Shown here piece after piece: positions 1 through 64,000 of a stretch of DNA of 64,000 nt. Origin of the DNA: Eunapius fragilis (Eukaryota; Porifera; Demospongiae; Spongillida; Spongillidae); the NCBI GenBank assembly GCA_963681505.1, contig OY811984.1, positions 6,714,097 through 6,778,096 of the forward strand. The letters are read 5' to 3'. Position numbers and translations under genes: made by a program. The notes beneath the pieces are model-generated. The model saw nothing but the letters and a program-made list of their open reading frames with translations, searched no databases and was not told the origin of the DNA. Each line of letters opens with the position of its first letter. The first letter of the stretch is position 1.

Positions 1-2938
1 GGCAGCTAGTTCAGACTTTGTCATTGTGATGAAAGGGTTCGGGTGATGCGAGAGGCTCTGATGAGAGGTATGAAGAGGGTAAGGTGGAGGTGAGTGTGCA
101 CAATGAAGAAGGTAAGGTGGAGGTGGTGTGAAGGTATGAAGAGGGTAAGGTGGAGGTGGTGTGAAGGTATGAAGAGGGTAAGGTGGAGGTGGTGTGAAGG
201 TATGAAGAGGGTAAGGTGGAGGTGGTGTGAAGGTATGAAGAGGGTAAGGTGGAGGTGGTGTGAAGGTATGAAGAGGGTAAGGTGGAGGTGGTGTGAAGGT
301 ATGAAGAGGGTAAGGTGGAGGTGGTGTGAAGGTATGAAGAGGGTAAGGTGGAGGTGGTGTGAAGGTATGAAGATGGTAAGGTGGAGGTGGTGTGAAGGTA
401 TGAAGAGGGTAAGGTGGAGGTGGTGTGAAGGTATGAAGAGGGTAAGGTGGAGGTGGTGTGAAGGTATGAAGAGGGTAAGGTGGAGGTGGTGTGAAGGTAT
501 GAAGAGGGTAAGGTGGAGGTGGTGTGAAGGTATGAAGAGGGTAAGGTGGAGGTGGTGCAAAGGTACAGACCAATAGGGTAGTGGGGAAGTGAGAGCAAAG
601 TGTATCAGTGTATAGGACACAGAATATTATACATGTAGGATGACAAGTAATAGAGGTTGTGTATGTGGTGTATGTAGTGGTGTGTAGTGGTGTGCATGGT
701 GGTGTAGTGGTGTGGTGTGGTGTGCATGATGGTGTAGTGGTGTGTAGTGGTGTGCATGATGGTGTAGTGGTGTGGTGTGGTGTGCATGATGGTGTAGTGG
801 TGTGGTGTGGTGTGCATGGTGGCGTATGTAGTGGTGTGTAGTGGTGTGCATGATGGTGTAGTGGTGTGCATGGTGGTGTGCATGATAGTGTAGTGGTGTG
901 GTGTGGTGTGCATGGTGGTTTAGTGGTGTGTAGTGGTGTGCATGGTGGTGTAGTGGTGTGGTGTGTAGTGGTGTGCATGATGGTGTAGTGGTGTGGTGTG
1001 GTGTGCATGATGGTGTAGTGGTGTGTAGTGGTGTGCATGATGGTGTAGTGGTGTGTAGTGGTGTGCATGGTGGCGTGTGCACCTCCATACATGTAGCTCA
1101 GCAGAACAACACAATACACAGGCCATGTCATCAACAGGCAGACCTGCACACTCACCTCCGGGGAGCTTACTCCAGAACCTCCATTGGCAATGACCGGCTT
1201 GTTGTTTGAAGGGATCGGTACCATGTGGAAGGGAGACTTCCTGATGGTAGACTGATTAGACCCCACTGTTTGGTGCGAGAATGGCCCTGCAAAGTGCACC
1301 ATGGGAACCAATGGTGATCCCGTAACCTGGCCAATGGGAACAACGTGGAATGGGAGGAAGGTGCCAGCGGCTGGCTGGCTTGAGAATATGACGTTGCCCG
1401 CAGGAGCGGGACTTCCTCTGTTTGGTAAGGTCACACTCAGGTGACTAATCTGTGACGAAGAGGAGGGGTCCATCTGGTTGCACACAGCGTGGTACTGGCA
1501 AGTAGCCTGCACACCACCACCACCACCACCACCCTGACTGGTGCTCACATTCGAATAGTACTTAAACTGATGTGAGGGAGACAAAGTGGGCAGTGGGGAG
1601 TGACACGGAGTACCGTGTGGGGTGGAGTAAGGGGTGGAGCTTGTGGAGCTATGGACCAAGCTTGCACTAGTTACCGACTCCGCACCAGTCATTCTGCACA
1701 GGCCAGCGGAGTGAAGTGTCTGCTGCAAATGTGCTCTGGATGACTCCAGTTTCTGTTTCTTCAACTGACTGGTACTGGCAACCTCGACCGTCATGGTGCC
1801 AATTCGCTTGACCTGGGCTGCTTCAGACTCGAAACTCACTTTCCTCACGTGCTGCGGGCTGTCTCTGGGGCTTGGACTGGATGTGGAGTTAGTTCTGGAT
1901 ATCGCCGTTCCAGTCCCAAGTGTGCCTTTGGACGGACTGCCGCAGATCAGAGGGTTCTCCTGAGCTGTGTCATAATTGAAGAGCTGGGGGATACCGGTGT
2001 CAAATATCTGGTACGAGGTCTCTGGTGAGGAGGAGGAGGCAAGCTTTATCTGTTCAAAGTGGCCCTCAAAGTCCGAGCCATCCTCTTCCTTCAGCTGCAT
2101 CATTGATACCATGGGCAACTGCTGTGGACCTGGATCCACTTTGGAAGCGGAAACTTTGGGGGCCTTTGGTCCCTTCTGTTTATTAAGTTTCTTGAAGCCT
2201 GTTAATGACTCATCGCGGCCCTTCCGAGGAAATTTCTTCACAGCTGCAGAAGGAAATTAAAATTTGTTACATACCACGGCTTCCTGTTACCACCTTACGC
2301 CATTGTCTCAGGCGGTCATGGACCAGCTCTTATATGACCCCACAATTTGAACAGAGATGCAATATTGCACTTATTGAATGTTCAGCCAATACATCATTGC
2401 ACTCAGTGGGATGTGCAGAATCCACACATAAATGCACAGGTGTTTTATATTTTAAACTGCACGCACAACGGATGGTACATTATGAGGAAAGCCATGTGTT
2501 ATTTATAATACCAGTCACATGACCATCAATCAGTGCATGCACAATTATGAGGAAAGCCATGTGTTATTTATAATACCAGTCACATGACCATCAATCAGTG
2601 CCCTGCCCAAGACTATTAGTCAATACCAATGGATCTCCCAGATACTGTACATTTTGATTTTCCCATAAGAGTATCAATAAGCAACAGACAAATGAAACCT
2701 GAGAGAATGGCTGATCAACCACACAACCATCCTTCTTATCTACATGGGGGGGTGTCTACTCTTAAGAAGAGATTGCAGATAGTGCCTTCTATTATAGGGA
2801 CTTCTATTATAGGGACTTCAACAATACATGTGCCCCCTTAACTCCTCCCCTTCTATACATACTCCAGACTATCCAGAATTAAGACAACCAAATACCAATG
2901 AACACACACACACATTTGTCAGCTGCAGAGCCATGTGT

Positions 2939-2985
<47 letters not shown>

Positions 2986-5900
2986 TTCACATAACATGTG
3001 CATGCACGTATATCAGCCACATGTTTATCCAAACGATACACAATTAAATCAGCACCAACACACACACACACAACCTACAACAGAAATGGCAGGTTAGAAT
3101 ACCTCCCTCCCCTCCCTCATCTATCCAACTGTTCAAAATCGACTAGATGAAAAGTCTCTTATGGTTCCAAATAGACACAAAATACTTCTGTTCTGTGGTG
3201 GCATTCCAAACCAGAGCAAGAAGTGAATGCTGTTGACTATATCAACATTTTATGTGGCACAACTGGTAATTCACCACATAACACACACACACACACACAC
3301 ACATACACACACCTGTCCCCTGTGTCGAAGGTGTCCACCCCCTCCTCTTCCCTCTTCCGTTGATCTTCACTGACACTAGGTTATCTGGTTACCTCACACT
3401 CACCAACCCAGCTGCTATTCAGTGGCCACAAAATCACAATATGTCATGTGACTACAAATAGCTATGTGTACATGTTTACCATGTACATAGCTACAACTTC
3501 CAGTATGCAACCAGGTTTAAATTTTTAACCCTTTACAACGTTTTTCAGGGTCTGTCCCACCCACGCACACAGCCCAAACACTGCTGAGGTGTGCTGGAGG
3601 TCATTCAATGAGCTATTCATGTTCATTTTCCCAAGGTCTCCCCAGTGCAGGAACCTTGTACTAGACATAGTGAAGCACTCAGCAAGTGTTTACAGATGCC
3701 TGCAAGATGGCATATCTGCCAGCAATTTAAGGCCACCACCACTAGTACACTACACTACATGTTGCCTGCAATTCAAATATGGGCAATAAAACTTCAGTTT
3801 ACTGAACTTTTACTCATGTTCATTTGGGTTGAGACAACAAGTTGCTTAGTGCAGTATGTGTGGTGAAAGCCTCATTTGTCAGGCTGCCCAAAGTGCATTA
3901 CAAAGTGCTAAAGGATAAGGTGCTAATGGTGGTAAAGAATCTAACTAGATGATGGTGCTAACTAGATGGTGCTAAGGATAACAGTGCTAAAGATGGATAA
4001 TGGTGCTAAAGATGGATAATGGTGCTAAAGATGGATAATGGTGCTAAAGATGGATAATGGTGCTAAAGATGGATAATGGTGCTAAAGATGGATAATGGTG
4101 CTAAAGATGGATAATGGTGCTAAAGATGGATAATGGTGCTAAAGATGGATAATGGTGCTAAAGATGGATAAGGTGCTAAAGATGGATAATGGTGCTAAAG
4201 ATGGATAAGGTGCTAAAGATGGATAATGGTGCTAACGATGGATAAGGTGATAAAGATGGATAATGGTGCACAGTCTACCCAAGGCTTCACTGCACACAAC
4301 ACTGTGTGAGGTATGAAGAAAAAAGTTGTAGGCTGTAGTGGTGGTGGTGGTGGTGGGTCCAAATCATTAAGGGTATTGATGAGCCCTTCGTGAGGTGGTC
4401 TATCCATAAGGGTAAGGTGGTGGTAAGCCCTGTGTTAAGTACCTATTTGGCATTGAGGTGGTATGCTTCAGTGTCTAGCTGTCCATAAGGGTAAGGTGAT
4501 AAGCCTTAGTGGCCATAAGTGAGGTGGTATGGGTTCTTATAAGAAATGAGGATAGTTCAGTAAGGGACAGTGCAAAAAATATACACACACTTCCTCCCCT
4601 CCCTACTCCCTTCAATTTGTGTCAGCTTTGAACTTTCAACAACAAAACATTCTAGGTACGTTATTTAGTTATGCATAAGAACATCACATGCATTGCTGCC
4701 GAACCTTAAATAAAAATTCTGAGCCTTAACCAAACCATTAGAAAACAATCAACATTAACTGACCACACTCAAATTGTGAGCAACACACATTCCAGATGAT
4801 GTGTCACCCATCTGGTGGTTAGCACACACATGTAATGCTGGATGGATTCATACAATGATTTCAACGTTGTTAAATACTAATAGGGAATATCCTGCCCTGT
4901 CACTAAGTCAATGCAAACACAAATGTGAGCAACATGTATACACCAGCACCACACCACACCCCTCAACACATCACCACAACCCCTCTACACGTCACCACAC
5001 CCTCCACACGTTACCACACCCCTCAACACATCACCACACCCCTCAACACGTCACCACACCCCTCAACACATCACCACACCCCTCAACACGTCACCACACC
5101 CCTCAACACGTCACCACACCCCTCAACACGTCACCACACCCCTCAACACATCACCACACCCCTCAACACGTCACCACAACCCCTCAACACGTCACCACAC
5201 CCCTCAACACGTCACCACACCCCTCCACATGTCACCATACCCTCTACACATCAACACACTCCTTTACACATCACCACACCCTTTTACACCAGCACCACAC
5301 CCCTTTACACTTCAGCACACCCCTCTACTTCATGCAATGGTTCTAGTGCTGGAACATAACAATGATCTACTAAATGACAAAGCAAGAAGGAACAGGAGGG
5401 AAGGCAGATGTGGTACGCAAGGAGGGACAGGAGGGAAGGCAGGAGGGCAGATGTAGTACACAAGGAGGGACATGATGAGGAGGGACAGGAGGGAAGGCAG
5501 GAGGGCAGATGTAGTACACAAGGAGGGACATGATGAGGAGGGACAGGAGGGAAGGCAGGAGGGCAGATGTGGTACACAAGGAGGGACAGAAGGAAAGGTG
5601 CAGGAGGGGAGATGTGGTATGCATATTGCTTGCCCACACAATACAAACAAAGTTCAACACACCCAGCTCCTAAAATTCATGTGCACACCATACTTTCCAC
5701 CTCCTCCTCCTACCTAATCCTGATAAGCATCCTGCTCCTAACCATTTCCCACTGCTAACAAACCACCAAACGCCCCCTAGTTATGACAACACATCACCTA
5801 TTTACCCTTGGTCCTGAGGGCTAAAGAGAAAAGGTATCAATGGGGGGAAGGGGGGGGTCCATGTGCCAAACAGGCTATCTGCAAACTAGCAAGCTGAACA

Positions 5901-7104
5901 ATGAATGACAGCCCTCCAATACTTGCATCACAAAGACCCACAGCCTGTAGCTTGCCTCACTCCATAATCATATCATTGCATCATCTACTGTAATTAGGGA
6001 AACAGTATACTAGATGAAATTGCCCATTCAGCTGTCATCCATGTAAAACTCTCAATGGCACAACTTTTTTGTAAACTAAGAATGCCAATGCCTTTGCAAC
6101 TGTACCCATACATGCCTGCACTGCAAGCAGACTATACATAACTGCTAGGCATAACCTTGGTATAACCTTGGTATAACCTTGGTATAACCTTGGTATAACT
6201 TTGGTATAACCTTGGTATAACTTTGGTATAACCTTGCTATAACCTTGGTATAACCTTGGTATAACCTAGGTATAACTTTGGTATAACTTTGGTATAACCT
6301 TGCTATAACTTTGGTATAACCTTGGTATAACTTTGGTATAACCTTGGTATAACTTTGGTATAACCTTGGTATAACTTTGGTATAACCTTGGTATAACTTT
6401 GGTATAACCTTGGTATAACTTTGGTATAACCTTGGTATAACTTTGGTATAACTTTGGTATAACCTTGGTATAACTTTGGTATAACTTTGGCAGATAATCA
6501 AATTATGTGCCGACATTTATACCAGCACAGTTATGCCTTAGTTATACAAGCAGTTATGCCTTAGTTATACTAGCAGTTATGCCTTGGTTATACTAGCAGT
6601 TATGCCTTGGTTATACACGCAGTTCTAGTCTGTATAACTATAGTCTGCTCACAGTGCATGTACATTCATTATGAAGCAAAATACGCGACGCCTAAAGCAC
6701 AACTTACAATCAACCTTCATCCCTGCCTTGACACACTGGTTGAACCGACAGGCCTGGCAGACCTGCTTCATGTTCACGGGACTGCGACCCACAGAGCAAT
6801 TGCTCCCGTAGCGACACTTGTAGTCCCTGTTCATCTGCACGGTGCGTCTGAAGAAACACTTGCAAGCTTCACAGCACATGACACCGTAATGGCGCCTGTA
6901 AGAGGTGCCGCTAGAAGCCTCGTCACCACACACTGCACACACAGTGCCTGAAGATTTCTGCTGGTCGTGTGCGGGGGGGGAGCACTGTCCTTCACCCATC
7001 AAAGCAGTACCGGCGGCCTCATTGGGCGAGTTTAGAGGCAGGATGAAGACTGAATCTGCGTGTGTCTCTACTGGAGAGTGTTGCTGCAACTCTGGTGTTG
7101 ACAT
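1..7104 (-). CDS. Atypical nuclear receptor, 3' end outside the window
   Basis: Exons on the minus strand: 7104-6708 (phase 1 end), 2243-1156, and 57-1 continuing off the left edge. The junctions T|CT and GAG|AGC keep one frame, giving 514 codons so far. Exon 1 holds a two-zinc-finger nuclear receptor DNA-binding domain at residues 56 to about 130: CAVC, then CEAC, FFRRTVQ, CRYGSNC and CQAC. Both fingers are unusually long. The loop between the second and third cysteine has 18 residues instead of 13, and the second finger loop has 12 instead of 9. Exon 2 starts with the C-terminal extension (GMKVDSVKKFPRKGR) and then encodes about 360 mostly disordered residues rich in S, T, P and G, with a seven-glycine run and the motif STPYSTPHGTP. 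No ligand-binding domain is visible; it may be absent or lie further left. The start at 7104 is the first Met ahead of the DBD and is not certain. Family membership is firm; the subfamily is not recognised. Confidence 0.82.
63..562. repeat. 33-bp minisatellite, about 15 copies
   Basis: The unit is GGTATGAAGAGGGTAAGGTG plus GAGGTGGTGTGAA, nearly uniform. It sits in the last visible intron of the left-hand nuclear receptor and ends directly at the acceptor of the 57-1 exon. Read on the minus strand it gives a pyrimidine-rich unit (CCACCTTACCCTCTTCATACC). The period is a multiple of three, so all frames stay open. Confidence 0.95.
655..1080. repeat. GTGTAGTGGTGTGCATGRTG compound minisatellite
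   Basis: Irregular tandem copies of a TG-rich unit with variants (GTGTGG, GTGTGTAG, GTGCATGATG). It fills the donor-side half of the intron 58-1155 of the left-hand nuclear receptor. Confidence 0.9.
2480..2601. repeat. 57-bp direct duplication
   Basis: The stretch TATGAGGAAAGCCATGTGTT to CATCAATCAGTGC occurs at 2480-2536 and again at 2545-2601, nearly identical. It lies in intron 1 of the left-hand nuclear receptor. Confidence 0.85.
2938..2980. repeat. (CA)n microsatellite
   Basis: Pure CA tract in intron 1 of the left-hand nuclear receptor. A shorter CA tract occurs at 3283-3302. The rest of 2602-3950 shows no gene. Confidence 0.95.
3955..4266. repeat. GGTGCTAAAGATGGATAAT minisatellite, 18-19 bp
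   Basis: About 15 copies of a 19-bp unit with a few 18-bp variants (GGATAAGGTG). Intronic; no coding signal. Confidence 0.95.
4945..5335. repeat. CATCACCACACCCCTCAACA minisatellite, about 20 bp
   Basis: Roughly 18 copies with CAT/CGT alternation, decaying at the right end. It gives His/Thr/Pro-rich open frames that I reject as genes. Confidence 0.93.
5395..5605. repeat. GGAGGGACAGGAGGGAAGGCAG higher-order repeat
   Basis: A purine-rich array with a nested unit of about 25 to 58 bp (GGGACATGATGAGGAGGGAC plus GGGCAGATGTAGTACACAAG). Intronic. Confidence 0.9.
6148..6620. repeat. GGTATAACCTT / GGTATAACTTT array and a 24-bp neighbour
   Basis: 6148-6490 alternates the 11-bp units GGTATAACCTT and GGTATAACTTT. 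6515-6620 holds four copies of a 24-bp unit (CAGTTATGCCTTAGTTATAC). The array ends about 90 bp from the donor of the receptor DBD exon. Confidence 0.93.
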
Positions 7105-9471
7105 TTCAGCTCGCCGGACACATTTGAGGTTGAGAGGATGGTTTGGTCACTGGAATGGAACAATGAGCAATAAAACCTTCACCAGTTGGCTACGGACACA
7201 ACTCAGCCATAAGTCCCTTCCCCAAGTGTTACTAGCACAAATATGTGTTATTGCTTATAAGCAAACACAGTAATAACACCACGACGACGACCAATGTAAA
7301 GTACACAGGTACAATTGGGAAGGCATTATTACGACACCAGATGGCTGCAATAACTTTGGTGTTCTGTTTTTTTTTTTTTTCTTTTCTTGGTGTGTACCAT
7401 GTACATGGTGAATGGTTCCTGCAGGTGGGATGTGGGCGAGATACAGTGGTACCCCCCCCCCCCCAATACATTGGACCCTCCCCCCTTGTTGCTCATGAGT
7501 TACATGCTGTCACAAAAAAACCCCTATTTAGGAGAATGACGAAAAAGCCTTAACTACGCAGATTGTTAATGAAATTTTAATGCCTGTAATAAAATTTGGC
7601 CTGAAGATGCGTAGGAATGAAGATGGAAGTTGAACAGCACACATGATACATGCTCCCTGGCACACAATGTACACACCTAACCAACTCCACAGGAGGACAT
7701 ACAGTTCAGCAGATTATCCTAGGTGCCCCCCCCCCCCCCCCCCCAGACCAACACTTGATCAGTGTGGTATATGATTACAGATATATGAACACATTTGACT
7801 GATGTCCCCAGCAAACAGTGAGTCCGCCGTTGTCATTATTAGGCACAATATTGTGCCACAACTCACCAGGTTTTTGCAAGCCTTCCAGGCACCATATACC
7901 ACCACTACACACACCACGACTTGCATGCATCATTACTGTCACTGCTGCACACACACTCAATTTATGCACCCATCTTCAGTTTGTGATGTGCTTGATGTTT
8001 AGGGTGAGTTTCAGTAGTATATGCAGAGCAAATGCAATATAGCACGGTACATAAAGCGTTTAGGCGTAGCTTCAAATGGTGTTCACAAAACTTTGATTCA
8101 AATACTCTGACCCTGACCCATTCAATATAGGCGACCTGTGACTCCTGGAAAACCCTACGTGCCATGTGCAAGGTCACAATGAAGGGCGAGGTGAAATATG
8201 TTGCCACTTCAACCACGGACCCATAGGACCAGCAAGGCTGAAGAAATACATCACGAGAAGAAACCAACATAATCAAAAAAAAAAAAAAACGTTTGTGAGT
8301 AACTCTAATTAAAGCCCACCCCCGCGTCCACTAATGAACGGAGTTAGCAACTAATAAACTAAGTGTTTGCAATCGTTCCAAAAGCACGTTTGAACGTCCT
8401 TCCATTCTTTCCCTTCACTCCGCACTGATGTAATGTTTACCTTTAAAATAAAATAATAATAAAATGCATGCGTTCCCAGTAGTGCAAGTAGAAAACCACT
8501 TATATCGTACCTTCGAAAGTTTTCTGGACCGTTCTCTGTTATAATACCTTAACTATATGAAGCGACCTTTCGAAAAGTTACTTGCACACAAATGAAGTTA
8601 AAATGCATGGGCGTGGCTTGACGTCATACCAGCGTTGAAAAAATTGCCGGCGACTATGACGACATTGGCCGTTTTTTTTTTTCCCTCCCGGATATTTAGC
8701 TGGTCAGCTCTCGCGAAGCGCAAGATGAACTTTTGAACTTTCTACCTTGTGTACTCAGCGATACGAGCGCTCCGTACGAGCGAAATCTTTAACAAGTAGT
8801 AGCGATCATTTAGACGGCAAGGAGCAGTGCGCAACTTCCCAACCACTTAAAGGTACGTGCCCGTGTGTATGCGATGTAACGCTGTTGCAAAAAGTGGAGG
8901 GAGCGTTTAGAAACACAAAGTATGCTGCCTGAGGCATTCTAACGCGCTCTTATAAGCTTCTGTGCAGCAGCGAGCTCTCCTAGTGCGAAAACCACGCGTA
9001 AAAAGTGGACTGAGCGTTACCCCTATGCAAAACGGGCACCTGGGAATACGCAGAGTCACAACCAGATCTTCCTATTTAGTATTGCAGCTATCAGTGGGGC
9101 GGCTGTTGAGTACCAACTCCTTACGACTGTGTCGTATTTGGCCCTATTAATGTAAATTATGCAATGTCTGTAGACTGGTCCGAAAGTGGGTTTTTACTCG
9201 CTAAAGGCTTTTAAACATCAAATCGTGGGTTGTTCAAGTAGGCGATATTCATTTATGTTTCCTCTGGTTTTGCTGGGATGGAAAGGCTAGCGGGAATAGG
9301 TACGTGCTACCATGGGGCAGCGGGCAGCGGCATGCAGAGGACTTTTCTTTACGTCAATATCAGCATTATCAGTGTCGTTTTTATTTGCATGGAAGTTCGA
9401 GCCAACTAGCGTATGTAGGAGTGGTAATTAACAGTGTGCAGTTGATGGTGGTAGCAGCGTAGTGGCTGTGG

Positions 9472-9520
<49 letters not shown>

Positions 9521-10493
9521 TGTGTGTGTACTGGGACCATTTAAAAACATAGACCATATGCTATACATGTCTTTTATGCCCTTCTTCCATGTACTATATC
9601 AAGGTTTTTTATAAGTCACAAGACGATGATGGCTGATGGAGGTTCGCCAATTAGTAGATCTGTTTCGGATCCCATTGTTGATGAGAATGGAGAGGATGAG
9701 GTTGGTACTGTCATTGTTGTGTAATGGTGCCAGGAGTATGTTGGGGCTGGAGGGGAGGAGAAGGGGTGGGGGGGGGGGGGGGAATATGTAAATAGTAGCT
9801 GATTGTGCCCTACTGTTGTTCCAATGCCTTTGTGTGCACTGCTTCATGTGTATCAGCTGTGCAGCTGCACCGTCAACAGATCTGATTCGATTATGTCAAA
9901 AGGCGTGTGACCTCATACTGTGAGGTAGTCACAACCTGTAGCATGACAGTGCCTGGCCCCAGGTGTATTAAGGTGCTGCTGTATGTGCTTTAGTGGGGAT
10001 GTAAGTGGTATGGGAGTTTTGGTGGGGGTGGGGGGGGGGGGGGGATGAAGTGGGCTTACACCAGTGTCTTTGTCGTGATATTAGTTTGCAATTATGGTAT
10101 CTTTTAATCATATCATATACTAACTGGCAAGTGGTGGTCATTGATTAAGTGATCAAATGGACTGCATTAGTCACCGAGGTTTACATCACAGAGGGAAAGA
10201 GAATAGAGGAAGACAGTTCTTGACTTGCTGATGATTCTGATACGTAGTAACTATTATGTTTGTTAAAACAGCGTATGCTGACTGCTATATTAATCGATGA
10301 ACACTTCGGAAACGCAGTGGCGTAGAGATGCCTTACATTGTACGACAAAGAAGCAAGCATATTTTAATTATTACTCACCTTTTAAATTTCTGTGTAGCGC
10401 GCGCCGCAATGAAGACTTAAAACGCGTGCTATAAAAATTTGTCGCAATTTGAGATCAAAAGAAAGGGAAAAAAAAAAAAAAAAAAATCCAAAG
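7105..10493. other. Divergent intergenic region between two nuclear receptors
   Basis: No coding exon is supported here. Visible content: an A/T homopolymer near 7368, poly-C tracts near 7451 and 7724, a (GT)n tract at 9472-9527, poly-G near 9769 and 10029, and a full CRE palindrome at 8619. A possible non-coding first exon for the right-hand receptor ends at 8852 (AAG|GTACGTG) and could join an acceptor near 10399 (TGTGTAG|CGCG). That 5' UTR intron is inference only. Confidence 0.5.
8619..8626. promoter_or_regulatory. CRE palindrome TGACGTCA
   Basis: A perfect CREB/ATF site lies between the two head-to-head nuclear receptors, about 230 bp upstream of the possible 5' UTR donor at 8852. It suggests a core promoter nearby; function is not shown by sequence alone. 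Confidence 0.45.
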
Positions 10494-12565
10494 ATGTGTC
10501 TAGGTGTACTGTCGCTCTTAAACGACCGCCTCGACAGCTCTTCCGATAGCTCGCCGGTCCACGGCAGTTGTTGCAACCGTACCCCGTCCACGAATGGCGC
10601 AACTAGTGTGTGTTTCAGTCCGTCGAGTGACTTCGAGGCCGAATGGGAACAAGAGTTGGGCACCCCAGCGAGGAGGGATGCACTCTTGCAACGTGGAAAC
10701 CGGCCGCACGTTTGCCCGGAACGCTGGGACGAGGGAGCCTACGGCGGAGGAGTGGGGGGCTTTCCGACGTACAATCCCTCACTCGAGCTTAACGAAACGC
10801 GTTTCCTCGGCGATGCTTGCTTGCCGTACTCCGCGTTTAGCGCGTGCGACGGGATTCTGGGCTGCTACAACGGACTGATGCCGCCTCAGTCTTCGTATTT
10901 TGATTGTTACCCACAGATGATCGAAGGGCAAGGTGAGCTGACGTCTCCATCGGACCTGAGCCAGGGCATGCAGCACACGATATGCAAGGTGTGCGGGGAC
11001 ACAGCCTCCGGCAACCACTTCGGGGTGCTGAGCTGCGAGGCTTGCAAGAGCTTCTTCCGGCGGAGCATCAGGGCGAACGCCCGCTACGCCTGCCGAGGGA
11101 GTCGCGGGTGTGCCGTGGAGAAGCACACGCGCAACCGATGCCAGTACTGCAGGCTGCAGAAGTGTGTAGCCATGGGAATGAGAAAAGAAGGTACGTTACG
11201 GAGTGAAGGTATGTCGTGTCCCTAGCATGTGTGTGGTGTGTGTGTGTGTGTGTAGACGGAAGGGACTATTTTAAATAGATGTATTGGGGGAAAGGGAAAA
11301 GTATTTTAGAACCTTCTGGGGGGGTGGGGGGGTGGGGTGATGTATGCGTTACGCAAAACAGCCAATATAATTGCATTCAATCTATTTATGATTTGCATTC
11401 TGTCTGTGTGCTACTGCATGCCAGTGCCTATTTTGGTAGCTAATATCCTGATCATATTAAATATCAAATAACTCTTCTGTGACCCACAGCTGTCCAAGAG
11501 GAGCGTACATGCTCTGGGGCAAAGCTCCAACGTGCCGACACGCCCACTCCTTTGGGCTTCCAAGGACTTAACTTCATCCCTTCAACGGTCCCGTACATTC
11601 AGCATTACGAGTCACCAACAAGCCCCGTCCCTCGCATCCTATCACAAGCGAACCGGATGTACGGCTCTCTACCAAACCTGAAGATGATGGAGCTTGAGCG
11701 TCCAGGCAGCAGCAGCATGTACGGCTCCGGTACCATACACCCCCACGGCGGCCCATTTCCACCAATGGGAGGAGACAGTCCAGGTCCTGCGTGCATGGGT
11801 GTGGTAACCGGGGGGGGACAAGGGGGTCTCAGCGTCTCGGTGCTCGTCAACGCGGACATGCAGTCGGAGGGACAGCCAGAGGAGGTCAAGCCAACAGACC
11901 ACAGTGTCAAACTAGAGGACTTGTTTGAAGGGACGCGGACATCCCTCATGAAAGTTATAGAATGGGCAAAGCGCATACCGGCGTTTGTGGGGCTCAGTCT
12001 GGACGACCAGGTGAAGCTCCTGAAGGCCAGCTGGTGTGAGCAGTGCACGCTGAGGCTGGCCGCAAAGAACGGACCCAAGTCGGACATGCTCCTCCTGGAT
12101 CACGGGCTGACTTGCAAGCGTGAGCAGATTGAAGATCCCGAGGTACGGCGTATCATGGGTCGAATGTTCAACGAGCTAGCTTACTGGCTGGATTATCTTA
12201 ACGTTGACCGGGTTGAATTGGCGTGCCTGAAAGGGATTCTGTTATTCAATCCAGGTAAGTAGTGAGTTCATTAATTAAGGGATTTAGATAACATGGCTTC
12301 ATTCCTTTGTTCTGCAGATTCTAAAGGGTTAAGTCCTGCGTCGCGGAAGAAGGTAGAGATATACCAGGAGCAGATACTGGCGTCTCTGGAAAGTCGCACC
12401 AAATCTATGTACCCAATCACACCGCAACGATTCTCCAAACTACTGCTGCGACTTGGACCAGTCAAGTCAATCAGTTTAGAAATGATGCAGCACATGGAGG
12501 TACAAAGGGCTCTAGGCAACGCCAAGATGGACAACCTGTTTGGGGAGCTGCTGGATTTCGACTGA
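10494..12565 (+). CDS. NR2-type nuclear receptor (RXR/HNF4-like)
   Basis: Exons 10494-11190, 11490-12254 and 12318-12565, all with phase 1 junctions, give 569 aa. The DBD starts at residue 164 with canonical spacing: CKVC, 13 residues, CEAC, then CRGSRGC, 9 residues, CQYC. The P-box is EACKS. Across the first junction the C-terminal extension reads GMRKEAVQEERT, very close to RXR (GMKREAVQEER). The ligand-binding domain lies in exons 2 and 3: EWAKRIPAF, then the signature [14 protein letters not shown], and near the end [15 protein letters not shown], which resembles HNF4 helices 11-12 and carries an AF-2 core (LFGELL). The N-terminal 160 residues are low-complexity A/B domain. The protein is expected to be a nuclear, ligand-responsive transcription factor binding AGGTCA-type half-sites. 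It is head-to-head with the atypical receptor and convergent with TMEM143. Sponges are known to carry few, NR2-class receptors, which fits. Confidence 0.93.
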
Positions 12566-13361
12566 AATTGTTCCAATCTTACATGTTTGGTGCATGTGTG
12601 TGTTTGTGAGGAGACTATTGCAAGTGGACATCTCATGCAACATGGTCAATGTGTGCTCCTCACAACAGTACTATGCATTCTTATGGTCAGCAGTTCAACC
12701 TCATTTTTCACTAGTGTGCTTGTCTCAACTCTGTTTCTTTTTTTTTTTTTGTGTTTCAACTGTTTCATTTGGCGACCACCATCATATGCTAATGTCAATC
12801 TGGACACCTGGTCCTCAGGCCGTTTTTTGCTCATGATTTGTTGTGCTTTTTATTATCATTTTGAAAACCTACCATTGCTGACGTGTAAGGTACTAGATTA
12901 ATGGATTTAGCAAATTACACATCAGAAGGTACATATATAGGCAGTTAAATCGCATGTGTAGATTTGATTGCCTTTATATGTACATGACAATTGATGCTAA
13001 TAGCTTGGGGATGGGGGGGGTGCTATATTGAAAACCACATTTTCCTGACATGAAGTTTGTGGCTTGCATTTTGGGGGGGGGGGGGGTACCATAGCCTGTA
13101 GACTAGTCACCTGGAAATTCCTACGTTGTCTGTGTTAGTAGGTGACAGCTTCATCTGAGTGCATACCAACACATTTAAGCGCAGGCCGACCATATCACAC
13201 TTGGCAAAGCAGGGTGTTCTCAATAAATAATAAGACTAAATATGTACTAAGTGTGCAATTCACAAGAAGGAAAAAAAAAAAGTTCCACACACACACACAC
13301 CATCCCCTCCCTTCACATAAAGGACATTGAAAAAAATATGCACACAGGCGACAAGGTTAGT
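12566..13361. other. Convergent intergenic region, NR2-type receptor and TMEM143
   Basis: 3' UTR-type sequence with a T tract near 12740, G tracts near 13012 and 13073, AATAAA-like signals near 13221 and a short CA tract. No exon or RNA gene seen. Confidence 0.5.
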
Positions 13362-14702
13362 TCACCTCCACCCATGGTTATCGGAGGATTCTTTGGGAGT
13401 GGATGTGTCCGGCTCTTCTGCAGTGTCCCTCTGGTGTGACATGACACTCCAGTACTGCGCTGGAGTAGGGAGCAGGTCCAGTGCTGCCTCAATGGGCTGG
13501 GCAGACAACTTTCCGTTCTCCAAACGAAGCAGCAGCCCGAGGCTCTCCAGTTCAGCCAACGTATCCTCCACATCAAACCTTATCGAGGTCAGTCCAAACC
13601 TCTGCGCGAGCCACTCTTCAATCCTCACCCTCAGTGACCCGGGAGTGTCGATTTGGGGAGGAGCCTCTGTGTGTGAGGTGCCGGGCACGCCCCTGCGGTT
13701 GGGCGGGGACACGAGGAAGAGGTACGCAAGGATGGCTTCCTTGAAGTCCTCGTCCTGGGCCCTGTCCGAAAGCAGAGCGAGCGCCCCTTTGTTGTTGGCC
13801 AAGGTCTTGAAGTAAAGGAGCTTGGACATGTTAAGAAGGTACTGGTTCCTCTTGTTCTTGTAGCTCACCCAGACCCGCGCTCCGACCACGCCCGTCACTC
13901 CCAGGGCTATCCAGGCGCCGTGTAAGGGGATATCTGCGAGGAGGGAGAACAACTTCAGTGCCAATATGGTGCCACCTGTGGCGACCCCTGTTGAAAAGAG
14001 CAGCTTGTCGAATTTTGACATCTGTATCCTTCCATCGGGAAGGAGGTACTCTAACTGCTCACAGGGTATCTCCTTAAACACTTTGAAATAAAGCTTCCTT
14101 TCCAGCTTTGAACGAACTGCCACAAACACGTTGGTGTAAACACTCTCGGAATTAGCTGAGTTCTTCCTAATGTATCTGTACAGCTTGTTTTCAAACGAAC
14201 CAGAAGGAGTGGTCACAGCCTTGCCACGGACCCAAATCCTAAGGGTCTCGTAATCTGCTGGGTTGACTGACACAATCACCCCCTCAGTGGTGGAGTGAGT
14301 CTTGAGCAGGTCATGTAAGTGAGGCTTCTGGATCTCAAAGTAGTTTGCCTTCTCCAGTAGCTTCCCCACCCTCTGGAGAAGCCAGTACTCTGCATCAAGG
14401 AGCTCCTGTCTGGAGAGCTGCTTGGTCTTAATGGTGTCCCTGTCAGGATTCAGGTTCTCATAGAGGTGCTGGGCAGACAAAAATCAAATTTTTAAAAAAT
14501 GTATTTTCAAAAACTTGGAGGGGGGGGGGGTTTGATGCAACACAGGAAATGATTAATTATGACTGTTAGATATGATTAATTGCTGCAATTACACCACAAG
14601 TAAGGTTATATCACTATATGTACATACAAACGTGAATATCAACAACACAGCGATGAATACGGGCAAATAAAAACATGTTATTTGGTAGTCATGGTTGCAG
14701 TA

Positions 14703-14773
<71 letters not shown>

Positions 14774-17700
14774 ACACCACATGGCCCCCAGGCTCTATTT
14801 AAGTTATGTACTGCCAGTCCATATTTTGATTTTGATGCTATAAACATGTCAGGCTTCACACCCCATTCACAAGGTCTAGAGGAAACCTCACCATGATCAA
14901 TTCATGGAAGCAGCAAGCCCCTCGTGTTGGTATTACATTAAGAATTTACGCTGCGTAGGAATGTGCAGTCAGGCTATGAATGTGAGGGTTTGTAGCATAG
15001 AGGAAATGAAGGACCTTGTACAGTGATGTAAAACTACTCCCCAATGTTATACATGAGTGTGGATGGTAGATGAGTATGGCTGGTGGCTGGTAGATGGGTA
15101 TGGCTGGTGGCTGGTAGATGAGTATGGCTGGTGGCTGGTAGATGGGTATGGCTGGTGGGTGGCTGGTGGCTGGTAGATGGGTATGGCTGGTGGCTGGTAG
15201 ATGGGTATGGCTGGTGGCTGGTAGATGGGTATGGCTGGTGGCTGGTAGATGGGTATGGCTGGTGGGTGGCTGGTGGCTGGTAGATGGGTATGGCTGGTGG
15301 CTGGTAGATGGGTATGGCTGGTGGGTGGCTGGTGGCTGGTAGATGGGTATGGCTGGTGGCTGGTAGATGGGTATGGCTGGTGGCTGGTAGATGGGTATGG
15401 CTGGTGGCTGGTAGATGGGTATGGCTGGTGGGTATGGCTGGTAGATGGGTATGGCTGGTGGGTGGCTGGTGGCTGGTAGATGGGTATGGCTGGTGGGTAT
15501 GGCTGGTAGATGGGTATGGCTGGTGGCTGGTAGATGGGTATGACTGGTGGCTGGTAGATGAGTATGGCTGGTGGCTGGTAGATGGGTATGGCTGGTGGGT
15601 ATGGCTGGTAGATGGGTATGGCTGGTGGCTGGTAGATGGGTATGGCTGGTGGGTATGGCTGGTAGATGGGTATGGCTGGTGGCTGGTAGATGGGTATGGC
15701 TGGTGGGTATGGCTGGTAGATGGGTATGGCTGGTGGCTGGTAGATGGGTATGGCTGGTGGCTGGTAGAGGGGTATGGCTGGTGGCTGGGTTTGGCTGTAA
15801 GTACTAATCACATATGGCAAAGGCATACTGATTTTGGGTGGTGAGAATCCAGAGGAAGATTACAATGCATTGATAGCTGTGCTGGATAACCAAACCACTC
15901 TTAACTGGCTCTAAATGGTCTGTGTCCAACCACCAGTATGCATTCTCCCTCATTACAACCTCCACCAGCTGTTCTTGTTCAAAAGCAAACAGCAAACCTA
16001 CTCTAAATGAAGCCCGCTGCACCACATAGTTCATGTGAAGCCCTTAACTGGATAGTATGGATATTGATGGAAATATGAGACCTCACCTTAGCAGTGTATG
16101 AGGCTGCATGTGTATCATCTTATGTATGGAAATGTTTCATCCCTTGTATGGTTTGTGAGTTATTACAAGGTGCTATTAATGGAAGAACAGTTATTAAAAG
16201 TAGGCATGTTATTAAGTTGCAGGCTGTAAACCAAGGCAGTTTGAACATTAATAAATCTGGCTAAATAAATACATGTAGGTATTCATTTTTATAGAAACGG
16301 ATCAGTTTCAGTTTGTCTGCATAATTATTTGGGATTGTTGCAGCAATACGATATAGATATAATACAATTTTCCAGGGAGAAGCATCAAAGTTGATGTGCG
16401 CAATTAAAATGTAGGAATAATTATGAATTCAGCCACCCTGAGGGACAGACCAATTTCCAGTGTGTAAGAAAGAAGTTGTAGAGGACATGGGTATTATCAG
16501 ATAAATTGAAATATGCATTAGGTCCTGTTTCGCTGCAACAATCCCATTTATTGAAATAATATGAATGTTACATGAACACATAATAATTACATCTAAATAA
16601 GGAAGCATTGTGCTACACATTCAGTGTGGATTTTGTGTCAAGTAGTGACGAAGACTATAGTGCTTGTTTAGTCGCTTGTGTTGAGAGCGATTTGGCACCA
16701 AAAATCAAATTTTTGTTTAAAAAGTCACCCAAGAGCAGAGAGATTTTCAAATAAGCAGTTATCACGATAATTTTGAACGAAGCCAGAGATAATATATATA
16801 GAGGGGTTGGAAACGAATCACGTGCACCATAGAGTTTTACAATTTTTAACACACCCTATCCTGAATCTCGGGTGGAATTGGACGCTTGAATACAAGTCTT
16901 GAATTTCACAAGGTAATTAAACATGACTTCTCAAATTTGAACAAGGTAGTCGATAGACGATCTACAAAAGATTCATTGAATACTTATAGATTCGCGTTTG
17001 TGCCATTTTTTGAAAATTAATAGGCCATTATTTTTACTTTGGGGACAGAATCCGTCGATCTAGAAAAACTTTCCTCGTCATTATTTGTGTGTATTTGATG
17101 CTTGTAGCCTCTTATGTGCCCATCGCTAGGTTGTTTGTGTATAGCATCTTCAGAAACCTCGCTGTAACATTTCGGGTACCCTTACTCTGTGGGACGGCCG
17201 CGGTGTTGTGTTATGATGGTGGCTGGTTTAGATATATTATTTTGGTACAGCTATGTTGGTTGTTTGCCCATCACATGTTATTAAAGGTAAATCATGTACG
17301 ATTTGTTCTGTGAATTTCTTCAGAGGTGATGGGCAGAAGAAAATTTAAGCTTTGGCACATTGAGAACACGGAGAAAAGGGAAAGGGGAAGTTTGGTCGTG
17401 GTAATTCCCTGCGCAAAAGTGTATGTGCCTGTCGCAGAAGGCTTAACCTTGTCCTTGCCTGCTCCAGAGATAATATCTCTACAGCCTGTTAAAGCTTGAC
17501 CAAGCTCCAGATCATCCAGTAGCGAAATCACTCTGTCTCCTTCCCCTTGTCCCATTTCACTGGTGGCTTGGTACAATCCTTGAGCGGTTGGTTGTCTGGT
17601 ATGTGTGAATGACATGACCTTTGAGCTGTTTTTAAGTATGGAGCTAGAGCTGCGTGCCCATCTTAAGATCAACCACACACACTTGGGGGATGAAGTAGTA

Positions 17701-18508
17701 GTACAAATAACTGAAAGTGAGGATCTTCTCTTTTTATGGTCCATAATCAGCTTGTCTTGGGACAGTGATTGCAGCACTGCACTGCTTAAGAAGATAGCTA
17801 AAATGTGGACCAGAGTTCGTGGTTTTTCCTATCCCAGTGCATGGGTAGAAAAGATGAAGGTTGTCCAGCAAAAAACAACACAAAATCTAAAGGCCTGAGA
17901 AAAGCTCTTTAGTAATATTTGTCATGTGCCTGTTGTGCTATTCTAACCGCTTGTATGGATTCGTTCGAGGATTGCACGCGTTAATTAGTGTTGATTGGCC
18001 CCGTTTCCAACCAAATATGATGAAGCTTATAGCAGAAGGGGAGGGGTCAAATTTATTTTACACTCACATAAAACATAAACGTACACACACATATACAAAC
18101 ACACACACACACACACACACACACGCAAACCTTCACTTCCTCCATCAGGCGGTAATACCGCTGAGCAACAACAGCATCCAGTGAGGTAGCAAATGCTTCG
18201 AGGCATGCTCGTTCCTTTCCGCTAAGGAAGTTTTCTTCGTTTATTATCGACTGTATAAGTGTCCTACGCGCAATAGGAATGAACCGCTCCTTGCGCTTTC
18301 TTTCGTTAAAGGTGGCCTCATCACTTGCTACTTCCGTACTTTCATGGCGCCACTGGCAAGCGGTATGTAATCTGGCGCTTGGATCCGGCCATATCCAGCG
18401 TCCGGGCCTTGCTACCACCGACACAGAGCGACTGGCGAGACGTTCCGCAGTATAATTTTTACACCTGTGTACTACGAACAATGAAAACCTCCCTGCACGA
18501 TAAGCCAT
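13362..18508 (-). CDS. TMEM143: TMEM143 (DUF3754 mitochondrial membrane protein)
   Basis: Two exons, 18508-18131 and 14468-13362, join in phase 0 (MEEVK|HLYENLNPDRDT), giving 494 aa; human TMEM143 has 459. The start at 18508 (MAYRAGRFSLF) opens an Arg-rich, acid-poor leader of about 50 residues, consistent with mitochondrial import. The conserved core begins ERFIPIARRTLIQSIINEE and runs through AVVAQRYYRLMEEVK, NPDRDT and the VSVNPADYETLRIWVRGK region. Two hydrophobic segments near residues 290-330 (STGVATGGTILALKLF and GAWIALGVTGVVGARVWV) are the predicted membrane hairpin. The C-terminus is Ser/Thr/Glu-rich. The 3.66-kb intron holds microsatellites, a 24-bp minisatellite and dispersed repeats. 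The molecular role of the family is unknown. The identification rests on domain order and recognisable family motifs. Confidence 0.85.
14706..14771. repeat. (CA)n microsatellite
   Basis: About 33 perfect CA units in the TMEM143 intron. Confidence 0.97.
15058..15790. repeat. ATGGGTATGGCTGGTGGCTGGTAG minisatellite
   Basis: About 30 copies of a 24-bp unit interleaved with 12- and 28-bp variants (GGTGGGTATGGCTGGTAG), in the TMEM143 intron. It produces W/G/V- or P/Y/Q-rich frames that are not genes. Confidence 0.95.
16331..16545. mobile_element. Small inverted-repeat element, MITE-like
   Basis: GGGATTGTTGCAGC at 16331-16344 is the exact reverse complement of GCTGCAACAATCCC at 16532-16545. Between them lies a core (CCAATTTCCAGTG, then AAGTTGTAGAGGAC) that recurs at 44438-44485 in reverse and 53492-53620, so this is a dispersed family of at least three copies here. 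No transposase is visible. Confidence 0.55.
17040..17898 (+). pseudogene. Degraded open frame in the TMEM143 intron, unknown family
   Basis: On the strand opposite TMEM143 there are open stretches: 17089-17313 (hydrophobic), a block from MGRRKFKLWHIENTEKRERG near 17330, and 17605-17898 ending WTRVRGFSYPSAWVEKMKV. The last two share one frame but are interrupted by stops near 17489 and 17573. It looks like a decayed protein gene or element fragment rather than chance coding. I do not recognise the family. Confidence 0.35.
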
Positions 18509-18617
18509 TGTCACTTTGAAGATGGGTAGCACTATTTAGAATGAATTTTGAATTGCAATAGAAATGGCATGGTTGTATTTACGCGCCCAAGCATGTATAA
18601 AAACGATAATAGCAAAT

Positions 18618-21600
18618 TCACGAAAGTGTGACTGGTCTTATTGGACCTTGCTGCATGCTGTCACTTAATGCTGCCTTTACTTCTTCAAGCAGTTTTGCAA
18701 GCGACTTGCTCTTAGGTTTTCTTCCCTACATGAAGAACAAGTTAAAATTAACAAATTTGACGATTGATCAGAGAAGCGGTGAGGGGACAGAGAGGGAAGC
18801 AGGAGGGTAGGAGAGATAATAATTTTTAACTGCCACGTTGGCTTGGTAAACTTGCACACACACAGAAAACTGATGAAAAACGTGTGCACGTGACAATATT
18901 AGGTTGATTAGACTTACAGATGTGATTGATCACAGCATAAGATAATAAGGGCCAATACTTTCCTGCCACTAGGTAACATACCCTGAGTTCAGCAATGAGT
19001 GCCAGTGCCAGAGGTAGCTGCTTTGATCGGATGGCTGCATGGATCAAGGTGACACTGAAGACCTGTCTCTGAGCCCAGCTTCCTCCCAACTTGACCAGGT
19101 CATACTTGAGGGGGAGCAGCAGGGAGATGACCTGTGTGTACCAGTAGTACCAGTAGTGGACCATACAAAGTTTGAGGAACCTTTACATAATGCACACATG
19201 GTGTGTCAAACACAGAGACTATCCCTTATAGCTGAGAACACAACTGTTCTACAGTACCGGCTCGATCACAGAGAAAATTAGCAGCTTGATCATAGAGAAA
19301 ATAAAGCATATACATTGGGACTAAGCCAACAATTAGTTTTCATAATCGAGCAATATCAAATAGGACAGTTCTGTGTTGTATCTGTGTCATAAGACGGTGT
19401 ACTTTTAGAGAATAAAAATACTCGTCCCCATCGTCTGTACCCAGTTCCTCCTAAAATTTCTCCTCCGTCGTCGTCTTCTTCCTTCGGGATAGCATAACTC
19501 TAGCGGTTGCTATGAACACTGATGGTTTCTTTAGTTACCAATGTATATGCTTTATTTTCTCTATGATCGAGCTGCTAATTTTCTCTATGATCGAGCCGGT
19601 ACTGTACTGCATACCAAATAGATTACTGAGAACAGAACTGACCCCACCCCTGACAGTATTGGGAACACAACTACCCACCTCACTGTATTGGGAACACAAC
19701 TACCCACCTCACTGTATTGGGAACACAACTACCCACCTCACTGTATTGGGAACACAACTACCCACCTCACTGTATTGGGAACACAACTACCCACCTCACT
19801 GTATTGAGAACACAACTACCCACCTCACTGTATTGGGAACACAACTACCCACCTCACTGTATTGGGAACACAACTACTCACCTCACTGTATTGGGAACAC
19901 AACTACCCACCTCACTGTATTGGGAACACAACTACCCACCTCACTGTATTGGGAACACAACTACCCACCTCACTGTATTGGGAACACAACTACCCACCTC
20001 ACTGTATTGGGAACACAACTACCCACCTCACTGTATTGGGAACACAACTACCCACCTCGCTGTATTGGGAACACAACTACCCACCTCACTGTATTGGGAA
20101 CACAACTACCCACCTCGCTGTATTGGGAACACAACTACCCACCTCACTGTATTGGGAACACAACTACCCACCTCGCTGTATTGGGAACACAACTACCCAC
20201 CTCACTGTACACAACTACCCACCTCGCTGTATTGGGAACACAACTACCCACCTCACTGTATTGGGAACACAACTACCCACCTCGCTGTATTGGGAACACA
20301 ACTACCCACCTCACTGTATTGGGAACACAACTACCCACCTCGCTGTATTGGGAACACAACTACCCACCTCACTGTATTGGGAACACAACTACCCACCTCG
20401 CTGTATTGGGAACACAACTACCCACCTCACTGTACACAACTACCCACCTCGCTGTATTGGGAACACAACTACCCACCTCACTGTATTGGGAACACAACTA
20501 CCCACCTCACTGTATTGGGAATACAACTACCCACCTCACTGTATTGGGAACACAACTACCCACCTCACTGTATTGGGAACACAACTACCCACCTCGCTGT
20601 ATTGGGAACACAACTACCCACCTCACTGTATTGGGAACACAACTACCCACCTCACTGTATTGGGAACACAACTACCCACCTCACTGTATTGGGAACACAA
20701 CTACCCACCTCACTGTATTGGGAACACAACTACCCACCTCACTGTATTGGGAACACAACTACCCACCTCACTGTATTGGGAACACAACTACCCACCTCAC
20801 TGTATTGCTCTTTGCCAAATGCAAGAAGAGCATTGCCAACCGGAACACCGACCTACAAGGATGAAGGTAGAGACACTTTATTAACATCTGTGGGGGGGAG
20901 ACAGCCATTACTCACTCACCACATCAGCAACCTTGGAATCACTGGAAACACCACTTTTGGCATACTCACTGATGTTCTGAGAGAGGAAGGAGTCCAAATG
21001 AACACACCCTACCAACTGCCCAAGATGCACCCACCTTGAGTAACCTTTCAGCAAGGACCAGCCTTGCAGTAGACTCTGTGACCTTCCCATGTGCCAGTGA
21101 CATCATCACATGCACACCAAACCTGCAAAGAATAATGCAATCCTGACCATGAAATTTTTACCTTTAGTTTTAGGAAAGGTAATTAGAGTTACCTGGCAGT
21201 GATGTGAGAATTATCAGGGTATGAATTATTATTAGTCTGGCAAGCCAGACGTACTTCGTTTGACATATGATGGAATGGGGACATGGTAAACTAAACGACT
21301 AGAAGTACAGCTGGTTACCTTCATCAGTGTTTACACGCACACAGGAATTTATCTATAGATGTTTATATGTGGTAAAACTATTCGTGCATTTGTCACATGA
21401 CTGCAGGTTCGAATCATAATTAATAATTTGTTCCCTGTGAGGGACTGGGGACTTCTTGGATGAGTCTGGAAAGGCCATTGACACTGGAACATGTTAATCA
21501 AATAGTCATCGAGTGCACCCATGAGGGAGATAGCCAGCACTAACGTCCCGTTGAGTCATGGCTCAAACCTGATCTTTCATCAGAGCAACTATTAAAGGAG

Positions 21601-24600
21601 CTAATTAAAAGTACAATGATTGACCCCTTGTGCTGCGTAGGAAGTCATCAAAAGCTTTCTGGAGCAGGCAATAGCATAGCGACTTTCCACTACCCCCAGA
21701 CATGACCATATCATTCCCTCTTTAAAAATGCATCTCGTAGCCATTTTCCAAAAATTTATATTATCCATCAGCAAATCACGTGACTTTACGTAAGCTGTAA
21801 TTCGGCTGAAATCTTGATCAGTGTGCATGTAAACACTGACAAAGGTAACCAGATGTACTTCTAGTCGTTTTGTTTCTCTCATCCTTATTCCATCATACGG
21901 TGAACAATGTATGTCTGGCTTGCAAGACTAAATTACATAGGCAAAACCCCTTCTTTTTTGAAATTTTAAAGGTGTGCAATTCAGAATGACACTGTCCATG
22001 GCACCTATGACAACCTCCACGACACCTTCAGGAACACCCTGTGACCACTGCCAGCACAGTGATCCAAATACTTGCCCCTCCCACCCTCCTTCCCCCACAC
22101 ATCACACCTCCCTCACCAGGTGAAGGTACATACCACACCCTCTCTCCCCACACATCACACCTCCCTCACCAGGTGAAGGTACAGCTCTCCACGTGTTGGG
22201 CACATACATCTGTCACCTTCTTCCACCTCTCCTCCCCAGGGTCTATCCCCGCAACGTTCAGTCTCCACAGCAAAGCAATAGCATCGACCAATCCAAACAG
22301 ATTATCAGGCTGGGTCTGCTCACACAGCACAGTGTCAAACTCATGAAATACACCCTCCATGTTGCCAAGGTCTAGGTGATGATGATGAGCATTGGTCCAT
22401 CATTGATCCTCATATTGGATACAGGGCCACCACCTCCCCCCCCTCCCCAAAAAAAATTATCCTCCCATATACATGGGTATTGCCAATTAAGTCAATTAGC
22501 CTAGAATTGATCCTAAAAAAACTTCCAGTGTAATATTAGTATAGTCACTGAGTGGATCCCTATCTTCGCTCAAACATAGATATGAGTGCATGGTTATCAT
22601 TGCAGTGATTAGGATCAGGGGCGTGTATATACAATACACAGCACATGCACACATACATGGTCACCAAAACCTTCCCAACGCACCCACCTCCCCATCAGAA
22701 GGGTGACCACACCTACCAAGGTAATGCAGAGCCAAATGCCATGTGATGTGACCATTGAGAAATGAACTGCTCCACTCCTGTCTTGATGAGGTAAGGAACT
22801 CTACCCCAACCATAGCATCCCTCTCCTCTTCAATCACATGACCTACACTAGCCATGGAGTCAAATAGCTTAAATTAACAAGATGCAATGGTCTCACTGAT
22901 GGTATGGTAGGCCCATGGTGTCTTCTTCTGAAGGTCAAGTGCCTTCCTGGCCAGCTCCTCTGCCCTATCACGTTGGTTGGTCTGCTCCAACGCAAACGCA
23001 TAGCTGAGAACAAGAGATGAGTTAGTATTTGCCATCCAGTTCACAAAATCACGTCACTCTGCTTCTGGACTGAATACAATGATGACACATTATTTTTGCC
23101 ATTGATGTGGTCATGGGCTCCATATATGGAATAGTTGGAGATCAACTACAATTGCAGATCATATATCTGCAGCTGCAGTAGTAGAATACCACTGCTCAGG
23201 GCTTCCCTCAGTGTGCCGCCAGTGTTACAAACATCCCTACACAGTTAAGCCCCCCCCCCATACATACAGCAACACAACATGGCAGTCCAGTGTTTTTGGG
23301 GAAGATATGTAATTACAATGCAATATGACTTGGGGTGGGGGGCAGTCAACTTTTGTTGACCTCCCACCATCATTGTTACAACCCATTCACAGAAAAAGTG
23401 TTAAATATCTGCTGCTAAGGTGACCAAATGGACATGGTTGCTGGTCCCCAAGCTTAACAGTGTGGCCTACGACAAAGGGGTACAAGGTACAACATACAGG
23501 GTATAAGGTAGCATGCAGACAAGGGGACAGAGAGTGGGGTATGGGGGGGGCCACAAAGATACAATGTGTAGTCCTGGGTACTCACTAGCTTAGAATGAAG
23601 GGATACAGGTCATCACCTTCTGCCCACCATGGTAAGACGGCTGCCAGGTAGTCCCTCATCAGCATGAACTCAGCCAGGTCAATGCACGCGTCAAATAACA
23701 CTTGGATGGCGAGGATGTCTGGCAGGTAAGTTTGCACATCAGTTTGACATTTTTGGAGTATAAATTACACAGACATTTTTATTCCGTCGTATCTACTGCT
23801 CTGACAATGGATTTTGTCCAATGTAACTGTCCCATCTGCTCCCTGAAGTCAAGTGATGTATTTAAACTTTGTTTCATTCTGGCACAAGGGATCTATATGG
23901 CTGTCATGTGTTAGTATGTACATACTTTCTTGTATCTGTTATAAGTATAGGCAGAGCAAGGATATCACTATGGGCGGAGCAAGGATATCACTATGAGTGG
24001 AGCAAGGATATCACTATGGGCAGAGCAAGGATATCACTATGGGCGGAGCAAGGATATCACTATGGGCGGAGCAAGAATATCACTATGGGCGGAGCAAGGA
24101 TATCACTATGGGTGGAGCAAGGATATCACTATGGGTGGAGCAAGGATATCACTATGGGTGGAGCAAGGATATCACTATGGGTGGAGCAAGAATATCACTA
24201 TGGGCGGAGCAAGGATATCACTATGGGTGGAGCAAGGATATCACTATGGGTGGAGCAAGGATATCACTATGGGTGGAGCAAGGATATCACTATGGGTGGA
24301 GCAAGGATATCACTATGGGTGGAGCAAGGATATCACTATGGGTGAAGCAAGGATATCACTATGGGTGGAGCAAGGATATCACTATGGGTGGAGCAAGGAT
24401 ATCACTATGGGTGGAGCAAGGATATCACTATGGGTGGAGCAAGGATATCACTATGGGTGGAGCAAGGATATCACTATGGGTGGAGCAAGGATATCACTAT
24501 GGGTGGAGCAAGGATATCACTATGGGTGGAGCAAGGATATCACTATGGGCGGAGCAAGGATATCACTATGGGCGGAGCAAGGATATCACTATGGTCGGAG

Positions 24601-27403
24601 CAAGGATATCACTATGGGTGGAGCAAGGATATCACTATGGGTGGAGCAAGGATATCACTATGGGCGGAGCAAGGATATCACTATGGTCGGAGCAAGGATA
24701 TCACTATGGGTGGAGCAAGGATATCACTATGGGTGGAGCAAGGATATCACTATGGGCGGAGCAAGGATATCACTATGGGCGGAGCAAGGATATCACTATG
24801 GGTGGAGCAAGGATATCACTATGGGTGGAGCAAGGATATCACTATGGGTGGAGCAAGGATATCACTATGGGCGGAGCAAGGATATCACTATGGGTGGAGC
24901 AAGGATATCACTATGGGTGGAGCAAGGATATCACTATGGGCGGAGCAAGGATATCACTATGGGTGGAGCAAGGATATCACTATGGGCGGAGCAAGGATAC
25001 CACTATGGGTGGAGCAAGGATATCACTATGGGCGGAGCAAGGATATCACTATGGGCGGAGCAAGGATATCACTATGGGCGGAGCAAGGATATCACTATGG
25101 GTGAAGCAAGGATATCACTATGGGTGGAGCAGGATATCACTATGGGCGGAGCAAGGATATCACTATGGGTGAAGCAAGGATATCACTATGGGTGGAGCAA
25201 GGATATCACTATGGGTGGAGCAAGGATATCACTATGGGCGGAGCAAGGATATCACTATGGGTGGAGCAAGGATATCACTATGGGCGGAGCAAGGATATCA
25301 CTATGGGTGGAGCAAGGATATCACTATGGGTGGAGCAGGATATCACTATGGGTGGAGCAAGGATATCACTATGGGTGGAGCAAGGATACCACTATGGGTG
25401 AAGCAAGGATATCACTATGGGTGGAGCAGGATATCACTATGGGCGGAGCAAGGATATCACTATGGGTGAAGCAAGGATATCACTATGGGTGGAGCAAGGA
25501 TATCACTATGGGTGAAGCAAGGATATCACTATGGGCAGAGCAAGGATATCACTATGGGTGGAGCAAGGATATCACTATGGGTGAAGCAAGGATATCACTA
25601 TGGGTGGAGCAAGGATATCACTATGGGTGAAGCAAGGATATCACTATGGTCGGAGCAAGGATATCACTATGGGTGAAGCAAGGATATCACTATGGGCGGA
25701 GCAAGGATATCACTATGGGCGGAGCAAGGATATCACTATGGGTGGTGTAATGGCATCACTTATCGTAGACTTGAGATACACATGGCGATGATTATTGCTT
25801 GCAGTATGACATCATAAAACTTTACATTAGAGGGTCTGGGAATAAAGTCGTGGGAAATGGTCCCTGGAATGTTGTTGGTATGTATGAAGTTACATAATAT
25901 TTGTGACATCACAAATACAGTTATCAATATGGATATCTGAAACCAAGGGAAACCACAAGGCCTATCACCACATATATTGAAATGTCATTGGTGATCAGCT
26001 CAATCAGCTCATAAAAGCCATCTCTCGTACATGTACTGCAAGACACTGCTATGAAGACTTTGGTTCTAGTTATTGAAGACTGGCACACCAAAATGTAAGT
26101 TGTGTCCTGTCTCGTACCCAGACCCAAATGTACGTTATGATGATAGTATGGCATCACATACAGAGGGTCTGGGGACAAGGTATAAGATCGTGGGAATGGT
26201 TAATGGAATGTAGGAAGTTACAAAATATTTGTGTAGTCACAAGTTATGAGCTCCTGAAAGCAAGAGAGAGTGATGAGTGCAACAGACAACACCCCCAAGC
26301 AGCTACTGAGCATAACAGAGCAGCTGCTGCACAGTGTGTGGTGTGGTGCGTTATTGTGTGGGCGTGGGGATTGCAGCATTTCTTTGAAGTTGTTGTTTGT
26401 AGGTCTTATGGACAACGCTGTAAAAATAATAAATACAAACATGGGGATGGATGTATCCCGGCAAATGGCACAATAGCCCAGCACAGGGGCGCTCCATTCC
26501 CTGTTACAAATACATTATTTCCTTCCAGGAATGAGAGCCTTGTGCTGGCTTGGGCAAAGCCAAGCCTTTCTGACGCAAGACAACTAAAAACTTCTAATTC
26601 ATTTCAATCATGACTTTGGGTGTGGTTTTACGATTGGTACGCTAGGAATGCAATTAGCCGACATTGAAATGCTACGTCACAAAACGCTGTCAATTTAAAC
26701 CTCCTATGACCTTTGACCTTTATTCCCTACCTTACGTACATTTTGTCAGACTATCGCTGTGGTTGGAGCAAAGGGCATCGCTATCCTTTAAGAGCCGGGG
26801 TATAAATGGTATCATTATGCCCACGGGGAAAGTACCATGACACAGACCTTAACTAACTTAAAATCTAAAACAGTTTGCTTGTACCTTTGGGGTTATATAT
26901 CAAGATGCTTCTCCACTCTTCCACCGCCTTAGGACGGTTACCGGAAGCAAAGGCTCGCGTCGCCCTGATGTGAGATTGTTCACGCTTCGTGACGTAGGAA
27001 TCTACCGAATTTAGCGCCTCCAGGTGGACGGAAACTAACGAACAGAAAAGCAAAAGCAGACATATTGGCACAACGGTAACAAGTTAGCAACGGGTACCGC
27101 TTATCGGTTACCTTTCGGATGGCTTGGTGGAAGAGAGTTAGGACCTGACAGCTGGTAATTAGCCTGCATAGCATGGGTCGGACCGCCCTCTTAACCACTA
27201 CTGCACATCGTTTGGACCACAACCTTACTTACTATCATACAATGGGCGAGAGCAAAGCCACTGTCCAACAGACATGCCTCCTCCAAGTAAGGCACCCAGT
27301 CATCGTTGCTGCTGAGGAAGGCTCCGAGTGCCTCGTTGAACAGCTGCAGAGCTCTGTCGTTGCCGCACGTGAGGGCAAGACCTGCGCGGTCTAACTTTGT
27401 CAT
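18618..27403 (-). CDS. TTC38: TTC38-like TPR protein, copy A
   Basis: Twelve minus-strand exons: 27403-27233, 27163-27112, 27034-26885, 23718-23586, 23003-22897, 22842-22717, 22371-22170, 21122-21035, 20976-20920, 20852-20796, 19131-18982, 18725-18618. Every phase closes, giving 466 aa; human TTC38 has 469. Landmarks in order: DNA-end exon MTKLDRAGLALTCGND, then KREQSHIRATRAFASGNRPKA, DILAIQVLFDACIDL, WAYHTIS, LLWRLNVAG and LGGSWAQRQVFSVTLIHAAI, which aligns with human [20 protein letters not shown]. The protein is a helical TPR-type repeat protein without a signal peptide or membrane segment. Its biochemical function is not established. Introns are unusually repeat-rich, and two arrays begin exactly at splice donors (exons 7 and 10). 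Copy B lies immediately upstream in the same orientation. Confidence 0.9.
19656..20808. repeat. 29-bp minisatellite at the TTC38-A exon 10 donor, about 39 copies
   Basis: The unit is CACTGTATTGGGAACACAAC plus TACCCACCT. On the gene strand each unit reads AATACAGTGAG|GTGGGTAG, which is the last bases of exon 10 followed by its 5' splice site. The array begins at the real junction (20796) and runs into the intron. The same array is in copy B. Confidence 0.95.
21233..21931. mobile_element. Fold-back DNA element with about 111-bp inverted arms
   Basis: 21233-21343 (starting TAGTCTGGCAAGCCAGAC) is the inverted, roughly 80% identical counterpart of 21819-21931 (ending GTCTTGCAAGCCAGAC on the reverse strand). 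The 475-bp interior has no transposase frame. This is a non-autonomous transposon in intron 7 of TTC38-A. Confidence 0.75.
22078..22185. repeat. Two-unit repeat at the TTC38-A exon 7 donor
   Basis: Two units of about 53 bp each contain CCTCCCTCACCAGGTGAAGG, the reverse complement of exon 7's last bases plus its donor (CCTTCACCTG|GTGAGGGAGG). It is a short version of the 12-unit array at 31728-32330. Confidence 0.85.
23549..23680. repeat. Near-identical tract shared with 33646-33771
   Basis: The tract covering the end of TTC38-A exon 4 and its donor-side intron (ACAAAGATACAATGTGTAGT onward) matches copy B base for base, while the start of the same exon differs strongly. This patchwork suggests gene conversion. 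Confidence 0.7.
23949..25745. repeat. 23-bp minisatellite, about 78 copies
   Basis: The unit is GGATATCACTATGGGTGGAG plus CAA, with variants GGGCGG, GGTGAAG and GGTCGG interspersed, and a few units one base short. It fills most of intron 3 of TTC38-A. The reverse strand contains GATATCCTTGCT, which also occurs at the start of exon 4 in copy B. Confidence 0.97.
25800..26245. repeat. Diverged direct repeat of about 105 bp
   Basis: 25803-25915 and 26140-26245 share GTATGRCATCA, AGAGGGTCTGGG, TCGTGGGAAATGG, GGAATG and GAAGTTACA-AATATTTGTG in the same order. The two copies are separated by about 225 bp without coding signal. Confidence 0.6.
26708..26720 (-). promoter_or_regulatory. Perfect DR1 nuclear-receptor element
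   Basis: TGACCTTTGACCT is the reverse complement of AGGTCAAAGGTCA, the consensus DR1 bound by HNF4 and RXR heterodimers. It lies in TTC38-A intron 3, 165 bp past exon 3. Occupancy is untested. Confidence 0.35.
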
Positions 27404-27743
27404 TTATAAACGTTTAAGCCGCGCGTGCAGAAGATGCTTTGTCTAGACCACGTGAGCGAGTGCTATTATTGACACCGTGCGAACGATCTTTTGATGATGC
27501 CCTTAGCAATTTAATTCTGCTATGATAGTTCATAGTTAGGGTTGAATTTAGGGTTTTCGGGTTTGCGTTAGGGCCTAAATCATTCCATTGGGTCAGTGGT
27601 TTTGTATGCTCATGATTTCACGATTGTGTGAACTTATTCGACGGCACTATTAAACAGTCAGGGAAAGATATTTTCCTTTTTATTGCATAACCAAAAAAAA
27701 AAAACAGATAACTATGGCCGTCATTTGTATAACCAAAAACGAA
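27404..27743. other. Spacer between the TTC38 copies
   Basis: About 340 bp containing the 5' flank of copy A and the 3' end of copy B. No TATA box or other recognisable motif apart from short homopolymers (poly-A near 27692). Confidence 0.5.
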
Positions 27744-30700
27744 CTAGGAAAGTTGCGCTATCTTGATTGGACCATGTCCCATGTTTTCATGTAAGCCTTT
27801 TACCTCTGCATACAATTTCTCCAATGTCTTGCTTTTTGGTTTCATTGCCTAAGGGGTGTGGTCACCAACAAATAAATGACAATGCCACTCCCTAATAGTG
27901 CCCAGGCCATACCCTGAGTTCAGCAATGAGTGCCAGTGCCAGAGGTAGCTGCTTTGATCGGATGGCAGCATGGATCAAGGTGACACTGAAGACCTGTCTC
28001 TGAGCCCAGCTTCCTCCCAACTTGACCAGGTCATACTTGAGGGGGAGCATCAGGGAGATGACCTGTGTGATATCACACAAGAGAAGGCCATAAAGAGAAT
28101 GTAGCTACAATCATAACATAGACACAGAAATGAACACGTACACACACACACACACACACACAGATAAAAACATTCTCCAGCGAGGGTATAGAAATTGAAG
28201 GTAAAGGTGGTGAAGGGAACAAGGGTGTGGGAAAAAGAAAATGACTTAAACCTAAATTCAGCACATGACAAACATAGGTTTTAGTTTCACTTTCTCATCA
28301 GAGAAAGTCTTTATATATACTTGTTTTCTCTATTATTGTTCACAAATAGCACCTTCAGCAATAGTTACTACAGGTGTATTATTTCATAATTTGTTCACAA
28401 ATAGCACTTCAGCAATAGTTACTACTATTTCATAATTTCTAGTTTACATGCATTGTTTTTTTTTTAAATTTTATTTATTTTCCCTCCTCTCGCTAAGCTC
28501 TCCTGCCGACACAGCTCGTCTCCTGTCTATATTTTCTCCCCATGCATCAGCCTGGCTTTCTGTAATACCATCTTCAGGCCTGGGCCTAAACCTAGACCCC
28601 AATGAGCACCAAATAACCACCAAGCGGTGGCCAGGTCTGGTCACTTCCTCTGGCTCTCCCTGTGCTTTGTGCCCAGACAACTCTCTGGGTAGGACACCAC
28701 GCCTTAACTTGCAAGCACAGTGTTCTGGCACAATAAGCTCCGAGACATAGTCCTGCCACCATGCAGACATCAGTGCTAAGGTTGAAGCAGGTAGTGGCCT
28801 AGGACATGATCTCCACTGAACACGCCCTGCAGACATCCTTGCTTCTGACTGGCTCTGTGGCAAGCCTGCTGCCTTTGACCTCACTGTGACCTTTCCGCTA
28901 AACCCTTCTGTTCTTTTGGAAGCGGGTGTCACAGCAGAGTCAGCAGCAGCCACTAAGCTTAGAAAACACTCTGGCAACGATTGAAATGCTCCGAGCTTGG
29001 GTGGGGCTTGTATCCCCTTGGCGACAGGGTCCTATGGAGCATGGGGCACATAAGTCCAAGAGGCTTTCTTGCGCCTGGCCTCTCACCTTGCCATCAGACA
29101 TAACGAACCAAAGCCAAAGATGGTTGCCGGACTTTACAGTCGACTCAACCTGACCCTGGACTTGGCAACACAAGGGCTCTCCTCATGAGGATACCTCTTG
29201 AGGCAGCATAATTATTATACCAAAGTAGTTATTATTAAAAGATCAGGTGTACATTATTGTAATGTACATGGTATATACCGGTAATTAACGTTTTTATAGT
29301 TCTACTGTTAAGATAAAATATTCTGTCTTGTTTGAACCGTGGTACTACAATCACGTTTCTTCCTGTACATGCTGCCAGAGTAAATGTTATGGAGGCCTGG
29401 GGACCAAATTTTACAGCTGCAAAATACACATCTAGTCACAAACAAGTTGTTGCATGCTGTTACAACAGCATGCATGCTGCTGTCGTGGACAACTGGATAA
29501 CCCACCACCAAAGCCTGCACCAAATTATGCTATGCAGGCATGCGTGTTTAAAACTGGTATTGCACATACCATTTGCATCAGATCAGTTTAGCATTAGGTC
29601 AGTTTCAAAACACTACATAGGAATTGTAGAGTGAAGCGTCAGCTCAATAAAAACACCACAAATACCTTGTATGGGCATAGGTCTCTTTGCATTGTATGCG
29701 TGCATGGTAGTCCAGGATCTAACATTAGGGTTATGGGGGGGGGGCACATTACTAATAGAAATGTAGAGTCGTAGGCATGGCAACAAATACCTCACTGTAT
29801 TGGGAACACAACTACCCACCTCACTGTATTGGGAACACAACTACCCACCTCACTGTATTGGGAACACAACTACCCACCTCACTGTATTGGGAACACAACT
29901 ACCCACCTCACTGTATTGGGAACACAACTACCCACCTCACTGTATTGGGAACACAACTACCCACCTCACTGTATTGGGAACACAACTACCCACCTCACTG
30001 TATTGGGAACACAACTACCCACCTCACTGTATTGGGAACACAACTACCCACCTCACTGTATTGGGAACACAACTACCCACCTCACTGTATTGGGAACACA
30101 ACTACCCACCTCGCTGTATTGGGAACACAACTACCCACCTCACTGTATTGGGAACACAACTACCCACCTCACTGTATTGGGAACACAACTACCCACCTCA
30201 CTGTATTGGGAACACAACTACCCACCTCACTGTATTGGGAACACAACTACCCACCTCACTGTATTGGGAACACAACTACCCACCTCACTGTATTGGGAAC
30301 ACAACTACCCACCTCACTGTATTGGGAACACAACTACCCACCTCACTGTATTGGGAACACAACTACCCACCTCACTGTATTGGGAACACAACTACCCACC
30401 TCACTGTATTGGGAACACAACTACCCACCTCACTGTATTGCTCTTTGCCAAATGCAAGAAGAGCATTGCCAACCGGAACACCAACCTACATAGGAGAGTG
30501 TTAATAAAATGTGTAGCTGTATAACTGACCTTTTTTTTTAAGTTCTTGCGATTGGACAATGTTTCCCAAGGTGACATACATGCCCATGTAACCATACAAC
30601 CAGCTGTATGTCCCCAAGGTGACATACATGCCCATGTAACCATACAACCAGCTGTATGTTCCCAAGGTGACATACATGCCCATGTAACCATACAACCAGC

Positions 30701-33118
30701 CGTATGTTCCCAAGGTGACATACATGCCCATGTAACCATACAACCAGCTGTATGTTCCCAAGGTGACATACATGCCCACATAACCATACAACCAGCCATA
30801 TATTCCCAAGGTGACATACATGCCCATGTAACCATACAACCAGCTGTATGTTCCCAAGGTGACATACATGCCCATGTAACCATACAACCAGCTGTATTTC
30901 GCAAGGTGACATACATGCCCTTGTAACCATACAACCAGCCGTATGTTCCCAAGGTGACATACATGCCCATGTAACCATACAACCAGCCATGTTCCCAAGG
31001 TGACATACATGCCCATGTAACCATACAACCAGCTGTATGTCCCCAAGGTGACATACATGCCCATGTAACCATACAACCAGCTGTATGTTCCCAAGGTGAC
31101 ATACATGCCCACATAACCATACAACCAGCCGTATGTTCCCAAGGTGATATACATGCCCATGTAACCATACAACCAGCCGTATGTTCCCAAGGTGACATAC
31201 ATGCCCATGTAACCATACAACCAGCTGTATGTTCCCAATGCCCATGTAACCATACAACTGACCATACTGTTCTACTAAGACCAAGTTCTTAACTTCATGT
31301 ATTGGGAGAATTATAATGAACCAAATGTGAACTGATCCAACCCATAGAAAAATCCCTATAAATTTCTGCAAACATATTATGCACAGCCCGTTACTCTCAC
31401 TCACCACATCAGCAACCTTGCAGTCCGTGGACACACCACTTTTGGCATACTCACTGATGTTCTGAGAGAGGAAGGAGTCCAAATGAACACACCCTACCAA
31501 CTGCCCAAGATGCACCCACCTTGAGTAACCTTTCAGCAAGGACCAGCCTTGCAGTAGACTCTGTGACCTTCCCATGTGCCAGTGACATCATCATGTGCAC
31601 ATCAAACCTGCAAGAATGGCATTGCCCCCCGTCCCCCGTCCCCCCAATCACGTAATGCATAATGTCCAATACTACCAACGTACAGGCAAGGGGGGGGGGG
31701 GGGGCTGTCAGTAAATAATTAAAATCCCTCCCTCACACATCACACCTCTCTCACCAGGTGAAGGTACATACCACACCCTTCCTCTCCACACATCATACCT
31801 CCCTCACCAGGTGAAGGTCATACCACACTCTCCCTCCCTACACATCACACCTCTCTCACCAGGTGAAGGTACTTACCACACCCTCCCTCCCTACACATCA
31901 CACCTCCCTCAGATGAAGGTCATACCACACCCTCCCTCCCTACACATCACACCTCCCTCACCAGGTGAAGGTCATACCACACCCTCCCTCCCTACACATC
32001 ACACCTCCCTCACCAGGTGAAGGTCATACCACACCCTCCCTCCCTACACATCACACCTCCCTCACCAGGTGAAGGTCATACCACACCCTCCCTCCTCACA
32101 ACACACCTCCTTCACCAGGTGAAGGTCATACCACACCCTCCTTCCTCACACATCACACCTCCCTCACCAGGTGAAAGTACATACCACACCCTCTCTCCCC
32201 ACACATCACACCTCCCTCACCAGGTGAAGGTACATACCACACCCTCTCTCCCCACAATCACACCTCCCTCACCAGGTGAAGGTACATACCACACCCTCTC
32301 TCCCACACATCACACCTCCCTCACCAGGTGAAGGTACAGCTCTCCACGTGTTGGGCACATACATCTGTCACCTTCTTCCACCTCTCCTCCCCAGGGTATA
32401 TCCCCGCAACGTTCAGTCTCCACAGTAGAGAGGCAGCGTCAATAAGTCCAAACAGGTTATCAGGTTCAAGCAAGCTACACAACACAGTGTCAAATTCACG
32501 GTACACTTCATCCAATTTGCCATGGTCTATGAACACAGAAGAGCACAGGCATGCTAATATGAACACCACATCTGCTCTAATTATTTGGGAGCACCACATC
32601 TGCTCTAATTATTTGGGAACACCACATCTGCTCTAATTATTTGGGAACACCACATCTGCTCTAATTATTTGGGAACACCACATTTGGGAACACCATATCT
32701 GCTCTAATTATTACATCTGCTCTAATTATTTGGGAGCACCACATCTGCTCTAATTATTTGGGAACACCATATCTGCTCTAATTATTACATCTGCTCTAAT
32801 TATTTGGGAACACCATATCTGCTCTAATTATTACATCTGCTCTAATTATTAGGGAATACCACATCTGCTCTATTTATTAGGGAACACTACTACATATGTT
32901 CTAATTTTACACACTGCCTACTGATGTGCAAGGGCAAACCCACCCCTCACCAAGGTGGAAGAGGGCCAGGTGCCAAGAGATGTGGCCATTCAATAAGGAA
33001 CCATTCCAGTTCTCCCTGGATGATGTTAGGAGCTCCACACCACTTGCAGTGTCTCTCTCCTCTTCGATCACATGACCTGTGTGATAATCAGGTGATCACC
33101 CAACCATTGTCACAACAC

Positions 33119-33192
<74 letters not shown>

Positions 33193-35600
33193 CACACTCA
33201 CATACATGCACTCACTGATGGTATGGTAGGCCCATGGTGTCTTCTTCTGAAGGTCAAGTGCCTTCCTGGCCAGTTCCTCTGCCCTATCACGTTGGTTGGT
33301 CTGCTCCAACGCAAACGCATAGCTGAGAACACGCCCACCAGACATAGCTGAGGTCACACCCAGCAGTAAACATTTACCTAGTTCTATGCACCACAGCATA
33401 TGGTAGGGGTTACAGGAGCACCACAGCATGTGGTAGGGGGTTACAGGAGCACCACAGCATATGGTAGGGGTTACAGGAGCACCACAGCATGTGGTAGGGG
33501 GTTACAGGAGTTACCACAGTATGTGGTAGGGGGTTACAGGAGCACCACAACATATGGTAGGGGGTTACAGGAGCACCACAGCATACTGTAGGGGGCTACA
33601 GGAGCACCACAGCATATGGTATGGGGGGGGGGGGGGGGGGGGGGGGGCCACAAAGATACAATGTGTAGTCCTGGGTACTCACTAGCTTAGAATGAAGGGA
33701 TACAGGTCATCACCTTCTGCCCACCATGGTAAGACGGCTGCCAGGTAGTCCCTCATCAGCATGAACTCACCAAGGTCAATACATGACCCAAAGAGGAGTC
33801 TGATAGCAAGGATATCTGGGGGGGGGGGGGGGGGGGGCGGGGGGAAGTTGCTATGCTCATCAAACACCAACAAGGAAGGGAGACTTAATTGTGATCAGCT
33901 TTCACTGTGATCAGTTTTCAATTAATATCTCTTGTAAAACTACCAAGAGGAAAAGTGCCTTGCGTTAGAATGTTATGGAGCACAGCTCTATGAGCATCTA
34001 AACATGTCTGATCTCAATAATAATTATTTTTTTTCACCAGCCACTGATGTTTGGTTAATGAAAGAGGATCAAGAGTTAACAGTTTACCTTCAGTTACAAG
34101 TATGGATGATTGAACCCTCCCAATTTCAGAACTGCCCAGCTGGGAATTTACCTTTTCATGTTGAGAAAATTACATCGCAGATGTATATGAGACGTTTTAT
34201 GACAAAATCAGGATGGTGTAAAATAGCATCAATTTCAAACCCACATGTATATCTTCTGAGCCAAACGACCCATGTGCATGTCCTTCATATTTTCAGCACT
34301 TATTGCCACATCAGTTCTTATTGCCACATCCCACACATATATTATTATTATTATCGTTTCGCACCATTCTATATTTTAGAAGAGGTTTCATCCATTGAAA
34401 TATAGAATGGTGCGAAACGACCGGGAAAATTGCTCTGATTTAATATCTTGATTATAGATTAAGTAAAATTCAACAATCTGCAGAATCTGATAGCAACAAG
34501 ACTCCTTTGGGGGTGTTGCAATTTTGGTGATGGAGAGAAGCTCCTTCGTTCAGTTTTATGTGTTTTTAACCCTGAAGGGTACTGAACGTTGGTACGGACG
34601 AATGTAAAGGGTTTATAGTGTGTAAGAATAGAATAAAATAAGAACTGATGTGGCAATAAGTGCTGAAAATATGAAGGACGTGGGTTGTTTAGCTCAGAAG
34701 ATATGTGGGTTTGACATTGATGCTACTTTATAGTGGTTTTTATTGAAAAAAGCGCAAGCGTGGTTTTTGTCATAAAACATCCTGTGTGTATATATTATAT
34801 ACTTTAAGCAGGTCATTGACTTGATATTTGAACTGTCACCACCCCCACATAGCATGCTGCAATGATAAACATTGTCGTCCGGTGACGCATTATAGTGAAC
34901 ACAAGTGATCATTCCTATAAACATACATATTGATATAACCTTTTGGATAGTCGATGAGAATAGCTTGCCATATTTCCATCGCCTTAGGCCTGTTTCCAGA
35001 AGCGAAAATCTGCATTGCTTTGATGTGGGCCTTCTCACGACCTGATAAGTTTGGGTCGGGAGATTTCATCGCCTCGAGGTGAGAAGAAACTGAGGAGAAA
35101 ATATTAACGTTAGCTGCCAGTTGAACAAGCATGCCTAGCGGATCTGGATGTCATAGGGACATGATACCACTTACCATTGGGATGGCTCGGTGGTGTTGAA
35201 CTTGACAACCAGAAATTTCCCTAGACAAGCACAGCCAGAGGGAAGCCAAATAATGTGGCTTCCCTCTGGCTCTGTGCTTGCTCGCGGGCCATGACGTAAT
35301 AAATTATTATTGTGACGTTGACATGGACTACAAAGGAATATGTACGCAATATGCTACACTACATCACATGGATAGGTGCAATTTATTACGTCATGGCCCG
35401 CGAAACATGTATGCCTATATCCTCACCAACATGCAGTGAGCGAGAACAAAGCCTCTGTCCAGCTCGCATGCCTCGCGGAGGTACGACAGTGAGCTCTCAT
35501 TGGTGCTAAGGGAGGCGTGAAGTGCTTGGTTGAACAGCTGGAGCGCCCTTTCGCTCCCGCACCTCAAAGGGAGGCCCCCCCTATCCAGGTGCAGTTCCAT
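27744..35600 (-). CDS. TTC38: TTC38-like TPR protein, copy B
   Basis: Twelve minus-strand exons: 35600-35427, 35220-35175, 35089-34940, 33815-33683, 33322-33216, 33076-32951, 32526-32325, 31607-31520, 31461-31405, 30485-30429, 28062-27913, 27848-27744. All phases close, giving 464 aa. The start is MELHLDRGGLPLRCG. Exon boundaries and phases are identical to copy A. Exons 4 (3' part), 5, 8, 9, 10 and 11 are almost identical in DNA to copy A, including the 58-bp intron 8, whereas exons 1-3, 6 and 12 differ widely. The exon 3 donor (AAAAG|GTTATATC) is weak. The exon 4 acceptor has an almost pure poly-C tract. Function is as for copy A: an uncharacterised TPR-repeat protein. Both copies look intact. 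Confidence 0.88.
28480..29195 (+). mobile_element. Degraded retroelement tail (zinc finger plus nuclease region)
   Basis: Plus-strand fragments read ARLLSIFSPHASAWLSVIPS, then SPCALCPD, and later KPAAFDLTVTFPL and GACIPLA. This is the C-terminal region of a widespread reverse-transcriptase element family: a cysteine/histidine finger followed by a restriction-like nuclease domain (RPAD...D). I place it with RLE-type LINEs by inference. It is truncated at the 5' side and broken in several places. It lies in intron 10 of TTC38-B, opposite in strand to the gene. Confidence 0.6.
29785..30440. repeat. 29-bp minisatellite at the TTC38-B exon 10 donor, about 22 copies
   Basis: Same unit as 19656-20808, again starting exactly at the exon 10 donor (30429) and spreading into the intron. 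Copies here are more uniform than in copy A. Confidence 0.95.
30567..31240. repeat. 48-bp minisatellite, about 14 copies
   Basis: The unit is CCAAGGTGACATACATGCCC plus ATGTAACCATACAACCAGCT and GTATGTTC. It lies in intron 9 of TTC38-B. The period is divisible by three, hence long artefactual frames on both strands. Confidence 0.95.
31728..32338. repeat. 50-53-bp minisatellite at the TTC38-B exon 7 donor, about 12 copies
   Basis: Each unit carries CCCTCACCAGGTGAAGGT, the reverse complement of ACCTTCACCTG|GTGAGGG, which is exon 7's end plus its donor. The real junction is the rightmost copy (32325). Confidence 0.93.
32560..32895. repeat. AACACCACATCTGCTCTAATTATTTGGG array, about 28 bp
   Basis: About 12 irregular copies in intron 6 of TTC38-B. 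Confidence 0.9.
33122..33200. repeat. (CA)n microsatellite near the exon 5 donor
   Basis: On the gene strand this is a TG tract starting about 15 bases after the exon 5 donor of TTC38-B. Confidence 0.95.
33395..33622. repeat. CACCACAGCATATGGTAGGG array, about 30 bp, 7-8 copies
   Basis: Tandem units ending in a poly-G stretch near 33620-33647, in intron 4 of TTC38-B. Confidence 0.9.
34190..34780. mobile_element. Nested fold-back element in TTC38-B intron 3
   Basis: The left arm 34190-34320 and right arm 34640-34780 are inverted copies (shared CAGCACTTATTGCCACATCA and TTTCAAACCCACAT). Inside, CGTTTCGCACCATTCTATATT at 34354-34376 pairs with 34398-34420 as a second hairpin. No coding capacity, so a non-autonomous DNA element is likely. 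Confidence 0.7.
35226..35402. repeat. Two adjacent hairpins in TTC38-B intron 1
   Basis: 35226-35248 pairs with 35256-35280 (CAGAGGGAAGCCA, 7-base loop). 35283-35305 pairs with 35380-35402 (CGCGGGCCATGACGTAATAA). The second hairpin places inverted CRE-like TGACGTAA sites in its arms. It occupies nearly all of the intron. Confidence 0.7.
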
Positions 35601-36801
35601 TGAATTGTAGATTAATCACAAATAATAGAATATTATTATCATTCTTAATACGTGCACGTGCGCTAATCTTGGTGTCGATGCGCGCGCAGACGTAGTTGCA
35701 TTACATTGCTTTTGCAATGACCAACCTATGAATAAATTTTGCATCGTCGTAGTGTTTTGTGCGAGTGTTTTTTCAACACAGGTGCATGGGAAAACGCGTT
35801 GCGGAATTTTATAGCACATTGCGTACAGTAACTTGCGCTGTTCAATCATGTGGCGATTTTACAATTTTTGAAATCATTTCTTGTGTAATAATATTAAAAA
35901 CAATAAGTACATGACGTATTCTTTTTTAAAAACTGCATTCTACCAAGAGCATTTGGGCCAACTGGGTTGTTTCACAGCAAAAAATAATAATAAACGCGTC
36001 AAATCAATTCTTGGTTTTCAATTGATTTACATACCTGGTACATAATGTTAACAGTTTGTACCAGGTATGTAAACATTTTGTACAGAATGTAAGTGACAAA
36101 TCAATTGATAATCAAGAATTGATTCGACGTGTTTTTTTTTTGCTGTGTTTACTTAAGTAAATTTAGTAAGTTATTATTATTATGCGCAACAGCGTTATTA
36201 TTTTACTGCATTAGCTAAAACGCTATTATTAGCAACACACCCTTAAAAAAATACTTACACGCAGCTAAATCTTCGAAGAGATGTAGTATAGTATTTCATC
36301 TCGGCATTGCCACACAAATGCAAAGGAGCAGAAACTTAACGTTACGCGTTCCAGTCCATGTAATAATTTAGGAGAGTCCTTGATTGAATTAATTATTGTC
36401 GCCTCAGCATAATCCTGAGCTAGCTCACTTGGATTGATCAGCTGGCTATAGTTAGTCGCTTATTTTATAATATATAAATCAAATAATTAATTAATGAAGT
36501 TCGGAAAAATGGCGCAGCTGTGGTTTGGTTCAGACAGCACTATGAGTGACCAATGTGTGGAAAAGGCTGGTCTACAATGTACCTAGCAATCCAGCTAGAA
36601 AACTATCGAACAATAGAGCATTTGGGAGGACATGGATTGTTGTGCAGATGGTGATTAAATAACACCTGTCAGCACCCCACCCCCCTCCTATCGACGAGCA
36701 GTTAGAAGTTAGCTCATGCTTTCAGTTTACATGCAATGCATACAACACATCACTTTAGGTGATTACAGTCATTGAGGTGAGAGAGGTGTACATGTTCACT
36801 C
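35601..36801. other. Intergenic region, TTC38-B to FKBP-CRTAP
   Basis: AT-rich, with a 171-bp inverted-repeat element (listed separately) and TATA-like strings near 36465. No exon or RNA gene recognised. It should contain the TTC38-B promoter. Confidence 0.5.
35975..36145. mobile_element. 171-bp MITE-like inverted repeat
   Basis: CAGCAAAAAATAATAATAAACG at the left matches the reverse complement of the right end (CACGTC, AAATCAATTCTTG and CAATTGATTT shared). Towards the centre, TACATACCTGGTACA pairs with TGTACCAGGTATGTA. Nearly the whole element can fold. Confidence 0.72.
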
Positions 36802-37992
36802 CTACAGCTCTTGGTGTGGAATGCTTCTCATCACAGCAGGATCTCCCATCAACCCTTCCTTCTTCTTTGGCACACGGGTACGTGCAAAGTGGAGCAGTTC
36901 CTTCGCAGCCTCCAAGCGAGCATGCATAGCGACGTACTCCTTCCTTGGGACAAAACTCTCCGCAGGTATGTTCAGCTTAGTGGTGTACAACCGGATGTTA
37001 TCATTCATCACAACACTGGAGGGATCCAAGGCCAGGTAGGTGGCAGCCGTTTCAGCTGCCTTTTCGAACAAACCAAGCTTGTAGTAGGCAAACTGTAGGT
37101 AGTGGAAGTGGTTCTCTAAGTAACGATCAACATGGACGCCCTCAATGGTGGCCAACTTGTCAACACAGCCAATACGGCAGCCAAGCACCTCCCTGATGAT
37201 GACGGTGAGCAGGGCATAGTACTCCATGCTGTCCACTTTGAGTGAGTGCTCTTCAAACTTGGCCATCTTCTGTGGACTCACCCCGTGCTGCGTCAGGTTG
37301 AGGTACAGGGAATCCTCGCATACGAGATGGCAATGTTCCAAGGCAGTGTCATAGAGGACCAAGGCTTCTTCAAAAGTGGTGACCGACTTCTGCCAATCGC
37401 TGCTTTCGTATGCTGTCTTGGCAATCAAATAACTCTCATGGTGGGGGGACTTGCCAGGAATGCGGTACATGACTTGGTCGTCTTTCAGCCCCAGCTGCCG
37501 CCTGTAGTAGGAGAGGCCATCACTGCACATCACTCCAGTGTGGCTGAAGCAGTATGTGAATAGACACTTAGCGCCCTCCTCAATGTTGCCAAGTTTGAAG
37601 TAGGAATAGTGCAGATAGGAGTAGGGCTCGTTTTGTCGAAACTTAGAAAGAACTTCAGAATCAGGCATCCTGAGCTTTGGGGGTAGCTGGCTACCCTTGC
37701 AGCGGGCTACACATTTGCTCCTAGCGGCATAAACGAGGAACTGAGACATGAGTGGATCTTCTTCTATGGCTGCTGTGACTACAGCCTTCTGTGTCTCACT
37801 TAGCTGGGGAGACTGAGTACTGCAGTTCTTGAGGCATGCAAGGGTGATGTTCTCGTAGTGGTGGTACAGCCTCAGGGCTTCCTCCAGTGTGTCCACTGTC
37901 TGCTGCCACTCCTGTCGGGTGTAGCTACCCAGTGCTGAGCTCCACAAGCTCTCTATGCTTTGGTCTTCCCCAAGGGAAAACCCATTCTAGAG

Positions 37993-38049
<57 letters not shown>

Positions 38050-38765
38050 TTAAAAATAAATTGAGTGTTGATTAACAGAAATTAAAATGAAGGTCTAAAA
38101 AAACGCGAGCAGTCTAAATAGTTAACACAGGGGAAAAAAAAAAATTCTGTTCCCAAAAACGATTCCACCTTAGAATAAATAAACCACAACGACGATGATG
38201 GGGCTGCCTAAGTAAACAGTGAAATGTTTCACGGAACAAATCCAAGGTGGAATCGTCTTTGGAAACAGAATTTTTTTCTTCCTGTGGTTGCAATTCAGTA
38301 GGCAAACATGGTTAAATCCAAGACCGCTCTCACCCGCTCGATTTTGATAAGTCGCACGTAAAACACCAGGGTCGAATTGGGTGGTATGGTTGAACCGACC
38401 CCTCGTTCCCCATACCCCAGGTGGGGAGGGATGGTGATCCTTCTCCTCTCCCATAGACACATTCTGAGCAGGCCGCGGTCCATGCCCGCTATGATTCTCC
38501 CCTGGCCAAGGGCTACAATGTAGGGCGAATTGTAGTCGAAGCTTTTGCCGAATGTGTTACCGTCTTGAGCCAACCTGCCGACGTAGTGATAGTGGACGAC
38601 GTCGGAAGCTTTGGTTCTGTGCTGGCAATCGTCCGGCATGAATGTGGTGAGTACCTTGAGACCATCGCCCCAGTCTTCATCTAACGGGAGAGGGCTCTTT
38701 TCGTCAGCTTTGCCGTGAATGCAGCTGGCAAGCAGCAGCAGCAGTATAGATAGAGGGCTTAGCAT
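36802..38765 (-). CDS. FKBP domain spliced to CRTAP/leprecan-type protein (predicted fusion)
   Basis: Exons 38765-38334 and 37986-36802 join in phase 0 (LIKIER|NGFSLGEDQ), predicting 538 aa. Exon 1 opens with a signal peptide (MLSPLSILLLLLASCIHG) followed by one FKBP peptidyl-prolyl isomerase domain: VHYHYVGRL, SFDYNSPY, GQGRIIAGMDRG, IPPHLGYGERG, IPPNSTLVFYVRL. The usual Trp of the active site is Met here. Exon 2 is a leprecan-family helical region with four CxxxC motifs (CLKNC, CVARC, CHLVC, CRIGC) and HYLQFAYYKLGLFEKAAETA near the C-terminus, as in CRTAP and P3H4. It has no dioxygenase domain, no start codon context and no signal peptide of its own. The 347-bp intron has a GTGAGA donor and a (CT)n-TCGCTCTAG acceptor. 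If the FKBP exon is read without splicing it stops after VLDLTMFAY, so two separate genes remain possible. Expected site: endoplasmic reticulum, collagen prolyl 3-hydroxylation. Confidence 0.72.
37996..38048. repeat. (GA)n tract in the FKBP-CRTAP intron
   Basis: On the gene strand it is (CT)n directly upstream of the acceptor, forming an ideal polypyrimidine tract. Confidence 0.95.
38137..38278. mobile_element. Short MITE-like inverted repeat in the FKBP-CRTAP intron
   Basis: 38137-38171 (AAATTCTGTTCCC, then ACGATTCCACCTT) and 38244-38278 are inverted copies with few mismatches around a 72-bp centre. No coding capacity. Confidence 0.7.
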
Positions 38766-38988
38766 GTTTGTTGCGATTCGACCTCAACTTGCACAACAGT
38801 ATAGAAATCGTGCATTAGTATTAATATAACAAAAGGATGAAGTAACATAATAGGTATATATATTGGGCGCTTAGCCCGCATGGGCCGGGGATCACAAAGA
38901 GAGTAAAACCCCTGTAATAAAGTCTAATCAACGCCCGCCTTTAAAAAATTTAACTCCGTCACCGTGGCATGTTCGAAGCGAATGCAAG
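38766..38988. promoter_or_regulatory. Bidirectional promoter, FKBP-CRTAP and CCNDBP1
   Basis: The two start codons lie head-to-head 223 bp apart. The interval has an AT-rich part (ATATATATTGGGCGC near 38858) and a GC patch (GCATGGGCCGGG near 38878). A shared promoter follows from the spacing; start sites are not visible. Confidence 0.55.
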
Positions 38989-39539
38989 ATGAGCATAGCA
39001 ACTTCCAGGGCACCCATCCACTCTAACCTTCCAGAGGACCTGCGTGATAGACTTGAAAGCATCCTCGAGAACAACAGTCTTCTAAGTAGACAGTTAAGAG
39101 GTCAGTTTGTTTTTTAATTCGTTCTTGCCACCTTATGTGTGTGTCTGTTCGCTATTACGTTTTTCTTTTGCTTGAAAAGTCCAGTAGCTGATATTAATCC
39201 GTTCTTTTTGTAGAAGGGAGGTTAGAGCATTACCAGGTGCTGGACACCACTGAATATCTGCCAAGACTGGACCAATGTGCGCGTGTGGTCTCAGACGCTT
39301 GCACTAAACTGGCAATCCAGTTCTCCAAGCCCCCCCTTCCGTCTGCTCAGGACTGCGGGGTCATCTGCAGCCGGCTGGAGAACGCTGTGCTAGTCCTCGT
39401 CTCTACATGTAACGTATTCCCAGAGGCGCAAGGTAACTATTGTGCCGTTTTCATTCCACACTTGTCCGTGTGTGCTGCTGTGTTTCCGTTGAGTGGTTCG
39501 CCTCCTTACACGTGCGACGAAATAATGTGTATGTACTAG

Positions 39540-39606
<67 letters not shown>

Positions 39607-40024
39607 ATTGTAACTTTTTGCCTCATCATTTGATGGGGCATTTGCGTTTGCTGTGTTGGCATTCAGAGCAGTTACCAACCAGTTCATTAGGCTGATGCCA
39701 ATGTTTGAAAAATGTGTGAGGATCAAAATGGTGGCTATAACATGGAGACCACTCTTTGAAACACATGACCTGCATGAAGGGTGTAAGAAATGAATTACCT
39801 TGGATAAAGGGAAGGTGACTTATTGCTTGTTTCCAGAAGCAGCATTACAATAGGAGTTAGAGTATTGCTGAAACAACTGTCTGTTTTTGAACATAACACC
39901 TGTCCAGTTTGGTTGACTAGCTTTTTTTGGTCCTGTCATTTGGGTGATGGGTGAACTGCAAAACAGGTAATGACAACAAATAAATAACCACTTATGTCCT
40001 CATCTATACTGCAGTGGAATATGT

Positions 40025-40091
<67 letters not shown>

Positions 40092-41766
40092 ACATCTCAT
40101 AACCACCATCATCACAGGGTGTGCTCTTAAGAAGGAGGTTCAGAAGGTGGTATTGGACATTCTGGATGGAGTGAGTCTGCTAACAAGGGCCCTCATGGAA
40201 GAAGGATGTGCAGGGTATGTGTGCTGTATCTGGCCTTGGGAAGTTGTGGAGGATATGTGTGCTGTGTGGAGAAGGATATGTGCTTGTTAGTATGTTTTTT
40301 TGATGGCACAAATTCACAGGGCTGTGCGAGTGTGTGTATGTGTGTGTGTGTGTGTGTGTGTTGTGCCTGGGAAACTTATTGATATTCTCACACAGTGCTT
40401 CAAAACTCAAAGGAGCAGGATCTGTGTGGGAGGCTTGTGACTCTGTTGCAAAATTGCCCAAAGGTCAGTTGTTGCTATGTGCTTTATTAACCAACATTGT
40501 CGTTACCTTGGTTGCAATTTTGTAAACAGACAACAGATCGGCAGTTTTAAAGGTGTTCATAGCCCAACTGCACCTTCTGAAAGATGTTTGTGCACAGATG
40601 GATGAGGTGAGCTTTAAGCTATCACGCGCTTCTTTGCACACAGTACATGCATGAATGCACAGATATGCCCAATATACGTTGGTCCTCAATTGAGGGAGAG
40701 TGGGTGTATGTGTGTGTGTTTGTATGTGTGTATGGTGTGTTGACATAGTTACTATGATAGTTGAGAAACCGCTACCGCCTCACCCAACCTCTCCGACCTT
40801 TCATCTTTTCCAGAAGAAATGTGTTTGCACTTGTACCTTATGCATGTTCTGTATCTGGTTACATGCACAAAAGGACAGGTATGTGTGTATTCCTCAAACT
40901 GTCCTGATTGTCATTGGTGGGAGACAGGCACTCTATCAAACCATTTTCATCTGCATGTACCTAACTACCTTTATCACAGACGTAATCACAGAGCATTTGA
41001 TAAAGCACTGTAGCAGTAGTCAAAATGGGTGACTTGCTACTTCTGTTGTCATATACCTAGCTATGCTTTTTGCAATGATTTGTGGATACTGTGCTGGCTG
41101 TGGGGGGCACCAACCTGTAGGGGGCACTAAGCCATAGGGGGCACTAAGCCGTATGGGGCACTAAGCTGTAGGGGGCACTAAACTGTAGGGGGCACTAAAC
41201 TGTAGGGGGCATTAAGCTGTAGAGGGCACTAGGCTGTAGGGGGCACTAAGCTGTAGGGGGCACAAGGCTGTAGGGGGCACTAGGCTGAAGGGGGCACTAA
41301 GCTGTAGGGGGCACTAAGCTGTAGGGGGCACTAGGCTGTAGGGGGCACTAAGCTGTAGGGGGCACTAGGCTGTAGGGGGCACTAGGCTGTAGGGGGCACT
41401 AAGCTGTAGGGGGCACTAGGCTGTAGGGGGCACTAAGCTGTAGGGGGCACTAAGCTGTAGGGGGCACTAAGCTGTAGGGGGCACTAAACTGTAGGGGGCA
41501 CTAAGCTGTAGGGGGCACTAGGCTGTAGGGGGCACTAGGATATTATGTTTGCCTTCAGTTGACTTCCAAAAAAATTAATTAAGGTCATACTATGTCCATG
41601 TGAAAAATCACTTTCACTTCACTAAACATTCATTATTTGCCATTAATCAGACAGGGTAATCAATATATCGTAGTGTGTGGGGAAGTAGGTGTGGTGATCA
41701 GTATATACATGTAGTGCAAGGGCGGAAAGGGCGGATGCGGGGGGGGGGGGGGGGGGGGGGTCCGGA

Positions 41767-41800
<34 letters not shown>

Positions 41801-44064
41801 TTATTGGCCGTCATTTCATAACCTATCGTACCAGTTTCAGGCGTCAATATGGATAGATTGTCTGTGTCACCAAGTACGGAACTCCCAAAAGTTTCCACGC
41901 TTCGCATGGGAGGGGGCATATCCCCTTCCTGCACCCTCCCCCTATTAGTTATTCATGTCAGCCCCCCCCCTTTCAGAATTCCTGTATTCGCCCCTGTAGT
42001 GGATGGAGGAATGTGTAGATCCTCTTTCAGTACTGTCATTGAATAACTGCATAACATGATGACCTGATTAAGGTTGTAGGTACAATCTACAAAGTATCTT
42101 CCGTTGGGATTGTGTGTGTTACCACCAATCATCTCGTTGACGTGAGGGGAGGGGGGGGTATCCTTGTGGTACTCCTTAAACACCCTAAACTTATGTGAAT
42201 GATCATATGGTACCAGGGGGGCTATATTAAGGATGATCATATGGTACCGGGGGAAGGGGGGGGGGGAGGGGGGGGGGGTGCTATATTGAGGATGATCATA
42301 TGGTACCAGGGGGGCTATATTGAGGATGATCATATGGTACCGGGGGGAAGGGGGGAGGGGGGTGCTATATTGAGGATGATCATATGGTACCGGGGGGAGG
42401 GGGGGGGGGAGGGGGGTGCTATATTGAGGATGATCATATGGTACCGGGGTGTTGTGTGGGTTAATTATTCTGTTACTGCTCTCCATCTTAGCTTTTCGCC
42501 TCTAATGGGGTTGGCACCCATCGCAGAATGGAGCAGGCAGAGGCAGAGGTTCATAATGGCTCTGATGGCTGGACCCAGCAGGAGAGAGATTTGGCCTTAC
42601 CTTGCATCAATATCATCAAGGTGTGTTGGTGGTGGGGGGGGGGCACAGAACAATGAAGGGAACTATAATAGCAAATATTTCATTGCTATCCCATGATGGC
42701 AATTATTTAGAAAATGCTGCATGTTGTCACATTGATGCATATTTTCACCCCCTGAAAGAGTCTTACATTCTTACTGACCTGTTTTGGTTGTTACAACAAA
42801 ATGATTATCTTTGTGACATGCAGTACTACAATGTTGCATTGTGTTGGGGACTGCTGTGTTAGGGACTGCGGTTGCAGTTTAAATAGTCACTAAGGCTGTT
42901 TCCTCTCCCTCCTGTCACTTTAGAGTGCTGTGGAGGTGACAGAGAACATGTCCAGAGTGGTGGTGTCCCATGGTAGTGTGGCTGAAGAGAGGTCTGTGCA
43001 GGAGCTGGATATTGCTGCAGAGGAAGTGATGAAGTTGAGCCCACTGTGAGTGTGAGGGTGTGTACACTGTGCGGGTGTCCACTGTGAGTGAGGGTGTGTG
43101 TTGAACCACTGAGTGTGGGTGTGTGTGTGTTTTGTCCACTGTGAGGGTGTGTCCATTGAGTGTGGGGGTGTGTCCACTGTGAGTGTGAGGATGTGTGTTG
43201 GGCCCGTTGTGGTAAATGTCAACATGGACACATTACAGATATGTTGTTCATTATGCCTTGAATGCACCCAGTTGTGTTTTAATTCATACACACAAATCTC
43301 TGGTATATTATATTGTTCAAAGTACTTGTATATGTCCTTACTTTTGAGATTGTATTGATACTAGCATACATGTATCTGGTGGGTCTGTGTTGGCATATAT
43401 GTTTATGGTGGGTCTGTTGGGGCATACATGTATCTGGTGGGTCTGTGTTGGCATATATGTATCTGGTGGGTCTGTGGGGCGTACATGTATCTGGTGGGTC
43501 TGTGGGGCGTACATGTATCTGGTGGGTCTGTGGGGCGTACATGTATCTGGTGGGTCTGTGGGGCGTACATGTATCTGGTGGGTCTGTGGGGCGTACTGTG
43601 TATCTGGTGGGTCTGTGTGGGCATTTTACTTATCCTTTCTTGTTCATCTTTGTTTCAGGGCTGATGACCTTGCTGAGGAGTTGGAAGCACCTTTGAACGC
43701 CAAGAAATGTGCAGAGATTGTGAGAGACCTTTTGGTGTTGCTGTATGTTATGGATTCTTTTTTACGTTTGGTGAACTTTGACAGTTCGATGTTTCATGCA
43801 TCACACTGGTCTTTGAAATGGACAGCCTTACCATTTTAAATACCGCGTACGCATGATTTTTGCATAATAGGTCCTAGTTGCAAAAAATGTTGTGTGCATA
43901 TTGTAATGTTGCTACCATTTTTCAAATAACTTCCGTGACAATTTATGTTCACTACTCAAATAAATCATCCTATTTAATTGTGTGATTGTGCTGCTTGTTT
44001 ATTACTTCATTAGGGTGCAGCCATGGCATCAGTCATTGTGGAGTTCCTGAAGACTGTTGAGTGA
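38989..44064 (+). CDS. CCNDBP1: Cyclin-D1-binding protein 1 homolog
   Basis: Nine exons: 38989-39100, 39214-39432, 40118-40214, 40396-40463, 40530-40606, 42492-42620, 42924-43045, 43659-43719, 44014-44064. All phases close, giving 311 aa; human CCNDBP1 has 360. Matching blocks: ACTKLAIQFSKPPLPSAQDC with human ATTLTIVFSQLPLPSPQET; VVLDILDGVSLLTRALMEEG with LDIVDGMAQLME; SVWEACDSVAKLPKDNRSA with SVWVACQQMPQIPRDNKAA; and VMKLSPLADDLAEELEAPLN near the end. The vertebrate protein (GCIP/DIP1) is a helical partner of cyclin D and helix-loop-helix factors, acting in the nucleus and cytoplasm. No membrane segment or signal peptide. The exon 6 start at 42492 uses a pyrimidine-rich TCTCCATCTTAG acceptor; AG sites further in would be poorer. 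Introns carry (GT)n tracts, a 17-bp array and an array seeded by the exon 7 donor. Confidence 0.88.
39540..39606. repeat. (GT)n microsatellite
   Basis: In CCNDBP1 intron 2, about 108 bases after the exon 2 donor. A second GT tract at 40026-40089 lies near the exon 3 acceptor. Confidence 0.95.
41100..41542. repeat. CTGTAGGGGGCACTAAG minisatellite, 17 bp, about 25 copies
   Basis: Uniform array in CCNDBP1 intron 5 with AAG/AGG alternation. Confidence 0.95.
41739..41799. repeat. Poly-G / poly-C hairpin
   Basis: A run of 22 G, the 8-base loop TCCGGATG, then 31 C. Potential G-quadruplex or stable hairpin in CCNDBP1 intron 5. The exact run lengths may be assembly-dependent. Confidence 0.8.
42200..42450. 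repeat. GATGATCATATGGTACCGGG array with G tracts
   Basis: Five units of GCTATATTGAGGATGATCAT plus ATGGTACC, each followed by a variable G-rich spacer, just upstream of CCNDBP1 exon 6. Confidence 0.85.
43041..43200. repeat. Array seeded by the CCNDBP1 exon 7 donor
   Basis: The exon end plus donor CCCACT|GTGAGTGTGAGGGTGTG is followed by degenerate copies: TCCACTGTGAGTGAGGG, CCACTGAGTGTGGG, TCCACTGTGAGGGTG, TCCATTGAGTGTGGG, TCCACTGTGAGTGTGAGG. Several keep a usable GTGAGT. Confidence 0.8.
43368..43622. repeat. CATGTATCTGGTGGGTCTGT 28-bp array, about 9 copies
   Basis: Tandem array in CCNDBP1 intron 7, ending 36 bp before the exon 8 acceptor. Confidence 0.92.
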
Positions 44065-46354
44065 GTCCATTAATTTGTAGGGCATGTTGTTTGAAGGTGA
44101 AGTGTTGGGAGGGGACAAGTAGGTGGATTCGGGGTCGCATCATGTTATTCTCCACTCCCTGTACAGGGAGTATCATTTCTGTGTTGCTGCTGGACAAAGC
44201 TGGCAGGGAGCAGCATATAAAAAAACTATTACTGAAACAGTCACCTCCCTTGGAGCAAGAAGGACTCGTTGACACTCTGTAACATTCCTTATTTTATTGT
44301 TGGTACTTTTTAACAAGAAAACAAATCTTAAATAGAAAGTAACCTTTATCAACCAGAAAGAAAATTGTGCACACTAAAGTAAAAATTAACCAGCAGTTAG
44401 TGACCTCAAGATTATTTCATATCTAAGAGACACATATGTCATATGTCCTCTACAACTTCTTTCTTACGCACTGGAAATTAGACTCTCCACCATGAATTTA
44501 TAGTGGCCTAATTTGGCTTACATTTTAATGCGTGTGCCAACTTTGATGCTCCTTCCTGGAAAATTTTTATAATATGCTCATGGTCTCTTTTTGCTGACTC
44601 TCCTGTATACATATAAACAAGGGGCCTTATCGTGTGACGATTGTTAAGGAACTACATCACTGGGCCACTTGAGTCACTTGTAAATGAGACGTACACTTCT
44701 GCTTGCATTCGGGTCTGCTCAGGCACCATCCTACCTCATGGGACTGGGTACGAGATACTAGTTCTGTGACATCACATGCGCCTTGCATCATGTACTATTG
44801 TTGCCATAATGCTGGGCACGAGAGAACAGTGGATGGGAAAAGGCGGGAATCCATCTCACGTGGTACATGTGTGTATTATATATATAATGATTGTTCAGTT
44901 TCACTTCTCTGGTTTGTTTTGTGTCATATATATATATATATAGAGGGGTTGGAAATGTGTCACGTGAACCTTAGACATGCTTTTTTTTTGGGGACTGTAA
45001 CTTAGCTAGTGGAGGCAGGGCTTTGCTAGAAATTGCCTGCTATGTAGGTGCATGTACTTACTGCTACATTGTGCATATTTTTATGAACCAACATCATTAC
45101 CATGACTGCTAGACTGTTCATAGCTAGCCCACCCCTACACTTTCTAGATGATGTTGTGTGCAGAAATGCGAGGGAGGGGGAGTTTTCAACAATTGTACTC
45201 CTGAGGTGACACCACAATGCACACTGGCATACATATTAAACACACACGCACACACCTCAATGGAGGGATCAACATACATATCTTAGGCAACCTCATCTAT
45301 CTGCACCATCACCCAATCTCTTCAGCCTTCATCTTTGTGCTTACATGTGCACCTGTACCTTTATGCATGTGCAACATTTTTTGCTGCTTATAAATTTTAT
45401 TAATATTATATGAACTGTGTAATTACAAAAAATAAAAATGTATATTTTAAAGCATTCCCCCTCTTAATTTTCACTGAGCTACCAGTGCATCCTTATATCC
45501 TTCAAAGAGGTGTGGCGATTTTTATGGAACACCATCGCTGGGCCACTTAAGTTGCTTGTAGATGGAGTACTTGGGCCTCCCCCAACGTCCGTATACTTCA
45601 AGCTTGCACTCAGGTCTGCTCGAGCGCCATCCAACCTCGCGAGACGTGACGCAAGGGAAAGTGTGTGTGATATCCTGCTTGGGAGGGGTGAGGGGCGGGA
45701 GTCTAACAGTAGCTTTCGGCGACGTTTCTTTCAGTTTGGCTTCTCTAATTTTTTGGTTCATCTTTTGATATGCAAGGGGAAGAGCACACGCGTATTCAAG
45801 CCTGGCCGCCTCTGTTATATGCATGCACTTGTCCACGCAAATGAATTACGCCAACGCTTTTATTTATTCCCGTTCACATCATACATGTACAGGGTGTCCA
45901 CATTCGGACGCAACGCACGGGAATAATTATTAAATATATAAAAGCCGGCATTGCGCTCATTTCGTCAGTGGACATCCTGTACGTACGTGGGGACTCCTTA
46001 CCGTGTTATATCCCTCTGCTACGAATCCCCACCTGTGGGGCCAGGATTTAGACAAGGCGAGCTCATGGCGCACGTTATCCTTCCTGCAAACGACATTGGT
46101 AATCGGAGGTTTTAATAGCTATAATTAAGCAAGCTCAGCCTACCAGATTTCTTCCTGGTGCACAATATTGCAGTGCGTGACTGCCGGCTTCTCTCCAACT
46201 CCCATGCTTACCTCCTACCTTCAAAGCTGCAACACACTGAGAGACCCCCCACTTTCCGTCCGCAAGCAATTTGCAGTGGGCGTGGCGTTACCTAGCAACA
46301 GTCTGAACCAAGAAATCGTTCGCACCACGCCTACAGGGTACACGAGATCAACTG
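44065..46354. other. Intergenic region between CCNDBP1 and CEP89
   Basis: No supported exon. It holds an inverse copy of the 16331 repeat family (44438-44485), a TATATATAGAGGGGTTGGAAA motif near 44930 that recurs near 16795, and a diverged direct duplication (44630-44790 and 45510-45690). A 138-codon plus-strand frame at 45510-45926 lies in the duplicated part and has no recognised motif. Confidence 0.5.
44630..45690. repeat. Diverged direct duplication
   Basis: 44637-44755 and 45514-45645 share TGGGCCACTT, GCTTGTA, ATTC/ACTC-GGTCTGCTC and CACCATCCTACCTC/CGCCATCCAACCTC in the same order. The copies are about 880 bp apart. Confidence 0.6.
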
Positions 46355-49300
46355 ATGCCATTATTCGGAAAGAAGAAAAAGGTCAAGGATTCGGACAAAG
46401 CCGTGAGTTGAAGCTTACTGATCTGAGCTACCTTTTTAACACTTCTTTTTTTTTTTTTTAATATTGTGCGCCGCACACAGAGTCATGACCAATCCAATGG
46501 AAATAGAAAAAGTGAAAAACGAGATAGGCCCATAATTTCTAACCCACTAGTCGACACATCAACGCAGAGCGACTTTCCCCCTCTCCGTTCCACCTCCTCG
46601 CTGTACACGATGGCCAACGGCCCCAGCGACGCAGTAGACGCTTGCGATCCCGGCTACTCCGTCATTACTCACTATCGGTAAGCACGGTACCGCCAGCAAG
46701 TAGTCCAATACTTGCAGCACCACGAGTCACGATGACCGAGCGTTACGCATGCGTTTTTATACATTTAAAAAATAAAAACGAAATCATTATTTAAAATAAT
46801 ATTATTATGAATAATACAGTATTAACTATTACACAAATGCGACAATAACTAAACACAAGTCACAAAATAACATACAAACTCAGATGTATACCTGTTATAG
46901 CCCTCACATTTGCCCTAACTAAATGGAGATTGAGCCGGCCGTATAGCTCAGATAAAACCCTAGATTTGGGCCTGGATGAAGAAGTGGCTAGGCGAGAGGC
47001 TAACATGGAAAACGTCTCCAAAGCCTCCTTCCCCCATGCTCCGTAAGATTCCACTACCAGAGGGACACAAATCCACCCAAGATTGTTACACTTAGCATCA
47101 TTGGCCTCATGTTTTCGGAGCTCAGTGGCATGTGCAGCTACTCCAGCAATTACTCCCGCTTCAGAAAGAATTTTGGAGTTTAGCGGTGACATAACTGATA
47201 AGTCACAGGCTGCAGTTTTGCCCAGAACCCAGTTGGAGATGAGAACATCCGCAGGACGAGAATGGCTGTGATCAGAAGTGAGATTGCAACCAGCTTCCAC
47301 TTGAACACTAAAATGCATGGGCTTCATGTTTCAGCCAATATATCCCTCAACTTGTTGTGGCGAAATACCACATCCCCACCACGTTTACATGTAGTGGCAT
47401 GATGTCCAAGAGGATCCAACATCTTATCTGGGCAGAGGGCACAAGGAGAACCCTCTGCTGTGTCAAGCTCCAACCACCACTTCAATGCTGTCTGAAATAC
47501 TGGGGGGTCTAAGTGCAAACCTTGACCTTCAGATGGAATAACCGTCAGCCATGAGGAAGCATGTGGGGAGGATGCTGATAAAAGATGAGCTCTGTCAGCA
47601 ATGGACAGAGAATCCAGGAGAACATTGAATAAATGATTGTCCAAGTACTGGAAAGAGTCTTCTGTAAATGAAACTTTTCAAGTAAAGAGCTGATATGGAT
47701 GATGTCTGAAGGATGAACTGATGCATTGAACATCTCTATTGCCTGGAGAAGATGTGCATTATTAATACAAGGAGAATCGCTCTTCAACTGAACAGGACGT
47801 ACTTAATAACGTACCATGGACGCCAATCCCTTCCCTAACAAATTAACACCTATATGTTTAAATGTCACGTGATGTAGGTCAGACCTTTATACATGCGCAA
47901 ATTTGAATTATGAGCGTAATATATGTGTATAATGTGTTTTTGCATGTTTTTTTCTTTGTATGGTGCATGTTATAATTATTATGCAAAGCTAACTATTTAA
48001 CACTTTTAAAATCACTTGTTCATATAGATCACAAGAAGACAACTGTAACTCGACTGGAAAGGACACCAAAGTAGCTAACGACTTAGTGCACGAAGGGCTA
48101 CCGAGCGCGCCGAAAGCTTCGAGGCGCGCAAGTCCCGGTACTGCGCGCGCAGAATCCGCGGAAACTGGTACCGCGCAGCTGGAAATCGAAGGTGACTTGA
48201 ACACACTGCCGAGCTTAACCAGTTTACAAGCAGGCTCAGACGACAGCTTTCTCCTCAACACGCCTCCTCATTTACCCCATGACGGTTCGCCCGTTTCGTC
48301 CAAGCAGAAAGCTACTGAGACAGAAAGAGTTTATAGTCAAGTCAGAAAAAAAACGAAATCCAGTAACCACCTAGTAAAACCATTCGCCGCTGGCGGGCCC
48401 AGGAAACACAGGGCAAGTCAATTGGATGACGAGCTGGAGTACAGGCGACGCCGTGCCAAAAACGGGCGGGTTTCGCCGGAGAATACCGGGGTGGACACAA
48501 CGAGAGATGCAAGAAATAGGGTAGACAAAAAGGAACAGAGGACTTCAAGGAAGGAAAAGACGTTCCGAAACAAGTCCTTTCCAAACGACCACTATGATGA
48601 ATCTCAGGATTCCGAAGAAGGCGAGATTGACGGAAACGATTTGAGCGAGGAAGACGACTTAACGTTGTCTAGTATGTCATCGCATAATGAAGAGTGCGAG
48701 GAGCACAATACACCTCACTCGGCCAGCTATCCAGTACATCGACCGCCGTCTAGCGGGAAACGAAAGACGGGTGGTACGTCGCCGTCCTTCGTTCCCGTAA
48801 TCCAACCGGAAACCATCACTCCATCGTCTCCGCTCAGTCCGTACGCCCCGTGCGATGCCGGATACGTCTTTACTAAGCGGCAACCGGACGGGTCACTGCA
48901 CTATTATTCCGCAACTCCTGTGGTGTCCCCAACCTCGTCCATTGCCGCGGCACCTTCCGTACTACCTTTGCGTAAACCAGCCGCCGACAGTATATCAGAA
49001 TACGAGATGTTTTACTACCCTCCCCCATCCGCTCCCCCGAAACTCTCTTCTAGTTGGCCGTACCTTTACTTTCCCTCCCAAAATGCACTCCCAGCTGGCG
49101 GGCAACCTTTGGCGGTCACCATGACAACGCACAGGGCCCCAGGCCCCACCACATACCCGCTGCCATTGTTTTGCGCTCCCAACGTCCCGTCTGCCTCATC
49201 ACCCTTGCCCCCATGGTCGCTTCCCGTGTCCCATCCCCAACCATCTCGCATGCCTTCGTCACAGCCACCTCAGCAACCGATAACCTGTACAGTGCCCACA

Positions 49301-49794
49301 GCTTCCCCCAGTGGCCCTCGCAACGTTAGTTCTCCCCCTCGCCCCACCCCAAGGAAGGCCAAGGAACCCCTGGCAGGAGGCAAAGATGAGAGAACATCCT
49401 CCCAACCATCGCAGCACTTGACCTTCACCCCTCAACCCCGGGGGGCCGGGGAGCAGAGGGAGGGGCAACCCCAGGGGGCCGGGGAGCAGGGGGAGGGACA
49501 GTGTGTAGGCACCGCAGTTCAAACAGCGTCAAATACCAATGCTGCCATGAGCCATTGCAGTCAGGTCCTGCAGGAAGGGCCTGGGTACCTTGTTGGGGGC
49601 AGCAAGTCACCCGGGAGGGATATTGAGGGGAAGCTGAAATATTTAGAAGAGGAGGGTCGCAGTCTGAAAGAGACAGGTGAGGGGGAGGGGGGAGGGGGGT
49701 GCATTGTGTTGTGGCTGGTAATAAGTGTCCTTGTTCTTTAGTTGTGAGGCTGACTGATGAGCTAACCAGGCAATCATTCAAACCAGTAAGTGTG

Positions 49795-49831
<37 letters not shown>

Positions 49832-52800
49832 AGGTCTTATTGAAAAGTTAATAATGATGAAGAGGTTAATTTGTAACTGAAAATAGAAGGTTGCCTTTAA
49901 TTTGATATTTGGAAATGGCAGGTTTAAATACTAAAAAGCATAATAGTTCGTTCTTGTCTCATTCTTTCTTTTGCACCATATTGTGAAGACTGTCCCTATT
50001 GCCCCTCAATCTGATGGAACGTCTATTGATGGAAAACTCATTGCAAAGGATGTGACCATTGCAAACCTGAAGGTAAGCTTACATCCATTACAGAGGCCTT
50101 CTGTCAGCAATGTGTGTCTTGGTGTTTTGCTTTTGAGTTGCATCTCTTTACTTCAGGAGGACATCTTACAACTGAAGAGTGAGGTAGCAAAGCTTGTGGA
50201 AGAAAATCACGTACTGACTGCTGTGAGTAGTATATATGTACACAAAGGAAACTGGTAAACTCATTTCATTGAATCATTGTAATAATTACTTTTGTGCAGC
50301 CAAGCAGCACAATAAAAAAATATCTATGTTGCTATGGATATCAGTGCACAGGGCTTCCCTCTATCGAGCATTGTTATGAGGAGTGGAGTGGAGTGTGTGT
50401 ATATATTTATCTGTGTGCCTCCGAGTGTTATCTATAACTTTGTTCTTGAACAGAATGTGCAGTCTCTGGAGGGAATATCTGCTACTAATGGAGAATGGTA
50501 ATGATATGAACGCATTGCCTTGCCTCTCACCTCCTCCCCACCCAACCTTTCAGGAAGGAGCTGGCTGAACGTGCAGAGCAGGTTACAGCAGAGAATGCGT
50601 CGCTGCAGAGACAGCATGAATTGCAGAGACAGAGGCTGGAGGAGATGAAGAAGGAACATCTGGCTACAGGTCAGGAGTTAGGAGGTGTGGCTACAGTTGA
50701 GGGCTAGGTGGGTGTGGCTATAGGTCAGGGGTTAGAAGATGTGGCTACAGGTGGTGGGGATAGGTGGGTGTGGCTTGGCTGCAATATGAAATGGATTGTG
50801 CAACTGCTCCACAAGGCTAACTTTAATAACAAGATAACCTAACCAATAATGTATTGTCATAACATAGCCATAGGGGAGTCATAATTATAGCCCATCAATA
50901 CTAGCCTTTGAATGTAGTGAACATTACAGGCTCGTGGACCTATTCTATCCACCAACCACTGTACTTAACTCCTCAGTGTCTCACCTGAAGCCACTCTCCC
51001 ATACTTAACCCCTCAGTGTCTCACCTGAAGCCACTCTCCCATACTTAACCCCTCAGTGTCTCACCTGAAGCCATTCTCCCATACTTAACCCCTCAGTGTC
51101 TCAGCTAAACATGGAGCTCTCTAGGAGCAAGAAGGATAAAGAAGCCATTGGAAAGGACCTAAGCTCCCTAAAAGAAGCTCATTTACAGCTACAGGAGAAG
51201 CTGAACCATGTAGTTGCCAAGTCAACAGCGTGTGTGCCAATGGAGGAACATAAGGAAGCATTGGAGGAATTCCAGAGGTTTGTTGACTGCCACCTGACCA
51301 CACCATGTTCATGCCTTTATTGCCTTCACTTTCGTTCCCACCTTCATTTGAGCCAACATGCTTAGTTCTAACTTTATAATCAACTTCACTTTCATTCTAG
51401 CCTATTATCCTTATCATCACATAGTCACCTTTCTGACCTTCATATTCATCCCACCCCCTCACCAAAACATTACTGCAGCATTTCATTGATTCAGGTTACT
51501 GGATGGTTTGTCAGAGAAGTCCCAAGCAGACTCTAGAACACAGGACCACCAGCTGAAGGTGTGCTTTGTGTGTGTATGTGTGTATGTGTGTGTGTGTGCA
51601 TGTGCGTGCATGTGTGTGCATGTGTGTGTGCGTGTGTGTGCATGTGTGTGTGTGTTGTCTGTGTGTGCATGTACTTGTGTGTGTGTGTGTGCGTGCATGT
51701 GTGATGCCTGTGTTTCTCTGTGTGATCACGATATGTAATCCCACCACTAATATCTGTGCAAATGTAGGCACTACAGAAAGAGAAGAAGTCACTTGTGACT
51801 AAGCTAACAGGTAATTCATGGAGTTCTCTGGATGGTTCTCTGCAGGTCAGAATGGAGTCAGTCCCTTCTCCTTCCAATACCACTTTGGCAACTGCATGGA
51901 GAGAAACCTATTTACAAAGATAATAATAATTCGAGCTGTAGGCCATAGGAGGTGTGGCGGGTACCATAGGAGGTGTGGCGGGTACCATAGGAGGTGTGGT
52001 GGGTACCATAGGAGGTGTGGTGGGTACCATAGGAGGTGTGGCGGGTACCATAGGAGGTGTGGAAGGTACCATAAGAGGTGTGGTGGGTGTTAAGGCAAGA
52101 CATGTTGGGCATATGTTTTTCATTTCAACGGGCATATGTTTTTCATTTCAACGATAAAGAATCTATTTGTGAGTAACTAGTAGATTTTAGAACATCATTT
52201 TGTTCTTTGCATGGTGACTTCCTTGCACTTGACATCAGCTGACCTTATATGCATGACGGTTGCACCAGATGTGCAGACAATGTCACACCCACCCACACAT
52301 TCCAACCTATGTTCAAGTTTTTTAGGCTAAATACTGATCATGTTGTGAGGATATGGTATGGTTCTTGTTTGTGGGCAGTCCACATGTCTGTGTGTCTAAT
52401 TTATGTGGTAACTCTTTAACCCATAAACATGAACCTCTGTCTGGCCATAACAGACACCAAGGCAGTCATTCTTCAACTTGAGGAAGAATGTACATCTTTA
52501 CACAAGTCTAACAGGTATGTCATCATTGGGGTAGGAGGAGAGCAGGGTTGTAGATAACTTTTATAGTTTTTTTTTTTGGGAGGGGGGGGGGGGGTGGGGT
52601 TGTGGTGGGGTACAACAGGCCTGAATGTTATTGTGTCAAAATTCATATCTAATATTCGTTTACATACTATGCTATTATGTTTTTAATAAATATCAGATAC
52701 AGAAATTTGGGGGGGGGGGGCCTCTCCCCCAAAACTCCCCCTTATAGATCTAGGGCCTTGAGGAGGGAGATACCCTGCTGCCTTTCATCAAGGGGAGGGA

Positions 52801-54113
52801 GGGAGGGAGGGAGGCAGAAATAAGTGCGGTTCATATAACTTTGTCCCTCTTCCTTTCTGTTCTGTTTTTCTAATTTACTTGTTCCTCCATTTAGGAAAGC
52901 CCAGGAGAAGATAGCTGAGCTCCAACGTGAGCTGGAGGAGTCACGTGACAGAGAGGTGGCCACCCACATGCATCTGAACAGTGTTGTCATGCAGGTATTG
53001 GTGTGGGGGTCATGCGTTACGCTGTGATGTCAAGTGTTGCCTGTTTTGTTTAACACAGGCTGAGAAGGCTCTTGCAGAACGTGACACATTTGCGCACATT
53101 GTGAGTTGAAAGTGAAGTGTTCATACGTGTATATATGTTCTTGTGATAACATATGGCCATATTGGCAAGCACACACACACACCACACATGCACACACACC
53201 ACACATGCACACATATCTGTGCATACTGCATACAAATGCTCAGTATTTAGGTGTGATATGGTCTTGCAGGTCAGGTATCAGCAGAAATGTGGGCGCGGGG
53301 ACGAGGATAAGCCGTCATCAAGCATTGGGCACGATGCTGTTAGAGTGAAAAGAAAGTTGCAGGTGAAAAGAGAATCTCCCCTTCAACAGACATCACTGTC
53401 CCTACCATGCATGCACACACCTATAAACACATGTGCATACACCCAAGTTGATGTGTGCAATTGCATAATTAAAAAATTCCACCCATTGTATGGACAGTCC
53501 AATTTCCAGTGCATAGAAGTTGTTGTAGAGGACTTAGGTATCTAATATGAAATAAAAATCTTTAAAGAACATGCATTAAATATAGTTCCCTTTTTGCTGC
53601 AACGATCCATTATATATTTCAGTAACTGTAATATCACACTCATATTTTTCAATTACAGATGTGGAATTCCAGTGATAGGACTGAAAGGATTACATCACAG
53701 TGAGTGCAGTCATGGCACTGGATATAGTCATGTGATGTGGGTGGGGCACTGGATATAGTCATGTGATGTGGGTGGGCCACTGGATATAGTCATGTGATGT
53801 GGGTGGGGCACTGGATATAGCCATGTGATGTGGGTGGGGCACTGGATATAGCCATGTGATGTGGGTGGGGCACTGGATATAGCCATGTGATGTGGGTGGG
53901 GCACTGGATATAGTCATGTGACGTGGGTGGGGGCACTGGATATAGCCATGTGATGTGGGTGGGGCACTGGATATTTGTAGTCACGTATGTGATCTCTGCA
54001 GTGAATATGATAAGCACCCAGAGGGAAGCTACCATGGCGATCTGCAATACCTGAGGTCACTTTTGCAGCAGAACAGAAGTGACCTTGCTGCGTGTGTTGG
54101 AAATGTGAAGTAA
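46355..54113 (+). CDS. CEP89: CEP89-like centrosomal coiled-coil protein
   Basis: Seventeen exons: 46355-46402, 46481-46677, 48028-49676, 49742-49785, 49989-50072, 50157-50222, 50454-50497, 50554-50669, 51097-51277, 51495-51558, 51768-51810, 52454-52514, 52895-52994, 53059-53100, 53270-53362, 53659-53699, 54002-54113. All phases close, giving 994 aa; human CEP89 has 783. The start is MPLFGKKKKVKDSDKA. Residues 1 to about 630 are charged, Pro/Ser-rich and probably disordered, mostly from the 1.65-kb exon 3. The rest is coiled coil: LKEDILQLKSEVAKLVEENHVL, WKELAERAEQVTAENASLQ, LQKEKKSLVTKL, SNRKAQEKIAELQRELEESRD and AEKALAERDTF. These follow human CEP89 in order (WRQLQTQAKLVLEEN; AQKKSLLLEKN; INRKSQKKIEVLKKQVE; AENITQERDSL). 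CEP89 sits on centriole distal appendages and is needed for ciliogenesis. The exon 5 acceptor is weak. Convergent with the LPCAT gene. Confidence 0.78.
46860..47800 (-). mobile_element. Degraded retroelement tail, same family as 28480-29195
   Basis: Minus-strand fragments: INNAHLLQAIEMFNASVHP, then SIADRAHLLSASSPHASSWL, CALCPDKMLDPLGHHATTC with RHNKLRD (zinc finger), RPADVLISNWVLGKTAACDL (nuclease-like) and ESYGAWGKEALETFSMLASRL. Only the 3' part of the element is present and the frame is broken between fragments. I place it with RLE-type LINEs by inference. It lies in CEP89 intron 2, antisense to the gene, and is better preserved than the other copy. Confidence 0.65.
50661..50770. repeat. 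27-bp array seeded by the CEP89 exon 8 donor, 4 copies
   Basis: TGGCTACAG|GTCAGGAGT at the true donor (50669) is repeated as TGGCTACAGTTGAGG, TGGCTATAGGTCAGGGG and TGGCTACAGGTGGTGG. Two of the three extra copies keep AG|GT. Confidence 0.85.
50957..51103. repeat. 40-bp array seeded by the CEP89 exon 9 acceptor, 4 copies
   Basis: CTTAACYCCTCAG|TGTCTCA occurs with AG ends at 50976, 51016, 51056 and 51096 at exact 40-bp spacing. Only the last continues into coding sequence (TGTCTCAGCTAAACATGG); the others continue TGTCTCACCTGAAGCC. Confidence 0.92.
51566..51705. repeat. (TG)n-rich tract after the CEP89 exon 10 donor
   Basis: Imperfect TG/CATG repeats start about 8 bases after the donor (51558). 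A similar tract follows the exon 4 donor at 49796-49830. Confidence 0.92.
51946..52092. repeat. GTACCATAGGAGGTGTGGCGG array, 21 bp, 7 copies
   Basis: In CEP89 intron 11. The following TGGGCATATGTTTTTCATTTCAACG is duplicated. Confidence 0.93.
53490..53640. repeat. Copy of the 16331/44438 dispersed repeat
   Basis: CCAATTTCCAGTGCATAGAA, GTTGTTGTAGAGGACTTA and TTTGCTGCAACGATCC follow the order of the 16331-16545 element. It lies just upstream of CEP89 exon 16. Confidence 0.6.
53707..53975. repeat. CACTGGATATAGCCATGTGA 31-bp array, about 8 copies
   Basis: Occupies the last CEP89 intron between the exon 16 donor and the exon 17 acceptor. Confidence 0.93.
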
Positions 54114-54528
54114 TACCAATGGTAGGCAGGTTGAATGGCTTCAACTTTGTTGATGTCTTTGTTGCAGGTTGACTGGTTATCATTCCACGTGTCGTCCCAA
54201 CAGAAGCACCAAACCAATCACTGTACACGTGCATCACCATATCAGATGATGACAATCAAATCAGATAATGATGACATATTTCTGAACAACACTGCCTTTT
54301 TTTTCCAGAAGGATTGGTACTACAATGGCATTGTGATATCCTAAAGTAGGGGGAGTGGCTGCATCATCACATTTCTGATACCCAATTACTATCAATTAGT
54401 ACAAGCTTTATTACTAGATGCTGCCCTGCTAAGCAAGACCCTTGCATTATGGTTGGATAGTTGATATATATAATATAATATTATATGTACAAACAATATA
54501 GAATTGGTGTTTTCATATGGCAGTCTCT
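54114..54528. other. Convergent spacer, CEP89 and LPCAT 3' ends
   Basis: 415 bp of 3' UTR-type sequence with a T tract near 54298 and an AT palindrome near 54470 (ATATAATATAATATTATAT). Nothing coding. Confidence 0.5.
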
Positions 54529-57500
54529 TTATATGGTTATTACGCCAAGGTTCTGGTATGCTTCAAACAGAAGAATATATTCCTTGTACTCCAAAAGAAG
54601 GGCCTTGAATTCATCTGCAGAAGGAGCAACAGTGATTGTGGACAATCTTGTTTGTAGCCACAAAGGACTCACCATAGCCCATCTGTGGTGGGACCTGACC
54701 AAAATCCTCTCCATGGTGCGCTGCAGCATTGTGTATGGGCAAACGGAACAGGTCTGCCGTAGAGAGCATACCATCTTGGTCCTGGTCCAGATACTGAGGG
54801 GGGAGGGGTACCCAATGGCCTTAATGTTATTGTATCCAGAAATGTAGGGGTTCACTGTGACCATATAGGAAGCATTGTTGGGATTCTATTGGCATGTGAT
54901 TGACAGAGCTAACAGAACATAGTGGAACTCTATACTTACTAAATAAAACTATAGACAAGGTGCAGTCATTATTTGATCAGAGAAAGGAGCATTTTATCCA
55001 ACAAACACATCATGCACACAAAGACCATTAAGCTGGCTCATGGATACCTACATTGAAGATCTTGTGCAGGAATTCTTCATTTTGTATGTGAGACTTGCAT
55101 CTGTCCAGAAGCCAAACATAGTTGTGGTAAGTCAAGTATCCATCAGAGCTCTTTGTTGATAGCAAGGTTTGGCAGATAGCAGAGAGGTGAGGGGGAGAAA
55201 GGGAAATGGAGGTGAGGGGGAGAGAGGGAAATGGAGGAGGTGAGGGGGGGGGAGAGGCAAAGGTGTGGAATAACATAGGTGATATACCGGTATTTTGATT
55301 TCCCACAAATAAACTGAGTCAAAAGTTCACTTACAGGAGACAGAGAATTGAATACAGCCACCAGACCTGCCCCGGAGGGAACTCCTAAATACCAGGCCAT
55401 GTCTGATGAATCGATCAGTCCATCTCTATCCTTGTCCATAATGGAGAATTTCTGCAATAGCTGCTTCAGGTCTTTGATGGAAGCACTGCAGTGCATGATC
55501 AGGTAGTTACCCTCCACCCAAAAGGCCCTCTGCTAGACCCCCCCCCCCCCCCCCCACATACACACACCCAAACAAACTTCAATATAGGACCACATACCAA
55601 ACATTCGTCCTCTGATAACCCAATATAGGTATACAGTAATCCAAACGTGGAAATAGTGGACCTCCACGTCACCTCCGCTTCCCCCAAGGTGGACCTCCAC
55701 GTCACCTCCCCCGCTTCCCCCAAGGTGGACCTCCACGTCACCCCCCCTGCTTCCCCCAATGGTGGACCTCCACGTTGCTTCCCCCAAGGTGGACCTCCAT
55801 GTCACCTCCCCCGCTTCCCCCAAGGTGGACCTCCACGTCCCCTCCCCCGCTTCCCCCAAGGTGGACCTCCACGTTGCTTCCCCCAAGGTGGACCTCCATG
55901 TCACCTCCCCCGCTTCCCCCAAGGTGGACCTCCACGTCACCTCCCCTGCTTCCCCCAATGGTAGATCTCCACGTCACCTCCCTGCTTCCCCCAAAACACA
56001 TGCATACACACGATTGCTTCCAGTTAGTTGATGAAGGACATGCTGCCATGACTCCTCACCTTAACTCCTTAACCAAACATGACTCCTCACCTTAACTCCT
56101 TCTTAACCAAACATGACTCCTCATCTGAACTCCTTACCCACACATGATTCCTCTAACTCCTTCTTAACCAAACATGACTCCTCATCTTAACTCCTTCTTA
56201 ACCACACATGACTCCTCATCTTAACTCCTTCTTAACCACACATGACTCCTCACCTTAACTCCTTCTTAACCACAGCGTACTCCACAATCCCACTGCAGTA
56301 GGGCATTTCTAGTCGTTTGGCCATTTTGCACAATGTCATATCCTCAATAGCAACACCTGACAATGGAACACCACTAGCCCTGAAGGAAGAGAGATCATCT
56401 ATGGGTGATTCAGTATAATGAATGTCATTAAAAATGTGACTAAGAATTGGATCCCTTTCGTTTTTGTTACTATCGAACAATTACACAAAATCAAACAGTT
56501 TTACTTTGGTCCCCTCTCATAACACCCCACACCTTTTAGTTTGGTCCCCCTCTCGTAACACCCCACACCTTTTACTTTGGTCCCCCTCTCATAACACCCC
56601 ACACCTTTTACTTTGGTCCCCTCTCATAACACCCCACACCTTTTACTTTGGTCCCCCTCTCATAACACCCCACACCTTTTACTTTGGTCCCCTCTCATAA
56701 CACCCCACACCTTTTACTTTGGTCCCCTCTCATAACACCCCACACCTTTTACTTTGGTCCCCCTCTCATAACACCCCACACCTTTTACTTTGGTTCCCCT
56801 CTCATAACACCCCACACCTTTTACTTTGGTCCCCTCTCATAACACCCCACACCTTTTACTTTGGTCCCCCTCTCATAACACCCCACACCTTTTACTTTGG
56901 TCCCCTCTCATAACACCCCACACCTTTTACTTTGGTCCCCCTCTCATAACACCCCACACCTTTTACTTTGGTCCCCTCTCATAACACCCCACACCTTTTA
57001 CTTTGGTCCCCTCTCATAACACCCCACACCTTTTACTTTGGTCCCCCTCTCATAACACCCCACACCTTTAGAGAACTCCATGTTCTCATACCCCAGTTAC
57101 ATTTCCTCCCTGATCGTTGTCGTCTTCCTTTCAGTAAGGGTAACTAGAGTTAGGAACAGTTATGAAGAAGGGCAATTGTACCGATCTATTTAAAATCTAT
57201 CAGCATGGTGCCTTTAGTCATAGATTGACCAGTATTAAACAGGTTTAAAAAAAGTGTTAAACCAGTTTAACATTCTTTTACCATCAGTTAAGCAGTCTGG
57301 ACTTGCTCTAACAGCACTTCCACTTCACCCTTTAAGCATTAGCGCCACACTAGTTCTCAACACTAGTCTTGCTAATTGTTGCGTTATCTTCATCCACCAC
57401 TGTCTGCCGCCATCTTAAATACCATAGCTAAAGGACTGGCTATTGGTGTGAACGTTTGTGTCTCTTCAAAGGCCATTATTGGTCAGAGACCAACATGGAG

Positions 57501-60453
57501 CTGCCGCTGGGAGATCAAGGTTGTTAACGGCATCATAACTATTCAGGTAGAAATTGGGTGGAGCTGAAAATGGCCAGTTGGTTTTTCATCAGTAAACTAG
57601 AGGGCTTCAGCGCTAGAGCTTTTGCTGATGGCACACGTTGGAGCCTTATACATTAACTTTCGTTGCGTCTCAAAACAGTTACAATTTTTTTGCAACTGTT
57701 TTAAACTGGTTTAACACGTCGTTTAACACCGAACGGTCAATCTATGATTAGGGGTCAGATAGATGTACTAAAGTGAGTAATACCTTATTTGGTATATCAG
57801 GCTCAATAAATAAAACATCAAGTCTCAGGCCATAAACCTACAATACAAATTCACTGATGTGTGGTAAAGCTTTGAGAAAGCGATATCACCAAAACAGTAG
57901 GCCTATATGTGTTTGTGTCCTATGGAACCTACTCTGTAATCTATACCACCCAATGCATGCAAAGAGTGCTGCACTATTGGGGCATGAGATGACTACAGCA
58001 GCTAAGTTGACTACATGAGATGACTACAGCAGCTAAGTTGACTACATGAGATGACTACAGCAGCTAAGTTGACTACATGAGATGACTACAGCAGCTAAGT
58101 TGACTACATGAGATGACTACAGCAGCTAAGTTGACTACATGAGATGACTACAGCAGCTAAGTTGACTACATGAGATGACTACAGCAGCTAAGTTGACTAC
58201 ATGAGATGACTACAGCAGCTAAGTTGACTACATGAGATGACTACAGCAGCTAAGTTGACTACATGAGATGACTACAGCAGCTAAGTTGACTACATGAGAT
58301 GACTACAGCAGCTAAGTTGACTACATGAGATGACTACAGCAGCTAAGTTGACTACATGAGATGACTACAGCAGCTAAGTTGACTACATGAGATGACTACA
58401 GCAGCTAAGTTGACTACATGAGATGACTACAGCAGCTAAGTTGACTACATGAGATGACTACAGCAGCTAAGTTGACTACATGAGATGACTACAGCAGCTA
58501 AGTTGACTACATGAGATGACTACAGCAGCTAAGTTGACTACATGAGATGACTACAGCAGCTAAGTTGACTACATGAGATGACTACAGCAGCTAAGTTGAC
58601 TACATGAGATGACTACAGCAGCTAAGTTGACTACATGAGATGACTACAGCAGCTAAGTTGACTACATGAGATGACTACAGCAGCTAAGTTGACTACATGA
58701 GATGACTACAGCAGCTAAGTTGACTACATGAGATGACTACAGCAGCTAAGTTTCACTTTTGGAATAAACAAGTACATTCTCTTCAATATATGTATGATTG
58801 CAAGGCAACAGTGGTGTAAAAAGGAAGGAAACAAGATCAGTGAATGAAACAGTCCTTATATTAGTGCGTTCACACAACGTTGTAGAGTATGTGCTAAGAT
58901 AGGTATGTTTTTACTTTTGTTCCTTTTCACACCAATACTGTATATCACAGCGTCGTAGCCAGACCTTCGAAGGGGGTCGGATAATCAGATATGCATGACC
59001 CTATTCTAAATGCAGACAAATTGTATTATTAAACAGTCGGCGGTAGGTTATGGAACACACATGTATGTTGAAATCATGCGTAACAAGTGTATACGAATTG
59101 AAGCAGATCCTACCCCCCCCCCCCCCTCTTGTAATGAAGGTCACCCGTGACCCGCTCATTTGACCTCATCAACCCCCCCCCCCCCCCCCCCCCCGGCTAC
59201 AGCCCTGTATCAGGGCCAACGTTCAGGCAGGTCTGCCCATGGTAGCACCACTTTTTTCAGACCTCACATTGTTTTCAACTTTAGTTAATTGCGTACTCTA
59301 CTGCATGGTGCAAGTGCCGCTCATTTAATACTCCTCTCACACCTCGCTCCTTATTTGTGCATCAATCCTTCAGTTGACACAAGCACTAGCTCCTCCCGGC
59401 ACTGCACGCGGTTTGGCCGCACCACTTTTTAAACACCGGCATTGGTCCTGTATATTTATCTAAGAGAATGTTTTAATTTAGTTGCATGTAACTATAGCTA
59501 CGGGCCCAATATGTGTGTGAACATGCTACTCACTTTGAAATCTCTTTCCTGACATTCTCAGCAAATAGGTCTGAATCCTGTTTCTCCTGTGATAAGGGAA
59601 GAGGGTGAAGAGAGATAGGGAGAAGGGAGGAGAGAAAGGAAGGGAGGGGAGGAAGGAAGCGAGGGGAGGAGAGGGAGGAGAGTAGGTAGAATAGATAGAA
59701 GAGGAGGAGGAAGAGGGAGGAACAGGGAAGAGAGGAGGAGGTTAAAGAAGAAATGATCAAGGAAGGGTCTATCTCATAGCTGCTCACCTCAGGTGAAGGA
59801 TTATAGATGGGTAGGTACTGGGAAGAGAGAACATAGAATTAGTCTCAGCAGGGCAGATACATGTCCTTATGCTGACTTACATCACAAAGTCAACTAAAAC
59901 CCATGCACAGGGCGGGGCATATGTGGGTTTACATTGTACAAAGCCCTTCAGATTGGGTGTCTCCTTACCAATGGAATCACTTACATTCACCTCAACATGG
60001 TTGCAAAACTGGCACAGCGTGTAGAACAAACAAGCAATACTGCATGAGGTGGAAGTAATCAAGATCTCAAGATAGGGGGAGGGGCAGCTTGCTTACACAC
60101 TGTTGCCATGGTCTGCCCAAATCATCGTATTCTGAAAAGGTCAGAGGTATTCTGAGTATAAACATGGTGTGTGTATTTACCTTTCTGTTTGTGTATCGAA
60201 TAACTACAGGTTGCACAGGCAGTCCAGGGGAGAATGCACCTGTTGTGTGTGTGTGTGTGTGTGTGCACATTAAGTACAGCCCCATCAAGAGGTACCAACC
60301 CACCATGTTTGAATTGCAGCAAAGCCTTTCTGTTAGTAGTGGTACCTTGAGAGAAAGCCATCCTTTACTATGTTGTGCAAACATGCAAGTGTACTGCACC
60401 CACATCACACCCACATCACACACACACCCACACACACATCACACACACACACA

Positions 60454-60493
<40 letters not shown>

Positions 60494-60653
60494 GGTCACA
60501 TGTACCCTCCACACACCTTCAGGAAACACAAGCAGCTTTGGCCAGTCCAGCCCTGAGTTGAGGCGACGGTTGATCTCCACAGCAGCCTGCTGACGTGAAT
60601 TGCCTTCCTCACGTGATACATATATGACGTTGAATGCCCGTGTGAAAATCCCT

Positions 60654-60690
<37 letters not shown>

Positions 60691-61857
60691 TATTCACAAA
60701 AGTGGGAGTAGTGTCAGGTGTCCTCAGCCATCCCAATTTGAAAAGTGGTCCCCCCCCTTCCTATGGCTCGATCCCCCCTTCCTATGGCTCGATCCCCCCC
60801 TTCCTATGGCTCGATCTCCCCCCTTCCTATGCCCCCCCCCCCCCCCCTTCCTATGGCTCAATCTCCCCCCTTCCTAGGCCCCTCCCCCCCCCCCCCCTCC
60901 TATGGCTCAATCTCTACCTTTCCTATGCCTGAGAGATGTTATCACCTGCCCCCCACAAGCATGAACCCTGCAGCATAAGCTTCCCTCTCCTTACCCACAC
61001 TCCCTCCCTCCATCCTCCCCATTCCTTACCCTCACTCCCTCCCTTCATCCAAGGGGGGGAACTTACTTCCAAAGAATGGTACGTTCCTGTTCTCTGCCCT
61101 GGATAGGGCTGTAGGAATGCCCTTGCAGCCAATGATAAAGATGTCAAACAAGGAGGAGTGTGGACCCACCACCATGATAGGGGCCTCCGAACCTGAGGCT
61201 GGATTGCCTATAACTGGTATCCAGTAGAATCCAAAGCCAAACAGAAAGAGGCGTGACACCTTGGGGGCCATTTTCTGCAAAACAAACCTGGAGAGGGTGG
61301 TAAGTGAAGGGAGGGGGGTGGAAAAAAGCGGAGGGGTGGTAAGAGAAGGGAGCAGCAGGAAGAAAGGCGAACACCTTATATGGGTGCCCGCGTGTTGTTC
61401 ATTAATTCAACGTTCGGCGAACTCCTTATACGCATCCCTTCCTTTTCCATCCCGGCCTTCGTCTTCTCCCGCCCCCTCCCGTCACCTCGCTGTATACCTT
61501 CTCCAGCCTGTGAGCGGCTGGGGGTTCTCTTCGTCGTACCCGAGGCACAGAATGGAAAGCATGCAGAGGAAGCTTCCCGTCACAACGGCCGGCAGAACCA
61601 CTAGGAACAAGCGCAACGGAAACAACCAGATACTGTTGATGGCAATCTATGGGATGGGAAAAAACACACATTTGGGAGGGAGATTCATTGTTTGCTCTTA
61701 GTACTGCTTGCAATATGAGGGCGGACCTGACCTTAAAATAGTCATAGCAGCTGAAGCGCAGCCTGAGAGTAAATGGGTCCACAGGTGCCTCCTCTGATAT
61801 GAAGGCGTCAGCCTGCAGCAAGGGGCGACGTTCATTCGCACTCTCGTCGTCGTCCAT
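54529..61857 (-). CDS. LPCAT1: Lysophosphatidylcholine acyltransferase with EF hands (LPCAT1/2 type)
   Basis: Fifteen minus-strand exons: 61857-61732, 61646-61498, 61287-61067, 60651-60517, 60345-60304, 60239-60181, 60131-60097, 60039-59985, 59817-59788, 59586-59534, 56379-56254, 55485-55335, 55150-55052, 54793-54673, 54614-54529. All phases close, giving 495 aa; human LPCAT1 has 534. A hydrophobic segment (SIWLFPLRLFLVVLPAVVTG) is the membrane anchor. Acyltransferase motifs: HSSLFD (HX4D catalytic), FPEGTTTNR (glycerophosphate binding), GLPVQPVVIRY. EF-hand loops DKDRDGLIDSSD and DQDQDGMLSTAD follow in the C-terminal half, both ending in Asp rather than Glu. The enzyme transfers acyl groups from acyl-CoA to lysophosphatidylcholine in the ER or lipid-droplet membrane (Lands cycle), with calcium sensing in the LPCAT2 branch. 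LPCAT1 versus LPCAT2 cannot be settled, so the symbol is approximate. Exon 11's donor seeds a repeat array, and the exon 4 acceptor has a poly-C tract. The exon 13 acceptor (AACAAAG|AGC) is weak. Confidence 0.88.
55655..55995. repeat. GGTGGACCTCCACGTCACCT 36-bp array, about 9 copies
   Basis: In LPCAT intron 11, with internal deletions that alternate the unit length. The palindrome GGTGGACCTCCAC within each unit can fold. Confidence 0.93.
56045..56275. repeat. 34-36-bp array seeded by the LPCAT exon 11 donor, 6-7 copies
   Basis: On the gene strand each unit reads GTTAAGAAGGAGTTAAG then GTGAGGAGTCATG or ATGAGGAGTCATG. The first matches the exon end and donor at 56254. Some copies keep GT at the donor position, others have AT. 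Confidence 0.9.
56500..57068. repeat. TTTTACTTTGGTCCCCTCTC 35-36-bp array, about 16 copies
   Basis: Uniform array (unit continues ATAACACCCCACACC) in LPCAT intron 10. Confidence 0.96.
57069..57984. other. LPCAT intron 10, non-repeat stretch
   Basis: No exon supported. Short direct and inverted AAACCAGTTTAAC/GTTAAACCA-type strings occur near 57240-57285 and 57690-57740, with CAATCTATGATTA near 57738 inverse to ATAGATTGACC near 57220. This suggests the ends of a diverged inverted-repeat element. Confidence 0.4.
57985..58751. repeat. 31-bp satellite-like array, about 25 identical copies
   Basis: The unit is ATGAGATGACTACAGCAGCT plus AAGTTGACTAC. I see no sequence differences between copies. 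Such uniformity implies recent expansion or strong homogenisation, or an assembler-made consensus. Confidence 0.97.
58752..59533. other. LPCAT intron 10, distal part
   Basis: Two poly-C runs (59113-59127 and 59173-59195) flank GCTCATTTGACCTCATCAACC. No exon seen. Confidence 0.45.
60654..60687. repeat. Poly-G run of about 34
   Basis: On the LPCAT strand it is poly-C directly before the exon 4 acceptor AG, so it serves as the polypyrimidine tract. Confidence 0.9.
60745..60930. repeat. CCCCTTCCTATGGCTCGATC array
   Basis: Seven irregular units with C runs in LPCAT intron 3. Next to it (60410-60492) is a CA-rich tract downstream of the exon 4 donor. Confidence 0.88.
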
Positions 61858-62081
61858 AAATGCAGCTATATCTTGCAGCGCCGCCTAATTACAATCACGT
61901 GCGCAGCAGGAAGTGAACATGCGTAGGACGATTTTATACCCTCCACGCTTTTTTACTCCCACATATTGGCGTATATATAGTACAGTTCGGAATCGAACTC
62001 CCCCCACGGTGACGATATGCAAAAGCGCCGCTAGGTATTTGTCAAGCTCAAACCTGTCTTGTCGATTACAATTAACTGGGG
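61858..62081. promoter_or_regulatory. Bidirectional promoter, LPCAT and BAR gene
   Basis: Start codons are head-to-head, 224 bp apart. Visible elements: E-box CACGTG at 61896-61901, ETS-like AGGAAGTG near 61908 and TATATATAG near 61972. No start site can be read from sequence. Confidence 0.55.
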
Positions 62082-64000
62082 ATGAGTCGTGAGCGGCCCT
62101 CTCAAGCGGGTGCCCACTCCCACAAGAACCTCCAGCAGAGGCTGGACAGGTTGGAGAACACGGTTTCGGCCATCCCCCAAAGTATGAACGAGTTCGTTGA
62201 AGGCCTGAACCAATCTGGCTTGTCCGGGATAAAGGTGGCCTGCCTTCTGGAAACGCTCTTCCAAGACACGCCCATGTCTATGCTTGCGCTGCGGTTCAGG
62301 GACGGGTGCGAGCAGTTCAGCGACAAGTGTAACAAGTCGGGTACTTTCATCACGCAGGAAATATCCGGACCCGTGAAAAAAATCGGACCCTCGTTTTCCA
62401 AGCTTCGGAGCCGCCTCGAAAGCCACTCGAAAGCCCTGGTCAAGTACGAGGCCTATGAGGGCCAACTGGAGCAGCTGAAATCGCAACAGGCTCCCAACAA
62501 ACAGAAGATAGAACAGGTGGAAGCCAAGTTGAGCGTTGCAATGGAAGATTATGCCAGAGAGGACAAGCAGTTGGCCAGAGCGTTAGATGATCTGAACAGA
62601 CTACGTAGCGAGGTACGGACACGATCATTATTGAAGAAGGCCCACTACTAGCGTAATAGTAGGTGGAAAAAAAGAGAGGGTGGGTGTGTGCGCGCGCGCG
62701 TGTGCGTGTTGGTGTGTTGAAACCTTGGAAGAGGGGGAGGAGGGTTTGTCAGTTGAACTGTTCTTTGATGATATAAAGGTATGTTCATAGGTATGGAGTG
62801 GGAAGAATTGAATGAAATGGGAGGAGGGTTGCTGAATGCCCTCTTTTACAAGCTCTGGTATGGTGTTTCAAACCAATGGTCCATGCGGTTGGATATTAGA
62901 AGAAAAAAAAGTTTGTGTCTATTCCCATGACAGCTGGTGGTGGTGGTGGTGGTGGTGGTTGTGATGTGTGTGTGTGTGTGACCATGAAGGTGAGAAACAA
63001 AGGGTCACACAATGTGATCTCGTGTTATCAGGGGGAAAAGCGGGCACATCTGTATGGACCTCTAGGCTTCCCAGGTCTATGCAGTCCACACTACCAGACC
63101 CATTGTTCAGTCCTTTTCAGGGAGTTCGTGTGGTGTCCTCACAGCGCAATTAGTCCTTGTTCATTGCAGCTTATATGTTGGTCCACAGGTGATGGGCCCA
63201 TGTTTCCTGAGCATGCTGGAGACATATTCTAAGCTACTGAGTGCTGCGGCCGACATCATGAGCCCCCTGGGGGCTTTCAAGGAAGCACAGAGAGGGGTAC
63301 CCGAGTCATCTACAAGTTCGGTGATGAAGGAGGCTGTGCTTGGATGGTTAGCAACTGCACAGGTGAGCAAGGGATAACTGCACCTGCCGCCTCCTCCATC
63401 TATCCACCCCTCCACACTTTGTCCCTTTCTCCACCCTCCTCCATCCACCACACCCCTCCTCCACCCATCCCACCCCACCCCTCCACCCATCCCATCCCAC
63501 CTCTCCACCCATCCCACCCCACCCCACCCCTCCACCCATCCCACCCCACCCCTCCACCCATCCCACTCCACCCATCCCACCCCCTCCACCACCCACCCAT
63601 CCACCACCCACCCTCCTCCACCCACCCCACCCCTCCCACTCACCCCACCCTCATCCACCCACCCCACTCTTCCTCCACCCACCCCACCCCTCCTCCACCC
63701 ACCCCACCCCTCTTCCACTCACCCCACCCTCATCCACCCACCCCACTCTTCCTCCACCCTACCTCCCTCCACCCCATCCCTCCACCTTTCTCCACTCCCA
63801 CCCCTACCCTCCCACCTTTCTCCACTCCCACCCCTACCCTCCCACCTTTCTCCACTCCCACTCCTACCCTCCCACCTTTCACCCCATAATGTCCATCACC
63901 CTCCCTCTGCTCTTCACCAGGTGAACCATAACCTTCGCTCCTTTGGTGGTTTGTCCCGCAATGATGTTCAGTGTATGCTGTACAATGGGCCAGAGGGACT
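62082..64000 (+). CDS. BAR-domain protein, 5' part
   Basis: Exons 62082-62612, 63189-63362 and 63921-64000 (continuing beyond the window), phase 0 junctions, 262 codons so far. The start MSRERPSQAGAHSHKNLQQR follows the bidirectional promoter. The sequence is helical and charged, with a BAR-type core (SKLRSRLESHSKALVKYEAYEGQLEQLK, then KIEQVEAKLSVAMEDYAREDKQLARALDDLNRLRSE). The segment RLESHSKALVKYEAY parallels RGRKLVDYDSARHHYE of amphiphysin/BIN proteins. Such proteins dimerise into curved surfaces that bind and bend membranes. The subfamily is not recognised and no SH3 domain lies within the window. Exon 1 read past its donor ends after TRSLLKKAHY. Confidence 0.68.
63440..63895. repeat. CCACCCATCCCACCCC C-rich array
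   Basis: Low-complexity CCACCC-based tract filling intron 2 of the BAR gene, giving strong strand asymmetry and a long pyrimidine run ahead of the exon 3 acceptor. Confidence 0.92.

What the first reader, a model, noticed from the sequence alone, without database searches (positions are those of the whole stretch)
36802..38765. Predicted fusion of an FKBP prolyl isomerase with a CRTAP-type subunit
Seen: the FKBP exon has a signal peptide and ends at an in-frame GTGAGA donor; the CRTAP-type exon has a strong (CT)n acceptor in the same phase, no signal peptide and no start. Known: in vertebrates CRTAP works in the ER with prolyl 3-hydroxylase 1 and the isomerase cyclophilin B, a separate polypeptide. 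Inferred: here an isomerase of a different fold (FKBP) is fused to the scaffold, a one-chain version of that complex. The FKBP active-site Trp is replaced by Met.
Basis: partly seen in the sequence, partly recalled or inferred. Interest (0 to 1): 0.8.

Follow-up and report, generated by a model that had tools for sequence, protein, structure and literature searches.

The report
FKBP–CRTAP fusion gene in a sponge
A freshwater sponge appears to make, as one protein, a proline-bond isomerase joined to a collagen-processing helper that vertebrates keep as separate proteins; the gene layout supports this but no RNA evidence was available.

Summary
The window matches chromosome 14 of the freshwater sponge Eunapius fragilis by assembly sizes. 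One exon (38765..38334, minus) encodes a signal peptide and an FKBP domain and ends at the best donor-like site of its kilobase; 347 bases on, a 394-codon leprecan/CRTAP-type exon opens in the same phase. The second exon has no signal peptide and no usable start, and ends in HQEL, a KDEL-like tail. Exon 1 thus carries the ER entry signal and exon 2 the retention signal; one ER protein of 538 residues is the most economical reading. The genome also has a separate prolyl 3-hydroxylase gene and a cyclophilin B-like gene, so 'one-chain complex' overstates it: this is a scaffold with its own isomerase domain. That domain is FKBP65-like; its Met for Trp59 is shared with recalled FKBP65, and Asp37 and Arg42 are also replaced, so catalysis may be weak. 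In mouse, Fkbp10 lies beside Sc65, a CRTAP relative, possibly an echo. No transcript and no second species could be checked; the fusion rests on sequence alone.

The parts
38334..38765 (-). exon 1: signal peptide plus ER-type FKBP domain, 144 codons
   Evidence: FKBP_C residues 48-140, E=1.3e-28
38346..38624 (-). FKBP_C domain (residues 48-140); at the FKBP12 positions Asp37 is Gly, Arg42 Tyr, Trp59 Met, His87 Val
38709..38765 (-). signal peptide, about residues 1-19 (cleavage site not predicted by a tool)
   Evidence: hydrophobic core, Kyte-Doolittle mean 3.14 over 9 residues
38328..38333 (-). splice donor GTGAGA, phase 0
   Evidence: best-scoring GT in 38900-37900
37987..38333 (-). predicted intron, 347 bases
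38295..38297 (-). TGA that would end the FKBP frame if the intron is not removed
38136..38286 (-). MITE-like repeat with 40-base inverted arms inside the intron; partial or diverged copies on contigs C16, C12, C15 and C2
37996..38047 (-). (CT)26 tract before the acceptor
37987..37988 (-). splice acceptor AG, phase 0
36802..37986 (-). exon 2: CRTAP-type (leprecan TPR) part, 394 codons plus stop; four CxxxC pairs, three N-glycosylation sequons
36805..36816 (-). C-terminal HQEL, KDEL-like ER retention signal (pattern recalled)
   Evidence: chance of such a tail about 7e-4
38989..39539 (+). start of a divergent neighbour with a GCIP_N (cyclin-D-interacting) domain; bounds the fusion gene's promoter
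   Evidence: the start Met and the joining of its two frames are my reading

Best explanation
Two exons on the minus strand form one gene for a 538-residue ER-resident protein: signal peptide, one FKBP65-like FKBP domain, then a CRTAP-type leprecan TPR domain ending in a KDEL-like HQEL. Shown: both exons, matching phase, best-scoring donor of the region, no start for the second exon, and separate genes for a prolyl 3-hydroxylase and a cyclophilin B-like protein. Inferred: the exons are spliced; the protein enters the ER by the FKBP-exon signal peptide and stays by HQEL; the CRTAP part pairs with the C6 prolyl 3-hydroxylase on procollagen, and the tethered FKBP domain binds or slowly isomerises proline bonds of the same chain. 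Because Asp37, Arg42 and Trp59 are replaced, the FKBP part may serve more as a proline-peptide-binding chaperone than as a fast isomerase.
For: Domain hits FKBP_C 1.3e-28 and TPR_leprecan 7.4e-54; CRTAP is the best solved relative of exon 2, 2.9e-38, ahead of P3H1 4.6e-31. Donor and acceptor both phase 0; donor 5.28 against 1.87 for the next GT in the kilobase, and second of six when set beside the five donors that I read by eye in the same genome's cyclophilin B-like gene (0.42 to 5.36). One ATG only between donor and exon 2, and it closes after four residues. In the 20 kb scanned upstream on that strand only one other ATG with a hydrophobic start and a phase-0 donor of 4.5 or more turned up (50617/50530), beyond the divergent gene's start and weaker as a signal peptide (2.13 against 3.14). 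Entry signal on exon 1 and retention-like signal on exon 2 complement each other. The 12 codons after the donor align with the domain's own linker or three recalled FKBP65 linkers no better than shuffles (fraction 0.39 of 2000). A partner enzyme is present: on C6, a signal peptide with leprecan TPR, a second TPR exon, and pieces collinear with the P3H1 catalytic part.
Against: No RNA, proteomic or cross-species evidence. The acceptor's pyrimidine tract is a (CT)26 microsatellite, and the neighbourhood has other dinucleotide repeats. The donor weights are recalled, not learned from this species, and donor-like sites as good are not rare. Lack of a canonical poly(A) signal in the intron says little, because none of AATAAA or ATTAAA is found in the 1.2 kb after exon 2 either, only variants, and the weak variant AAGAAA occurs at 38280 in the intron repeat. 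Both single-sequence AlphaFold models failed (mean pLDDT 37.7 and 36.9). The genome keeps a cyclophilin B-like gene. The two C6 TPR exons match solved CRTAP slightly better than P3H1 (48.0 against 31.4 and 70.0 against 69.5 bits), so similarity alone does not say which sponge gene is the CRTAP counterpart; the absence of a catalytic part does.
Confidence: 0.82

Rival explanations
1. Two separate genes in tandem: an FKBP ending at VLDLTMFAY, and a CRTAP-type gene whose first exon lies elsewhere.
For: The FKBP frame does have a stop 12 codons past the donor; one other hydrophobic ATG with a phase-0 donor (6.1 bits) exists at 50617/50530.
Against: No usable ATG in the interval; the alternative exon would have to lie beyond the start of the divergent gene at 38989 and is only weakly signal-like; a lone FKBP would have an entry signal but no ER retention tail.
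Confidence: 0.1
2. One locus, more than one product: the fusion when spliced, and a short FKBP of 156 residues when the intron is retained, or a signal-peptide-CRTAP form by use of an early donor.
For: An in-frame TGA soon after the donor gives a complete short FKBP; AAG|GTACTC at 38654 is also phase 0 and would link the signal peptide almost straight to exon 2.
Against: The early donor scores poorly (-0.57). The short FKBP would lack a retention signal. This rival does not exclude the fusion as the main product, so its odds overlap with the best explanation.
Confidence: 0.25
3. The fusion works chiefly outside prolyl 3-hydroxylation, for example with lysyl hydroxylase, as vertebrate FKBP65 and the CRTAP relative SC65 do.
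For: The FKBP domain is FKBP65-like (recalled sequence); FKBP65 complexes with LH2 (PMC12794382 passages); SC65 belongs to a complex regulating collagen lysyl hydroxylation and Fkbp10 lies next to Sc65 in mouse (PMC4847768 title and passages).
Against: The lysyl hydroxylase family GT_PLOD was not found in the genome, but that search rang in none of its control genomes either, so it shows nothing; whether exon 2 is nearer CRTAP, SC65 or P3H is unresolved.
Confidence: 0.2

Closest known systems
CRTAP (cartilage-associated protein), non-catalytic subunit of the P3H1-CRTAP-cyclophilin B complex
   Different: No signal peptide of its own; preceded by an FKBP domain; ends in HQEL, whereas in the mammalian complexes only P3H1 and P3H3 are said to carry ER retention signals (PMC4847768 passage)
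FKBP65 (FKBP10), ER collagen chaperone and isomerase
   Different: One FKBP domain instead of four (recalled), no EF hands found, Asp37 replaced by Gly, and a leprecan TPR domain attached
P3H1-CRTAP-cyclophilin B complex (solved, 8k0e)
   Same: The genome encodes all three kinds of part: hydroxylase, CRTAP-type scaffold, ER isomerase
   Different: The scaffold carries a covalently joined isomerase domain of the FKBP fold in addition to a separate cyclophilin B-like gene
FKBP51/FKBP52-type immunophilins
   Same: FKBP domain followed by a TPR domain (recalled)
   Different: Those are cytosolic HSP90 co-chaperones with short TPR motifs (recalled); here the TPR is of the leprecan type and the protein is routed to the ER

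Membership tests
FKBP-type peptidyl-prolyl isomerases | FKBP_C domain | tested here: met
   PF00254 99.6 bits, cut-off 21.1
FKBP-type peptidyl-prolyl isomerases | substrate-cavity residues of FKBP12 (list of 11 in a PMC8530231 passage) | tested here: not met
Leprecan family, CRTAP type | leprecan TPR domain | tested here: met
   PF23557 183.7 bits, positions 2-309 of 310
Leprecan family, CRTAP type | four CxxxC pairs (hallmark recalled) | tested here: met
   positions 51, 92, 219, 270 of exon 2
Leprecan family, CRTAP type | no 2-oxoglutarate oxygenase domain | tested here: met
   stop after residue 394; Pfam finds none at E 0.1; no PF13640 match in the window in the genome searches
Leprecan family, CRTAP type | own signal peptide | tested here: not met
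   first in-frame Met of exon 2 is residue 80; no usable ATG in the intron; supplied by exon 1 if spliced
Leprecan family, CRTAP type | branches with CRTAP/SC65 rather than with P3H | tested here: inconclusive
P3H1-CRTAP-isomerase complex | physical assembly with a prolyl 3-hydroxylase and activity on collagen | not testable with these tools
   a hydroxylase gene exists on C6; binding untested

The most novel reading that the evidence does not exclude
FKBP65-type isomerases and CRTAP/SC65-type scaffolds are an ancient linked pair in animals: fused into one chain in this sponge and still neighbours (Fkbp10 beside Sc65) in mammals, so the sponge protein exposes a direct functional partnership of FKBP65 with the leprecan scaffolds.
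Probability: 0.12. Interest if true: 0.7.

Novelty: new variant of a known kind. Interest (0 to 1): 0.52.

Why it matters
A natural fusion is evidence that two proteins work together. It would tie an FKBP65-like domain to a CRTAP-like scaffold outside vertebrates, in a sponge, and give a single-chain protein with which to ask why the prolyl 3-hydroxylation scaffold needs an isomerase at all. Defects in CRTAP, P3H1, cyclophilin B and FKBP65 each cause recessive brittle bone disease (PMC4847768 passage), so the link is of wider interest.

Tried and rejected
Rejected: a separate signal-peptide exon for the CRTAP part inside the interval (no usable ATG); addition of a spliced leader to exon 2 (would still leave no in-frame Met before residue 80); the stretch after the donor as a conserved linker to a lost second FKBP domain (no better than shuffles); FKBP as a replacement for a lost cyclophilin B (a cyclophilin B-like gene with signal peptide is present).

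Led nowhere: one scan of viral contigs and one of prokaryote genome contigs for stray relatives of exon 2 (1 and 11 pattern matches, none confirmed); no metagenome scan was allowed. Single-sequence structure predictions were unusable, so no fold search was run. The five-row tree, the lysyl hydroxylase search, NCBIfam (only bacterial FKBP models, all below their cut-offs) and Rfam on 30000-45000 (no match) added nothing. Paper searches for FKBP with CRTAP and sponge (5 papers, all listed), FKBP with prolyl 3-hydroxylase, fusion or leprecan (20 of 38 papers listed) and CRTAP with Porifera (4 papers, all listed) showed no title or abstract start reporting such a fusion; listings only. Sponge 3-hydroxyproline (5 papers) and Ephydatia prolyl hydroxylase (none) gave nothing of use.

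Full report
Identity of the window. The genome holding it has 218,937,333 bases in 24 contigs and the window is C14:6714097-6778096. The published Eunapius fragilis assembly is 218.91 Mb in 23 chromosomes plus a 28.5 kb mitochondrial genome (PMC12616128; start of abstract, passages). Contig lengths seen here, C6 10.49, C9 9.79, C13 7.35, C21 5.79, C14 7.20 and C22 5.50 Mb, agree with its table. The window is therefore taken to be chromosome 14 of this freshwater sponge (inference from sizes). The paper says that RNA reads and an Ensembl annotation exist; neither could be reached here.

The two exons. On the minus strand, 38765 to 38334 encodes 144 residues: a hydrophobic signal-like start and an FKBP domain (FKBP_C 1.3e-28). 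The reading frame continues 12 codons beyond a GTGAGA to a TGA. From 37986 to 36802 a 394-codon frame matches TPR_leprecan over positions 2-309 of 310 (7.4e-54); among solved proteins it finds CRTAP at 2.9e-38 and P3H1 at 4.6e-31. It has four CxxxC pairs, three glycosylation sequons and ends in HQEL.

Splicing. With recalled metazoan donor weights, the GTGAGA donor at 38333 scores 5.28, against 1.87 for the next best GT in 38900-37900. The five donors that I read by eye, by homology, in the same genome's cyclophilin B-like gene score 0.42 to 5.36. Donor-like sites at or above 5.28 occur 149 times in 128 kb of strand, so the site alone is not rare; its position just at the domain end and its phase are what count. 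Exon 2 begins after a (CT)26 tract and TCTAG. Between the donor and exon 2 there is one ATG, which opens a frame closed after four residues. Of eleven poly(A)-type words tested, only AAGAAA occurs in the intron; but no AATAAA or ATTAAA occurs in the 1.2 kb after exon 2 either, so this says little. In 20 kb upstream on that strand only one other ATG combined a hydrophobic start with a phase-0 donor of 4.5 or more (50617/50530), and it lies beyond the start of a divergent gene with a GCIP_N domain whose first Met I place at 38989. The 12 codons past the donor align with the domain's own linker and three recalled FKBP65 linkers no better than shuffles (best score reached in 0.39 of 2000). A repeat with inverted arms fills 38136-38286 of the intron; partial or diverged copies lie on contigs C16, C12, C15 and C2. 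Without it the intron would be about 196 bases.

Why one protein. If unspliced, the FKBP would enter the ER and have no retention tail, and the CRTAP part would have a retention-like tail and no way in. Joined, they make a normal ER-resident protein. The chance of a tail of the form [KRHQSA][DENQ]EL (pattern recalled) in a protein of this composition is about 7e-4.

The company it keeps. A genome search with TPR_leprecan gave three matches: this exon and two exons on C6 (counts are lower bounds by the tool's own note). First to last piece is about 47 kb; that they form one gene is inferred from order and strand. The two C6 TPR exons match solved CRTAP a little better than P3H1. A cyclophilin B-like gene with its own signal peptide lies on C22.

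The FKBP domain. Both recalled FKBP65 domains have Met at the Trp59 position, so that change is not special. Against the FKBP12 cavity list in PMC8530231 (passage), 5 of 11 residues are identical, 2 conservative and 4 changed, among them Asp37 to Gly and Arg42 to Tyr. Weak or altered catalysis is likely; binding to proline-rich collagen segments remains plausible (inference). Other FKBP_C matches in the genome lie on C9, C13 and C21; they were not worked out as full genes.

A possible echo. Whether this and the sponge fusion share an origin cannot be told: the tree that would show whether exon 2 is on the CRTAP/SC65 side is unresolved, with very long branches.

Limits. No transcript, no relative with the same arrangement (searches cover viral contigs and prokaryote genomes only), no usable structure model. 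Searches of the held papers listed no report of such a protein (5 of 5 listed, 20 of 38 listed, 4 of 4 listed; titles and abstract starts only).

Noticed in passing
window 38136-38286: MITE-like repeat inside the predicted intron, with partial or diverged copies on contigs C16, C12, C15 and C2.
   Followed up: partly
G000 C6:4485460-4532550 (L022, L023, L036-L038): The sponge's prolyl 3-hydroxylase pieces spread over about 47 kb, whereas the FKBP-CRTAP gene fits in 2 kb with one intron at the domain junction, as if both halves had lost their introns.
   Followed up: partly
G000 C22:1238812 and C22:1278703: Two cyclophilin loci with identical match scores about 40 kb apart, a recent duplication by the look of it.
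   Followed up: no
window 10413-12262 (+): Frames that look like a nuclear receptor DNA-binding and ligand-binding domain (recognised by eye).
   Followed up: no
window 19455-21039 and 29759-30524 (+): Two arrays of the same minisatellite, open in all three frames, about 9 kb apart; a different array lies at 23951-25630.
   Followed up: no
window 38765-38989: Head-to-head start with a GCIP_N (cyclin-D-interacting) gene, 223 bases between the two ATGs, suggesting a shared promoter.
   Followed up: partly
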